Shown one piece after another: positions 1 through 64,000 of a stretch of 64,000 nt of DNA. Below the pieces are notes generated by a model. The model did no database searches, was not told the DNA's origin, and saw nothing but the letters and a program-made list of their open reading frames with translations. A program made the position numbers and the translations under genes. Every line of letters starts with the position of its first letter. Positions within the stretch are counted from its first letter, which is position 1. This DNA is from Lineus longissimus (Eukaryota; Nemertea; Pilidiophora; Heteronemertea; Lineidae): contig NC_088319.1 of assembly GCF_910592395.1 (NCBI RefSeq), positions 7,256,001-7,320,000 of the forward strand. The letters run 5' to 3'.

Positions 1-1120
1 TCAACCATTCTCAAATCAGTTTTTACAAATTTGTTCGGCTTTACATCAACCTTCTTATGGGAATCGGCTTCAGACTTGCTACTACCGGAAGTATCAAGCT
101 TCCGATTTGGACACTGGTACCTTTTGTGACCAAGTTCACCACAACTGTAGCAAGCATCATTGTATTTACCACCTGGTTTCTTTACAAAATCTGGTTTCTT
201 CACAAAATCTGTTTTCTTACTAAGAAAAGAGTCCAACTTAGGGGTAGAATCTAACTTTTTTCTTATTGTCTAGCATGAGATGCTTTTCTAAGACATAGCT
301 GTCCGAAAACTGAGCCAACTGAAACAGACAGTCCCCTTCCCTCTCAAATAATTTCAAATGTAACTGTTCATCTCTAACTGTTGAAATAAACTGGTCAACC
401 ACAATTTTTCTGAAAATGTCAGAAGCTTCATCATCCTCTAACAACCTTTTCGACGGGGTTGTCCAATGTCTGAAGTACGCCTCCAATCGCGATGCGTAAT
501 CCAAGAACGTCTCGGATCTTTCTTTGGTGTCAGTACGGAACTTGGAGCGACAGGCAGACGGAGTTAAGCGATAGCGTGACAAAATCGCTTTTTTTACAGT
601 ATCGAAGTTACCACGATCCGCTAGCGGGACTGCAAGTAAGCTGATTGCGCATTATCTGAGAGAAACGGCTCTAGGGCTGCACACCATTCATCTCTGTCGA
701 TCTTGTACCGAGTTGCCAGATTCTCGAACGTTTGCAGCCAAAGCACCACATCGTCAGTTTTTGCAATCTTCGAAAACTCCTTGATGGGTATGAATCGGTG
801 TTCCCTCTTGGGCATCTTGTCAACGATCGACTCAATGGATTCACGCATGATCCGATTGTTCTCATCTCTCTCTTCCCTGAATGTTTCCAACATTCTCATG
901 AACACTGCCGGATCAGTATTAGTAGGTGGTGGCGGGGATACTGACGAAGTTGCCACCATTGCAGTAAGAAAAGGATCTTTTAGGTCTTTCAACTCGGATA
1001 ACGCTATAACTCTCTCAGCTTTATCTTTATACTCGGCAGAGTTCAGCCCGTTTTCCGTACACAGAACATTAATATAATCACTTGTATATCGCCTGAGCGA
1101 TTCAGCAATTGCTTCAGTCG
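1..1120 (-). pseudogene. Gypsy/Ty3-like retrotransposon gag, 3' part, broken
   Basis: Read on the minus strand, three pieces form a gag-like protein. The upstream piece (about 1120-621) runs into a capsid-like region with motifs such as VVLWLQTFENLA. The second (582-238) has the SCAN/capsid-like stretch FRKIVVDQFISTVRDEQLHL. The third (about 240 to the window edge) holds a CCHC zinc knuckle with C-x2-C-x4-H-x4-C spacing (CYSCGELGHKRYQC). Order and content fit an LTR-retrotransposon Gag that packages element RNA; a pol gene would lie beyond the left edge. Pieces 1 and 2 are in different frames (break near 582-621). The 5' end stops at about 1120, where repeat A begins, and no LTR is seen. The superfamily is an inference from the capsid and zinc-knuckle style; no RT is available to confirm it. 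Confidence 0.7.
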
Positions 1121-1123
1121 GTT

Positions 1124-1250
1124 ACCTCATTATAATAACGGATTTTCATTGGATCCTGGAGGAGGTTGACATACGCTCCCTAGCCCCATGCCCATGTCAT
1201 GTGTACATATCGACAGATTGTCAAGAAAAACTCCTTTTATTAGGGAGCTC
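1124..1250 (+). repeat. Dispersed repeat A, copy 1
   Basis: This stretch from TTACCTCATTATAATAACGG onward is nearly the same as 19313-19430 in the same orientation. It begins exactly where the gag frame stops, so it probably truncated the retrotransposon. Confidence 0.7.
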
Positions 1251-1433
1251 TTAGCGAGCTTAATGGTTAGAGAGTATGTGTATACCGTCAACGAAAAAAA
1301 CTTGACCCGGAACCAGAAAACCTCCACACCCAGGTGACATTTTTGCACGCGAATCGTATACGCTAATGCACAGCAATTTACCTGGGGAGAGATTTTCTTT
1401 TTCCAAACAAGTCAGCGGGACGCTACGATGTTT

Positions 1434-1905
1434 ACGCAGAGAAGCCGCTGTTCGGTTGAAGATTTCGTCAAAACAGGGCCGAATCAAAGTGTGACGATAC
1501 CCTTGGGCGAATCGAAATGCATTAAACAACAATCTGCATCGATGCCAGAGATTATTTTTCTTTCCGCGAAGAAATCGTGCTTTGAACTGGCAAAATTCCG
1601 CAAAAGATTTTCAGTCTGCTAACTTTTCCGTAGTTTCAAGCGCACCAACACGATCGGTCCGGGGCTGCCCGTTTCGACGACGATTTCGTCAATATCATGG
1701 GGTGTGACAATATGTCAACGGTCTGGTTCCATTTATAATGCAATAATCTTGAAAGTACCTTGGTCTCAATGTCTATTTCCCCGTTTCCATGTCAAAATCC
1801 TACCGTGAAACCTGAAACCACTCGCCCACAACATTTCAATTTTCCGCAGAAAGCGCATGCGCACTAACTCAAACGCACACACTACCCTCAAACTATTCAC
1901 GCTTA
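1434..1905 (+). repeat. Dispersed repeat B, copy 1
   Basis: This is closely similar to 17935-18375 in the same orientation, with small indels (shared phrases such as AACAGGGCCGAATCAAAG). No coding potential is recognised. The order relative to repeat A is reversed between the two sites. Confidence 0.7.
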
Positions 1906-4000
1906 TTTTACTTTTCTGGCTTCAAAATGAGCTGGATTAGATTACTTTACATACCGATAACATGCATTGGCGTTTAAAGTCCAACACTTTTTAAAAAATT
2001 TACGTTTTGCAAATACATTTAATCAAAATGTCTAAAATGAGATGGGGCGAATACCAGGCTATGGTCTTTCGAGGACAACGTCGTCTGCTACACTGGCACT
2101 GGTCACTGGTGTCTTCAATCATGTCATCTGTGGTGAGTATCCCAGAAAATGCATGTCCTAGTGAGAAATAACAGAGTGGACATATTCTAAATAAAGAGAG
2201 ATCGTCACCAAGAGACCAAGGTAGAGAAACAACATTGACAGATGTGAAACTTTGATGTACCGAGACAGAAAATCTGCTGGTAGGCACATCTCCACGTCTT
2301 CATCACCTCGCACATCAGCCACACACACAGACAGTCTTTTGTTTTAATTAAAAGGCCAGGGTATGTAAAAAGATCAAGATAAAAGTTGTTGAATGACACA
2401 GTAGTACCAGTATGACGATCATTTTTATTGCCTTGTAACAATCACTGCAAAAATAACATGCAATGCAACATTATTTCTTGTCCTTGAATTGAAAATTGTC
2501 CTCCCCATGCCATGCCAGACCTTGCATCATCAACAGAACCAACTCTCGTCCTTCAGCAGAACCAAATTAAGCACATACCGCTCAATATCTCCCAAAATAA
2601 TTTGTTTTCCCCACTGTCAAAGGATGCAATATGCGTCTCTGGATGTGACGTCACATCCCTGAAGACAGGGAATATTCAACTGTGGGTGAATGAAGTACAC
2701 CTAGAAAATATTTGAGGAAGGTGTTGTGAGCGATTGCCTACCTTATACTGCAACACTTGACATTTTGCTTGCAGTTGCATACATTTCTCAAAACTGCAGG
2801 AGCAGCTGTAGGCTAATGTGTGCAACGTGTGATTATCACTAAGTGAAATTTTGTTGCTTATAATTATAATATTGATTCATTTTGCAAATTGATTAAGTTG
2901 AACCCAAAAAATGTTCAGTTCACAATAAAACATGTAATATCCTTGGTAAGAAGATTTTCCTCACCGATGGCCATCACAAGGAATCGTTAAAAAATAAATA
3001 TGAGACCTCTCCCCCTACAAAACCAGAAGACAGCCATATCTACAGCAGTTTTAAAGATATCTGCTGTCACCACTCAGAGCTACCAAATATGGTCGTCTCT
3101 TGATGTGACGTTACAATTTCGAAGGTAGTCTGCAATCACCACTGATGGTTGTCTCAGGATGTGACACTGTAATCCTGAAGACAGTATCCCATGTCTCCAT
3201 TGATGTGACCCAAATTTCATCATGCAAGTTACCACTGGCACTGCACACAAACAGTCACCCATGGATGCGTCCACCTTATCTGGGAAATCCTGTTGAATGT
3301 GCTGTGATATCTTACATCCTATAGTCACATCCTTGAAAATAAGGAATCCTTGGGACCCATCTTGAATAATGTGTTTGATGGTGAAAGCTTGTGGTTGGCA
3401 CATTCGGGTTATTCCTGCGCCTTTTCGTTTCGTTTCCTTTCGCACGAATGAGACCTTCTGTCCAAATCCTGTCTCCATGGATGTAACTTCATGATTGCAG
3501 TCCGATCATCTCAGCCATAGTTTTTCTGCATTAGTAAGTATGGTTCACCTGCAAACATAAAAAGGAACACTGGAATGAATAATAGACAGTACATGTAAAA
3601 CCCTCCAAGAATGCATAACTCAAGTCCAAAATGGAAGAGATTTGCCCAACAATTTGCCATTAGTCACATCCTTCTTATTCTAAAAGCACTAACTCATTCT
3701 CATTCCCAGGTTTCGTTTACTTGTTTGACAGTAGCACTTTCTGCTCAAGACAGTGTTTCTGCCCAAGGCCAAGGGATTTGACCCTTTCTTGATGCGAAAA
3801 TGCTCAATTCTGCTTGCAAATGACTACACTAGTAAAGATGTATAAGAGTATCAAAACATTTCATTTATTTCATAAGTGCTGTCAGGCTGGCAATCTGATC
3901 TCGTGGGCAGCATTGCATACTATTTCTAACCAATCTTTCTGTAAACTAGACCCACCCTAGACTTTGATTTCAGGTTTGGGTTGAATCAGAGTCAAGACAC
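1906..4000. other. No gene recognised
   Basis: Only short unconvincing frames occur here. The repeated wording around 3060-3210 (for example GATGTGAC next to TCACCACTGATGG) hints at a degenerate repeat, but I cannot define a unit. The 5' end of the Helitron should lie somewhere in the right half; I did not find it. Confidence 0.5.
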
Positions 4001-4005
4001 TGAAA

Positions 4006-4562
4006 ATGATTTGGGACCACTGTTACAATATACCTCCACAGCGGAGCGATGGTGAGATGAGAAGGAAGGAGCCTCAGACCCAGCCAAACCAGGAAGAACA
4101 AAGCCATCGAACCAGTGAAATTGCCAATGCTATAAAGGAATACCAAATCGTTAATGTTCCCGGCGATGGAAATTGCTTTTTTCACTGCCTGAATGATGTT
4201 ATAGTACATGGACAAAGGAACCCCTCTGGCCATAAGTAGTACAGAACACTGATATGTGGGTATATTCTAAGCACATGGGAAGAGCACAAAGCCATGGTTG
4301 AAGTATGCCATGGAATAAAAAGTCAAGAGCAGTATCAGGAGACGATGCTTAAAAGGGGTGGATATGCAACATCATGTGAAGTCCAAGCTGCAGCAAATCT
4401 GCAGCAAATCTGCTGAAATGTTCCTTCAACATCTTATTGGAAGGAAGGAAGTTGCATAATGATGGTACCAGAAAGACCACTTATTACAACGAAACTATTG
4501 AGACTGATGACGCACTGATGCACATTACTCTCTTACTACGAGAACAACACTACAGCATTCTG
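4006..4562 (+). pseudogene. OTU cysteine protease domain of the Helitron, broken
   Basis: The first frame (4006-4235) carries the OTU catalytic motif VPGDGNCFFHCL with Asp and Cys. After a TAG at 4236 the reading continues through 4240-4430 with OTU-like wording (W-x2-HKAMVE, then CEVQAAA). The region of the catalytic His (EQHYSILMP) lies at the start of the next long frame, near 4540-4562. OTU proteases remove ubiquitin-like modifiers, and the domain is known in Helitron and Helentron proteins and in other transposons. The stop, a frame change and a small duplication (AAATCTGCAGC repeated) near 4388-4410 show decay. It lies directly upstream of the Helitron N-terminal region and was probably the front of the same polyprotein. 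Confidence 0.75.
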
Positions 4563-5708
4563 ATGCCGCCAGAGCAAACAGCTCTTCCACCTGTACCAAC
4601 CAAGATCACTTCCACTAAGGTAAACAAGAACTCTTCACCAGAAGTTAGAAGGCAGTCAAAGCGATTGGGAATTGTTCCCCTGGAGCCATCTGAGACAGAG
4701 AGCGCAAGTGCAAAGAAAAAAAGACGGCAGAACAACAGCCGGCGCCTAAAGGTAAAACGCGAATCCTTGCATCTAGAAAAAGACAATGAAGAGGAGTTGA
4801 AAGACACCACAGAAAACTTGCCTGACAAGACGCTTCAAAATGCTATGGCAGGTATTAGGGCATTTGAGGTTGAGCAAATGTCATACAAGTTTACTTTATG
4901 CTCAGTATGCCAGGAGAGAAGACTGCAAATGAAGACGAACTCACAAAATGTATGCAGAAGATGTGCTACTGAAAAAAGTGATGTGAAAATGTTTTCAGCA
5001 GATAACAACATGGATCCGGGAGAAATGCCACCCGAGTTATCAAAACTAACAACGGTGGAACAGCAGCTTATCTCCAGGATTTCCCCATCCATAAATGTAC
5101 ATCTGATGAAACATGGTGGTCTAGCATCAAGTGGGCACTGTGTGGCGTTCCCTCAAGCTATCGATGAAGTTGGCAAAATTCTACCTAAACTTCCAAGTGA
5201 AATCAATATCATAAGAGTACGACGTCAGGGGAAAAATGACTCAAGTAAAGCTTTCAGAGTATCTAGAAGCAGAGTAGAGGCAGCTCTAAAATGGCTCAAG
5301 GCCAATAATCCTGCCTATGATGACATAATCATAAGTGAGGAGCGCCTCAATCTTCTACCAGCAGATGGTGAATTGCAAAATTTGCAGACCATTGAATTTT
5401 CTTCAAAGGCAAAACACAGAAGAGATGAAGGGCCTGCTCCAGATCAAACCTGTCCCGAAGGTTTTGCTGATGATGATGGTCAAACTGTGTCAGGCATTTT
5501 GCTTCCGGACCCACCCACTGATATACGGAAGAAGGTGGAAGATGTTGTGAAAGAAGCAGTGGGAAGAGAAGATGTGGAAGTTTCTGAGACACAGAGAGGA
5601 ACAATCACCATCCCATGGCCAACGAGAGATGACAAACCAGTCTCTGAATTTACCACAAGAAATTTCTTCACATTGGCTTTTCCCTATCTCTTCCCTTCCC
5701 TTTCATAG
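4437..5708 (+). CDS. Helitron protein, N-terminal region with Cys motif
   Basis: This 423-residue frame starts inside the OTU remnant. It has a basic, Lys/Arg-rich stretch (residues ~60-120), then a zinc-binding-like pair CSVC...CRRC (~155-175). A region follows with GGLASSGHCVAFPQ and INIIRVRRQG, typical of the conserved segment ahead of the Rep domain in animal Helitrons (from memory, DUF6570-like). The end, EFTTRNFFTLAFPYLFP, is the start of the Helitron_like_N domain. The frame is lost near 5700, where the conserved Gly/Asp-rich segment after FPYLFP is missing, and the domain resumes in another frame. There is no independent reason to place a start at the first ATG; the true start was probably upstream of the OTU domain. 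Confidence 0.7.
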   Translation: MEGRKLHNDGTRKTTYYNETIETDDALMHITLLLREQHYSILMPPEQTALPPVPTKITSTKVNKNSSPEVRRQSKRLGIVPLEPSETESASAKKKRRQNNSRRLKVKRESLHLEKDNEEELKDTTENLPDKTLQNAMAGIRAFEVEQMSYKFTLCSVCQERRLQMKTNSQNVCRRCATEKSDVKMFSADNNMDPGEMPPELSKLTTVEQQLISRISPSINVHLMKHGGLASSGHCVAFPQAIDEVGKILPKLPSEINIIRVRRQGKNDSSKAFRVSRSRVEAALKWLKANNPAYDDIIISEERLNLLPADGELQNLQTIEFSSKAKHRRDEGPAPDQTCPEGFADDDGQTVSGILLPDPPTDIRKKVEDVVKEAVGREDVEVSETQRGTITIPWPTRDDKPVSEFTTRNFFTLAFPYLFPSLS

Positions 5709-6000
5709 CAACCGGCCTAACACATGCACTTCCCTGAGTGACTGGGCAGAACACCTGTTATGGTTTAAGGACGGCCGATTTTCTGGACACCACCATTTTA
5801 AATTTGTAGTCCACAATATGATTGCTAGAAAGAGAGTCCTAGATAGTTCAACTTACATTGTCCGTCAACATTTAGGAGACGACCACCTGACAGTGGCAGA
5901 TCTCAAGGACAAAATAAATGAAATGGTCCAGGGACCATGTGCTCACCTGTGTCGAAGGGGAGGCTATGGAGTCAGTGATTCTGACATTGGTAAAGCTGTA
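5690..6000 (+). pseudogene. Helitron_like_N domain, first part, frameshifted
   Basis: In a frame different from the preceding ORF, the translation reads SLSDWAEHLLWFKDGRFSGH and then FKFVVHNMIARKRV. This is the usual 'hLS.yaqhLl.y.d.RF..h..F.f...N' segment of Helitron_like_N. Homology ends close to 6000, where the sequence passes into a repeat insertion. The same domain continues at 6633. Confidence 0.75.
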
Positions 6001-6039
6001 TATATCATTTTATGGTCAGACCAGCAATTGTCAATGATC

Positions 6040-6607
6040 CCTGTATGGTGTACATGATGTGCATTTGTAAATACAAGGTCTAATTTGGTGTGGTAATCAG
6101 TTGTTGACCTTTGGCCCCCTATTGGCCAAACCGTAAATCGTATGACGCCACGATTCAGTCTCTGAGTAAAGGTCACCCAAGGGTATATATGTACCAAGTT
6201 TGAGTTCAATAGCCTCAGCGATTACAAAACGTGCCACCATTGACTAACAGCGGTGCCGTCGGCGAACTTTGACCTATCTTAGCTTGAAAATTAGGTCAAA
6301 TCAAAAACCCGGAGGATATGTGATGTCCCATTAGTAGAAGTACCTACCATATTTTTTTCAAATTTTTCGGACCAGTTATAAGGGAGAAAACGCATTTCTT
6401 CATTTTTTACCTTTGGCCCCCTGGTGGCCAAACCGTGAAACATATGCGACCGCGTTTTGGTCTCTGAGTAGTGGTCACCAAGGGGTACATGTGTACTAAG
6501 TTTCAGTTCAGTGGCTTTACATGTAACAAAACGTGCCACCCATGTCTAACGACGACGGACGACGACGGACGCTGCGTGATGGTAAAGGCTCACAGGTGAG
6601 CCAAAAA
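6040..6607 (-). repeat. GGCTCACC-family repeat inserted in the Helitron
   Basis: Read on the minus strand it starts at TTTTGGCTCACC, contains GTCGTCGTC-type triplets, and then two degenerate ~300-bp monomers with the recurring phrases TGGCACGTTT, GGTACATAT and GGCCACCAGGGGGCCAAA. The same family occurs at 24347-24782, 25197-26610 and 35070-35765. It interrupts the Helitron_like_N domain. The left boundary is uncertain by several tens of bases. Confidence 0.75.
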
Positions 6608-6632
6608 TGGCGACACTGCCATTGGTGAAAAA

Positions 6633-9600
6633 GTGCTTTACTTCAGTGCTGGACTTAGGGGAACCTCTCAGTACTGGGCCCAACGGTTTAAGGAATTGGA
6701 ATCTCTCGTCCAGTACCAGATCACCCAGGGCAAGGGCCTTCCCACGTTTTTTGGCACCGGCAGTTGTGCCGAATTTTATTTCAAACCCTTGAGGAAACTT
6801 TTACATGACTATATCCTGGAGGCCAAAGGCGAAGTTCAGGATTTAGATGACAAATCCCAACTTTTTGCTGCGCTGCAAGAAAACAGCCACATAGTTGGAA
6901 AGTACTTCGACCTCCGTACTCAGTCATATTTCAAGCATGAAATGAAAAAAGTTTTTGGGGTGGAGGCATATTGGTATCGCCAAGAATTTGCCAAGAGCAG
7001 AGGCATGATTCATTGGCATGGTCTCTGTTGGCGGAATGACCAGCAACCGCATAGACTGCTCTTCGATGCCGTCCAAAATGAGCTTAGTGAGGAAGATATG
7101 GCAAAGGAACTATCAGACTGGGCTGAACGCATATTTGGCATGACAGCCATGCATCCAGCAGGCAAGGACGAGCAGGGTAATCCACGCAAGGACCTCTGGC
7201 CCCCACCCGAGGGCACAGCACCTTCGCCTCCAGAGGACACAAACCCCCTGTTCAAATTGCTATGTGACATCAGCCAAAACCAGGATAGTCTATTGGAGGA
7301 TCATCTCCTCCTCAGTAACAGGGTCAACCTGCACAGATGCTCAGACTATTGTCTGAGGCTGTTGAAGGGGAAGAAGGAGAGAGAGTGTCGGATGGGATTT
7401 GGTTCTATCTCCGAGCCAGGTAAGTTATTGCGGGTACAGCCTGCAATAACACGTGACCGACACAATATCCTGAGACTTGAGATGGAGCGGGATCACCCTG
7501 TCCTTGTCCAACACTCACGAATCCATACTCAAGCATGGCGGGCAAATGGAGACATTTCAATTATTCTCTCGCACAGTGACCCAGAACATCCATCTGTTGA
7601 TGAGATTGTTGGCGTTCGACGCTATATTTGTAGCTACGCCTGCAAAAGCAATGAGCCAACTGGAGCAGCATCTGCTCTTTTTAACGACCTGGTTAATTGC
7701 ACGGACAACGAGAGCACATCGAAGACCATCCGCATGAAACTTCTAATGAATAGTGTCACAAGGGATGTTTCAGCCATGGAAGCAACATACGAGTTGTCCA
7801 GGTTGCCTCTATACAGATCCAGCCATCAGTTCCTGTCAGTGAGCACAACTGGATCGAGGTTACTTGAAAAAAAAGGTGAAACACTAACAAAAAGTACACC
7901 CTTGGACAAGTACCTCGCCAGAAAGAACGAAGACAACTGTTCATTCTACAATTTCATCTCAAGGAAAGGACGTGTTCCTGTGATGGCTGGCAGCATGAAG
8001 GCAACATGGCCACTTTCTGAAGATTACGGTCGCAATATGCTGTTGCTCCACTGGCCGAACTGGAGAAAAATTCCTGACATCAAGGATGAAAATTTATCAT
8101 GGCAGGAGAGAATGCTGGAGTTTCTCAACATGGATTCCTGCCCAACCTTTGTCAAGGCTGATGTAGAGGGAGCAGGACAATACGAGCACAGAAAAGCATC
8201 AGAGTTGGAAAAAGTTGTTTGTGAGGACGAAGCTGAACAGCCTGATTGGATGGATCTTCTTCGACCACAAGTCGATTTTGATGTGGTAACTGACTTCAAG
8301 TACGATGATGGAGGACCGGAACATGACTGGGGAGTCACCTCCATGGAGTACCCATCAAACCTTGGGATTACTTGGCTGGAGAATATCTCGTTTGAAGAAG
8401 GGAAGGAAAGAGCAAATGAAAATATAGTGCTTCCTGATGTAGATTTGGATATGATGAATGAGGATCAGAAATTTGCATACAACTTAGTTATGAGCACTCT
8501 TTACCACTACAAAGCTGATCCTCAGGAATTCACCTCATACCTAAGGTTAGTTGTTGCAGGTACAGCAGGTTCAGGGAAATCATTTTTGATTAAATGTTTG
8601 GTGAAAGGGATTCGCACTCTTTTCCAGGAAAACAGGGTTGTGCAGGTTCTTGGGCCAACAGGAAACAGTGCAAATCTCATTTCAGGCACCACAATCCACA
8701 GCTTTCTGAAGGTTCCCACAGGATCAAGTTCGACGAAGGACATGACGCCACCACATGGAAAGACTGGATATACCCTTCAAGAACATTGCGAAGGATTACA
8801 TGTCCTTCTCATTGATGAACGATCACTAGTTGGATGCAAAACCCTCGGATGGATGGAATACCTCTGTTCCTGTGGAGTTCAAAATGGACTGAACTCTGGC
8901 AAACCGTGGGGTGGTATTCCGGTAGTTGTCTTTTTTGGTGATGATGTCCAGCTACCCCCTGTCTGTGATCATCCAGTATACAAACCACGAGGTGAGGTCA
9001 ATGCATGCCTTCATGGTGCACTTGCCTGGCAGGAGTTTGACAAGGCTGTGATTCTAAAAACTATAATAAGACAAAACGATGGGGACAGCCAACTAAAAGA
9101 CACTTTAAATGCTCTGAGGAACTACACCGTCACCAGAGAACAGGCAAAATGGCTGCAAGCTTTCCAGTGGGACACACTGAGGAAAACACATGGACAAGAT
9201 TTGTTGGAGAGAATGAGTGACAAGGGGTTGTTTGTGTTTCCAACCCATGCCAATGAATGGGAGCACAATAAGATGAAGCTTCTTGAAGCCAACTGTTGCG
9301 CCCCAATAGCAAGAATTAAAGCACTGAACACAGGAGTCCATAAGAACACCCCAAGCGAGAAGGCAGGAGGGCTCCTACCTGAACTGTTTTTGTGTCAAGA
9401 AGCAAGAGTGATGTTAACAGGAAATCTTGCTGTAAATTATGGGTTATTCAACGGTTCTACTGGCATTGTCAGAGATATTGTCTACACAGATGGCAAAGAC
9501 CCCAAAATGGGATTACCCGATGTTGTAATGGTAGAATTCGACAGGTACAGTGGACCACCCTCCATTTCTGGTACAAAAATAGTCCCAATTGTACCTGTCA

Positions 9601-9998
9601 CGCGTCTAATGGAATGCCCGTGCCATTCATGTAGGCGCAAACAAATTCCCCTGAGACTTGGCTGGGGAACCACCATTCATCGATGCCAAGGCATGACAAT
9701 TGGTGATAATGAAGCATACCGTTACATTGTCATTCATCCCGGGACAAGAGCTTTCGAGTCTAGAAATCCTGGCGCTCTGTTCGTTGCTCTGTCGCGGGCC
9801 AAGACAGCAGGAGATTCTGGAGGTGATCCGGACTTTGCCTTTCACCCTCATGTGATGGTAAATGAAGACCGGCTCTGTCATATTGTCAGAACTGAGACCA
9901 CTACTGCAAGAGGGAAGGAGATTGAAAGGATCAAGAAAGTTGCAGAGCAAACATCTGTTACATATGGATATCTCAAGGAAATTCAAATCATTACATAA
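6633..9998 (+). CDS. Helitron Rep/helicase (HUH Rep plus PIF1-type helicase)
   Basis: This 1121-residue frame first completes Helitron_like_N (GLRGTSQYWAQRF, FFGTGSCAEFYF). The HUH motif of the Rep endonuclease is RGMIHWHGLCW (about residue 125-135), and the tyrosine motif is YICSYACK (~330), with two Tyr as usual in Helitrons. The SF1 helicase follows: Walker A GTAGSGKS (~643), Walker B VLLIDE (~725), motif III FFGDDVQLPPV (~770), the late motif TTIHRCQGMTI (~1010) and FVALSRAKT (~1050). Such proteins nick and unwind DNA for rolling-circle transposition. The frame is open throughout this part, but the upstream OTU and N-terminal parts are broken and a repeat is inserted at 6.0-6.6 kb, so the element as a whole is probably defective. 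The ATG at 6633 is not the ancestral start. I did not identify Helitron ends. Confidence 0.92.
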   Translation: MLYFSAGLRGTSQYWAQRFKELESLVQYQITQGKGLPTFFGTGSCAEFYFKPLRKLLHDYILEAKGEVQDLDDKSQLFAALQENSHIVGKYFDLRTQSYFKHEMKKVFGVEAYWYRQEFAKSRGMIHWHGLCWRNDQQPHRLLFDAVQNELSEEDMAKELSDWAERIFGMTAMHPAGKDEQGNPRKDLWPPPEGTAPSPPEDTNPLFKLLCDISQNQDSLLEDHLLLSNRVNLHRCSDYCLRLLKGKKERECRMGFGSISEPGKLLRVQPAITRDRHNILRLEMERDHPVLVQHSRIHTQAWRANGDISIILSHSDPEHPSVDEIVGVRRYICSYACKSNEPTGAASALFNDLVNCTDNESTSKTIRMKLLMNSVTRDVSAMEATYELSRLPLYRSSHQFLSVSTTGSRLLEKKGETLTKSTPLDKYLARKNEDNCSFYNFISRKGRVPVMAGSMKATWPLSEDYGRNMLLLHWPNWRKIPDIKDENLSWQERMLEFLNMDSCPTFVKADVEGAGQYEHRKASELEKVVCEDEAEQPDWMDLLRPQVDFDVVTDFKYDDGGPEHDWGVTSMEYPSNLGITWLENISFEEGKERANENIVLPDVDLDMMNEDQKFAYNLVMSTLYHYKADPQEFTSYLRLVVAGTAGSGKSFLIKCLVKGIRTLFQENRVVQVLGPTGNSANLISGTTIHSFLKVPTGSSSTKDMTPPHGKTGYTLQEHCEGLHVLLIDERSLVGCKTLGWMEYLCSCGVQNGLNSGKPWGGIPVVVFFGDDVQLPPVCDHPVYKPRGEVNACLHGALAWQEFDKAVILKTIIRQNDGDSQLKDTLNALRNYTVTREQAKWLQAFQWDTLRKTHGQDLLERMSDKGLFVFPTHANEWEHNKMKLLEANCCAPIARIKALNTGVHKNTPSEKAGGLLPELFLCQEARVMLTGNLAVNYGLFNGSTGIVRDIVYTDGKDPKMGLPDVVMVEFDRYSGPPSISGTKIVPIVPVTRLMECPCHSCRRKQIPLRLGWGTTIHRCQGMTIGDNEAYRYIVIHPGTRAFESRNPGALFVALSRAKTAGDSGGDPDFAFHPHVMVNEDRLCHIVRTETTTARGKEIERIKKVAEQTSVTYGYLKEIQIIT

Positions 9999-10189
9999 TT
10001 ATCATACATACATTACATTTAAGAAACCTAGTGCCTTTTTCTACTTGTTTACATTGCAATGCATTGTTGATACATTTGGCAAAGGCATTCCATTATCCAT
10101 TTGGCATTTGTAATTGTATGATTTTTTAAGTATTCTTGATGAAGCACAATAATTCTTCATCATGCAATATTCTAACATTCATTGTCTCT

Positions 10190-11700
10190 TACAAGCTAAA
10201 ACTCTTTAATCATTCGGTGGGGGACATGGCCGTCTCTAACCAAATTCTGATCCTCATTCATGGAATTCCATGTCTTCTATAGGACAGGAAGCACTATAGA
10301 CCTTCATGTTATATTCTTACATTCATTGCCCCCTGCAAGCTGAAGTTCCTTAATGAACTTTAATCATTCGGTGGGGGACAAGGCTGTCTATAACAGACTT
10401 TTCTTTACCTCATTAATTTTTATGTTAGGAAGCACTAGATCTTCAAATCATATTCATCCAACTTCAAGTTTTCTTAGCTTAATTCAATGTACGAAATGTT
10501 TACTTGACTAGAGTAATTCTTTCCCTGATGACCAGATATCGTTTATCTTACCTTAGTTCAGTGCTTCTCTAACTGACTTATTAAATGTTCCTCAGTAGCT
10601 GAATTTACATCTTCTTAGCTTCATTCATTGTCAGAAATGTTTGCTTGAGTCATTCTCCCTCCAGACGACAGCAATAACCAGGATGATATCATTGCTTTCA
10701 ATCTTACCTTCATTGCTTCTTCCAAACAAAAACTGTTCTTCTCAATCATTGTATTCCAATCGTTCGGTGGGGGACATGACCGTCTCTAACCGACTTCCTC
10801 AGTCACTGAATTTAGGTCTCCTAAATCTAAGCTTCATTCATATCATTGTCAGAAATGTTTACTTGAGTCATTCTTCTCCAGACGACAGCAATGACCACAC
10901 AGGATGATATTGCTTTAAATCTTACCTTCATTGTTTCTTCCAAACAAAAACTCTTCTTATCAATGATTGTTGTATTCCAAGCATTCAGTAGGGGACATGG
11001 CCGTCTCTAAGCGACTTCTTCAGTCACTGAATTTTGGTCTTCTTAGCTTTATTCATATCATTGTCAGAAATGTTTACTTGAGTCATTCTTCTCCAGACGA
11101 CAGCAATGATGACACAGGATGATATTGCTTTCAATCTTACCTTCATTGCTTCTTCCAAACAAAAACTCTTCTTCTCAAACACTGTTGTATTCCAAGCGTT
11201 CGGTGGGGGACATGGCCGTCTCTAACCGACTTCCTCAGTCACTGAATTTAGATTTTCTTAGCTTTATTCATTTTTTAGAAATGATTACTGGAGTCATTCT
11301 TCCCCCGACGACAGCAATAACCAGAATGATATTGCTTTAAATCTTACCCTCATTGCTTCTTCCAAGCAAACTCTTCTTCTCAATCATTGTATTCCAAGCG
11401 TTCGGTGGGGGACATGACCGTCTCTAACCAACTTCCTGTTCCTCAGTCACTTAATTTAGGTCTTCTTGGCTTTATTAATTTTCAGAAATGTTTATTTGAG
11501 TCACTCTTCCCCTGATGACAGCAATGACCAGGATATCGTTTATCTTACCTTCATTGTTTCTTCCATTCCAAATCAAAACTCTTCTTCTCAATCATTTTTG
11601 TATGTCAATAGTTCGGTGGGGGACATGATCGTCTCTAACCGACTTCCTGTTCCTCAGTCATTGACGTTGTACTTCAATCATTCGGTGCGGTACATGGCCC
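10190..11700 (+). repeat. Satellite, ~200-220-bp unit, about six to seven copies
   Basis: The phrase TCGGTGGGGGACATG(G/A)CCGTCTC recurs near 10215, 10365, 10758, 10982, 11200, 11400 and 11608, with a further variant at 11677. Between copies the same filler repeats (GACGACAGCAATGACCA, CTTACCTTCATTGCTTC). Copies differ by small indels. Short frames across it are repeats of each other and are not genes. Confidence 0.9.
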
Positions 11701-12057
11701 TGTCTCTCATCAACCTTCTGATTCAAGTTAGCAAGGGAGCGCACTTCAGCAAGAAACCCAATTCCTACAAAGTGGAACAAAAATGCATACCATTTGCATT
11801 AAATGTAAGTGATAACCAAGCAGTCAAGGTGGTTGGGGAGAACAGAAAATAATGCAATTTAAGGTTAAGCACCGATGGCGATATGCATGTGTTTCTTCCC
11901 ATTTTCCCTTTGAATTCAGAAGAATTGACTAGGGAACAAAATTGACACTGTCAAGTGAAAGTACATGTACCGTGTACAGAAAAAACTCTGTTGCTTTTAA
12001 TTATTCTTACCTTGTGATTAATTCCTTTAAAATTAATTAGATTACATTCTATTGCAG

Positions 12058-13774
12058 AAAATGAATCGGATTTTTGTGATGGACTCCCGGGGATTGAAGT
12101 TGCGGCATCAACGGCCAATATATGCAAATGAACAATGGATTGTCAAGCCGGGAGGGACCATCCAAGCACTGCAATCGAAAGCAGAGGATGCAGTAGAAAA
12201 GCTTCAACAACTTGGAGTGGCTGATTCCCAAATTCAAATCATCCTTGGGGCAGGAATTTGCAACCTGACAGAGAAAAAGAGGAGCAATTCAGGAGTTGAA
12301 GTCAATTACAATGCCAATGGCAATGCACACAAAACAATAGAAGCAATTAATCACTTTAAGGATCAATTTGAACTCCTTGGAGTTCTGGTGATCCCTATAC
12401 CACCTGTCTCAATAATCAAGTACAATGATTATCTAATAAAACATGGAAAGTTACATATTCCTGAAATTTCACAGGCAGCGCTGACATTACAGCAACGTGG
12501 ACTTGAAAATGATATAGAAATCAATAGTCATATCTGGAGCGTCAACTGGTTAGCAGGATTAAAGACTCCAAGATGGGAGAGGGACCTCCTGAAATTTCAG
12601 GTAGGGAGCCTAAACATCTAAAATGAAGCACTCAAGGCTGTGGAGCAGACCAGCAAATAACACTCCACTATCCTTCTTTCTAATGTTCATTGTACAATTT
12701 CAACGTAAACTAGTCTAAAAGTCATCAACCTACCATGAGCTAAACAGAGCATTTATATTGCTTTTTTAAGATTTTTTTTCAGTTACCTTTTGATGGTCAC
12801 TTCCATAAGCCACTGTAATCAGTAGAATTCTTGAAGTGAAATGCTCGAGTAATAAAAGGCTTGATATCTGGTGGCAATTACAACATGCTTTACTAGCGTA
12901 ACTGCTGTAACTGCTCCCCATGCCTTGAGAATTTCTCGTAATTTTTTTTTTTTACTCCATATTTCAGGTAAAAAGAGGAAAGCGGTGCAAGAAACATACC
13001 TACCATGACTTGTACGATGGCGTACACCCGACGAACGCCCTAGCCGGAAAATGGCTCAAATACCTGATTAGAGCCGTCGAAGATCAAGGAATTGCCAATG
13101 TAAAGTCATCGGACCGGTTCTTAAAATTAGCATGGCTGTTGGGTTTTCAGAGGGAATGAAAAGATTGATGGAAAGTCATGAAAAACCATCATTCTTAATC
13201 TTAGCTCAATAGCTATATGAAATTTTTATGAAAATTGTATTACTCAATCCAAAGATACTCATACAAGGCTGCTCACTTTGGAGGTCCACTATATGTCTGT
13301 ACTGTGTAGTGACTTTGCCAATTCACAAAAACTTAACGAACCTAACGAATTGCTTCAACTGCTCGCTACCCCAGGATTTTTTTTTTCTGATTTTTTTTAT
13401 TTTAACCTCTGAATAGGCTTTATTTTTAGTGATTCTGCTTGTCTACTTACTTTCTAGCACCACTCAAATTCTTCTCCAGTCCACGGTCCAGATTGGTTGA
13501 TGTCAGTCACACTTTCCATTTGCAGGCCCCAATCAACGTTCAGGAGGAAGATGATGATGATGATAATGATGATGTTGGTCTAATTGACTGTGGGCCAGTC
13601 AACTGCTTCTCAATAGTAGAAGACCATATTCCTACCGGTACAACTGAAGATGCAAATGAACAGGAGATGGGATTCCTGCTCGACCTCGATCCTGGAACGG
13701 AGAATGTCGACAGTGAATGTGAGGAAGAAAATCACTGGGATTTCAAGCAGAAGAAGGCAAGTCACTTAGCATAG
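12058..13774 (+). CDS. SGNH-hydrolase-like protein, spliced
   Basis: Three exons can be joined in frame: 12058-12600, 12968-13099 and 13526-13774. Each junction has consensus ends (TTGCAG/, CAG/GTAGGG; TTTCAG/, AAT/GTAAAG; TTTGCAG/). An upstream exon ending at 11804 (AAT/GTAAGT, phase 0) is plausible. SGNH-like blocks appear in order: FVMDSRG (block I, Ser), PGGTIQAL (block II, Gly), ILGAGICNL (block III position, where Asn is usual), and in exon 2 DGVHPTNALAGKW, the C-terminal Asp-x-x-His block. SGNH enzymes are esterases or lipases, but SGNH-fold ORFs of unknown role also occur in animal transposons. Exon 3 is acidic (QEEDDDDDNDD) and ends at TAG 13772; a GC donor (AAG/GCAAGT) just before could continue it. 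There is no signal peptide. Whether it is a host gene or an element gene is open. Confidence 0.6.
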
Positions 13775-14790
13775 GTCTTAATTTACTTATATTCATAGGT
13801 TGCGGTAGGCTAGGCCATTTAGTATTTACGTCATGACGCTAGACCCCTGTAAAAAGTGGCGATACAATATCGTACGACGTTACAGATTGAGAAGTAGTCC
13901 GAGGCCTACATTTTTCATACGACTTACGAGTAGGCCCACATTGTATTTAAGGCCTATTTGTAATAGGCTACTTTTATGAAACGGAGGCGTTACATTTAGT
14001 GACTCAGGCCTCCCCTATTGCACAAATCACACTCACAGGCCACGGAATCATGTTCCCCCAGCCAAGGCACTGACAAACCCCACCAAAGGGAAAGGCAAAA
14101 GTAAAAACCGAGATAGTCATGATGACCACTCAGTCAATGAGTCATGAAGTCCAACTTCGACCAAGGCACTAATCTGACACAGCCTCCTTGTCATGCTTGT
14201 CATTCTTGATCAATCCTCCCTACCAGCTCCAGTCCCTACATTTCTCCATCGTAGTGTCTTGACCCCCATCCCCATGTCATGATGTGGGCCATGGCCTTGG
14301 CCAACCACACATGCACACAGCCGACAGCATGACTGACAGTCCATGTCGCGCGCCATGCATTGCGTGCAATACACATCTGACATATGCCCCACATCGCACA
14401 TGTGCATGAATGAACGTCGAACGTCTTGCAAGCTCTGAAGAAGCGGACGACGAAAAATGAAAAGGTGTATAAAATTTTAAAGACTAATCATTAATACTTA
14501 TCATAATCATGGATTGGCACAATAAGATGACATGGTCTATAATCTTCTGGTGTGTGCTGTGAGGAACGAGGACGGCATCTTAAAGCTCATGCTGCCATCC
14601 GATGCCGCGTGCGGACGCTGGGACGCAAGGTCACCGGCTCCTTTCCTTAACCAATCAAAATAGCTTCTAGATTTTAAATTCGACCTTATAAATCTCGACC
14701 ATGTCCGAACATACATTAGGACACGCGAAGACTGCCGAATTTACGAAAATGACATCATCAAACGACACCAGCGCCTCTAGTATCAAGATT
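13775..14790. other. No gene recognised
   Basis: Short ORFs only. The phrase CCCCATGCCCATGTCATG of repeat A has a faint echo near 14265-14285 (CCCCATCCCCATGTCATGATG), but the match is too short to call a copy. Confidence 0.5.
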
Positions 14791-14796
14791 GTTATA

Positions 14797-14901
14797 GGGA
14801 CCGTCTCAAAACTAAACCAATACACGATTTTAGGGACCGTCTCAAAACTAAACCAATGCACGATTTTAGGGACCGTCTCAAAACTAAACCAATGCACAAA
14901 T
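14797..14901 (+). repeat. 36-bp tandem repeat, about 3 copies
   Basis: The unit GGGACCGTCTCAAAACTAAA plus 16 bases (CCAATGCACGATTTTA) occurs three times, the last one shortened. Because 36 is a multiple of three, it gives a repeated FETVPKI reading on the minus strand; I do not regard that as coding. Confidence 0.9.
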
Positions 14902-15000
14902 TTTTTCTTTTATTTTCAGGGAAACGACAGTGCCACTGGTAATCAGCGTGTGGTGCTTCAGAAAAAAGTGTTGTAACTTTTTCATGTAAATTCTGTTAAT

Positions 15001-15034
15001 ACACTGGAAAATGATTTTAATCATTTTCCAGTGT
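15001..15034. repeat. Perfect 16-bp inverted repeat with 2-bp loop
   Basis: ACACTGGAAAATGATT is followed after TT by its exact reverse complement. It could form a hairpin. There is no T-run and no adjacent gene, so I do not call it a terminator. Confidence 0.85.
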
Positions 15035-15424
15035 AAAAAACTATAAAGTATAAATTCATTGGTAAGTTGCCTGGTTATCAGGTACATGGAGTAATACACT
15101 CCAAGTCAGGTATAACATCGTAATCCTTTGAAAATTTCATAGCGATAGTAGCCTAATAGTCGTCAACCATCTCCCTAAATCTAAAGAATAGATGATCTGA
15201 GATTCTATTCTCAACAATCACAGACAATAGGCTACTAAAATCATTATCGTGGGCTCATCATGGCCTCGGGGAAAGGGGCTTCTTCTACTAACCGGCTGAT
15301 TTATTTATGTTTACCCAGTTCTTTTTCTCATTTCAGATAGACCATGGACGTTGATTGATTTTAGAAATTCATCTCTTCACTGTTTGGCAAAGTTCTGTTA
15401 TTATTTTAGATTGGACTGTAAATA

Positions 15425-15725
15425 TGTAACCCGAAACAGGAGTTGTATATATTTGATGGCCGTGATTAATCTTGGTACACTACCTCTTCACTGCCGGTCG
15501 ACTGGATTTCTTACGAATTCATTCTTGTAAATAACTGCTGATGGCTATTGATGGATCTGGTAAAATGTAACTTGAGTTGTAAATAGTTGATGGCCGTTGA
15601 CATGGGCTAGCTGCTGATTAATCTTGAACATTTAACCTCTTTACTGCCGATCGACTGGATTTAAATAAAACATCATTAATTCATACTTGTAAATAACTGC
15701 TTGTTGATGATGGATCTGGATAGTT
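15425..15725 (+). repeat. Imperfect tandem duplication, ~170-bp unit
   Basis: Two blocks share TTGTAAATAACTGC, TGATGGATCTGG, TTGATGGCCGT and ACTGCCG(G/A)TCGACTGGATTT in the same order. They lie just upstream of repeat C and the endonuclease fragment and may be part of the 5' region of that retrotransposon. Confidence 0.65.
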
Positions 15726-15814
15726 TCACCTCTTCACTCGCACTAATGGACAAGCTGAGCTTAGAGTAAGAGCAGAGAGACAGACTACAGAGCATGCAGG
15801 TAAATAATATCTCA

Positions 15815-16147
15815 GGAAAGGGGTCGGCTAAGATCTTTTTGAATTCAAATCCTACACTTGGGTCTTGGGATCATCATGCTTATCTCCGGGCACAAGTATC
15901 TATCCTCCTGTTGTGTTAAGTTTCCATCCCACATTCTCCCCACCTATTTTCTATACTGCGTCAGCGTCTATTGGGTCGACTGCCATGATGGCATCATCCT
16001 AACTATATCCCCCCTCTCCCACCCACCAACTACTCGCCATCAATCACTGACATTGTGTGCTAGCCAACTGCTTCTTCGGTCAACTGCCATGATGGCATCA
16101 TCCTAACTATATACCCCCCCCCCCCCACCGAGTCTTCTCGCTCACCA
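15815..16147 (+). repeat. Dispersed repeat C, copy 1 (possible LINE 5' region)
   Basis: It matches 18717-19085: GGGTCGGCTAAG, CACTTGGGTCTTG, CTTATCTCCGGGCA, the doublet CAACTGCCATGATGGCATCA and a poly-C run before CCGAGTCTTCTCGC. At this copy it runs directly into the endonuclease frame. At the second copy the endonuclease is missing. Confidence 0.8.
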
Positions 16148-17275
16148 GCCCTATTAACGAAATGCTCCCTATCAAGTACAACATCTTCAGAAAGGACCGA
16201 AATGCCAAAAACCTAGGAGGTGGTGTGATGATTGCAGTGAAAAGCGAAATCGCGAGCAGCATCATGCCAAACCTGGACACAGATTGTGAAATCCTCTGGG
16301 TCCAGATCAGCCTGAAGGTGGATAAGAACATAGTCATTGGAGGTTTCTACCATCCCCACACAGCCAACTCAACCAGCTGTGATGCCTTCGAAACCGCTCT
16401 GCAGCACCTACCTCCGTCCGCCACCACCAACTTATGGATAGCCGGAGACTTCAACCTCCCAGATATCGACTGGAGATCCAACTCAATGAAGAAGGATGCC
16501 AGCAACGTAGGGATACAGCGTCGTTTCCAAGATATCTTTGATGATGCAGGACTGACCCAAATGATCACCGAACCAACCAGAGCCAACAACACCCTAGATC
16601 TCTTTCTCACCAACAACGAGACACTAATATCCAACTGGAAAGTAGTTGAAGGCATATCGGACCACGACAAAGCGGTTCTCATCGACGGTCTTCTCCCCCC
16701 GCACAGGCTCAAGCAGACACCAAGACAAATCCCTCTGTATAAAAAGGCGGATTGGTCTAAAATGGAACACGCCATGGACAACGTCTACAATGAGCTGAGG
16801 GCCAAAGCAGGAAGCACTGTCGAAATGATGTGGACATCCCTTAAGAACGCACTATCGGATGCCATCAGCGCCAACATACCACACAAGACCGCCAGGCGCA
16901 AAGATCAAAAGCCGTGGATAACGAATCCCATACGCAAGCTGATGAAGAAGAGCACAGCACTAAGCAAAAGAAAGCACAAGAACAACTACTCACATCAGGA
17001 CAGTCAAAAACATCGTGAACTGAGGCAGGGCCAAGATACAAAAGAAGATCAGACAGTCCTACTGGATTTACATCGAAGACATCCTCACCCCAAACACCAA
17101 TAGCATGGAGGACAGGACAAAAGCAAACAAGAGGTTTTGGACCCTAATCAAACACACCAAGAGGGACAGCATAGGAATACCGCAGATGAAGAGCCCTAAC
17201 GGCGATACGGTGGTAGACAGTCAAGGGAAGGCAGAGCTTCTAAATAACCAGTTCCTGTCTGTATTCAGCAGAGGG
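16120..17275 (+). pseudogene. Non-LTR retrotransposon endonuclease fragment
   Basis: The main frame (16162-17103) has the apurinic-type endonuclease motifs YNIFRKDR, LGGGVMIAVKS, WIAGDFNLPDIDW and GISDHDKAV, which fit the later catalytic blocks of CR1/Jockey-like elements. The N-terminal blocks with the first Asn and Glu are absent, so the copy is 5' truncated within the domain. A frameshift near 17030 moves the linker between endonuclease and RT (FWTLIKHTKRD, LLNNQFLSVFS) to another frame. At about 17275 the element stops and a minisatellite begins, so there is no RT. The endonuclease nicks target DNA to prime reverse transcription; this copy cannot be active. The exact clade is not determined. 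Confidence 0.85.
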
Positions 17276-17280
17276 TTTAC

Positions 17281-17510
17281 TGTCGTTTCGCTACATTGCC
17301 AGTTCGCTACCTGTCGTTTCGCTACATGTGGCGGTCGTTTCGCTACATGGTAGGTCGTTTCGCTACATGGGTGGAGTCGTTTCGCTACATGATGGGTACG
17401 GTCGTTTCGCTACATGGAGGACGTTTCGCTACATGGGTGGAGTTGTTTCGCTACATGGATGTAGGTAATTTCGCTACATCGTAGGTCGTTTCGCTACATG
17501 GGTGGAGTCA
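17281..17510 (+). repeat. Minisatellite of GTCGTTTCGCTACAT units
   Basis: About ten copies of the core TCGTTTCGCTACAT are separated by short variable spacers (GGTGGA, GATGGGTACG, GTAGG and others), giving a period of roughly 17-28 bases. It starts exactly where the endonuclease fragment ends. Confidence 0.9.
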
Positions 17511-17934
17511 TTATTTTTTCAAGTTTGTGCTAAACTCCGGGCTAAATATTTGTTGTGAATTTAGGGAAAAAATGCTCGAGTATACTACAATCAAGATGTA
17601 CAGACCGGGGGAGCTGGCGGTACGTACCCATAAGTCTTTGCGGTAGTCTCGCGCGTACCGGATATAACCCATCAAGCTTTTCTCCTTCAGAGAAATACTG
17701 CGTTGCGCTCAAGTGCCTTATAAGGCTCGGCGGAAAGCCCCCCACATGGCACTTTCAAAGTCAATAACGATGTTATCGACGCGAACCTCTCCGACAATCT
17801 CCTTCAAACTTTGCAAGATTGCTTTATAAACGCGCTTTTTTCGGCCGGACATCAATGCAAACGCGAGGGGCAACTGTTTTAAAGCTGACATTAATGAGTC
17901 ACACCACCATCGGCCTCACTCAGACAGCTGTGCA

Positions 17935-18375
17935 AAAACATTGCTGAGAAAAACAGGGCCGAATCAAAGTGTAACGATACCCTGGGGCGAATCGAAATGC
18001 ATTAAACAACAAGCTGCATCGCTGCCAGAGATTATTTTTCTCTTTCTGCGAAGAAATCGTGCTTTGAACTGGCAAAAATTCCGCAAAAGATTTTCCGTCT
18101 GCTAACTTTTCCGTAGTTTCAAGCGCACCAACATGATCGGTCTGGGGCTGCCCGTTTCGACGACGATTCCGTCAATATCATGGGATGTGACAATATGTCG
18201 ACGGTCTGGTTCCATTAATAATGCAATAATCTTGAAAGTACATTGGTCTCAATGTCTATTTCTCCGTTTTCATGACAAAATCCTACCTTGAAACCTGAAA
18301 CCACTCGTCCACAACACAAGCCATTTCTATTTTCAGAAAGCGCATGCGCACTAACTCAAACGCACGCGCTGACCT
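17935..18375 (+). repeat. Dispersed repeat B, copy 2
   Basis: Counterpart of 1434-1905, with small indels such as an extra CTTTCT near 18040. Confidence 0.75.
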
Positions 18376-18716
18376 CAGGTCTCACTAGCCGGTGCGGAGG
18401 CCAGGCCTACCTGCCTCCAAAAATGACGCGACGTCATTTCATGCATACCCCTGTTCCAGCGGCTGTAGACTTGGCAGTACCTTACTCTCACACAAACCTA
18501 TACATTTCTGAATAGCTTGTCTCTTGTAGAATACATCTGACCGAGTTTCAACGTCGTCTAGACTTACAGTCATGCATAGACTGATGTAGCACAATGCATG
18601 AGACACCCTGTATATATAACGCAAATTTGAAAAATTTCACCTCTATGCCTTATAACTTCAAGATTAACACCTGATCACCACTGGCTAGTGAGACCTCAAA
18701 CTATTCAGGACGGGGG

Positions 18717-19085
18717 GGGGGGGGGTCGGCTAAGGTGTTTTTGAATTAGAATATAAATCTTAATTACACTTGGGTCTTGTGATCATTATGCTTATCTCCG
18801 GGCAAAAATACCTATCCTTCTCCTGTTGTGTTTAGTTTCCCACATTCTCCCCACTTATTTTCTATACTGCGACAGCGTCTATTGGGTCAACTGCCATGAT
18901 GGCATCATCCTAACTATATCCCCCCTCTCCCACCCACCAACTACTCGCCATCAATCATTGACATTGTGTGCTAGCCAACTGCTTCTTCTGTCAACTGCCA
19001 TGATGGCATCATCCTAACTATATACCCCCCCCCCCCACCGAGTCTTCTCGCTCACCAGCCCTATTAACGAAGAGCTCCCTATATC
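18717..19085 (+). repeat. Dispersed repeat C, copy 2
   Basis: Counterpart of 15815-16147, preceded by a 14-base G run. It keeps CCGAGTCTTCTCGCTCACC and then departs from copy 1 where the endonuclease frame would start. Confidence 0.8.
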
Positions 19086-19312
19086 AAGGCCTGAGCCTTC
19101 CTCATATTAGTGTCTTATTACATCACACGACTGCCATACCCTGTGACGAAATTGAATTAGGTCACTCATGTCAATTTCAATCTAAGAATGAAAGAAACCT
19201 GACCATGATTGTGGAGAAATATGGATATAAACCTGAAACTCACAATTTTCTATAGGGGTGACAACCATTTTGCCCAACAGTGTAGTATACAAGACTAGCA
19301 CGTGTCATTGTT

Positions 19313-19430
19313 TACCTCATTATAATAACGGATTTTCATTGGTTCCTGGAGGAGGTTGACATACCCTCCCCATCCCCATGCCCATGTCTGCATGTGTACA
19401 TATCGACAGATTGTGAAGAAAAATACGCAG
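19313..19430 (+). repeat. Dispersed repeat A, copy 2
   Basis: Counterpart of 1124-1250, with the shared stretch CATATCGACAGATTGT at its end. Confidence 0.75.
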
Positions 19431-19603
19431 CAAATCCATTCATTTTGTCATCACACAATTTTTCATTCTCTGAATATATCACTCCTACAATCCGAAATGT
19501 GCTTTCAAAGACCTATAGGCCTAAACGCGTTTTTTCTGTTTATCTGTTCTTTTTATTTCGCGCACTGCTAATGCCGCAAGTACCACGGCGCGAGATAAAA
19601 GGA

Positions 19604-19862
19604 AGAGACTAGAGAAGCAGGTCCAGGACAGATTGCCGCGAAAATTTATAAATAGTTCGGGAAACTTATAACATCCTCTTGCAGCATCCTCTTGCAAACA
19701 GGGCCTACTCCTTACGCATCTTTCTGATTGAGGGAGTAAACATATCGAGGCCACATATCGAGTGATCGATGGCCGGATTTGTCAGGATGTCAAGCCAGCT
19801 TCCCAAACTATTTATAAATTTTCGCGGCAATCTGTCCTGGACCTGCTTCTCTAGCCTCTTCC
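19604..19862. repeat. Inverted repeat, ~60-bp arms, 130-bp spacer
   Basis: The arm at 19604-19667 (AGAGAAGCAGGTCCAGGACA, then GATTGCCGCGAAAATTTATAA) is matched almost perfectly by the reverse complement at 19797-19862. This fits a MITE or foldback element. No target duplication was established. Confidence 0.75.
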
Positions 19863-19998
19863 GAGAAAAAACGAGATTGCAAGAAAGGTCCTCGTCCCTA
19901 AGATCCGTAAGGTGGAGTTTGCAAACCTAGTTTTTGAATAATCATCACCAGAAAACGATCTTAGTATGCCAACCTGATGCCAGATCCCGATTCCGCTT

Positions 19999-20965
19999 TT
20001 TAGCTCAGCTGACAAAGTCAGCGAAGCTGGTAATATTACTTAGGGAATGGTGTCCGTCCTTCCATCCTTCCATGTCAATTTTGGGCATTTTGTAACCGTA
20101 AGACCTAGGCACTTTGTTGACGCTGCTAAATTAGGAGTAGCCCAAGGGGAACTCAGAAACCAAAAATCAGCGCGATCCGACCTACATTCGGTGAATGAGG
20201 TCATCGGGAAGTTTAAACTTCTTTCCTTTATACCTCGGGCCACAGAGGAAATATTGTTTTCAAATCTGACCGAATATTTTTTAATAATTTTTCATTTTGA
20301 CTTGTAATGGAATTAGTTTAGTTTTCACCGCCAGTTGGCGCTACAGGCACATTTGACAGATTTTTTGACGATTCAAAAGCCCGGGTTATGGCGTATAGTT
20401 TTGTATTCTGCGCATTGAATTGGCCAGGGAACCAGGCTATATTTCAGCATACCCACTGTGACCAGTGTAAAGATAGAAGATTGATTTTGCAACAAGTAAC
20501 CAATTTTCTGCTAAAAAGTAGTCAAGTAGGCGATATTATCACTAGTTCCTTTCAGTGGGTAGTCATAAGGTCTTAAGGGAATACTTTCAGAAATTTTGTT
20601 CTTGAAAATTTGACAAATATTGTGAAAACGATATTGGAAGTGCACGCTCTGTTCGCGATGTATTTTGAAGTGGAGAATTCCCACAGTATGTGCAGTGAAT
20701 CGGCATGATTCTGTTTGCATATTAGTTTTTAGTACTACGATTCTTACATGAGTAAAAAGTAGACGTTTTAAGCAACACAATAATGTTACTCCCATAAAAA
20801 TTGATTGCAAATTGTCGGAGCTACGGCATTCTGTTCGGCAATTGTCTGATAAAAAACATTGGATGCTAATGCATGCCAAATGGCACACTTTAAAAAGCGT
20901 TCATTGGACAACGTAGGGAATCACCAGAAATGACGTCATCGCTGGTCTAAATCTTCTATATAATA
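19999..20965 (+). repeat. TTAGCTCAGCTGAC-family repeat, copy 1
   Basis: It starts TTAGCTCAGCTGACAAAGTC, followed by GTCCGTCCTTCCATCC and GGGCATTTTGTAACCGTAAG. Its distal part (AGTAGTCAAGTAGGCGATAT and the tract to AATGACGTCATCGCTGGTCT) matches 36299-37490. No gene is recognised inside. Confidence 0.75.
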
Positions 20966-23290
20966 ATATTGGAAGGGGGACGAATAAAGTCACACTTAGA
21001 GGCGTTGGATCGCCTTGAAATTTTGCATGAATGGTGGTGACACCTTACCCTGATGCAACGTCTTGGTTTTATTCAAAAATTTACTTCAGCGGAGCAGAAA
21101 TGAGGTATTTTTAATCGGACACTGTCAATTCTCCTTACCACTCACAGAAGCCAAGTATGCAGGGGCTTAATCAATTACCTGCACTCCCTGTGGGGTGAAT
21201 AATATTACCTTTGAACAGCTGGCTGTAGGGGGATGATTTTTTGCGGTTTTCACGGCCCATAGTTTACAATGGTTCCTGGAAGAGATTTCCTGGAAAACAC
21301 ATCTTTGCGCAAGTCAAACATCATTCCATCACAGTTAGTCATGAATCTAAGAAGCCTGATATGCGTAAGACTAGCATGCCGACCTCGTCTCTAGTTTAAA
21401 TGTTATGTGCATATGTACATCTTTGGCTCCCTATATTAGTAATTTGGGGACGCAGTTTTTTAAGCTAATTTGTCGTCTGCTACAACTGTGAGTACATGGC
21501 ACAACTCTGCAGGATAGAACTTATAAGGCCATGATGATCCATATTCTTCTCAGTCTAAAAGTTAGATATTATAAATAAAAGTTCCTTCTGAGAGTTTTAA
21601 AGTTTTTCTTTACATAACAGAATCAGCAAGTTCTTGAGAGGGATATCATAACATTATATTACATTCCTTGCATTTTTTTACAAGTGATTGTGCTCCAGTC
21701 CATCCATTCCATACAGAAGAGGCTATTATACTTATAGCACGGTATAAAAAGCGCCCAAAATAGGGTGAAAAATGCAGGGTGTATTGATCTCCATGCAATT
21801 GAAAGGCCTGGCAGTCTCCTTGAAGACAGTCAATCAGTCTTTCTGAAGGCACCTGTGTTGGGACATGGGCTTCTGTGGAAGAAGATAGTTTGCCCACCTT
21901 TGTTGTCAGACAAGGGCTTGTGAGGGTAGTTCTTGATAATTTATAAATATGTAGAATAGCTTGTTCATTCGGGGTCTATTCATGTCATCCTCCAATAGAT
22001 TTCTTGCCCGCCCATTATATGTTAATCATACAACATGTCGGAGAGAATGCGAGTTTGGATATCGTTTTTTAAATTGAATATCTCGTTGGACCCAAGCTCA
22101 GTAGGGATCAGGGTCTGTTCGTGGCTCATGCATACAACCGGATTATTCAATCAGACAATTAGTTTTCCTGCACATTTTTTACTCATTACACCAGGAGACG
22201 CCTTTGAGAACGCAAGGCAAAATGTTGTGTGGACTGCAAAAGGCACTTGGACTGGAGTTAAATCCACAAAACTTTTGAACTTGCCACGTCTTCACCAGAA
22301 CTAAAGGTTCTTAATTTGAAGACCAAATAGCTTGTCCATTTGGGGGTCTAATTATGTCATCCAGGCTGCCATGAAAGGACGGTTCATAGTCGAGTTTACA
22401 GTACAGATTAAGAGAATTTTCGTAGGTGTAAACATATCTTAATTCCTTGTTCTTTCAGATGAATACGATTATTGCTGTTCCATCCTCTCCCTGACATCAG
22501 CCAATGTCCAAAGCCGGCAGTGAATGTCAAGTCTCCTCCTTGTGGATATGCGCACAACGACAGTGGATCGGTATTTCAGTGTTTCAGTGTATCATCCATC
22601 GGTCAGTGTCTCCCGTATTTCAGTGTTTCTCAATTGTTACTCTATTCGCAGATAAGCCAGTGTTGATCAGGTCGGCAGAAAAACTAGTTCTTCAATCTCG
22701 AGTGATTACCATGGATACAGAATTCGTATGAATAAATTATGACGCATGTGCCAAATATGGGAAACAAAATGGCGTTCCTCAGTGGAAAAGGAAGATCATG
22801 TGGTATTGTTCGGTCACGTGAATGTTGCGAGATTTTATTCAAAATGTTGCCATGTTTTTTTCAAGGGTTGCCACATATATTTGAAAACAGGTTGACCTAC
22901 ATTTTCAGGAAATTTTGCATCATATTTTCAAATTTTCTTGATACATATTTTAATAAGTTTTTGAAATATTGGCATGTTTTGTCGGCTTACTGGACTTTGC
23001 GCAATATTTCGCCAAAAAAGTATTCTACGCAACGGTCCCTTGGTGACTTTTCCTATTCATAATACACGGCCTGTCCATCCTAGATCGTGGTTACATGGGG
23101 AGTAATCGTTGTAAAATTAGGCCAAACGCAAAGACAGTTAACCCGGGTACAACTATGTTTACGATGCGAACAAGCCGTGTAAGTCATTATCAGCTTTTTT
23201 TTATTGAACATTTGCGGGTACAGCGTCACAGGGAGCAGCATTGAACGGTAAACAGGTTCACATCATATTCAGACAACGGCTTGTAACGGC
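20966..23290. other. No gene recognised
   Basis: Only short ORFs without recognisable motifs. A phrase CATTCGGGGTCTA(A/T)T(C/T)ATGTCATCC occurs twice (near 21966 and 22338), so a diffuse repeat may be present. Confidence 0.5.
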
Positions 23291-23910
23291 CATACAGGAA
23301 ACGATTCGTATCAAAAACCGACGATCACAACTATTCCCTTGCTGAGAGTATACATTACGCGCATACATTACATTCAGACATTTGAGCTTCCAAGCTTTGA
23401 GAAATAACAGGTCATGACTTGTGCGAATTTGGCATGTAATTTTGGTAATTTACGTGAGTATATTTTCAACCCCGAAAAGTGTGAAGTGAAGTTATGCTTT
23501 TATTAAGTAAAAATCGGTAGGCATATGTCCAACAAGACATGTGTCTCAGCTGCCTGGGTGGGTGTGGGTCAACGGCTTGTAACGGCCATTAAGGAAACGA
23601 TTGGTATCAGGAAACGATTCGTATCAAAAACCGACGATCACAACTATTCGCTTGCTGAGAGTATACATTACGCGCATACATTACATTCAGACATTTGAGC
23701 TTCCAAGCTTTGAGAAATAACAGGTCATGACTTGTGCGAATTCGGCATGTAATTTTGGTAATTTACGTGAGTACATTTTCAACCCCGAAAAGTGTGAAGT
23801 GAAGTTATGCTTTTATTTAGTAAAATTCGGTAGGCATGTCCAACAAGACATGTGTCTCAGCTGCCTGGGTGGGTGTGGGTCATCAATCAAAAGTCGTTCT
23901 CTGCAATGCA
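23290..23910 (+). repeat. 313-bp tandem duplication, two copies
   Basis: CGATTCGTATCAAAAACCGA through TGTCTCAGCTGCCTGGGTGG recurs after 313 bases with few changes. In the second copy ORF 23727-23975 is longer only because of a small indel; it has no recognised motif. Confidence 0.9.
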
Positions 23911-24346
23911 TGCAAGCACTGCGTGTGTGTTTGATTTGTGTATACAATGTACGTTACCCTCTCTACTTCAAATGAATTAACCTCGTAAGGGTTTGATTAA
24001 TTAATTAAAAACAGGTATTCATAATGGAACACACATCCATACTGCTGACTGACACCATGTATCGAACTTGACGTACCGGGGTAAAACATAATGGTCGCTC
24101 CCCCATTTCGCTCGTTTCGTTTCGTTGCGCAAATTCCAGTAAGCCTGTTTTTTCAAGTGTTGCCTGTATATTTCAAAATGTTGTATTATAATTTTCAAGT
24201 CTTGCATTTATTCCACTTTGGCGTGCCATAATTAATGTTCGGCGCATACTTCAGCGACTGATGGGCTTATTACATTTTTCACGATTAGACAGTTGCTCCC
24301 TATCAGGAAAACTAGACAAGTGGGTGTTCAAAAGTCTTCTTTCTTT

Positions 24347-24782
24347 TTGGCTCACCATTAGGGGAGTCTATACAATAGCCCTGTGTCCGTCGCCATCGTC
24401 GTCGTCGTCGTCGTCGTTGTCGTCGTCGTCGTCGTCCGTATCCTGTGTGGCACGTTTCTTAACCGCTTGTGCTATGAACTTGAAACTTTGTACACATGAC
24501 CCCCTAGGTCAGAGGTACGGTGACACTGAATTCCGGTCCGGTCTGGTTCATGACTTGGCCACCAGGGGGCTAAAACTTAAGACATAAAAAGTGTGATATG
24601 TCTCTTATTAATGATCCATTTTCAATAAAAATTTTATGGTAGGTACTCCTAGCAAGGATACATCACATATCATACGGGTTTTTGATTTGACCTACTTTTC
24701 AAGGTCACAGAGGTCAAATGGTGTAGATTGACCGTTAGGATGTAATGATGGCACGTTTCTAAACTGCAATGACTATTGATTT
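24347..24782 (+). repeat. GGCTCACC-family repeat, left half of a split copy
   Basis: It begins TTGGCTCACCATTAGGGGAG with a GTCGTC microsatellite near 24393-24437, followed by a monomer with GGCACGTTTCTTAACC, GGCCACCAGGGGGC and CAAGGTCACAGAGGTCAAAT. It breaks off after GCAATGACTATTGATT. The partner half resumes at 35070 with CCAAATTTGGTACACAT, the phrase that normally follows. Confidence 0.8.
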
Positions 24783-25051
24783 AAAAATTAAATGAGACTT
24801 ACTTGTTTGTAAGTTGAAATTTGATGTTAATTCTACCTACAGGTGACGAAGTGGAGAGATTACATGAGATGCGTGCGCAGCTCCAACCAGAATGCAAGAT
24901 TTAAAGTCCAGTTCAGTGATGCAAGTAGAGAAGTGGAGAGATATAACAGGGAGGGCCCAAAAAAGGGAGGGCATGTAATCTCTCCACTTCGTCAGCTGTA
25001 GGTAGAATTAACATCAAATTTCAACTTACAAGTAAGTCTCATTTAATTTTT
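24783..25051. repeat. Snapback element with ~80-bp arms beside the DIRS terminus
   Basis: The arm 24783-24865 (AATGAGACTTACTTG ... TTCTACCTACAGGTGACGAA) is mirrored by 24969-25051. The inner part (GCGTGCGCAGCTCCAACCAG) is the same as sequence just inside the right DIRS terminus (about 35005-35030, inverted). The arm is a diverged form of the DIRS ITR (TTCTACCTAACAGCTGAC). It could be an internal-complementary or terminal structure of the DIRS element, or a related non-autonomous insertion. Confidence 0.7.
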
Positions 25052-25053
25052 AA

Positions 25054-25096
25054 ATTCTACCTAACAGCTGACTACATTGCGAGATTACATGAGATG
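25054..25096 (+). repeat. DIRS inverted terminal repeat (3' side of the element)
   Basis: Sequence ATTCTACCTAACAGCTGACT through GAGATTACATGAGATG; perfect inverted match at 35027-35069. Confidence 0.85.
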
Positions 25097-25196
25097 TTCA
25101 AAGTTGCATCAATGAACAAAAAGCCAATTTTAGACCTCTCAGAGAATTGGCATCAAGAAAACCAAGAACAAACACAATCAGAACAATCCTTAACAT

Positions 25197-26610
25197 TTTT
25201 GGCTCACCGTAAGGGGAGTCTATAGCGCTGTGTCCGTCGTCGTCGTCGTCGTTGTCGTCGTCGTCGTCGTCGTCGTATCCTAACAGTGGCACGTTTCTTA
25301 ACTGCTAGGGCTATGAACTTGAAACTTTGTACACAGAATGCCCTAGGTCAGCTGACCTCTGACACTGATTTTCGGTCCGATCTGATTCTCTGTTTGGCCA
25401 CCAGGGGGCCAAATGTCGATATCTAAAAAGTGTGATATCTCGCTTATTAGTGACTTGTTTTCGATAAAACTTTTGTTGTAGGTACTCATAGCAAATAGAC
25501 ATTTTATATTATACGGGTTTTTAATTTGACCTTGTTTTCAAGGTCGCAGAGGTCATATGGCGTAAATTGGCCATTAGAGTGTAAACTATGGCACGTTTCT
25601 TAAAAACTAAAGCTATGAACTTGAAACTTGGTACATATAACCCCCTATATCACATAGCCTCTGGTGCTGAATTTTGGTTCGATCTGATTCCTAACTTTGC
25701 CACCAGGGGGCCAAAGGTGGAAATCTAAAAAGTGTGATATCTCGCTTATAAGTGACTTGTTTTCAATAAAATTCTTATGGTAGGTACTGTTAGGAAGAAT
25801 ACATCACATGTTTTACGGGTTTTCAATTTGACCTACTTTTCAAGGTCACAGAAGTCATATGGCGTAAATTGGCTGTTAGAGTGTAAACTATGGCACGTTT
25901 CTTAACCAGTAAAGCTATGAACTTGAAAGTTGGTGCATATAACCCCCTACATCAGATAACGTCTGATGTCGAATTTTGGCCTGATCTGATTCTTTATTCG
26001 GCCACCAGGGGGCCATAACGGAAAAAGGAAGAAGTGCAATATCTTGCTTATTTGAGTGAATTGTTTTCGATAAAATTTTATGGCAGGGACTCCTAGCAAG
26101 GATACATCGCATTTCCTATGATTTTTGGATTTGACCTCCTTTTCTAGGTCACAGAGGTCAAATGGCGTAAATTGACCGTTCGAGTGTAACTATGGCACGT
26201 TTCTTAACTGCTAAAGCTATGAACTTGAAAGTTGGTACATGTAACCCCCTGCATCAGATAATCTCTGACACCGAATTTTGGCCTGATATGATTCTTGATT
26301 TGGCCACTAGGGGGTCAAAACTGAAAAAGTAGGACGTGCAATGTCTCGCTTATTAATGACTTTTTTTCGATGAATTTTTTATTGCAGGGACTCTTGGCAA
26401 TCACACGATATTGATCTTATTGATGTCATAGACAATTATTGGTTGGATCATAAACTTATATATACTGCCCTGTCTTATTACTTGACATCAATACACATCT
26501 AAAAAAAGTCTTCATGCCTGATTGTGTTCACCATATTCACCTCTAAACTAAGCATGATCCTGCCTACTAAATGATGTATACGGTGAGCACAATGGCCCCT
26601 GGCCGTTTCA
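25197..26610 (+). repeat. GGCTCACC-family repeat nested in the DIRS 3' region
   Basis: It begins TTTTTGGCTCACCGTAAGGG, then a (GTC)n tract at about 25228-25277. About four monomers follow with a period near 303 bases (GGCACGTTTCTTA at about 25284, 25590, 25892 and 26193). It ends near 26582 with GGTGAGCACAATGGCCC, the inverse of the start. Confidence 0.8.
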
Positions 26611-26685
26611 TTCCTCAAAAAATAACGTAATTACAAAGCTGAATTACAAACAGTGCCCAATAAGAAAAGCACTGTAGGATAATAA

Positions 26686-27591
26686 TTAACTGCAAAATTT
26701 TTTGTTCTTAAAACAAATGTCCATAGTAACGTAAAAAATGTCCAGATAAAGAGTCCTAAATGGCAAAACAAATTTTGCCCAATTATAATGATTTTTCAAT
26801 ATTGCCTCACCAAAATCACCGCTCTTATCAATTTTCTTATCATAATAAAGGGTAAAGGTATCCTTTCTGCTCCATCCAGCTGTGCGTAGTATCGTCCTAA
26901 GGGGAACAGCCGCTGCCTTGGCTGCTGAGGTAGCAGCCGATCTTACACTATGAGGCCGAAAAACCTTAGTGTCTATCCCCGCCAATTTAAGCACAGTCTT
27001 AATCCAGCGCGAGACAGTATCCCTAGCCACTGGTAAATGTGGCTTGGTAAAGCTAATGAACAGAGCAGTATTATTACCCCGCAAATCCTTAGTTCTTGCA
27101 AGATATTCTTTTAAAACCAAACAAATACATAATCTCCTATCTGGAGCGAAAGCTCTAATCACCAACTGAGTTTGGTGGGACCCCGGCCTTGATGTCTTCA
27201 AAAGGTCACCGAATCCCACCTTTACTCTATTATCATTTAAATCAATGTTTCGTGTGTCCATAAGGTGCAAGGCCTGGCCCCTCTGCCCTGCCAACAAACC
27301 AAACAACATTACGAGTTTAAATGATAGCAATTTCAACGACAACTTTTTTACAGGGGACCAGGTCTTAAGGAGAGCAAGTACTTGACTAGTGTCCCAAATT
27401 ACGTTTGTCATGGGAAGCGGAGGACGCAAGTTGAAGATTCCCTTCAGGAATCTGCATATAAGAGGGTGCTCCCCCGCAGGTTTCCCTGCCAAGGTGAGAA
27501 ATGTGGACAGAGTGCTCCGAGCCGTGTTAATAGCGGAGTACTGCAGACCCCTCTTAAACATATCTGTTAGAAACTCTAATACGAGCTCCAC
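26686..27591 (-). CDS. Tyrosine recombinase of the DIRS-like element
   Basis: This 301-residue frame matches the phage-integrase-like recombinase that inserts DIRS circles. Catalytic signs are the first Arg in LLAGQRGQALHL, the H-x-x-R box HSVRSAATSAAKAAAVPL, the Trp (in place of the second His, common in this family) in AGWSRKDTF, and the nucleophile region TLYYDK. The frame overlaps the upstream RNase H frame by about 16 bases, as usual in the group. It is open from start to stop with all catalytic residues present, so the recombinase may be intact even though gag and RT are broken. The last ~35 residues beyond the Tyr are rich in Phe and Lys and not conserved in my memory. Confidence 0.9.
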   Translation of the reverse strand: MELVLEFLTDMFKRGLQYSAINTARSTLSTFLTLAGKPAGEHPLICRFLKGIFNLRPPLPMTNVIWDTSQVLALLKTWSPVKKLSLKLLSFKLVMLFGLLAGQRGQALHLMDTRNIDLNDNRVKVGFGDLLKTSRPGSHQTQLVIRAFAPDRRLCICLVLKEYLARTKDLRGNNTALFISFTKPHLPVARDTVSRWIKTVLKLAGIDTKVFRPHSVRSAATSAAKAAAVPLRTILRTAGWSRKDTFTLYYDKKIDKSGDFGEAILKNHYNWAKFVLPFRTLYLDIFYVTMDICFKNKKFCS

Positions 27592-28890
27592 AGATTCCTG
27601 AAAGGGATCTCTATTCCTTGCGTTGCAAAAGGTGCACCACTGTCTGTAGTAACAGGCATATTGTTCACGTGTTCCTGCTCTCCAAGAAGCCTCAATGATT
27701 TTTTGAGTCTCTTGGGGAAGTTGTCTTGTAGTCTCTGTTTTCCAGAAACACGAGCTGCAGCCATTCGCATCTTCGTGAGGTGTTCCGTGGAGCTTAGGCG
27801 CGGATGATGAAGCACTGGTAGCTTCTTGATCTTGTGGGCAAGAGAAAAAGGAAAATCAATCAATAATGAGGCAATAACCGAGTACCAGTGCTGGGTAGGC
27901 CACAAGGGGAAAATAATTATTGCCTCTACCTTTTCCATTTTTATCTTTTGGAGAGTTTTGCCCAGCATACAAAATGGGGGGAAAGCATAAACCATTCTCT
28001 GGTTCCAAGCAATTGAGAAAGCATCCACTGCTAAGCAGTCCGGGTCAGGCTTCCAGGAGCAATAATTTTTCACCTTGTGGTTAACCCTTGACGCAAATAA
28101 ATCAATGTCAGGCAACCCCCAAACATCAAAAAGGGCCTGGGTCAAAACCTCATGTAGTTCCCATTCACCATTGTCATGGTATATCCTGCTCTGAAAATCA
28201 GCTTCAATGTTCAGGGCACCTGGTAAATAGGACGCAGTGACAAAAAACTTCCTATGCATGCACCACTGCCAAACATCTCTAGCAATAATATTGCACTTGT
28301 CCTTCCGACCACCCATCTGGTTTATGTAGACAACACAAGTGGTGTTATCCACTTTAATGAGAATGTGTACATCAGTCATATCAGAGCAAAATGTTTTAAT
28401 TGTGAAAAGGGCAGCCAGCATTTCCAGTTCATTGATATGTCTATCCTGCTCCTCCTTAGTCCAATTTCCCCCTGTAGCACTGTCCCTGAAGGTGCCACCC
28501 CAACCTAACTTGGAGGCATCAGAGGTCAATGTAACGGAGGGTGGCAATCTTCTAATGGGTGCCGAGGTAGATCTGATATTATCTTTCCACCAACTCAAAT
28601 CAACCATGCAGCTGAAGGGAAGATTCACTTTAGCATTGTAGTTACCAAGTTTTTGGCGAAGTGCCAAAGTTTTGAAATTATCACATCGCCTGTAGAAAAG
28701 TTTTCCAAATTCCACCCCAGGAAAACTGGCAACCATCAGTCCAATGGCTTCAGCTAACTGGCAAATAGAAATGAAACCCCCTAATTCCAGAATATTTGTA
28801 AAGGCTAGAAACATTTTTTCCGCTCTATCTATTGTAAGTGTTACACTTACAGTCATAAGTATAGAATTAATGACAAAAAAGGTGCGTCCT
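27576..28890 (-). CDS. RNase H and C-terminal region of the DIRS-like polyprotein
   Basis: The frame joins the end of RT (FFVINSILMTVSV, the 'LGF.i.S..M' segment) to RNase H: SDASKLGWGG with the first catalytic Asp, HINELEMLAAL with Glu, IKVDNTTCVVYINQ with Asp, and NIEADFQSR. The DIRS-specific tail follows (DLFASRVNHK, CSWKPDPDCLAVDAF, PLWPTQHWY), a methyltransferase-like region in many DIRS elements. It removes the RNA strand after reverse transcription. It is separated from the RT frame by a single-base shift in a T run near 28875-28882. The ATG at 28856 is therefore not a real start. Confidence 0.88.
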
Positions 28891-29805
28891 GACCTGGGCA
28901 GGCCGGAACATAGATTTTATGGGGTGAACCACCCAGCCAGCCATTTTAGAATACGATAAATTGGTCATCACATTGGATTCACATACCATATCATCCCCCA
29001 CAAGAATGGCGTCATCAATAAATGATGAGCAAAGATATCCCTTTTTCCTTAAAACAGCAAAAAACACTTTTGTGATTTTAGTGAAAATGCAGGGAGCCGA
29101 GGAGAGACCATTTGGCAGGCAAGTAAATTGCAGAAGTTGATCTTTCCAATAAAATCTCAGGAACTTTCTGTCCTGTTGTCTGACTGGAACAGAAAAGTAT
29201 GCATCCTTCCAGTCAATTGTAGCCATAAAACAGTTTGGTGTAATCATATCAAGAGCAGTTTTGAGAGTATCCATCTTAAAATGGTGGTATTGGATGCATT
29301 TATTCAACTCCGTGAGATCCAAAATGATTCTGATCCCACCATCTTTCTTGTCCCGTGTGAAAATATTAGAGATAAATTCATCAGTAGAATGATCAGAAAC
29401 TTCAATAATGCCTTTTTCTAGCATAATACTAATTTGCTTATCAATACGTAGCATTTTAGCCTTGTCAAATTTGTATGGCTTTGGTACAACCGTTTGCACT
29501 GGAAATTGAGAAAACTCCAGTGAAACCCCCATAATACTCTCAAGGATATGCGAGTCAGAAGTAACCGACTTCCAAAATTCCAGATGTTCAGACAAACAGC
29601 CTGCTCTAGAATTTTGCACTGCCAACGTGGCCTCGGCCACGGCATCCCCAAGGAAACATTCAAACTTACTAACAGCAACTACTTTTTCTGCTGGCCCTTG
29701 TTTGTTGGCCCTTGCTTCGGCTTGTAAGCAAAGCTTTTTCTGTATTGGCCCTGCTGGTTGTAACGGGGTCGTGCCTGCTGGGCACGAGCTGTGTGCGAGC
29801 CCCAT
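28867..29805 (-). pseudogene. Reverse transcriptase of the DIRS-like element, frameshifted at its 3' end
   Basis: RT blocks are visible in order: SNIFTRDKKDGGIRIILDL (fingers), FMATIDWKDAYFSVPV (first Asp), FTCLPNGLSSAPCIF, and SFIDDAILVGDD with the catalytic FIDD (YIDD/YVDD in most relatives). The frame leaves the homology at about 28880, where a T-run indel shifts to the following RNase H frame. It overlaps the end of gag (29679-29805) in another frame, the usual DIRS overlap. Confidence 0.9.
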
Positions 29806-30866
29806 CTTCCTTCCCCCTGGAACCTGTTCTGGGTAGGCTGCCTAGTAAAACCACGGCCACGAGTCTGATTGAAACTCGGGAAGTTTGACCTCGTGTTCCA
29901 CATAGGTCCCTGATTTAGCTGCTTCTTTTTCATGATGCCTAAACCAAGTTTTTCCTGTTCGGAGACATCTTTTAAGTTCTTTTGTAAATCTTCCCCGAAC
30001 AAAAGAGGCGACTCAAGTTTAATCTTGTTAACGACTTTTTGGGCTTTAGGGTCCATGAGTTTCTTAATTTTATTACGCCGTAGTATGTTTAGCTCATGCA
30101 TTCCACTGCCCAAAACTGCAAGTGCATCCATGCACCCACGAATAGCGAGGAGACGTCAGGGGGGCTTTTAGTCACTCGATTACGATAAAGTTTGTCGATC
30201 ACCTGCACCAAAGGAATAGCCTTTTGATCATTTTCTTCCCAATTTTTGACAGAGTCAAATCCTCTCCCATTGCCTCTCCAGGGGGCTCTTCCCAAATATC
30301 AGGGTTTACACGAGAACACAACAGGTTTGGGCAATTGTCAGGTCTGAGCAAAGCGTCGGCCATGTCTTTATATTTCTCATCCGTGAGCGGCGAAGTGAAC
30401 AGCCCATTGATGAGCTGTGCAAATTTTTCCTGGATTGGAGGGCCGACCTCCTCTTCAGGAGCAGCATAGGCCTTCTGTAATTCTGCGAGGAGATCATCCT
30501 CTGCTTCGGGCTGAGCGTCCGGGGGCTCTAACAGTTTCTCAAGCTCAAAGTCAAAATCATTCTCAGCCTCAGCTTCGAATTCACAATCAGCCGCCTCATA
30601 ATTGTCATTATTGTCCATACGAACCCGCTTAGCACTCATAGATTTAGGAGAATCATCATCTTCCGCAGCCTCGCAGTACAACTGCTGTGCATCGTCAAGT
30701 GCTCGCTTAGAGCCGGCTGCTGCAGACGGCATGGACGGTGGCGTTTTTTCTGGCCTACGATCATCATGACGATCACGATCTTTCGTTTCCGTCGGCTTTT
30801 TTGACGATTTGGACGACCCAGCCGCAGCTGAGGCCTTACGATTTTTCGTTTTTTCTAAAAGTTCCT
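29679..30866 (-). pseudogene. DIRS-like gag, main part, with two frameshifts
   Basis: Three frames cover one gag-like protein. The first (about 30866-30199) is rich in Lys, then Glu/Asp, and ends near DIWEEPPGEAMGED. The second (about 30260-30130) has VKNWEENDQKAIPLVQVID. The third (30131-29679) has MHELNILRRNKIKKLMDP and a basic Arg/Gln/Gly-rich tail like a nucleic-acid-binding domain. There is no zinc knuckle. The start codon is not here: the reading is cut at 30870 by the left end of the Harbinger element, and the first codons lie at 34695-34653. Confidence 0.8.
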
Positions 30867-31227
30867 TTTAGAGTTTCTCCTATATCCTGACAGTTCATAC
30901 CCTTCTAAAGTTCCCAAGTAGCTCTTTTGTATAGGCATTGTTGACGGGACAATAACCTGCCTTTCACTTGGCATGAGTGCACAAACCTAGGTGGGCTGTT
31001 CAGCTTGCCATGAAAAGGATCATCGGCCTGTTGTCAGTAACCTCATGGTGTGTACATTTCCTGAATATTTCTTGGGTCATCTCCCTCTAAGTATTATCTA
31101 ATGGGTGGAACTGTTCAATGAACTTTTTGGCACTTTTGAATGCTTGAATACAATGGACTGGGTGGATAGTTCTTGGTGTACTATCCTTACTCACTCCAAG
31201 GGCACAGTTCCTCTGAACAGTTCGGAA

Positions 31228-32330
31228 ATGGCAGCAAGAAGAAACAGACGAGACGCCGTCACCGATGCCGAGATTGCGGCCTACCAAGAGGCAAATCATC
31301 GTTTCGGAAATGATAATGTGCGGATAGCTGCCCACATGGCGCAACGGGAGGTGTTGACGGAACACGCCCGCAACATATATGCGGGTCCTGTACGGGGCGT
31401 GGCCAACCGCCTGCGAGTTGTCCGCCAGCACATACAGCGAAGGCAATTGGTGAATGGGCATTTGCCGGAGGACCCAAATCGGCGGGACGACCGTTTTGCT
31501 TTCAATCTAGAAGGCCTGGTTGATCCGAGGGAACTGCAGGTAAGTAGCCAACAACGACCTGATCACCGATACGCGTCAGGGTTTTAAAAATAGCCCGAAA
31601 TCTTTAAATTATTACCTAAAGTGAAATCCTTTGACAGGTGTCAAAATACTTCCAGGCATGATGAGAACTAGGGCAATTCTATTTAATCAAGGACGCATTT
31701 TAGACCTTGCTGAGCTTTACCAGTGCAGTTTAAACAATTAATTTTTAACACCCTGTATAATCCCAGGTGAACCCCCATTGGAATACTAAAAGTTGTTTTC
31801 CATTTGCAGGATAACATGAACAATGCGGCTGAGAGAGAGGCGGGGGACCCCCTGGCAAATGAGGGTGAGGCAAACAATCCGGAAGATGGTGGAGTTGCCC
31901 AAAACAACCAAGCAGAAGGTGGTGATGGAGCCGGATTTGAAGACAATGTCAATGAGTTGAACCAACTTCCAAGGTAAGCCAGCATCTATGGTTGCCAACA
32001 TTTCAAAATATTAAATTGATCATTGGCACTAGCAATGTTGCCATCAATTTTTCAGAGGCTGGTGCTACTGAAAGTGTTAACTCGTCCAGAGACTCCTCAT
32101 GATCCTTTACTTGAGACAACTCTTCTGCGTAATCGTCAATCCTTCCGCATTAACACCAGGACCTTTCCTTTCTTCACAGGGGTGGACTCAGACAACTGCA
32201 GGTGCAAAACCAGGTGCTTTTGCAGAGGATCCTGACGAGACTAGAGGCCAGGCAAGATCAACAGGATCACCTCACCAGGTTGCTCATCAACCGCCTGGAA
32301 CCAGCCGACCCCAACAATGGGGCCAATTAA
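31228..32330 (+). CDS. Harbinger accessory protein, 3 exons, 208 residues, intact
   Basis: Exons 31228-31539, 31810-31973 and 32180-32330 join in perfect phase (phase 0, then phase 2) at CAG/GTAAGT, TTTGCAG/, AAG/GTAAGC and CTTTCACAG/, giving 208 residues and TAA. AATAAA follows at 32343. Exon 1 is basic and begins MAARRNRRDAVTDAEIAAYQ; exon 2 is acidic and Asn/Gly-rich; exon 3 (LQVQNQVLLQRILTRLEA) has heptad spacing of a coiled coil. Harbinger elements normally encode a second DNA-binding (Myb/SANT-like) protein that helps bring the transposase to the nucleus and the DNA ends. I do not see the Trp pattern of SANT, so this protein is unassigned beyond that position. The upstream ATG at 31105 is not needed. 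Confidence 0.75.
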
Positions 32331-32684
32331 TTGTATTTGTCTAATAAATATGGTAAAAAATGGTAATCCAAAAGTATAGTTTTAATGATTAGGTTCTCAG
32401 CAAAATTGTTATTTGCACCATAATCTCTGTTCCATCAGTGAGGTTTCGATCTCCGAGGTTAACATAAACGCCAACGGTAATGATGTCAAACTCTATTGAA
32501 ATCCATTGGAACATGGCCTGTTGGCATTTACGCTAACGTCAGAGATCTAAACCTCACTATTTGAACACCTTGGTTGAAAGACAGATGACAGTACCCTGTC
32601 TACACACAATTTATTATCCTCAAACATGTTCTTTCGCATCACAATGTCCCTTCGAGTCAGATGTGAATGTTACTGACCACCAGC

Positions 32685-34361
32685 TTATCCAAGAAGAACA
32701 TTTGCTCTTCTAAATGAACCACGTCGCATATTTCGAAGACCAGCGGCGCATGAAAAAATCGGCGGCACAGTTTTCCTGCGGTGTCGTGATCTTGCACATG
32801 ACCTGAAAATTTTGACATCGTGCAAGCAATGTTCTACCCTAACTCGGGCTGCACGAAATTCCCTTCCTCGGCCACCAGCAACTAGTAAAGGATGCTCATC
32901 AGGATATCCCTGGTCGGCTAGTATGGAATGACCATGAGGGACATCAAGTTCGGGTATCATCCTGTCAATGGAATGGAAATTAAATTATGGACTGCGTGCA
33001 AGAACAGGGTGTCACAGAAAACCTTCTGTAGTTGTTCGTTGGCTCAAAAGGGTTAATCCGTTGTCACACAGCATAGCACAACAAATCAACATTGATTCAT
33101 ACGGGTTTAACAGAAGGGCGTCTTCCAGGCAAGAGGGAGACTTTTTGAGAACCCTGTATGCTTCTTTTACCACAGTACTGGTGACTACTGATAAGTGCAG
33201 TGATTTTGTGACTCGAGGGATTTTTGGTTTTGTTTCTCGCATCTTTCCCTTTCATTTCTGTACAGGAGTACCATGCAGATTTTGCCAATAGTGGCGGCGT
33301 TGCACGTCGTTCTAAAAGTGCTTGTCTTAAAGGGACATATGCAAAAGTTATTTCACGCCGAAAACTACAGTACTGCCATCTAACGGCAGTGGCAGCAGGC
33401 GTTTTCCCCCTAAGATAGAATGCTTCTAAAATCACCGCATGTCATAAATGCGTAATGAAACAGTCTACAAATAGATCATAGTCGCTATACACACACTGTA
33501 CACATGTGTAGTTGTTGATTTTGGACCCAATTCTGTGGAAATTTACTGGGGAAAACACGTGCTGCCACCTGCCGGGAGACGGTGTCTGGCGTACAAAAAC
33601 TTTTCGCATGAGTCCCTTTAAGTCAGACTGGTGTTCTTACCGATATGCCAGGGCATCTGTGGTTGAACCTTGAAATCCTGGGCGACACATGATGACGTAG
33701 TTTTCTGCGTCGACAACCATTTGGGAATTCATGACATGACAATGCCTGTGTCCAGAGAAGAACAGTCTTTGCAAGTTTCCCCTGAGTGGCCGTTGGATGG
33801 GTGTGGGGTGCCATCAATTATACCGACACAGTTACCAGGAAGTCGTCTCATCATGGCCCATTCCTGGCGGTTCGGCCACCTGACGTATCGCCGGTAGGTT
33901 GAGAAGGCTATGACTGGTAATAGCTTGGTAATGGTTCCGGAAATGTATTTCTCGCTTACTCCAAAAATTACTGAAAGAATGGCATAGGATGGGTATTGCC
34001 TTGCCCAAACGAGAAAGAGAAGTAATTTGTTTTCAGGGGAGAGAGGTCCGGGACGTCGAGTGGGAACCAGGTGATCACGAAAAGTATTGAACATATCATT
34101 GAAGTCGTTTCTGGTAATCCCTGATAGGGTAAAGAAAAGTCGTGGCCGGCCCTCCAGATAAGCAAGGACGTCGACACTAATGTGATCTTGGTAGTATCTG
34201 CCAAACAGAGCGTTATAGATGTCACCGATATTGGCTTCTGCTGTAACAACTGCAGCCACAGCCAGAGTAAAATCCTCCAGTTGTTGTTCATTTATCACAT
34301 AGGCCAAAATCAACATGTTCTCATTATCAAAATCCATGTTCAGTACGGAACGGCGAGTCAA
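32685..34361 (-). pseudogene. Harbinger DDE transposase, 2 exons, frameshifted
   Basis: Exon A (34361-33641) has the helix-turn-helix-like region (LLLFLVWARQYPSYAILSVIFGVS) and the first catalytic Asp in CVGIIDGTPHP. A one-base-type frameshift near 33795 then moves the reading; the continuation has LFFSGHRHCHVMNSQMVVDA. The exon ends at 33641 (CG/GTAAGA). Exon B begins at 32961 (TTGACAG/G); the split codon is restored and gives HSILADQGYPDEHPLL with the second Asp, then RVRVEHCLHD with the catalytic Glu. The intron of 679 bp holds a MITE. The protein would cut and join the element ends. All three acidic residues survive, but the frameshift should abolish the product. Confidence 0.85.
33326..33622. 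mobile_element. 297-bp MITE in the transposase intron
   Basis: It begins CTTAAAGGGACATATGC and ends with the inverse GTCCCTTTAAG. Similarity between the arms continues for about 80 bases (AAAAGT, CACGCC, GGCAGTGGCAGCA..., CGTTTTCCCC). It encodes nothing. No clear target duplication was found. Confidence 0.75.
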
Positions 34362-34649
34362 ATTCTATGGCTGACCAAGGTAGAGGTGGAACTGGTTTCG
34401 TAATTCCCAGGTTAAGTTTCCCAGGAGAGGGACAGGCCCAACAGCATGCGCGTAATTTATACTGGGATGAGGTCAGACAAAAAGGGCATGACAGCACTAT
34501 TCAATAACCCTCATTAATAGCTTGGACAATATGGTCTCCACAAAATGAATGCCTATTTCATGATCTATAAATTGGCATTGTCCCGTAGCAAGGCCTGATA
34601 CAAAGGAACTTTCGAGGGCTGTGAACTGTCGGGATTTAGGAGAAACTCT

Positions 34650-34695
34650 TTTCGGAGCCGAAAATGGCATTTGACAAATTCCATTCCTTATTCAT
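34650..34695 (-). pseudogene. First codons of DIRS-like gag, separated by the Harbinger insertion
   Basis: An ATG at 34695 (minus strand) opens a frame that reaches the right Harbinger TIR. Removing 30870-34649 and one 3-bp target duplication (TTT) keeps this frame in phase with the gag frame starting at 30866, with no stop. This fixes the gag start and the insertion at about codon 15. Confidence 0.8.
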
Positions 34696-35026
34696 TTTTG
34701 TTGAAAAACGAGCAATTCAGATAACTGACAGATCGAGAACTGACAGAAGGAACCAAAATGGCTACCAGCAATGAAACCGAGGCTGCAATTTTTTAATTCC
34801 CGCGCACGGAAACAAACCTCGAATACGAGTAAATAAACCCCCAGATCGGGGAAAGGGCCGGTCGAAATCTGCCCTAAAATAAACTCTTCGAGTTCAGTGC
34901 GTCCTTCGCCGCAGAAAAGGACATGAACTACCGAAACCTAACTAACTTACCTAGCGCAAAAAACAGTATAGCATTCTAGTCCGCCATGTTGCGACGCGAA
35001 TTGCATTCTGGTTGGAGCTGCGCACG

Positions 35027-35069
35027 CATCTCATGTAATCTCGCAATGTAGTCAGCTGTTAGGTAGAAT
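35027..35069 (-). repeat. DIRS inverted terminal repeat (5' side of the element)
   Basis: Inverse of 25054-25096, followed inward by GTGCGCAGCTCCAACC-type sequence shared with the snapback at 24783-25051. Confidence 0.85.
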
Positions 35070-35765
35070 CCCAAATTTGGTACACATTTACCCCTTAGTC
35101 AGGTGATCTCAGGGACCGAAGTTTGGTCCAATATGATTCACCAATTGACCACCAGGGGGCAAAATCCAAAAACCTTAAAAATGTGATTATTCCTTAACTT
35201 CTTGCCCGCTTGCCACCAATTTGATATCATGGGTACATCTAACCACCATACAGTATATGTCACACAGGTTTTTAATTTGACCTTCTTGTCAAGGTCACAG
35301 AGGTCAAATGGCGTAAATTGGCCGTCAGGCCGTAACTATGGCACGTTTCTTAACTGCAATGACTATTGATCACAAATTAAGTACACATGTACCCCTTGGT
35401 CAGGTGATCTCAGGTACCGAAGTTTGGTGCGATCTGATTTGCCGTTTGGCCTCCAGGGAGAGAGCCAAATCCTAAATTCTTCAAAATGCCATTATTCCTA
35501 GTAATTACTTGCCCGATTGGCACCAATTTTATATCATAGGTACATCTAATTCTAACAACCATTCAATGTGTCACCCGGGTCTTCTTTGATTTGACCTACA
35601 TTTCAAGGTCACAGAGGTCGAATGTACTGTAAATTGGCCATTTTGGGGAAATTGTAATTGCTTGGACCTACATCAAACCTAACACTACATGACACAATAC
35701 CATGCTCTTTATCCATCTTTCCTCCACATGAGGTGAGCACAATGGCCCTGGCCATTTCATTTTTA
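35070..35765 (+). repeat. GGCTCACC-family repeat, right half of a split copy
   Basis: It starts CCCAAATTTGGTACACAT and runs through two monomers (GGTCACAGAGGTCAAATGGC, GGCACGTTTCTTAACTGC) to GGTGAGCACAATGGCCCTGG near 35732. Together with 24347-24782 it forms one copy split by the DIRS element. Confidence 0.8.
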
Positions 35766-35924
35766 TTTAATTCAACGTATGTCATTACATGGAACTTTTG
35801 CTAGGAACATGCTGGCAAATTACACCACCATGCTCCTTTACAATTAATTGACCTATAATATTAATACATCACATACAGTTGATTTTTTTTGGTATTGAAA
35901 CAAGACAACCCCCCAGACTAAATT

Positions 35925-36240
35925 TTACAGTAAGTATTGAATTGGTTCCCATTTCTCATTGAATGAATCTACTTTGTTATTTTTACATGCTATTGTGAAT
36001 TCTATATGTTTAAGATATTTAAGGTAAGCTCTCAAGGCAGATACTTTTGGTTGAGAATTTTCTAATCTTCTGTTGTGAATATACATCTTGGCCGAAAAAA
36101 TGACTGTGCACAATAGTTCGTGTAATTTGGTTTGATAATGGCTGAAGTCAGCCCTTAATATTTCCCCAAAACTCCTGAATACCCCGACAGTCCCAAAAAC
36201 AATGTATGATGTTATCTACCTCCATTTGACATCAAGTGCT
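35925..36240 (-). pseudogene. L1-like non-LTR retrotransposon ORF2, C-terminal fragment
   Basis: The minus-strand reading has IYIHNRRL-type and LKYLKHIEFTIACKNNK, FNEKWEPI, which match the end of L1/Tx1-clade ORF2 after the RT domain (basic 'K.Yi...R' then 'f...W'). An in-frame stop and the small size show a dead fragment. Confidence 0.6.
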
Positions 36241-36298
36241 GAGCACAGGTTACTGTCTTTTATTTTCCATTTGTGCAGCCAATAATTATTAACTATTA

Positions 36299-38003
36299 TT
36301 AGCTCAGCTGACTAAGTCAGCCGAGCTTGTCAAATAAGTTGTTCAGTGGCGTCCGTCTGTCCATCCATCCATCCATCCATCCATCCATCCATCCGTCCGT
36401 TAAACCCATGGTGCACATTTTGTAACCGTAAGACCTAGAGACTTCAATTTTGCATTTCTGGATACTTCTGGTCAAACTCTACTTTCAAAACAAAATTTGT
36501 CGCCATTCGACCTACTTCCTGCGAGCGAGAGTGCATGAAGGAAACTGGCCTATATCGGCCTAGGAGCAGCAGAATTAGTCGAAATATGCTCTAATATTAA
36601 GATAAAATTCTTGAAAATCTATTTTATTGAGAAAAAGTTCAAAATTTTAACAGGAGAGGGCGCTACCTGCCTTTTAATTATTTCTGCCGATTCAAATTCC
36701 CGCCCGATGACGTCAGCCATCAATGAAGTCTCCTATTTGCCAGTTCTCAAAACATGGCAGCTACACAACAAAAGCAGTAGCTCCAGGAATAAATCACTGT
36801 TCACTTCAGCTTCGTAATCGATTGTACCCCCACTTTATTGTGTTTTGTGTGGTGTTCCTATTCAATCAACGATGTAAGGCCTTATTATGTTGGTTTTAAT
36901 TGAGAAGGTGCATTATAAGCGGCGTACGAAATACCGAAGGGGAGACAAAATGGCGGCATGTTGTTTACGCTATGTGCAATAATCTTGGAGCTCAATGACA
37001 CTCAAGTACCCAATTTTCTGCTTAAAAAGTAGTCTGGTAGGCGATATTATCACTAGTTCGTTTCAGTGGTAGTCATAAGGTCTTTAGGGACTAAATTCAG
37101 AAATTAGTTCTTGAATATTTGCCGACATTTCTGTGAAAACAATATCGGAAGTGCATGCTCTGTTCGCGATGACATCACCGATGTATTTTGAAGTGGAGAA
37201 TTCCCACAGTATGTGCAGTGAATCGGCATGATTCTGTTCGCCTATTATGTTTTAGTTCTACGATTCTTTCATGAGTAAAAAGTAGACATTCTAAGCAATA
37301 CAATAATGTCACTCCCATAAAAATTGATTGGAAATTGAGGGAGCTACGGCATTCTCTTCGGCAACTGGCGCTGGCAGCGCTGAAAATACATTGCATACTG
37401 TACAATACCAAATGGCACATTTTAAAAAGCGCTCATTTGACAACGTAGGGAATCACCAGAAATGACGTCATCGCTGGTCTAAATAGAAAACTATGGTGGC
37501 GCAGTAGAGCACAAGAAAAGGTTTAGCATTAACTTCGTCATGCAAGCTTCAGCAACAAAACGATTTCTCATGAATGATTTATTTGATCATCATCAGCTTG
37601 TTTCCCCTGATAGATAAAAAAATGATTTACAATTTCCATCAAAGTTTTCTATTTTGTGTATAGCCACATGTTATTTAACTGGCAAGGAGCCAAGCAGTTT
37701 TGAATATTCGCGGGAAAATACTTCGTACTTGTAAACGAGGCTATGACAATGAGTATCCTCATTCATGGCATAAACTTCATGTTTCGGTAAATATTTTCAT
37801 ACGATGATTTCACCCGAATTATGGTCAGGATTGAGGAATGAACAGTGGCATAATTATGTCAACCAAAAACATTGGTACCGTAGTGAACGCAAAAGGATAT
37901 CAAATACCATGGAGCATGCCATTTTCATGCATAATGAACTAAACACCGGGAAGATATTAATGATATTAACTCAGCTGAGCGCCAGGCCCTTGGGCCTCTT
38001 GTT
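36299..38003 (+). repeat. TTAGCTCAGCTGAC-family repeat, copy 2 (longest)
   Basis: It starts TTAGCTCAGCTGACTAAGTC, has (CCAT)n at 36361-36392, shares the 37010-37490 block with 20500-20965, and ends near AACTCAGCTGAGCGCCAGGC, partly inverse to the start. No gene is recognised. Confidence 0.7.
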
Positions 38004-38050
38004 AACATGTAGAAACTTGAATTGAAAAACACTCAGCCTCACATCAGTGG

Positions 38051-38464
38051 TCATCTTATGACATACACTAAATAAATTTTCTGCATCATCTTTAACATCT
38101 TTAACATCAAATATTTCAAAATTCTCGGGTAACATTCATCTTTCTTGTCAATAACCTCTCTCAAAAAAATATTATATAGAAACTTGGACTTTACTTTCCG
38201 TAATTCAACATCCTGTACCATGAATACATTATTGTTATCAGTGTCAAAATTATGAACCCAAATCTTATTTATAATCACATCAATAAACCCTCTCCATTTG
38301 AACCATTCGGTTGCTTTTAGTCCCACTGATTCAAAAGGTATCACTGTTTTGTCTGGTCTTAGTAAATCTGAAATATAATTTATCTCTACTTCCTTCCAAT
38401 GTTTATAAAAGATCATTCTTTGATTAATTTTGATTAATTTATTGTACCATAAATTTCCTTCCAA
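38051..38464 (-). pseudogene. L1-like ORF2 C-terminal fragment, source of the satellite
   Basis: The minus-strand frame reads LWYNKLIKINQRMIFYKHW, ISDLLRPDKTVIPFES and further residues with the 'LW.N..i...ifykW...GI..i.DLl' pattern of the region after RT in L1-like ORF2. Parts of the same reading (KHWKEVGINYISDLL) recur inside the satellite units at 40.4, 52.1 and 53.4 kb. Only here does it extend further (ELRKVKSKFLYNIFLREV), so this is the most complete copy. Confidence 0.65.
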
Positions 38465-39264
38465 TGTTTATAAAAGATCATTCTTTGATTAATTTTGATT
38501 AATTTATTGTACCATAAATATGTTTTTCCCGAGCCACGTGCTTGCAGGCGCCGCCTCCTTTGCCTAGTGAGCCAATCATATAACATTTCATATTGTAGCA
38601 TGTGATGTATGTTTTACCAGACTATTATGTGGAAGTATTGTCCTTTGCTGGATATGGGGTACGGTTCACTTCAATAAGACAAATGTGAACAATGCAAGTT
38701 TGATAAAAGAATCAATTATTCTGTTAACCCGTTGACATGAAGGTGGCAGCACCATACTGTAGTGACTCTTAAAGGACCAATAGGGATTACACTACATCTC
38801 CCTTTCTATGTTATTTCTGAACTTAGAACTGAACATTCGTGCACTTTGATGTGGCTTGAAACACGTTGAAAAGAAAAGTCTGACTTATCTTAGACATCCA
38901 AACATGATACATGAAAGTCCATACTTTTAGTTTAAACCAGAAATACAAAATTTAGGACATAACCTGGACATGCGTCATAGAGGTTACATAACACTGCGGA
39001 ACCTGAAATTTGGTTGACGGAAATATAGCGTCTAAGGCTTTAAGATGCCTTCGCAGTTTATAAATCCAAGCGATCTACTGGTTTCACTAGTCCGGTTGAT
39101 CTCCTAATGTCGCTATCGGTCACCTGTAGCTGATTACAGGTAGGCATCAGTCACTTGAGGCTGATTTATACCATTGGGCATGATTGTCTCTTAGACTTCT
39201 ACAGTCTGCATAGATCTAACATTATTGTTATCAGTGTGAAAATTATATCCCCAAATCTTATTTA

Positions 39265-40355
39265 ATATGTAAAGAGCAAGCTCTAGTGAACTCACACAAC
39301 TGTTTGACATGGGGGAGCCCCCCCAAACCCCCGTCCTTCTGACATATTTAGCCAGTACATTGGGGGATGAGTCCCCCAAACCGCCTCCCCCATTCTCTGA
39401 AAGTGACAGGTTTTAGTCAGTGCATTGGGGGAAGGCCCCCCCCCCAACCCCCCCCCCATTGGACTCTAAAAATAGAACTCCTTGGAGACGCTGAACAATA
39501 AGGCCCCATAAAGAGATAGTCCCCGCACCGGTAGCTGTCTCATATCTGCGGACAGAAGCAGCTCTTTGTGGTGAAATAATAATTGAATTTTCCACCAGCT
39601 AGCCTAGATATTTGTGTATGTTTCTTCAACAGTACGTCAATAACCAATTTTTGTAGCTGATATATTCTTAATTCTTTGAACGCGTTTTTCTGGATTCGTT
39701 TGGCGCCAAAATCAAGAATGGTAAATTAACGATCTTAACACTTGAGGCGCTGATGTCGTTCCGGAACGGTAGATGCTAAATCGGATAGCCAGGCGGTACA
39801 GGAACTCCTGCACTCTGACCACGTGACCTACATCATTACTTCACAGTTCCGGCACTGGGTCCAGTTTGGAAGTTACTAGAAATCACGTGACTGGATCTGG
39901 ATTTAGTAGTGTTAAAACTGACTTTTTTGAAGTAAAGTACGTAAATCGAGAAGAAGAGGACGTTTGCTTTGTCTGGAATGAAATGTCACGACGTTGTCCT
40001 GTATGTCCTAGCAGACGATTTTTAAATACATGATGTCCCACACCCGCACTTCAGTGGCGCCGGTGTGAATAAATCTACTTGTGTGAATGGTCAATGGCTC
40101 ATGACGTCATGAAATAATTGCGTCACGAGAAAGGAAACAATGGGAATCACGTCCGACGTGGTAACTGTGGGTGCGGTGCGTTGTGAATGCAGGATCGGCC
40201 AACGCGCGGCCCGTATGGAATGCGACAAACTGTACCGGAACCAGAATTGTCATGGGTCTACACAAATTTTTTCAGATTCGATGGACATGATGGATATATG
40301 AATTTTGTTTACACTTTATACATACGTAACCATTACACTCACTACGTTGTGTGAG
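39265..40355. mobile_element. 1091-bp insertion in satellite unit 2 with TTA duplication
   Basis: Compared with the other units the sequence departs after CTTATTTA and returns at TTATAATAACATCC, so TTA (39262-39264 and 40356-40358) is duplicated. CTCACACAAC near 39291 is matched by inverted GTTGTGTGAG at the right end. A TTA duplication would suit a non-autonomous Harbinger-like element, but the left end has ~26 extra bases before the inverted repeat. It contains C/G-rich runs near 39310-39460 and no gene. Confidence 0.6.
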
Positions 40356-41047
40356 TTATAATAACATCCATTAACCCTCTCCATTTGAACCATTCGGTTC
40401 CTTATAGTCCCAGTGATTCAAAAGGTATCACTGTTTTGTCTGGTCTCAGTAAATCTGAAATATAATTTATCCCTACTTCCTTCCAATGTTTATAAAAGAT
40501 CATTCTTTGATTAATTTTGATTGATTTATTGTACCATAAATTTCCTTCCAATGTTTATAAAAGATCATTCTTTGATTAATTTTGATTAATTTATTGTACC
40601 ATAAATATGTTTTTCCCGAGCCACGTGCTTGCAGGCGCCGCCTCCTTTGCCTTAGTGAGCCAATCATATAACATCTTATATTGTAGCATGTGATGTATAT
40701 TTTACCAGACTATTATGTGGAAGTATTGTCCTTTGCTGTGTTAGGAGTACGGTTCACTTGAATAAGACAGATATAAACAATACAAGTTTGATAAAAGAAG
40801 CAATTACACTGTTAACCAGTTGACATGAAGGTGGCAGCACCATACTGTAGTGACTCTTAAAGGGGCAATAGGGATTACACTACATCTCCCTTTCTAAATT
40901 GTCTATGTTAATTCTGAACTTAGAACTGAACGTTCGTGCACTTTGATGTGGCTTGAAACACGTTGAAAAGAAAAGTCTGACTTATATTATACATCCGAAC
41001 ATGATACATGAAAGTCCATACTTTTATTTTAAACCAGAAATACCAAA

Positions 41048-41349
41048 GGGGCTGTTCTGTTAAGGAACATTCCTGTGATATGTGATCTGTGGGAAAACGG
41101 TTATACTCACAATCCTGAAACTTGCAGGGATGATACCTTGGTTTGAAAGATTAATGATGGCATAAAAAAAGATTTTTTTTCGAACTAATTAGTTAAAACA
41201 ATGGAACTTTAAACCCTCAGAAAATGCAGAAATAATTGGAATTAAAAACATGTAGCCTGGTATTTTTATTGGCAAGACAGTTAAGTTCAAGATAGAAAAG
41301 AACAAAATCCAAAATATTGATTAGAAAGTATTTAAAAAGCAGTTACAGA
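41048..41349 (+). repeat. Left TIR of transposon 1
   Basis: About 300 bases, from GGGGCTGTTCTG to AAAAAGCAGTTACA, inversely repeated at 51477-51777 with scattered differences. Confidence 0.9.
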
Positions 41350-42014
41350 AAGTAAAGATATACAGAAAACATGTCGACTTTTGGCAGAAATCAGTCTTGT
41401 GTGACTCAGTGTATTTATAAGGCAGTTATGTCACTCTGAGGTTTGGACTGTTCCATTTATCTGCTGGGGCTGGCAGCCCACAGGCCAGGAAATACTCAAA
41501 CTTCACCTCGATAACACCATGTGCATGGAAGTTCCAAAACTGAACCTCTGAAGCTGCATATGAGTTGGTCTGTTCAGGTTGGATATCTTTTAAAGAGTTC
41601 ACATCAGAATCAACAAGAACAAATCAAAGGCTTTTACATACAAGTAACTGCATTGTATGGGAAATGTATAACAATAGGTGTTATAGAGGTGAAAGAAGAG
41701 TATTTGCACTATGGTTCAAGTTGACTCAATTATGTGAATGAAAGGTTGGGGTAGGATTACAATTTACATAAACATGTCTTGTTTGGTGAGGGAAAGGTTC
41801 ATTAGAGAAGCAGATCATGGGCCATGAAAAGAAACTGACATAACTTGGCTTAGTGGTTTGTAATGGACAACGCAATTTGAGTTTAGTAGGATAGAAAAGA
41901 ATGACAAGAAAGTTCCCCACCCAGATCCTATTATGATCTACATGAACATGTAGGCCTGCCTATATCTACCATGTATATTCTTCACATTGCAATTTTGACT
42001 GTCAAACTTGCAAG

Positions 42015-42691
42015 ATGGTTTTGCACTTGTGTGAGGATTGTGGGCAAAATATCTTTGACAGATATGGCATCAGTAACTTCCGGCGCCATAAGCGACATTA
42101 TTTTGGGAGGAATACTCCACCTGGTCAATTTTGCCACCATTGCGGTCACATGTTTTGCAGCAAAGAGACATTTGCCCATCATCTGTGCCCTTTTACATGT
42201 ACCCCATCTTTATTTGAGCCATACAAAAGACTTCGAAAGCCTAAGGATGCCGCTCTTTTGACTGCAGCACTTGCAAAGAATAGTTTTGAAGAACAGGTGC
42301 TGATTTGTAAGTCTGCAGCATGGGCACTCCCAGGAATATGGCCATTAACATTTGTGTCAACGCGCATTTATTGCACTGCAATGGATACGCTGAAACGGAT
42401 CTCTTACGTGAATGGATATAAACAATTGCAATTAACATTAAAAAAGGATACTAAATTCACTTATGATGCAAATGTCTGCATCACTGATGAGTTGGATAAC
42501 AAATCGTACTACCTCCAGCCCCCATGGACAATGCCAATGAAGTCTGTCTATGGTATTACCTTCTCCCTCATTAACCAAATGGTTGAATTAAGGAAGGTCA
42601 GTTGCAGAGTTCGATTTTTCCTAGCAGTAGACAAGTTCAAGGAAGCCAGCCAGAGCCACTCAATACCACAGCAAATGCATTATGGGCACAG
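42015..42691 (+). CDS. USP-DDE transposase 1, exon 1 (zinc finger region)
   Basis: The ATG at 42015 starts MVLHLCEDCGQNIFD, followed by a second Cys/His cluster CHHCGHMFCSKETFAHHLCP (residues ~38-58): one or two zinc fingers, probably DNA-binding. Next comes RLRKPKDAALL and a region with LPGIWPLTFVST and YYLQPPWTMPM (~100-180), conserved in transposon 2 (IPDIWPFFFTGG, YNLAPPWTTPL). Two donors are possible: AAG/GTCAGT at 42595 or AG/GTAACT at 42691. Only the second is in phase with the acceptor at 43937. The last ~30 residues then come from an inverted-repeat arm and are not conserved. There is no known counterpart for the WP region; I infer that it belongs to the transposase N-terminus. Confidence 0.75.
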
Positions 42692-43445
42692 GTAACTCGA
42701 AAAGTAAAGTGTCCTTCTGACTTGGCATGTGTGATTGGGGCATGTGTGATTGGACCCAAAGACAGATAGGAAATAATCCATTTGATTGCGAAAAAAATGG
42801 ATGCAACTCTTTCAAAATATCAAATATCAAAACTTTTAATCCTTCTTGAATAGACAAGTTCAACCAAGGCTTGGACAATAGATGGCTTGCGAAAATAAAT
42901 GTCGGCCATTTTCTTAGCCACTTTCTACAGGCAACTTTTGTTTACCATGACATAAAAGTATCACTAGACAAACTTATTGAAACAATCTTGAAGTTATTCA
43001 TGTCTTACAATACAATGTCCATGATGGATGTTCCGAATGATTTTGATGATTAATGGATTTAAAAAATGACTTTTATGTCATGGTAAACAAACGCTGCCTG
43101 TGGAAAGGGGCTAAGAAAATGGCCAACATTTATTTTCGCAAACCATCAATTTAACACTCTATGTACACCTGGCAAATGCCTTGAACAATACAGAAAGGAA
43201 AAGGGGTAAAAATTGATTCTTGAAAATGTTCCATTGTTTAGGTCCTGAAAAATGAGAAACAGTTGCAGTTCATCCATTTAAAAAAAAACTAATGGAACAT
43301 TTTGTACCTTTGTTGAGGTCCAATCACATACAATCATGTGCCAAGTTTGAAGGGCACTTTACTTGGACTTTTTTAAAGTTAAATCTATGCGCGTAGTGCA
43401 TTTGCTGTAGTAAACGTGCCTCTGGCTGGCTTCTTTGAACTTGTC
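42630..43445. repeat. Nested inverted repeat in intron 1 of transposon 1
   Basis: Outer arms: 42630-42760 and 43320-43445 share GACAAGTTCAA(G/A)GAAGCCAG, CAGCAAATGCA and GTGATTGGACC in inverse order. Inner arms: 42881-42960 and 43069-43147 share TTGCGAAAATAAATGT and TTTACCATGACATAAAAGT, which looks like a MITE of ~267 bp. A minus-strand ORF (43727-43359) with CHFCWG and CTACKG cysteine pairs runs out of the outer right arm; its nature is unknown. Confidence 0.75.
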
Positions 43446-43937
43446 TGTAGATGGTTTGCAAAGTACTTTTTGCCATTTTGTTATCCCCTTTTTAGTCTCG
43501 ACCTTTAAGACCCTAGCAGAACTTGGGTCTTGATTCTTTCTCTGTTGTTCTGTGTAAGAAAGCCTTCCCTTGCATGCAGTACACTTGGTTCTTGTCCAAA
43601 GTAAGTTGGAACCGGGCCCAAGTATTGTTAATAGGTGCCTACTAGGAAACTCAGGCATGTTTCCCCAACAGAAATGACACTTGGAGGCTTGATTATCCCC
43701 TTTGCACAGGCAACTGAAGTTTACCATGACATAAAACCTAAATAGAGTAAACTAATCAGGGCGACAGCTAATCCTAAACATTGCCGTTGGGGCCTGTTGC
43801 AGCCTTTGACTGATTTGCATGTTTTTTTCCTTATGAGTATGCTAACTTATACACTAATATTGTTAAAATTGTTTGATGCATGCCAAAGTCATGCCTTCTT
43901 TTCGATTTTGCATGGGTTTTTCCATACATGGTTACAG

Positions 43938-45430
43938 TGAAGAGATGGAATATCAATTTGGGGAAAATGTGAATGTCAGTGATGATGAACTCAACAATGA
44001 TACCCCACCAGCTTCTGATGCTGAACCAGCCTCCGATGCCACACCTGATTCATATAGACCGGATGGACCAGATCCCGGACCCACTCCTGACACTGAACCA
44101 AGTCCAGATCCTGCATCCACTCCCAATGCCAGATCCGGAGGCATTCCAGAGGATGGACCAGATAATGCTTCTGATACTGAACCAAGTCCAGATCCTGCAT
44201 CCAATCCCAATGCCAGATCCGGAGGCATTCCAGAGCATAGACCAGATCACAGACCCCATCCTTACACTGAACCAAGTCCAGATCTTGCATCTACTCCCAA
44301 TCCCAGATCCAGAGGCATTCCAGAGGATGGACCAGATCTCCCTCCTGATACTGAACCAAGTACAGATCCTGCATCCACTCCTAACGCCAGATCTGGAGGC
44401 ATTCCAGAGGATGGACCAGATCTCCCTCCTGATACTGAACCAAGTCCAGATTCCCCACCCACTCCCAACGCCAGATCTGCTCCACACACTGGATCGTCAC
44501 AGACTACTGGAGCAGCTCCAAATGCTAGATATGCTGCTCCAAGTGCTAGATGTACTGATGCAGATGTTGAGTACTCGTATGGGGAGAGTGATGCTCAGTA
44601 CGACACAGGATACCAACGACACACATGGCCTTTAGCAATGCGTCAGGCCGAGAACTGCTTCAGGAAACCCTGGATGATGACCAAGGAGCAGCTGAAAAAT
44701 TGCACAGGACTACAAGTTGAGCACTTCTGGCATCTTGTCTGGCTACAAAGAGCCTCAGTAGAAAGAGATCGTGGCCTTGATGTTGCAGCAAAAGTAGTTC
44801 TGTTCCGTTACAAAATGAGGTCTAACCCTGACTTCAGGGACTTGTCAGCAACTTTTCAAGTTACTCTCTCAGTGGTCAGTGATATTTTCTGGAGGCAACT
44901 GACATTCAACCTCTTCTCACATCCATCAATTCCTGTTCTTTTCTGGCAGAGCAGCAGCACAGAAGCTGAACGGCGAGACTTTTTTAATTTCATCAAAGGA
45001 CACGAGTCTCCGTTTCATAAGGAGCTATTATCCTTTTTCCAAGACCCTGACGGCAAAGATCGCGTAGGTGTAGGACTGTCTTTGGATTCCAAGAAGGTCA
45101 GGACCCAGAGCTCCAGTGACTTTGAGACCCAGAAAAATCTTTTCTTCTCCAAGAAAGGAGGACACTGTGTGACATTTACAACACTGACAGACACGTGCGG
45201 ATATGTGGTGGCATCCATGCCGATTGCTGCTGGATGTACCCCTCGGTGTGGGGATAGCCAGCTTGCTGGACTTGAGCTGAGACGAGATGGTGACACTGGG
45301 CTAAAATCAGTTCTTGCTGGGACGGATGACCATTTCATCGTACTCTCAGTTGATAAGGGGTATGTGTTTCAGCCTCATAATCTCAACTCCCCCAATGTCA
45401 TCAACTTGAAGGAATGGTGTGAGGAGCATG
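43938..45430 (+). CDS. USP-DDE transposase 1, exon 2 (linker, HTH, first DDE part)
   Basis: The acceptor GGTTACAG/T at 43937 gives EEMEYQFGENVNVSDDE. A Pro/Asp-rich linker (44000-44560) holds about five degenerate copies of a TEPSPDPASTPNARSGGIPE unit. Then come RHTWPLAMRQAENCF, an HTH-like segment FRYKMRSNPDFRDLSATFQV and DIFWRQLTF (as in HTH_Tnp_4), and the catalytic core: first Asp in LSLDSKKVRTQ (nt ~45084), GGHCVTFTTLTDTCGYV, GDSQLAGLE, and second Asp in VLSVDKGYVF (nt ~45352). This resembles IS5/PIF-Harbinger transposases (D...ADKGY...E). The conserved reading ends at 45430 inside the codon after EEH; beyond it a stop follows (LRN*). Confidence 0.8.
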
Positions 45431-48123
45431 GTTTAAGGAATTGAACCCGAGGCGGAGGACCTTGGTTGAGTTACCAAGACACTCGAGGGTGGAGCTAAAA
45501 TACAGTCCAAACCCGAGCCAACAGGCGAGGGTTTGGACGAAATTTTAGCTCCAAGGTCCGAAGCGGAGGGTTCAATTTCTATTCTAAAATACCTCAAACT
45601 TAAAAAGATAGGCCACGAAAATAACTTGAATATGTGCGAATTTGGCAAATTCCATCCATCGCCGGCCCGGCCGGAGCGCCGGTAGCACCGTTGTTTACAT
45701 TATGTTACGGCAACGTTACAAAAAATGAGACATGTATATTTTGTAAAGCGCGTAGGAAGTCCGCATCGGCTCGCTCAAGTGATGCTAAAATCCGCGCAAA
45801 TGGGCTATTTGGAGGGTTTTTCTCGGCAAATATGTGTAGTGCTCATTAAAAAACTTAGGGTGGTTGATGCTTCCTTGGCTGATTTGTGTTTGAAGCAGTG
45901 TTTTGAGAGCCTCAAACTTCTGAAGTGAGCTGAAATTCCATTGACGTGACGTGTTCATGGTTTCCACATTTTAGTGCAACCCGAGGGAACTTTGGTAGAG
46001 CATCTTGGTTGCGTGTCCAAAACACTCTGCTCTCAGAACGAGGCTTATGCATTTTCCATTTAAAAGTTGACTTTACGGTACCAAAGTATTTTAGAATGTC
46101 GAATCATTTGGCCATCTGATGGCAATGATCCCATACTTCAAGTTCAGAATGGCAACATCACCATGATAGAATCACCAAACAATAAACTACTGACCTGCAA
46201 CAGTCGGGCAGTTGTGGGTAAGCTTCGCTTTGCCGTGGAGGCTTTTCACGGGGCTATCAGTGACGACAAAATCATTGAAAATGTACCGCACCAATTCTTG
46301 TTACCCCTAGGTGAGGACTTCTGCAAGAAATACGGCATACCAGTGCAACATAAAGATGCAACCCGTTTGTCCTTAATATGGCTATCTGCTATTAACATCT
46401 ATAATCAGTATCATCACAAGTTCCACATAAAATATGTCGATGGTGAAAAGCAAATTAGATTTGCACATCTTCTTAAAAAACGCCTTAACATGGAAAACTT
46501 TCTCTCGGATGAGGCCATTTTCTTGGACATTGGTCTAGATCACTTTCCAAGGTCAAATTCAAGAACATGGAGTAGCTTACCTGCTAGTGAACTTCATCAA
46601 TTGAGGACACAGTTGCATCTGCCAGTGGTGAATCAAGACAATAGTGACATTTTCCTCGAGTTACCCTTGGGACCTTACCTTAACCGACGGGCTTTGCAGT
46701 ATATTGCCCATTTGAGACAAACAGAGATCGCCACGCAGGTAAGAACTTTTACCTCAACTCCCCCAATGTCATCAACTTGAAGGAATGGTGTGAGGAGCAT
46801 GGTTTAAGGAATTGAACCCGAGGCGGAGGACCTTGGTTGAGTTACCAAGACACTCGAGGGTGGAGCTAAAATACAGTCCAAACCCGAGCCAACAGGCGAG
46901 GGTTTGGACGAAATTTTAGCTCCAAGGTCCGAAGCGGAGGGTTCAATTTCTATTCTAAAATACCTCAAACTTAAAAAGATAGGCCACGAAAATAACTTGA
47001 ATATGTGCGAATTTGGCAAATTCCATCCATCGCCGGCCCGGCCGGAGCGCCGGTAGCACCGTTGTTTACATTATGTTACGGCAACGTTACAAAAAATGAG
47101 ACATGTATATTTTGTAAAGCGCGTAGGAAGTCCGCATCGGCTCGCTCAAGTGATGCTAAAATCCGCGCAAATGGGCTATTTGGAGGGTTTTTCTCGGCAA
47201 ATATGTGTAGTGCTCATTAAAAAACTTAGGGTGGTTGATGCTTCCTTGGCTGATTTGTGTTTGAAGCAGTGTTTTGAGAGCCTCAAACTTCTGAAGTGAG
47301 CTGAAATTCCATTGACGTGACGTGTTCATGGTTTCCACATTTTAGTGCAACCCGAGGGAACTTTGGTAGAGCATCTTGGTTGCGTGTCCAAAACACTCTG
47401 CTCTCAGAACGAGGCTTATGCATTTTCCATTTAAAAGTTGACTTTACGGTACCAAAGTATTTTAGAATGTCGAATCATTTGGCCATCTGATGGCAATGAT
47501 CCCATACTTCAAGTTCAGAATGGCAACATCACCATGATAGAATCACCAAACAATAAACTACTGACCTGCAACAGTCGGGCAGTTGTGGGTAAGCTTCGCT
47601 TTGCCGTGGAGGCTTTTCACGGGGCTATCAGTGACGACAAAATCATTGAAAATGTACCGCACCAATTCTTGTTACCCCTAGGTGAGGACTTCTGCAAGAA
47701 ATACGGCATACCAGTGCAACATAAAGATGCAACCCGTTTGTCCTTAATATGGCTATCTGCTATTAACATCTATAATCAGTATCATCACAAGTTCCACATA
47801 AAATATGTCGATGGTGAAAAGCAAATTAGATTTGCACATCTTCTTAAAAAACGCCTTAACATGGAAAACTTTCTCTCGGATGAGGCCATTTTCTTGGACA
47901 TTGGTCTAGATCACTTTCCAAGGTCAAATTCAAGAACATGGAGTAGCTTACCTGCTAGTGAACTTCATCAATTGAGGACACAGTTGCATCTGCCAGTGGT
48001 GAATCAAGACAATAGTGACATTTTCCTCGAGTTACCCTTGGGACCTTACCTTAACCGACGGGCTTTGCAGTATATTGCCCATTTGAGACAAACAGAGATC
48101 GCCACGCAGGTAAGAACTTTTAC
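45382..48123 (+). repeat. Perfect 1371-bp tandem duplication inside transposon 1
   Basis: Sequence from CTCAACTCCCCCAATGTC (45382) recurs from 46753 with no difference that I could see, including non-coding sequence. It covers the end of exon 2, the intron-like insert and part of exon 3. At the 46752 junction the frame does not continue (a stop follows within ten codons), so the first unit cannot be translated through. Confidence 0.9.
45431..46094 (+). other. Intron-like insert in the DDE domain (copy in both duplication units)
   Basis: Against transposon 2, which is continuous here (NGCFIIWPS), transposon 1 has 664 extra bases starting CATG/GTTTAAGG and ending TATTTTAG/AATGTCG. Removing GT...AG joins EEH to ECRIIWPS in frame. 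Inside are an inverted repeat (GAATTGAACCC at 45441 with GGGTTCAATTTC at 45565) and the pair ATTCTAAAATAC / GTATTTTAGAAT, so it may be an inserted MITE that works as an intron. The second copy is at 46802-47465. Short ORFs inside are not genes. Confidence 0.6.
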
Positions 48124-49933
48124 CTCAATATCTGAGTATTGGGATGCAATGACAGCTCTCCCTGCTTCTTCAACCCTTTACTACACAACTGTAATAAATG
48201 AACCAAGAGGTTGGAATAGAGAGAAGTACTTCCAATGGCCATCAACAGGAATAACCTTCATCACGCTGAAGATTCCGTCTGCCAACCGTTCCAATTCAAG
48301 CCAATCCAACTTCAAACCTCCTGTCTTGGCATTTTCTCAGGAGCCCTTGCATCATCTTGGCTTTACAGAGCCAATGCGATATTTGTGTGGCTGGAAATGT
48401 GGCGCAGGATGTTCCAAGCCTGACATAGGATCACGTGTACTGTGTTCAGATGCTCATGTCCTTGCACTTCTCATCTTTCTTTGTGCAAATGTGCAATATA
48501 GGCCTATCATTAGAAGGTCACACCTTTGTGATCCCAAGTTGCCGATGATTCTACAGCCTAGCTACTGCGGCCCAATGCAAAATAGAAGGTTCCACCCGTA
48601 TTCCAGTAACGCAACACCTGGACCTGGCAGTTATCGCCAAACATCTGGAACTGGCGGCCGTCGCTCAACACCTGGTACTGGTAGCCATCACCCACCACCT
48701 GGAACTGGCGGCCGTGGTCCCACACCAGGTACTGAGAACCACAATGCAACACCTAGAAGTGATAGACAACAACCGACATCTGGAAGTGACAGTCATCCCC
48801 CGACCCCTGGAAGTGACAGCCATCACCATACACCTGATACTGGCAACCATCATCCGACACCTGGTACTGGCAGCAATCATCCGACACCTGGTACAGGTAG
48901 CGATGGCTCTTCACCTGGTACTGAGAACGATGATGCGACACGTGGAACCGACAGCCATTACCCGACACCTGGACGTGACAGTGATCACCCAACACCAGGA
49001 GGTGACAGACATCGCCATACACCTGGTACTGGCAGCCGAATTCCGACACCGGGAACTGACAGTGATCACTCGACACCAGGAACTGACAGCCATCACACAA
49101 CTCCTGGACCTGCATTTATTGGACTTGTAAATGATGCAAACACATGCTACTGCATTTCTGTTGTACAAGCTCTGAAACACGTTGATGTCAACAACCACAT
49201 ACAAGCTGGAAATGTTTTTCTAGGCAATCTGTTTCAAAACATGTGTGCACAGATGCCAAGTGCAGGTCCGTTCTCAGTAATTCCTCTGGTTGAAGCAGTC
49301 AACGAATCAATGGTTGGACAAGGTTATACAATGCCTAACTTCCACGATGCAGGGGATTTCTTGTTAACACTTATTGATAAGTTGTCCATTGAAGATGGCT
49401 ACCTTACAACTTGGCCAGCAGAGATGACATGTCCAGCAGGTCATGAAACCCGACAGTTGGTTGGTGTCAATGGCTCCATCCTGCAATTGACTATTCCAGT
49501 GGCAGATGAGTTTTCTGTTAATGAGATGTATGTGCAACATTTTCAAAGCTTAGACTTTATTCCCCTTGTCTGCCAATATATGAACAGAAACCGCCCTTGC
49601 GGTAGAGAGGGGATTGGTCTGCAGACATGCTTGGGGGGTCAAGTTACCATAGTAGAACTGAATCGTGCTCGTCACATTCATGCAGGGAATGTCAGAAAGA
49701 TAATGACAAAGATTCAAGAACCCCATGATTTAAATGACCAGGATGTTGTTGCTGTAATTTGTCATGCAGGATATAGATGTGATGCAGGACATTGGTTTGC
49801 TTATCTGAAGGATGATAACCGTGTGTGGTGGAAACTTGACGATGATCACCCCGTGATACAAAGATCTCCGTGGGTTGATCAGGGGGGACATATCACTGTG
49901 AACATTCTTTTTTTTATGGCAAGCAGTGACTGA
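47466..49933 (+). CDS. USP-DDE transposase 1, exon 3 (DDE end, linker, USP domain)
   Basis: Splicing 45430 to 47466 continues the protein: CRIIWPSDGNDPILQVQNG, the catalytic Glu in FAVEAFHGAI (nt ~47609), LIWLSAINIYNQYH, and a conserved region KYFQWPSTGITFITLKIPSANRS, YLCGWKCG, RRSHLCDPKLP. A Pro/Thr/Gly linker follows (48590-49110; TPGTGS units). The C-terminus is a ubiquitin-specific protease domain: Cys box GLVNDANTCYCISVVQ (Cys ~49144), zinc-type CPAGH, and His box RCDAGHWFAYLK with WWKLDDDHP (His ~49790, Asp ~49838). Exons 42015-42691, 43938-45430 and 47466-49933 total 4638 bases, an exact open frame of 1545 residues. Length is modest for a USP domain (~270 residues). The role is not known: it could stabilise the transposase or remove ubiquitin from chromatin. 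Confidence 0.8.
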
Positions 49934-50387
49934 CCATAAATTGTTAATTGCATGGAACTCTACCTCTGTTGCACTGCGAGACATTCTAAAAAGGTGATTG
50001 CGATTTCTTTACATTGATGTTCCACGGAATCATGGCTGTTGCGACATAGGGATACTACATATTAGCTTCTAAAAATCTTTCGTGGTTACTAGTTTCACAC
50101 AAAATTGTTGTTAAGCTGATTTCCATTCCCCTATCGCAAATCATATGGATGGAGCGCTAACGCCACGCCATTACTTAGTCATCAAGAAAACAGCGACCTT
50201 ACTGGAGATTTCAATTTCCGTCTTGTCGACAAGAGACTGTTTTGGGAATTTTCCAGCACTGCTTCGATTTACCTTGTGGTTAGTTAGATCTTGACCCACG
50301 GTGCCCCCTGCCTGGATTTGGTGGTTGGATAGTTACTGACCCCAGATGATCGATATTGGATGATGAATATGGAAATCAAATATGATC

Positions 50388-50644
50388 AAATATGGAACTA
50401 GGAATGGGGAACACCCTTGTGCATATGACACTGGACCACTGGATATGATTCAAATATGGAAGTACGAATGGGGAACACCCTTGTGCATATGACACTGGAC
50501 CACTGGATATGATTCAAATATGGAAGTACGAATGGGGAACACCCTTGTGCATATGACACTAGACCACTGGATATGATTCAAATATGGAAGTACGAATGGG
50601 GAACACCCTTGTGCATATGACACTAGACCACTGGATATGATTCA
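50388..50644 (+). repeat. 64-bp tandem repeat, 4 copies, in the 3' part of transposon 1
   Basis: Unit starts AAATATGGAAGTACGAATGG and contains CACCCTTGTGCATATGACAC; copies begin at 50388, 50452, 50516 and 50580 with one to three differences. Confidence 0.95.
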
Positions 50645-51476
50645 AGATCAAGATTGGTAAGAAAAGCAATTCATTTTTAAACACACTGCACATACTCATT
50701 TTCCAACACGTTTATCCAGTGCAACGGCAGCATCAGGACAATATTTTTTGATGCTATCGCAACCCTAATAAATGCATGTATGTTACACAAGAATCATTAA
50801 GGGTAAAGTCAATTTCATACAATTATTGCTAATGTTGAACTTGGGAGGTCATTATTGATCAGATTGATGCAAAAACCTTGGTGGTCAAGATGACCTGATG
50901 GCCAATTTATGCCATTTTACCTCTGTGACGCTTAAAAGTAGTTCAAATTGAATACCTCCATGACGTATTATGTATAGTCATAAATGTACATGTAATCATG
51001 ATATAAAATTGATGGAAATCAGGCCAGTTGTCATGGAATAATAGCACTTTTTGAAACAAAAAGAATGAACTGGGCATTACCAATCCAAATCAATACTGTT
51101 CACTTCAGTGAAAGGGAACCAGTCTGTCAACAAAATGTAAATTCACCCATTCCATAATTTTTGTATTTTGAATTGCTTCTGGTGCTAAACACATCATTGT
51201 CTTCATTTGTTTTTGTGTAGAATGCCAGTGTGTCAACAAGTCAGTTTCTATTCATTGTCCATAGTCAGTGAAACAAGCCATCCATGTATACTTATCCATA
51301 GTAGGCCTAAGCACATCTGTGTAGATACTGCAGTGAGTGTCCTCTGCCACTGGCCCAACTACATCCCCTTTACTGACAATGGAATAGCCCAAACACCAAA
51401 AGGCTCAATTCCACAGCCTAGTCACACTTGGCTGATTCCAATAACAAGTTTGCAGATTTTGAACATATTTACAGTT
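50645..51476. other. 3' non-coding part of transposon 1
   Basis: No gene seen. A short stretch (GGCCAATTTATGCCATTTTACCTCTGTGAC region near 50900) is a fragment of the GGCTCACC-family monomer in inverse orientation. Confidence 0.5.
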
Positions 51477-51777
51477 TTTGTAACTGCTTTTTAAGTACTT
51501 TCTTATCAATATTTTGGATTTTTTTCTTTTCTATCTTGAACTTAACTGTCTTGCCAATAAAAATACCAGGTTACATGTTTTTAATTCCAATTATTTCTGC
51601 ATTTTCTGAGGGTTTAAAGTTCCATTGTTTTAACTAATTAGTTCCAAAAAAAATCTTTTTTATGCCATCATTAATCTTTCATACTAAGGTATCATCCCTG
51701 CAAGTTTCAGGATTGTAAGTATAACCGTTTTCCCACAGATCACAAATCACAGGAATGTTCCTTAACAGAACAGCCCC
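51477..51777 (-). repeat. Right TIR of transposon 1
   Basis: Inverse of 41048-41349; ends ...AGAACAGCCCC. The next bases TTTAGGACATAACC are satellite sequence. Confidence 0.9.
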
Positions 51778-53943
51778 TTTAGGACATAACCTGGACATGT
51801 GTCATAGAGGTTACATAACGCTGCGTTACCTGAAATTTGGTTGATGGAAATATAGCGTCTAAGGCTTTAAGATGCCTTCGCTTTTTATAAATCCAAGCGA
51901 TCTACTGGTTTTACCACTCGGTTGATCTCCTAATGTCGCTATCGGTCACCTGTAGCTGATTACAGGTAGGCATCAGTCATTTGAGGCTGATTTATACCGT
52001 TGGGCATGATTGTCTCTTAGACTTCTACTGTTTCTGCGTAGATCTTACATTATTGTTATCAGTGTTAAAATTGAAACCCCAAATCTTATTTATAATAACA
52101 TCCATTAACCCTCTCCATTTGAACCATTCGGTTGCTTTTAGTCCCACTGATTCAAAAGGTATCACTGTTTTGTCTGGTCTTAGTAAATCTGAAATATAAT
52201 TTATCCCTACTTCCTTCCAATGTTTATAAAAGATCATTCTTTGATTAATTTCGATGAATTTATTGTACCATATATTTCCTTCCAATGTTTATAAAAGATC
52301 ATTCTTTGATTATTTTGATTAATTTATTGTACCATAAATATGTTTTTCCCGAGCCACGTGCTTGCAGGCGCCGCCTTCTTTGCCTTGTTACTGTTTTGTC
52401 TGGTCTTAGCAAATCTGAAATATAATTTATCCCTACTTCCTTCCAATCTTTATAAAAGATCTTTGATTAATTTTGATTAATTTATTGTACCATAAATTTC
52501 CTTCCAATGTTTATAAAAGATCATTCTTTGATTAATTTTGATTAATTTATTGTACCACAAATATGTTTTTCCGGAGCCACGTACTTGCAGGCGCCACCTC
52601 CTTTCCCTTGGTGAGCCAATCATATAACATCTTATATTGTAGCATGTGATGTATGTTTTACCAGACTATTATGTGGAAGTATTGTCCTTTGCTGGATTGG
52701 GGGTACGGTTCACTTGAATAAGACATTTGTAAACAATGCAAGTTTGATAAAAGAAGCAATTACACTGTTAACCCGTTGACATGAAGGTGGCAGCACCATA
52801 CTGTAGTGACTCTTAAAGGGGCAATAGGGATTGCACTACATCTCCCTTTCTAAATTGTCTATGTTATTTCTGAACATGGAACTGAACGTTCGTGCACTTT
52901 GATGTGGCTTGAAACACTTTGAAAAGAAAAGTCTGACTTATCTGAGACATCTGAACATGATACATGAAAGTCCATACTTTTAGTTTAAACCAGAAATACT
53001 AAATTTAGGACATAACCTGGACATGCGTCATAGAGGTTACATAACGCTGCGCAACCTGAAATTTGGTTGATGTAAATATAGCGTCTAAGGCTTTAAGATG
53101 CCTTCGCTTTTTATAAATCCAAGCGATCTACTGGTTTCACCAGTCCGGTTGATCTCCTAATGTCGCTATGGGTCACCTGTAGCTGATTACAGGTAGGCAT
53201 CAGTCACTTGAGGCTGATTTATACTGTTTGGCATGATTGTCTCTTAGACTTCTACGGTTTCTGCGTAGATCTTACATTATTGTTATCAGTGTTAAAGTTA
53301 TAACTCGTAATCTTATTTATAATAACATCCATTAACCCTCTCCATTTGAACCATTCGGTTGCTTTTAGTCCCACTGATTCAAAAGGTATCACTGTTTTGT
53401 CTGGTCTTAGTAAATCTGAAATATAATTTATGCCTACTTCCTTCCAATGTTTATAAAAGGTCATTCTTTGATTAATTTTGATTATTTTATTGTACCATAA
53501 ATATGTTTTTCCCAAGCCACGTGCTTGCAGGCGCCGCCTCCTTTGCCTTAGTGAGCCAATCATATAACATCTTATATTGTAGCATGTGATGTATGTGTTA
53601 CCAGACTATTATGTGGAAGTATTGTCCTTTGCTGGATTGGGGGTACGGTTCACTTGAATAAGACAGATGTAAACAATGCAAGTTTGATAAAAGAAGCAAT
53701 TACACTCTTATCCCGTTGACATGAAGGTGGCAGCACCATACTGTAGTGACTCTTAAAGGGGCAATAGTGATTACACTACATCTCCCTTTCTAAATTGTCT
53801 ATGTTATTTCTGAACTTAGAACTGAACGTTCATGCACTTTGATGTGGCTTGAAACACGTTGAAAAGAAAAGTCTGACTTATCTCAGACATCTGAACATGA
53901 TACATGAAAGTCCATACTTTTAGTTTAAACCAGAAATACTAAA

Positions 53944-54316
53944 GGGCATGGACACTATCCAGATTAGGTGACATAGGTTTTACCAAGTAATTTTTGAACT
54001 ACTTGGATGAGGTTTATAAAGATAAAAATGGATATGGATGGTAGAATATAGCTAATAGCACATTATAGGACATTAAAAAAATTCATATTTTGTAATTAGG
54101 ATGCTTTTATTGGAGATACGGTAGCAGAAATATAAGATGTTGAAATCGTACCAAATAATACAAATTGAATTAAAAAAAATAGCTAGGCCTATAGAATACC
54201 ACCAGTAAAGTTGATCTACATAAAAACATCGTCGAAAATCAACCCTTTTCCCAACAAAATAATGAAAATGGTAAGAAAATTTATGTAAGAGGGAGGGAGA
54301 ACACATTACAGAAGAT
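53944..54316 (+). repeat. Left TIR of transposon 2
   Basis: GGGCATGGACACTATCC to about AGGGAGGGAGAACACATTACAG; inner ~290 bases matched inversely at 59664-59966. Confidence 0.88.
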
Positions 54317-54772
54317 CCTGCCATGCCTTTTAAATGGATTGATCAATTTGAAATGGATTATTGAGGTGATGTAAGTGTTGAGTAATTCTGTCCGGCAACA
54401 TAACAAATGGTTAGCAACTGATTTCTAATAACCTTTTGGTTTCAGGTTATCTTGCAAGTGTATTGAACTCTTCAAGTACATGTTTGTAGCAAAATGTTGT
54501 TGTGACTTTTAACATAGAAAACTTGTCATTTTTTGAGAAACAAGACCTGCCACTTGAACATCATTGAACCCAATGATTTTATTACATAATACTAATAGAC
54601 TTATGTTTCAGGTTTGTCTCTTTAAAATTGTTGTTATGGTTTTGATTGTACTCACAATGCCAAAGTAATAGTTTGAATGATCTAGGAATAGGCCTATTAT
54701 GACAAAAACCCCAAAGATTGGATGATGTATTAAATGGGGGCACTGTGATACACAGAACTTTTTCATACACAG

Positions 54773-55326
54773 TTGTACTCTTGGACATGGTGGTGGACGA
54801 ATGGTGTGTCTTGGCACTGTGTGTTCACCATGGCTGACATACGACCCGACTTGCAGTACACTTACTGCTTGCACAGATTTGCAAGACACCTGCATCTTCT
54901 GACACATCGGTGTCCATTCAGGCCAGACAACCTTTGTCAAAGGATAAGACTTCGAAAGCCGGACAACGTAGATGATGTAAAACGAGCCCTCTAGTCAAAT
55001 ACTGTCATAGAAAGATATATAGTGTGAAAGCCGGGAACCTGGCCATACCAGACATTTGGCCTTTCTTTTTCACTGGGGGATTGACACTCAATACCACAGC
55101 ACAGAGGACCCTTCAAGATATTGGAATTGTGGACCCTTACAAAGAAATAGACCTACTGCTAAATGAATATGGCATATTTTCCTACCCAGGATATTATGTA
55201 TTATATGATGAGAACACGCAAATGGAGTACAACCTTGCACCACCATGGACAACTCCATTGGCCGGCGACTTTAGCTGCAGCATCAACAGTAGTATTGTAA
55301 CAACCTCTAGATCTGCAGCACAAGTG
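54773..55326 (+). pseudogene. USP-DDE transposase 2, exon 1, frameshifted
   Basis: Two frames are needed. The first has a degenerate Cys/His segment ending LLTHRCPF and RLRKPDNVDD, aligning with HHLCPF and RLRKPKDAA of copy 1; the first CxxC of copy 1 is not recognisable. The second frame, from about 55024, has IPDIWPFFFTGGLTLNTTAQ and YNLAPPWTTPL, aligning with LPGIWPLTF and YYLQPPWTMPM. It ends at a good donor (CAAGTG/GTAAGT at 55326), phase 0. The exact start is unknown. Confidence 0.7.
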
Positions 55327-55707
55327 GTAAGTTGTGACAAATATTGGTAAAAAAGACAACGGCAGAATAGACAACAGAAGAACAAAAAATTAAAAAGATA
55401 AGTTATCTTTTTTCTGATTAGGAAAAAAGACCAGCATCTACTACAAAGTAGGCCTAAAAAGATTGTCTTGCTTTTGCCTCTTTTCCATTTACTTTTTCAC
55501 CGTTGTCTAGTACTTGTTATTTCTTCTGTTTTCAATTTTACCGTTGTCTTTTTTACCTGGCATTTTCCCCAAGTATAACCATAAAAGATTAGAGAGTTTA
55601 GAGAACAAAAACTATAAAATCATTATAATTAGAAAGCGCAAGGAAGTCCGACTTTGTATTTTTAAGGTCATCATTAGCGATACTAAGACTCATATTCTTT
55701 CATTCAG

Positions 55708-58311
55708 GCATCAGTTTCAAATGCGACAGAAAATGAAATTGCAATGGAACCAGCTGCGGTACGGCCGCTAGTTTGTCCGACATTCAACTGGTTGGATAGA
55801 ACCGCTGCAATGGATAATGCAATGGATACATCTTGTTCTTTGGATAGTCCACCAGCTTCGATACAGGAGGCCACAATCGCTGCAACCGATATTGCAATGG
55901 ATACTGATAGTTCTTCTGACAGTCCGCCAGCTCCGATACAGGGCTCAACCGCTGCAACGAATAAAGCCACTTCGGAAAGTCAACAGCCTCCTGCCAATGA
56001 GGAACACTATGTTTATGCCACCACATATAAGGATTATGATAGGAGATATCCGCGTCATAACTGGCCTACAAACCTCACCCAGTCATGTAACAGTTTTATT
56101 CAGCCATGGGAAATGTCCGAACTACAAATCACGAATTCCACTGGATTATCTGTTAGGAATTTCTGGGAACTAGTTTGGCTCCAAAGAGGGACAGTATTTC
56201 AACAAGGGGGATTAGATATTTCTGCCCGTGTACTGTTGTACAGATATAAGATGAGAAGTAATCCGGACTTCATTGACTTGTCAGCTATTTTTCAAATAGC
56301 CAAAACAACTGCAATCAACATATTCTGGAAACAGCTGACATACCATGTCTTTCATCACTGCAAAATTCCAAATGTGTTCTTTTCCCCAACACTTCAAGAT
56401 ATGGATGCGGTCTACAGAAGCATGAAAGAAGGAGAGTCACCTTTTCACAAAGAGCTGCTATCCTATTTCAAAGATCCTACTGATCAGGACAGGGAGGCTT
56501 TCAGACTGTCAATGGACTCCAAAAAATTCATGACACAAAATTCAATGGACTATGAGGCCCAAAAGGACGCATACTATCCGAAAAAAGGAGGACATTGCTT
56601 TGCAGCAACTGTGCTGGTAGACACAACAGGATACGTAGCTGCAACTCTGCCACTGGGGGCTGCAGCCACTCCTAGATGTGGTGATAGCCAACTGAGTGGG
56701 TTGGAGCTGAGAGTCGAAGAGGCAGAGCATGTTCCAAATGGAATGAGAACACTTTTACGTGGATCCAGCGCCTACTTTGTTGTCTTGGCTGTGGATAAGG
56801 GATATATCTTTGTTCCCTGCAATGCTAGTCAACAAAATATCGAAAATGTGAAAAATTGGTGCCAGCAAAATGGCTGTTTCATCATTTGGCCTTCTTCTGA
56901 TGATGATGAAATTGTGCAGGTTCAGAATGACAAGTTCGTGATGGTCAATTCTAATGGGTGCTCCTTATTGACGAAAAACAGTGGGGCTATTGTTGGAAAA
57001 CTAGGTGCCAGGGTGGAACAATTTCATGGTGCAATCAACCAAGATAAAATTCTTCGTGATGTGCCATACCAGTACATGCAGCCATTGGGTGATGAGTTTT
57101 GCCAAAGATATGGTATACCTCTAGATTGCAAAAACAATCCCAGGATTACACTGATCTGGCTCGCTGGCATAACAATCTACAATCAGTACCACCCATAGTT
57201 CAAACTGAAGTTTGCTGACACTCCGACCCAAGTCAGATTTGCAAGCATTGTTAAACATAGACTGAACATGACAAACTTTTTGTGCGATCCCGATATCACT
57301 TTCACTGTGAACTTGAACAACTTTCCACGCTCGAACAGTACTAGTACGGTCTGGCAACATGTCCCAGTCTCAAGGGTTGGCTATCTACGGAGATTGCTGG
57401 ACATTCCAGTCATTGATGCCTGGTTGATGAAGGAAATGTGCCTTGGGCCATATTTAGTAAAAAGAGCCTTTTCATACCTCTGTCACTTGCGCAATGTGGA
57501 AGTTAGCGATGAGAATCAGATGAATCTCATCACAACCATTGAGGAGTACTGGGATGCTATTGGTGAGGTACCAGATACAACGAGGATGTATTACACAACA
57601 ATAGCAAAAGAACTGGAAAAATGGGATCCAGTCAAGTATTTTCAATGGCCCAGCGCAGGTCTGAGTGTCATCACGATGAAAATGCCATCTGCCAACAGGA
57701 GCAACCGAAATCAGATGAACTTCAAAAAGCCTATGTTGGTCTTTGCTGTAAACGGAGTGGACTACTTGAGATTTACAGCACCTCTGAATAAGTTATGCGG
57801 TTGGAAGTGTGGCACACATGACTCAAAAGATTTGGGCAGCCGAATGCTTGGGGCAGATGCTCATGTTCTTGCCCTTCTCTTGCTACTTTGTTGCGTAAGG
57901 GATCATCATCATCAAGTCATCAGAAGAAGCCATTTATGTGACCCAAAACTGCCCATACGACTGCAGCCACGATTGGGCTCTCAACTACCCCCTCCAATTC
58001 CTATCACGTCACCGGATGGGCTGAGTCGTCCTACAAGTACAACTACTGCAAGAAGGCCTACAATCCCTCTGACGGCTACAACTACACCTGGTGAGCAAGG
58101 ACCACCAGTGAGCAGTCAGAACTCTTCGCCCCCTAGTGCTACAACGACGTCCCCAGATGAGCAGAGCAGTCACACAACTATACCTTATGGTCAGAACTCC
58201 CAACTCCCTAGTGCTACAACAACGTCCCCAGATGAGCAGAGCAGTCACACGACTATACCTTATGGTCAGAACTCTCAACTCCCTAGTGCTACAACGACGT
58301 CCCCAGATTAG
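55708..58311 (+). pseudogene. USP-DDE transposase 2, transposase exon with nonsense codons
   Basis: The acceptor TTCATTCAG/GCA at 55707 is phase 0 and matches the donor at 55326. The linker is short and Ser/Ala-rich. Then RYPRHNWPTNLTQSC, HTH-like YRYKMRSNPDFIDLSAIFQI, first Asp in LSMDSKKFMTQ, GDSQLSGLELR, second Asp in VLAVDKGYIF and Glu in GARVEQFHGAI: the D, D and E of copy 1 are all conserved, and no insert interrupts NGCFIIWPS. A TAG at 57196 (YNQYHP*) falls in a conserved stretch, and the reading continues in frame (KYFQWPSAGLSVITMKMPSA, LCGWKCG, RRSHLCDPKLP). The Thr/Ser linker has ~66-75-base repeats (TTTSPDEQSSHTTIPYGQ) and a TAG at 58309 where sister repeats have GAG. Confidence 0.82.
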
Positions 58312-58439
58312 CAGAGCAGTACTAGATGTACAACACCACTTACCAGAACTGAACCACCACCAACCAGCAAGGAGCACGCACAGAAAGACAGAGACCAGGA
58401 ACTGTTCGCCTGACTTCCTCTCAGCAGTGTCCATACAGG

Positions 58440-59234
58440 GGACTGGACAATGACGCCAATGCTTGCTACTGCATTTCTGTCTTGCAGTGTTTAAAGCAAA
58501 TCAGTTTTGATACGCACATTCTTCCTTCAGAAGATGCAGTCACAACAGTGTTCTTGAGGATGTGCCGCAACATGCCTGGACGACCGTTTTCAGTCATGCC
58601 TTTGATAAATGCTGTGAACAGTACTATTCAGGGAGCGGGGTACGCAATGCCTCTTTTCCATGATGCAAGCGAATTCCTGTCAACCCTTGTTGCTAAACTC
58701 GACACGCCTCCAGGATACCTGACAACATGGCCAGTGGAGATGGTCTGCCCTCAGGGACACTGCAATCAGGAGATTGTTGGGTAAAGTGGAAATACGCTAT
58801 GTCTGAATATACCTCATTCTGGGGCAGTCTCCCTTCTAGCTTTATATGAGAAATACTTTGAGGATTTGGAGCCTGTGGCTCTCCGATGCAAGAGTAAAGC
58901 TAGGAATAGAATTTGTGGACTACAGGGGAGCGGGTTTCAAATGTGTTGTCAAGGACAAGTCACCATCATCGAGCTGAACAGGCGTCTAACTTTGGCTACA
59001 ACGGAAAAGACAACAACCAAGATCCTTCCATCCGAAAGAGACATCTTTCCTGGCCCGTCCATCCTTGCAGTAATCTGTCATATAGGGGCCAATTGTGATA
59101 TTGGCCACTGGATTTGCTACCTAAAAGACGGTAACCAGTGGTTGAAACTTGATGACAGTCGCCCGTCAGTGCTGGCTTCCCCATGGGACAGTCAAGGGGA
59201 CCAGCTGACCATCAACATTGTGTTATTTCGATGA
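58440..59234 (+). pseudogene. USP-DDE transposase 2, USP protease domain, broken
   Basis: In another frame than the linker, GLDNDANACYCISVLQCLK is the Cys box (catalytic Cys kept, the usual Thr before it is Ala). FHDASEFLSTLVAKL and CPQGH follow as in copy 1 (FHDAGDFLLTLIDKL, CPAGH). TAA at 58782 interrupts EIVG*SGNT; the same frame continues to QVTIIELNR, the His box CDIGHWICYLK and WLKLDDSRP, and stops at 59234. Homology to copy 1 extends to the last residues (ITVNILFF / LTINIVLF). Confidence 0.82.
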
Positions 59235-59663
59235 AAACTTGGAATGGAATGGAATTGGGATAAGTGCCTTCAATGGAGTATTTAGTTTGATTCCTGTAAG
59301 GATACCTGCCTGGAACTGCTAGTGCTGTTATGTAACAATATTGTTGAGGATACAAGCAACAAGTAATGCTCTCATTTGGAATATAAATATTGCTTTTAAA
59401 GGTAAGAAAACATTCAATTATCAAGTAAGAAAGAGTGCTCCTTGAAGACCCCATTCTTGCAGTTTGACTAATTAATTAAAAACAACTCTTGGTAAAAAAG
59501 CCAGCTAAAACTTGATTTTGTATGAGTCAATGGTATTTTTAACTGTGTTGTGTTGGTTGACAATAAGTGAGAAATTGAAAGGAGGGTCGCTTCTAAGGAG
59601 TAAATCAAGCATGACATAAGAACCATATAAAATGTCAGGACATAATAGTCATTCAGAAAATAG

Positions 59664-59966
59664 AGGCTCTTCTGCAATGTGTTCTCCCTTCCTCTTACAT
59701 GAATTTTCTTACGTTTTTCATTATTTTGACGTGAAAAAGGGTGATTTTTGACGATTTTTTTATGTAGATCAACTTTACTGGTGGTATTCTATAGGCCTAG
59801 CTATTTTTTAAAATTCAATTTGCATTATTTGGTACGATTTCAACATCTTATATTTCTGCTATCGTTTCTCCAATAAAAGCATCCTAATTAGAAAACATGT
59901 ATTTTTTAATGTCCTATAATGTTCTATTCTATTATTGCTATATTCTACCATCCACATCCATTTTTA
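59664..59966 (-). repeat. Right TIR of transposon 2, outer end missing
   Basis: Inverse of about 54027-54316, with several small differences; breaks at CCATTTTTA/GCTCAGC. Confidence 0.85.
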
Positions 59967-60490
59967 GCTCAGCTCAGCTGACGGAGCTAGTCAAATAGCT
60001 ATTCGATTGGTGTCCGTCCTTCCATCCTTCCATCCATCCTGCCATCCTTCCATCTAGCCATCTGTAGACAAAGTTGGGCATTTTGTAATCATACAACCGA
60101 GGCACTTCAAATCTAGTCTTGCTTATAAACATCGCAGAAAATGTTGCTTACGGAAAAAATTTGGGCGATTCGACTCAAATTCAGCTCCCCAGGGGGCAAA
60201 ATGCGTAAATGAAAAAACAATTTTTTGACGCTCTATTCCAGCAGATAAAAGCTTGAAATAAAGTTGAAAAGGTCTTCATGATACAGAAGGTTTGATATAA
60301 AATAGATTAGTGTCGATTTATATCACCAGTTGGCGGTAGTGAGCAAAACTGTTGTTTGACCCCGGATGATTCCCTTTAAATTTCCCGCCGAGGTTACCTG
60401 GAGTTCTATCATCAAGAAAATGGCGGTGACCTTTTTATTTCTACTGGAGCGATACCTTGCTAAAGCCCTAAAACCAGAACGGACAGATAG
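59964..60490 (+). repeat. TTAGCTCAGCTGAC-family repeat, copy 3
   Basis: Starts TTAGCTCAGCTCAGCTGACG, then GTCCGTCCTTCCATCC and GGGCATTTTGTAATC as in the copies at 19999 and 36299. It abuts and truncates the right TIR of transposon 2. The end is not defined. Confidence 0.65.
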
Positions 60491-60876
60491 GCACTAGAAC
60501 ACAACTACGCACAAACAGTAAAGACAGCCAAAGAACTCCAACCAGACCATCTCAAAGATCACACTTATGCCACACCAGTAATAGGGAAACGCATGTACGA
60601 CTATGTACGACTTCGTAATCATGCAAAAACCTACCAGAAACGTAACATAACTACGTAATTATGCCAAAACCTACCAAAAACGTGACATGGATAAAACGAC
60701 AAATTTCCCTATTACTGACTTAAGTTGGTTCAAAAAAACTCTGCTAATTAAATATTCTTTGCTAATTAAAAAATTAAACCAAAAAGACTTATCCCACTGG
60801 GATAAAAACTTATCACGGCGTGATAAGTTTACACCCGCTCCATTATCCACAAATAAAACCATTTCACATATGTTAC

Positions 60877-60957
60877 CTTCACCGGGATTAGAACCCACGC
60901 CAATACCTAACCTCACGTGTTGAAGCTCCATGCTTTATCCACTCGGCTATTGAATAC
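60877..60957 (-). tRNA. tRNA-Leu-like sequence (degenerate tRNA or tRNA-derived SINE head)
   Basis: On the minus strand a box A-like TAGCCGAGTGGATAAAGC and a box B-like GGTTCTAATCC are spaced as in a class II tRNA with a long variable region. GGCGTGGGTTCTAATCCC resembles the T arm of tRNA-Leu, and CTTCAACA would offer a CAA anticodon. The anticodon and acceptor stems do not pair well by eye and no CCA or oligo-T is seen, so a pseudogene or SINE is more likely than a working tRNA. Confidence 0.4.
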
Positions 60958-61110
60958 AGTCCTTGGATCAAAGACAGTTAGGCCTATTTAACAGTACTAG
61001 ACCTTGACTAGTGTTAACTAGTAATTGTGCCAGTGCTGCCATCTGCTAACTTTTGACCTAACCAAAATTCAAGGAAAATAAATTGGCTCAATAATCTCTG
61101 CTACTTAAAT

Positions 61111-61254
61111 ATGAATAAGATTTATTGCCTTAGATGTAAGGAAATTACAGGTAATTCGGGTAAGATAACTCATCACATCACTTCAAATGGACACAGATAT
61201 CTACTGGTCAAGTGCGCGAAATGTCACAAAGATAAAAGCAAGTTTACTGCTTAA
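61111..61254 (+). CDS. 47-residue zinc-ribbon protein
   Basis: The ORF has two Cys pairs, YCLRCKEITG (residues 5-14) and KCAKCHKDKS (34-43), around a β-rich middle with the Gly-His-Arg turn (SNGHRYLL). The pattern, size and C-terminal KSKFTA recall the tiny 'C-x2-C ... NGR ... C-x2-C ... K.KF' zinc-ribbon proteins (DUF5679-like) known from phages and from DNA-virus-like or Polinton-like elements in animals; this comparison is from memory. The next ORF starts 21 bases downstream on the same strand, so both may belong to one element. No role can be given. A second ATG is absent, which makes the start clear. Confidence 0.6.
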   Translation: MNKIYCLRCKEITGNSGKITHHITSNGHRYLLVKCAKCHKDKSKFTA

Positions 61255-61275
61255 TGATTATTTTTATTCTAAATC

Positions 61276-62047
61276 ATGAGTGAAAGGATGTGCAGTTATG
61301 TTCCTTTAGAGAAGTATTTCAGTCAAATTAGTGATGAAAACTTCGTTTTCAGTCAAATGCAGTATTTCAATCCAATGAACCAGGTAACACCTATGAAACA
61401 AAATGGTTACATTAGACCAAGGGTTGAACCATTATTGACAATCACTGAAGAAGAACCGGACAAAGTGCACAGAGCAGAGCTCGATCTTACAGTAACACCT
61501 ATGAAACAGGTAACACCTATGAAACAGGTAACACCTATGAACCAGGTAACACCTATGAAACAGTATGATACATTCACAGGAAGTGATGCTCAATTGTGCC
61601 GTAACTGCAAACGATGGACACTTTTTGAATGCCAGAGAAAAACTGAATTTTGACAGACCCGCCAAGCAACTTTACACGTACTGCAGGAATTGCAATTCGA
61701 CCACTTACAGTGATGACTTTAAGAATCCAGAGATCACTATTGAGAACAAAACACGTTACTTTGACTACATCATCAGAGGCCTTGGTCAGACACGTCTGTC
61801 AGATTTATTCGTAAATGATTTGAAACATTTTATTGAAAGTAGGATTAAGGTTTACTTCTCAAGTCCAAGAAAATGGCTCTGTGCGACCAGCTATGAAAAA
61901 ACAATCCTGAATGCCTTGCGATTTGGTATTGTTAAACTCAAACCCAATGATGTCTTACCTGGTCTAGAGTGTGACACTTATTTAGAAATTGAATTCATTA
62001 ACGGAGCAATTGGTAAACCTCAGTTGACCAAAGACAATTTCACAGAT
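61276..62047 (+). pseudogene. Unrecognised element protein with VTPMKQ repeats, frameshifted
   Basis: The first frame (61276-61653) starts MSERMCSYVPLEKYFSQISD. It has one VTPMKQ near 61386 and four in tandem at 61492-61563 (18-base unit GTAACACCTATGAAACAG), then a Cys pair CRNCKRW. A frameshift near 61620 shifts the reading to a second Cys pair (YCRNCNSTTY), RYFDYIIRGLGQTRLSDLF and WLCATSYEKTILNALRFG. Homology-like reading ends about 62047, where an RNase H fragment on the other strand begins. I do not recognise the family. The tandem hexapeptide has no known function here. Confidence 0.55.
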
Positions 62048-62480
62048 CGGACATATTCAGAGAGCGCGAAGGAGCATCGGCCGGATTCTTGCTAGAAGGA
62101 ATGTAAGACACGTTTAAGTCAATATTAGATGACAAGACGAAGTTAAAAATGCATTTAAGGATATCGTTCAAATTCCTGTCTTTACTGCCCTGGCTGTGCC
62201 ATGTGTCAACAAACACCTTGCTGTCAGTCAAAACATCTACCCTGTGGTCAGATACATGTGACTGTAGGGACAACAAAGCTTGGTATAATGCGTCTGCTTC
62301 TTTTAAGTGAATCGGCCGATCATCCCCCGCGCTCCAAAAATCAGAAAACTGGAGATCTTTGGAGTCACCTGACAGAATAGACACTCCGTACTTGTAAGGA
62401 GAGGCATCAGTAGCAAGAAGTAATTGCACATTTATTGTTTCAGAGTCTACAGTTTGAGTCAATGAATGCGTGTCGCACAA
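62040..62480 (-). pseudogene. Retroelement RNase H fragment
   Basis: The minus-strand frame has LLLATDASPYKYG (first Asp), IHLKEADALYQAL (Glu), VDVLTDSKVFVDTW (Asp) and YIPSSKNPADAPSRSL (last Asp), in the right order for RNase H of a retroelement polyprotein. The 'NPADAPSR' ending is common in metazoan tyrosine-recombinase or Gypsy-like elements. No RT lies upstream on the minus strand (62481-64000), and the frame ends two residues after the domain at 62040, so the piece is truncated at both sides. Confidence 0.75.
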
Positions 62481-62489
62481 AATGTCACA

Positions 62490-64000
62490 TGAATCATGAC
62501 AATGCCAGCTGCCTTACTGCCCTGTTTTGTCTTTTTTGATCATCATTCCTTCACATTGGCTCTAGAGGCATTTTCTGATCTTTCATTGGATTGTTCTGAC
62601 TTTGTCTTTGCGGGCTTTGATATCATTATCTTCTATTCATTTGCAGACTTATTGTCTGCTCTTTCCCTTTGTCAAGGGGATGATGCAATTCCATATGCAT
62701 TGGTTTATTTACCAAATTTACATAACATGCCTCATGCGACATAATGTGATGCACAGGCCTATGCAGTCTTCTTTGATAACTGGAGGTGAGCCTAAATCTT
62801 TTTAGTTCATAAATGCCCTTTCTTCATTGTTCATGTATCTGGAAGCATTTGGGTCACGAATATGAACACACACCATGTCACACTGTCATGACACTGTCCA
62901 ACTGGCATGACTGGGACGTCCACAGTTTTTTTTATAACGCCTAAACGGTGCGCGCAGTAACTTTATTCCTATCAGTTAGATAATAGCACTTCCGTGGTAC
63001 AGAATTCATTCAAGTTTTGAATTCAAGCTTTAAATGATATGTAACACCCACTGTACAGAGTTGACAGTGGTACCAAAAATTTTACACACTAATGTTGCAA
63101 TATAAGAAAAGGTCATGTTTGGTTAAGAAACTTTTTTACCAAGTCAATTTTAGGACATAAAAACAAAACATCCTAAAAATCTTTCCTCCTAGGGCTGAAC
63201 AAGTATTGTGAAGTTCTATCACATGAAAGTGAAAGATTTTTGTTTATCACTGGGCTAAAACAATAGATTGCAAAATGTGCGTAAAAACAGGGAAAACATT
63301 ATCCAAACTGTGGGGGAAAAACCTGAAAAATAGGGATGCCCTACATGAATCATGACCATGGAAACTTTGATATCCCAGTGGGACCACGTGCTTCCTCTGA
63401 TGCCTCGTTGTGTATGCTGTTCAAATGAAGCAATGGAATATCTGCAGAAATTTGGCATTGGAGTTCAATGTTCAGACATGGAAAGTTTTCAAGATAAATT
63501 CAAGCGTAGCTGATTCTAACAGGGGTTAAACTCATAGACAGCCTATCACAAGGAAAATGGTATTCTTGGTATTTTGTTGCAACAGTCCATTGTCTGAATG
63601 ACTTTCAGGCAGCTTTATATGCCTCCTTGATATAGCTGGCTACCATGACTGAAGTGCACATGGACAGAAATCTGTTTATAGGTGGAGCAGTGGAGCAGTG
63701 GTGGTCACAACTTACTTTCCGAAACTCAACATTCATTTCAACCTACATGCCGAACAACAAGTGCTTTACAAATGCAACGTCAATTAATACGGTTACCCAG
63801 GAATTTTGCATAATTTTTTTTGCGGATTCTCCAATTTTGAGCCCAGACAGATGGCCCATTAGTGTAGCGGCCAAGGCTCAAAAAGGGCTCTATTTAAGGA
63901 GATACCCCTACCGGAGGTATAACAAGCTGGGATTGGTCTCATTTTGTTCGTATGGATCTCTAGTTTCTGAAAAATGATGTTGTAGTTGCAGGAACGTTGT
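62490..64000. other. No gene recognised
   Basis: Only short frames. I see no element ends, tandem repeats or RNA genes in this stretch. Confidence 0.5.

Follow-up and report, generated by a model that had tools for sequence, protein, structure and literature searches.

Helitrons, Ginger1 and Mutator elements are all reported to carry ubiquitin or SUMO protease domains (PMC9741609, PMC2836005). Some Helitrons carry OTU or VTD domains (PMC9741609), while Ginger1 carries an OTU or Ulp1 protease domain, and the Ginger paper had earlier suggested a part for ubiquitin pathways in transposition (PMC2836005). The same source names a Trichomonas vaginalis protein, XP_001314237.1, with Transposase_11 and Peptidase C19 domains (PMC2836005); among the matches listed in the literature searches, it is the only precedent for a transposase joined to a ubiquitin-specific protease (USP).

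Spy transposons of the PHIS superfamily insert between AAA and TTT without duplicating the target, and have TIRs of 5-691 bp (PMC4482050, PMC11304231). Intact published copies span 1165-5910 bp and have one ORF, of ~700 aa in the five depicted; elements depicted with only DNA-binding and DDE domains are active in human cells (PMC11304231). A USP is therefore not needed for Spy transposition generally. Neither 'ubiquitin' nor 'protease' occurs in the three Spy/PHIS papers that were word-searched.

Results

Ends and insertion site of element 1

The window, i.e. the whole 64-kb stretch of DNA that was analysed, contains the following features relevant to the boundaries of the element.

41048-51777, plus strand: element 1, Spy-like transposon with a USP-fused transposase, 10,730 bp (TIR alignment; joined flanks compared with the empty site)
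41048-41367, plus strand: left TIR, starting GGGGCTG (GGGGCTGTTCTG...)
51457-51777, minus strand: right TIR, final bases ...CAGAACAGCCCC at 51777
41045-41047, plus strand: 5′ flank AAA of the target AAA^TTT (empty-site comparison)
51778-51780, plus strand: 3′ flank TTT of the target, without target site duplication (empty-site comparison)
53001-53943, plus strand: 943-bp repeat unit, with the empty site AAATTT at its start
38948-39264, plus strand: further repeat copy with the empty site AAATTT (repeat comparison)

The earlier note had described the element as bounded by TIRs of ~300 bp, and this holds: the TIRs are ~320 bp each, with boundaries exact at 41048 and 51777, and the arms are 94.8% identical over 325 alignment columns, a figure that takes in 3 flanking bases per side (AAA, TTT). 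The alignment begins at 41045 rather than 41048 because the flanking AAA pairs with the flanking TTT. When joined, the flanks read ...AAATTTAGGAC..., which matches two empty repeat copies in the window and differs from the empty site just by single bases that vary between repeat copies. Element 1 is the one insertion that is fully comparable at both ends.

To enter between AAA and TTT and leave the target unduplicated is the hallmark of Spy; by this insertion mode and the published descriptions of Spy, the element is filed in the PHIS superfamily as a Spy-like DNA transposon that moves by cut and paste. Families that duplicate their target were rejected because the flanks rejoin into the empty site without a duplication; comparison with the empty copies revealed neither the 3-bp TWA duplication of PIF/Harbinger type nor the AT duplication of ISL2EU type at element 1. 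In a Pfam scan, there was no match to a YqaJ domain in the exon pieces of element 1 and one minus-strand ORF, and neither YqaJ nor Myb/SANT in the scanned pieces. The site shared by both elements of the window (see below) is weak evidence of targeting, because the 64-kb window contains 59 AAATTT sites and the homologous repeat sites number at least four (two empty, two filled).

Gene model

The gene of element 1 is modelled as three exons (42015-42596, 43945-45430, 47466-49933) encoding 1511 aa, in the order: N-terminal Cys/His region, acidic repeats, HTH, DDE transposase, Pro/Thr/Gly-rich repeats and C-terminal USP domain.

42015-42596, plus strand: exon 1, N-terminal Cys/His-rich region (MVLHLCEDCG...), with phase-0 donor AAG/GTCAGT (likeness to P0002 and element 2)
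42629-43446, no strand assigned: insertion with inverted-repeat ends inside intron 1 (31-nt arms, 94%)
43945-45430, plus strand: exon 2, acidic/Pro repeats, HTH region and first two catalytic D (acceptor inferred from frame)
44084-44477, plus strand: in-frame 84-nt repeats, acidic/Pro-rich, 4.6 copies (repeat analysis)
45382-46757, plus strand: tandem duplication copy 1, with the end of exon 2, intron 2 and a partial exon 3 from 46095 (exact repeat)
46753-48128, plus strand: tandem duplication copy 2 (exact repeat)
47466-49933, plus strand: exon 3, catalytic E, remaining transposase, linker, USP and stop, within the uninterrupted ORF 47435-49933
48612-49112, plus strand: Pro/Thr/Gly-rich linker, 27-nt repeats, 18.6 copies (repeat analysis)
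49106-49930, plus strand: USP domain (UCH match, PDB profile matches), with presumed triad C1250, H1465 and D1481 in the 1511-aa model

The two introns proposed in the earlier note are supported by relatives, while the frame of 1545 residues given there becomes 1511 aa in the model. The protein P0002 has an N-terminus like exon 1 (48.6% over 35 columns, E 6e-8 in a two-sequence comparison) and a transposase within one ORF, and element 2 has a homologue of exon 1 at 55024-55266 (34.6%, E 2e-10). A zf-C2HC5 match to the exon 1 region (0.0025) is under the cut-off. Element 1 contains an exact tandem duplication of 1376 bp (45382-46757 / 46753-48128), and because copy 1 contains a partial exon 3, the coordinates of exon 3 depend on which copy is spliced.

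Relatives

The window holds a second element, which the earlier note had overlooked, as it had the AAA/TTT insertion without duplication and the 1376-bp internal duplication.

53944-59969, plus strand: element 2, a diverged, defective relative that shares the fusion, with no outer portion of the right TIR found
55687-58311, plus strand: element 2 transposase, 50% identity to element 1 over 660 columns
58434-59234, plus strand: element 2 USP domain, 46% identity over 267 columns (UCH on two pieces)

Element 2 is ~50% diverged from element 1. Its TIR arms (54020-54319 / 59664-59969) are 89% identical over 307 columns, and its left flank is TAAA, the same as the empty site; the right end is lost. 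The transposase is without an intron at the intron-2 site and has one in-frame stop (57196-57198), and the USP lies in a different frame from the transposase and has one stop as well (58782-58784). Between the two elements, identity at codon positions 1/2/3 is 58.8/72.3/38.1% for the transposase (636 codons) and 63.2/67.0/36.0% for the USP (261 codons). Codon-position constraint, as read from these identities, is similar in the two domains.

A search of the protein collection with the transposase region of element 1 recovered two proteins: P0001 (955 aa), which has transposase and USP in one uninterrupted ORF, and P0002, the fourth member, which shows no USP, its ORF stopping short of that place. 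The same collection searched with the transposase profile gave P0001 only, P0002 being missed though it is in the profile, and searched with the USP region of P0001 it gave only P0001 itself and no host USP. There was no confirmed relative in viral_contigs (0/34 pattern matches for the transposase alignment, 0/45 for the USP alignment) or, with the transposase alignment, in genome_contigs, which comprises bacteria and archaea only (0/61). Because P0002 and host USPs were missed, the sensitivity of the searches is low and the absence of relatives says little.

Transposase and USP domains

The D, D and E motifs reported for element 1 are borne out, in that SLDSKK / SMDSKK, VDKGY and VE-FHG are invariant in all four aligned members (elements 1 and 2, P0001 and P0002). 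The assignment to DDE_Tnp_4 or a related clan, which had been expected from Pfam, fared less well. HTH_Tnp_4 and DDE_Tnp_4 each match three of the four aligned transposases at E up to 1, with best values of 0.0013 and 0.0065, all below the gathering cut-off; the exon pieces of element 1 gave no transposase match at E 0.1, and the transposase profile matched no PDB sequence at E 1. The weak, sub-threshold DDE_Tnp_4 match in P0001 (residues 159-202, profile 1-44) begins at the first catalytic D.

The USP identification is firmer. UCH (PF00443) matches the exon-3 ORF of element 1 with E 2.2e-10 and, as anticipated for the C-terminal part, its last 275 residues with 7.3e-12; P0001 matches with 3.6e-12. 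For element 2, piece one gives 9.8e-5 (22.5 bits, just below the curated cut-off of 23.9) and piece two 7.6e-6 (26.1 bits). A profile of the three domains matches the solved chains of USP12 (1e-8), USP46 (2.3e-8), USP14 (3.8e-8) and USP36 (6e-8), with two passing stretches each for USP12 and USP46; in the USP12 alignments these stretches correspond to the Cys and His boxes. A chance motif was rejected on the basis of the UCH significance and the matches to solved chains. The presumed triad, including the Asp (D1481), is one that we assign by analogy with USP7. Predicted structures of P0001 and of the element 1 USP were too poor for use (mean pLDDT 36.4 and 36.9).

In element 1, the catalytic E through the USP lies in the single uninterrupted ORF of exon 3. 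A host USP gene lying beside a transposon was rejected, because the USP shares an ORF with the catalytic E, within the TIRs, and P0001 is one ORF. Fusion of a DDE-type transposase to a USP within a transposon, as proposed in the earlier note for a TIR-bounded element, is well supported by two diverged elements and the P0001 ORF, and it looks like a real lineage, since two distant relatives show the same pairing.

Discussion

The sequence comparisons demonstrate where the element ends, that it is inserted at AAA^TTT with no duplication, that three diverged members have the fusion and that both halves are under constraint. Our tentative overall reading, to which we give a probability of about 0.45, is that element 1 is a Spy-like PHIS transposon whose one protein combines a Cys/His region, a DDE transposase and a USP that deubiquitinates in cis. 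The transposase would bind the TIRs, produce blunt ends and insert between AAA and TTT, while the flexible repeat linker would keep the USP in the transposase complex. Deubiquitination in cis by the transposon USP is plausible; ubiquitin would most likely be stripped off the transposase itself, and the bound complex might thereby escape proteasomal removal long enough to complete excision and insertion. In a minority version, the proteins relieved of ubiquitin at the cut sites would belong to chromatin or to the repair machinery.

It is rather unlikely that the USP targets mainly host proteins, e.g. ubiquitinated histones or the repair and sensing factors at the break, and not the transposase. 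A role with DNA repair factors has been proposed for transposon Ulp1/OTU domains (PMC2836005), and blunt joining without duplication may need help from repair; however, the fusion shows a protease domain travelling with a transposase and gives no pointer to the substrate. That the USP is a catalytically idle module for ubiquitin binding or assembly would fit its shortness in element 1 (275 aa, vs at least 331 aa in the compared USP chains), but seems improbable, because the Cys, His and Asp are invariant in all three USP domains (elements 1 and 2 and P0001), even in defective element 2, where loss would be expected of an idle domain. More doubtful still is that transposase and USP are made separately by splicing or processing: although the acceptor at 46095 in copy 1 of the duplication opens a frame that stops ahead of the USP and so yields a transposase without it, P0001 and exon 3 each form one ORF, and the duplication, observed in element 1 alone, could be an artefact of assembly. 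Transposons can capture host exons, but a host USP fragment caught by chance in one element is highly improbable, given the same domain order in three members ~50% diverged and a codon constraint on the USP like that on the transposase.

What appears to be new is the USP-bearing Spy-like lineage; transposon deubiquitinase and Ulp1 domains and one transposase-USP protein were known before. The latter, the Trichomonas protein with Transposase_11 and Peptidase C19 already named in PMC2836005, calls for a qualification of the earlier note, whose author knew of no USP fused to a DDE transposase. It is possible, if somewhat doubtful, that the lineage is an old and separate Spy-like one in which the USP is an obligate part of the transposase and deubiquitination a step of the transposition cycle. 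If true, and should the host be an animal, which the distribution of Spy favours, it would be the first known case of an animal DDE transposase that has a working USP built in. The recurrence of such protease domains among the transposons described suggests that they repeatedly need to reverse ubiquitin or SUMO signals, and here protease and transposase share one chain under similar constraint. Because Spy members are reported active in cultured human cells, the effect of a built-in deubiquitinase on transposase life, target choice and repair is testable.

Comparison with known systems

Helitrons with OTU or VTD resemble element 1 as DNA transposons bearing a deubiquitinase domain, but use a rolling-circle Rep/helicase without a DDE transposase, and OTU/VTD instead of USP. 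ISL2EU and PIF/Harbinger are of a related DDE/HTH type, judging by the weak Pfam matches, but make AT or TWA duplications and usually carry YqaJ or Myb/SANT in an additional ORF (PMC4482050). Ginger1 likewise has a transposase with a C-terminal protease domain, although its transposase is Gypsy-integrase-like and its protease (OTU or Ulp1) comes from other families. XP_001314237.1, compared by description only, joins a transposase and a C19 (USP-type) ubiquitin hydrolase in a single protein, but belongs to a protist host and a different Pfam transposase family. With Spy, element 1 shares insertion at AAA/TTT without duplication, a TIR length within the Spy range and one transposase gene, whereas its 10,730 bp, introns and ~1511 aa fall outside the reported 1165-5910 bp and ~700 aa, and its protein adds a Cys/His region, two repeat stretches and the USP.

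Structure of the transposase-USP element

Element 1, the transposon whose transposase is fused to a C-terminal ubiquitin-specific protease (USP), occupies 41048-51777 on the forward strand, exactly as the earlier note had placed it. Its terminal inverted repeats (TIRs) begin with GGGGCTG at 41048 and finish with CAGCCCC at 51777, and the arms are 94.8% identical over 325 alignment columns, flanking AAA and TTT included. An 832-codon open frame (47435-49933, stop to stop) contains exon 3 and spans from upstream of the catalytic E through the end of the USP. The Pfam family UCH matches this exon-3 frame (E = 2.2e-10) and the last 275 residues of the protein (E = 7.3e-12), which bears out the protease assignment. 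In PDB, a profile of three USP copies matched USP12 (E = 1e-8), USP46 (2.3e-8), USP14 (3.8e-8) and USP36 (6e-8); the previously reported Cys and His boxes both fall within the alignments displayed, which are with two USP12 chains. A 64-bp tandem repeat (50380-50645, 4.2 copies, 98% matches) lies between the gene end and the right TIR.

The fused frame with two introns stood largely as first described, but the modelled protein has 1511 residues rather than 1545. The exons are 42015-42596, 43945-45430 and 47466 onward, with catalytic residues D575, D664 and E738. Much of this structure is settled by comparison with relatives. Exon 1 gives the protein start MVLHLCEDCG; P0002, a protein of other origin from the collection search, is a single ORF with a similar start followed by its transposase. 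Element 2, a diverged relative at 53944-59969, has a homologous upstream domain spread over more than one frame and a phase-0 donor, GTG|GTAAGT, similar to that of exon 1. The exon 2/exon 3 join reads CEEH-E-CRIIWP, and no intron interrupts this point in element 2 (WCQQNGCFIIWP) or in P0001, a second collection protein (WCADNSCFLIWP). The exon-2 acceptor was inferred from the reading frame.

An exact tandem duplication of 1376 bp (45382-46757 identical to 46753-48128) carries the exon-2 end, intron 2 and the exon-3 beginning in both copies; because the copies are exact, it must have arisen very recently or be an artefact of the assembly. If the first-copy acceptor at 46095 were spliced, the transposase would end before the USP. 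Intron 1 holds an insertion (42629-43446) with inverted-repeat ends and further inverted repeats within.

Features elsewhere in the window and in intron 1 (Pfam E-values)
4140-9998, forward strand: Helitron (DUF6570 7e-31, PIF1 helicase 6.6e-19, Helitron_like_N 4.4e-13)
16093-17100, forward strand: LINE-type endonuclease domain (Exo_endo_phos_2 2.1e-11)
26686-29841, reverse strand: DIRS-like retroelement (tyrosine recombinase Phage_integrase 1.4e-12; reverse transcriptase RVT_1 4.4e-12)
33729-34364, reverse strand: HTH_Tnp_4 fragment (3.7e-10), probably a PIF/Harbinger relic
43359-43751, reverse strand: Cys-rich 130-residue ORF, stop to stop, crossing the end of the intron-1 insertion (no Pfam match at 0.01)

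Upstream in the Helitron, near 4140-4200, is the motif VPGDGNCFF, an OTU-type Cys box; another transposon of the window may thus carry a deubiquitinase-like domain as well.

Recurrence and constraint

The USP is present in three of the four members seen. Element 2 (TIR arms 89% identical, 307 columns) is 50% identical to element 1 in the transposase (660 columns) and 46% in the USP (267 columns); it is defective, because a stop interrupts the frame at 57196, the frame changes before the USP is reached, and another stop falls at 58782. P0001 (955 residues, transposase region 53% identical to element 1) is one uninterrupted ORF with UCH at 3.6e-12. The fourth member, P0002 (822 residues, 50% identical), has an ORF that stops before the expected USP start and so says nothing either way.

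When element 1 is compared with element 2, codon positions 1/2/3 are identical in 58.8/72.3/38.1% of 636 transposase codons and in 63.2/67.0/36.0% of 261 USP codons, a pattern indicative of selection on protein sequence at similar strength in both halves. The USP Cys, His and Asp, and the Asn ahead of the Cys, are unvarying in all three copies, as is a CPxGH...C...C set that may be a reduced zinc finger.

Insertion site and family

The joined flanks of element 1 read ...ATACCAAATTTAGGACATAACC..., and two element-free copies of the flanking repeat read ATACAAAATTTAGGAC and ATACTAAATTTAGGAC; this comparison reveals no target duplication. The left flank of element 2 is the same and ends in AAA, its right end being lost. 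Copies of the 943-bp repeat lie at 38225-41047 and 51778-53943, and both elements sit at the same AAATTT within it, which may reflect either coincidence or a preferred haven; the window has 59 AAATTT sites.

Integration between AAA and TTT that leaves no duplication is the mark of Spy elements within the PHIS superfamily, according to PMC4482050 and PMC11304231. The DDE_Tnp_4 match that had been anticipated appeared below threshold in three of four members (best 0.0065), as did HTH_Tnp_4 (three of four, best 0.0013), both counted at E up to 1; the element-1 exon pieces gave no transposase match, DDE_Tnp_4 included, at 0.1. These matches are consistent with a PHIS-type DDE transposase. We therefore call element 1 Spy-like, from its insertion pattern and the sub-threshold matches.

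Possible role of the USP

Our best guess is that the USP would act in cis, sparing the transposase from removal that depends on ubiquitin; such action would be natural, because a long repeat linker fuses the two. The main rival is that the USP acts on histones or repair factors. In PMC11304231, Spy elements drawn without a USP are active, so the domain is dispensable for transposition chemistry; it should instead serve persistence, regulation or host interaction.

That paper describes 182 Spy transposons, from invertebrates only; the intact ones measure 1165-5910 bp and have a single ORF, of about 700 residues in the five tested. This distribution suggests an animal host for element 1. 'Ubiquitin' and 'protease' are absent from the searched main texts of PMC11304231, PMC4482050 and PMC12730594 (2025, which places Spy within ISL2EU). 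Among the literature matches listed, a set lying outside the original Spy description and Repbase, none has a USP in a Spy-like element. A transposase-USP fusion does have a precedent, which qualifies the earlier note's statement that it knew of no USP fused to a DDE transposase: the Ginger paper (PMC2836005) mentions a single T. vaginalis protein that combines Transposase_11 with Peptidase C19. The same paper records transposons with OTU and Ulp1 domains, in line with the earlier note. Finally, Helitrons carry VTD deubiquitinases, which, PMC9741609 suggests, may stop degradation of proteins required for transposition, a protective role that would resemble the one we propose for the element-1 USP.
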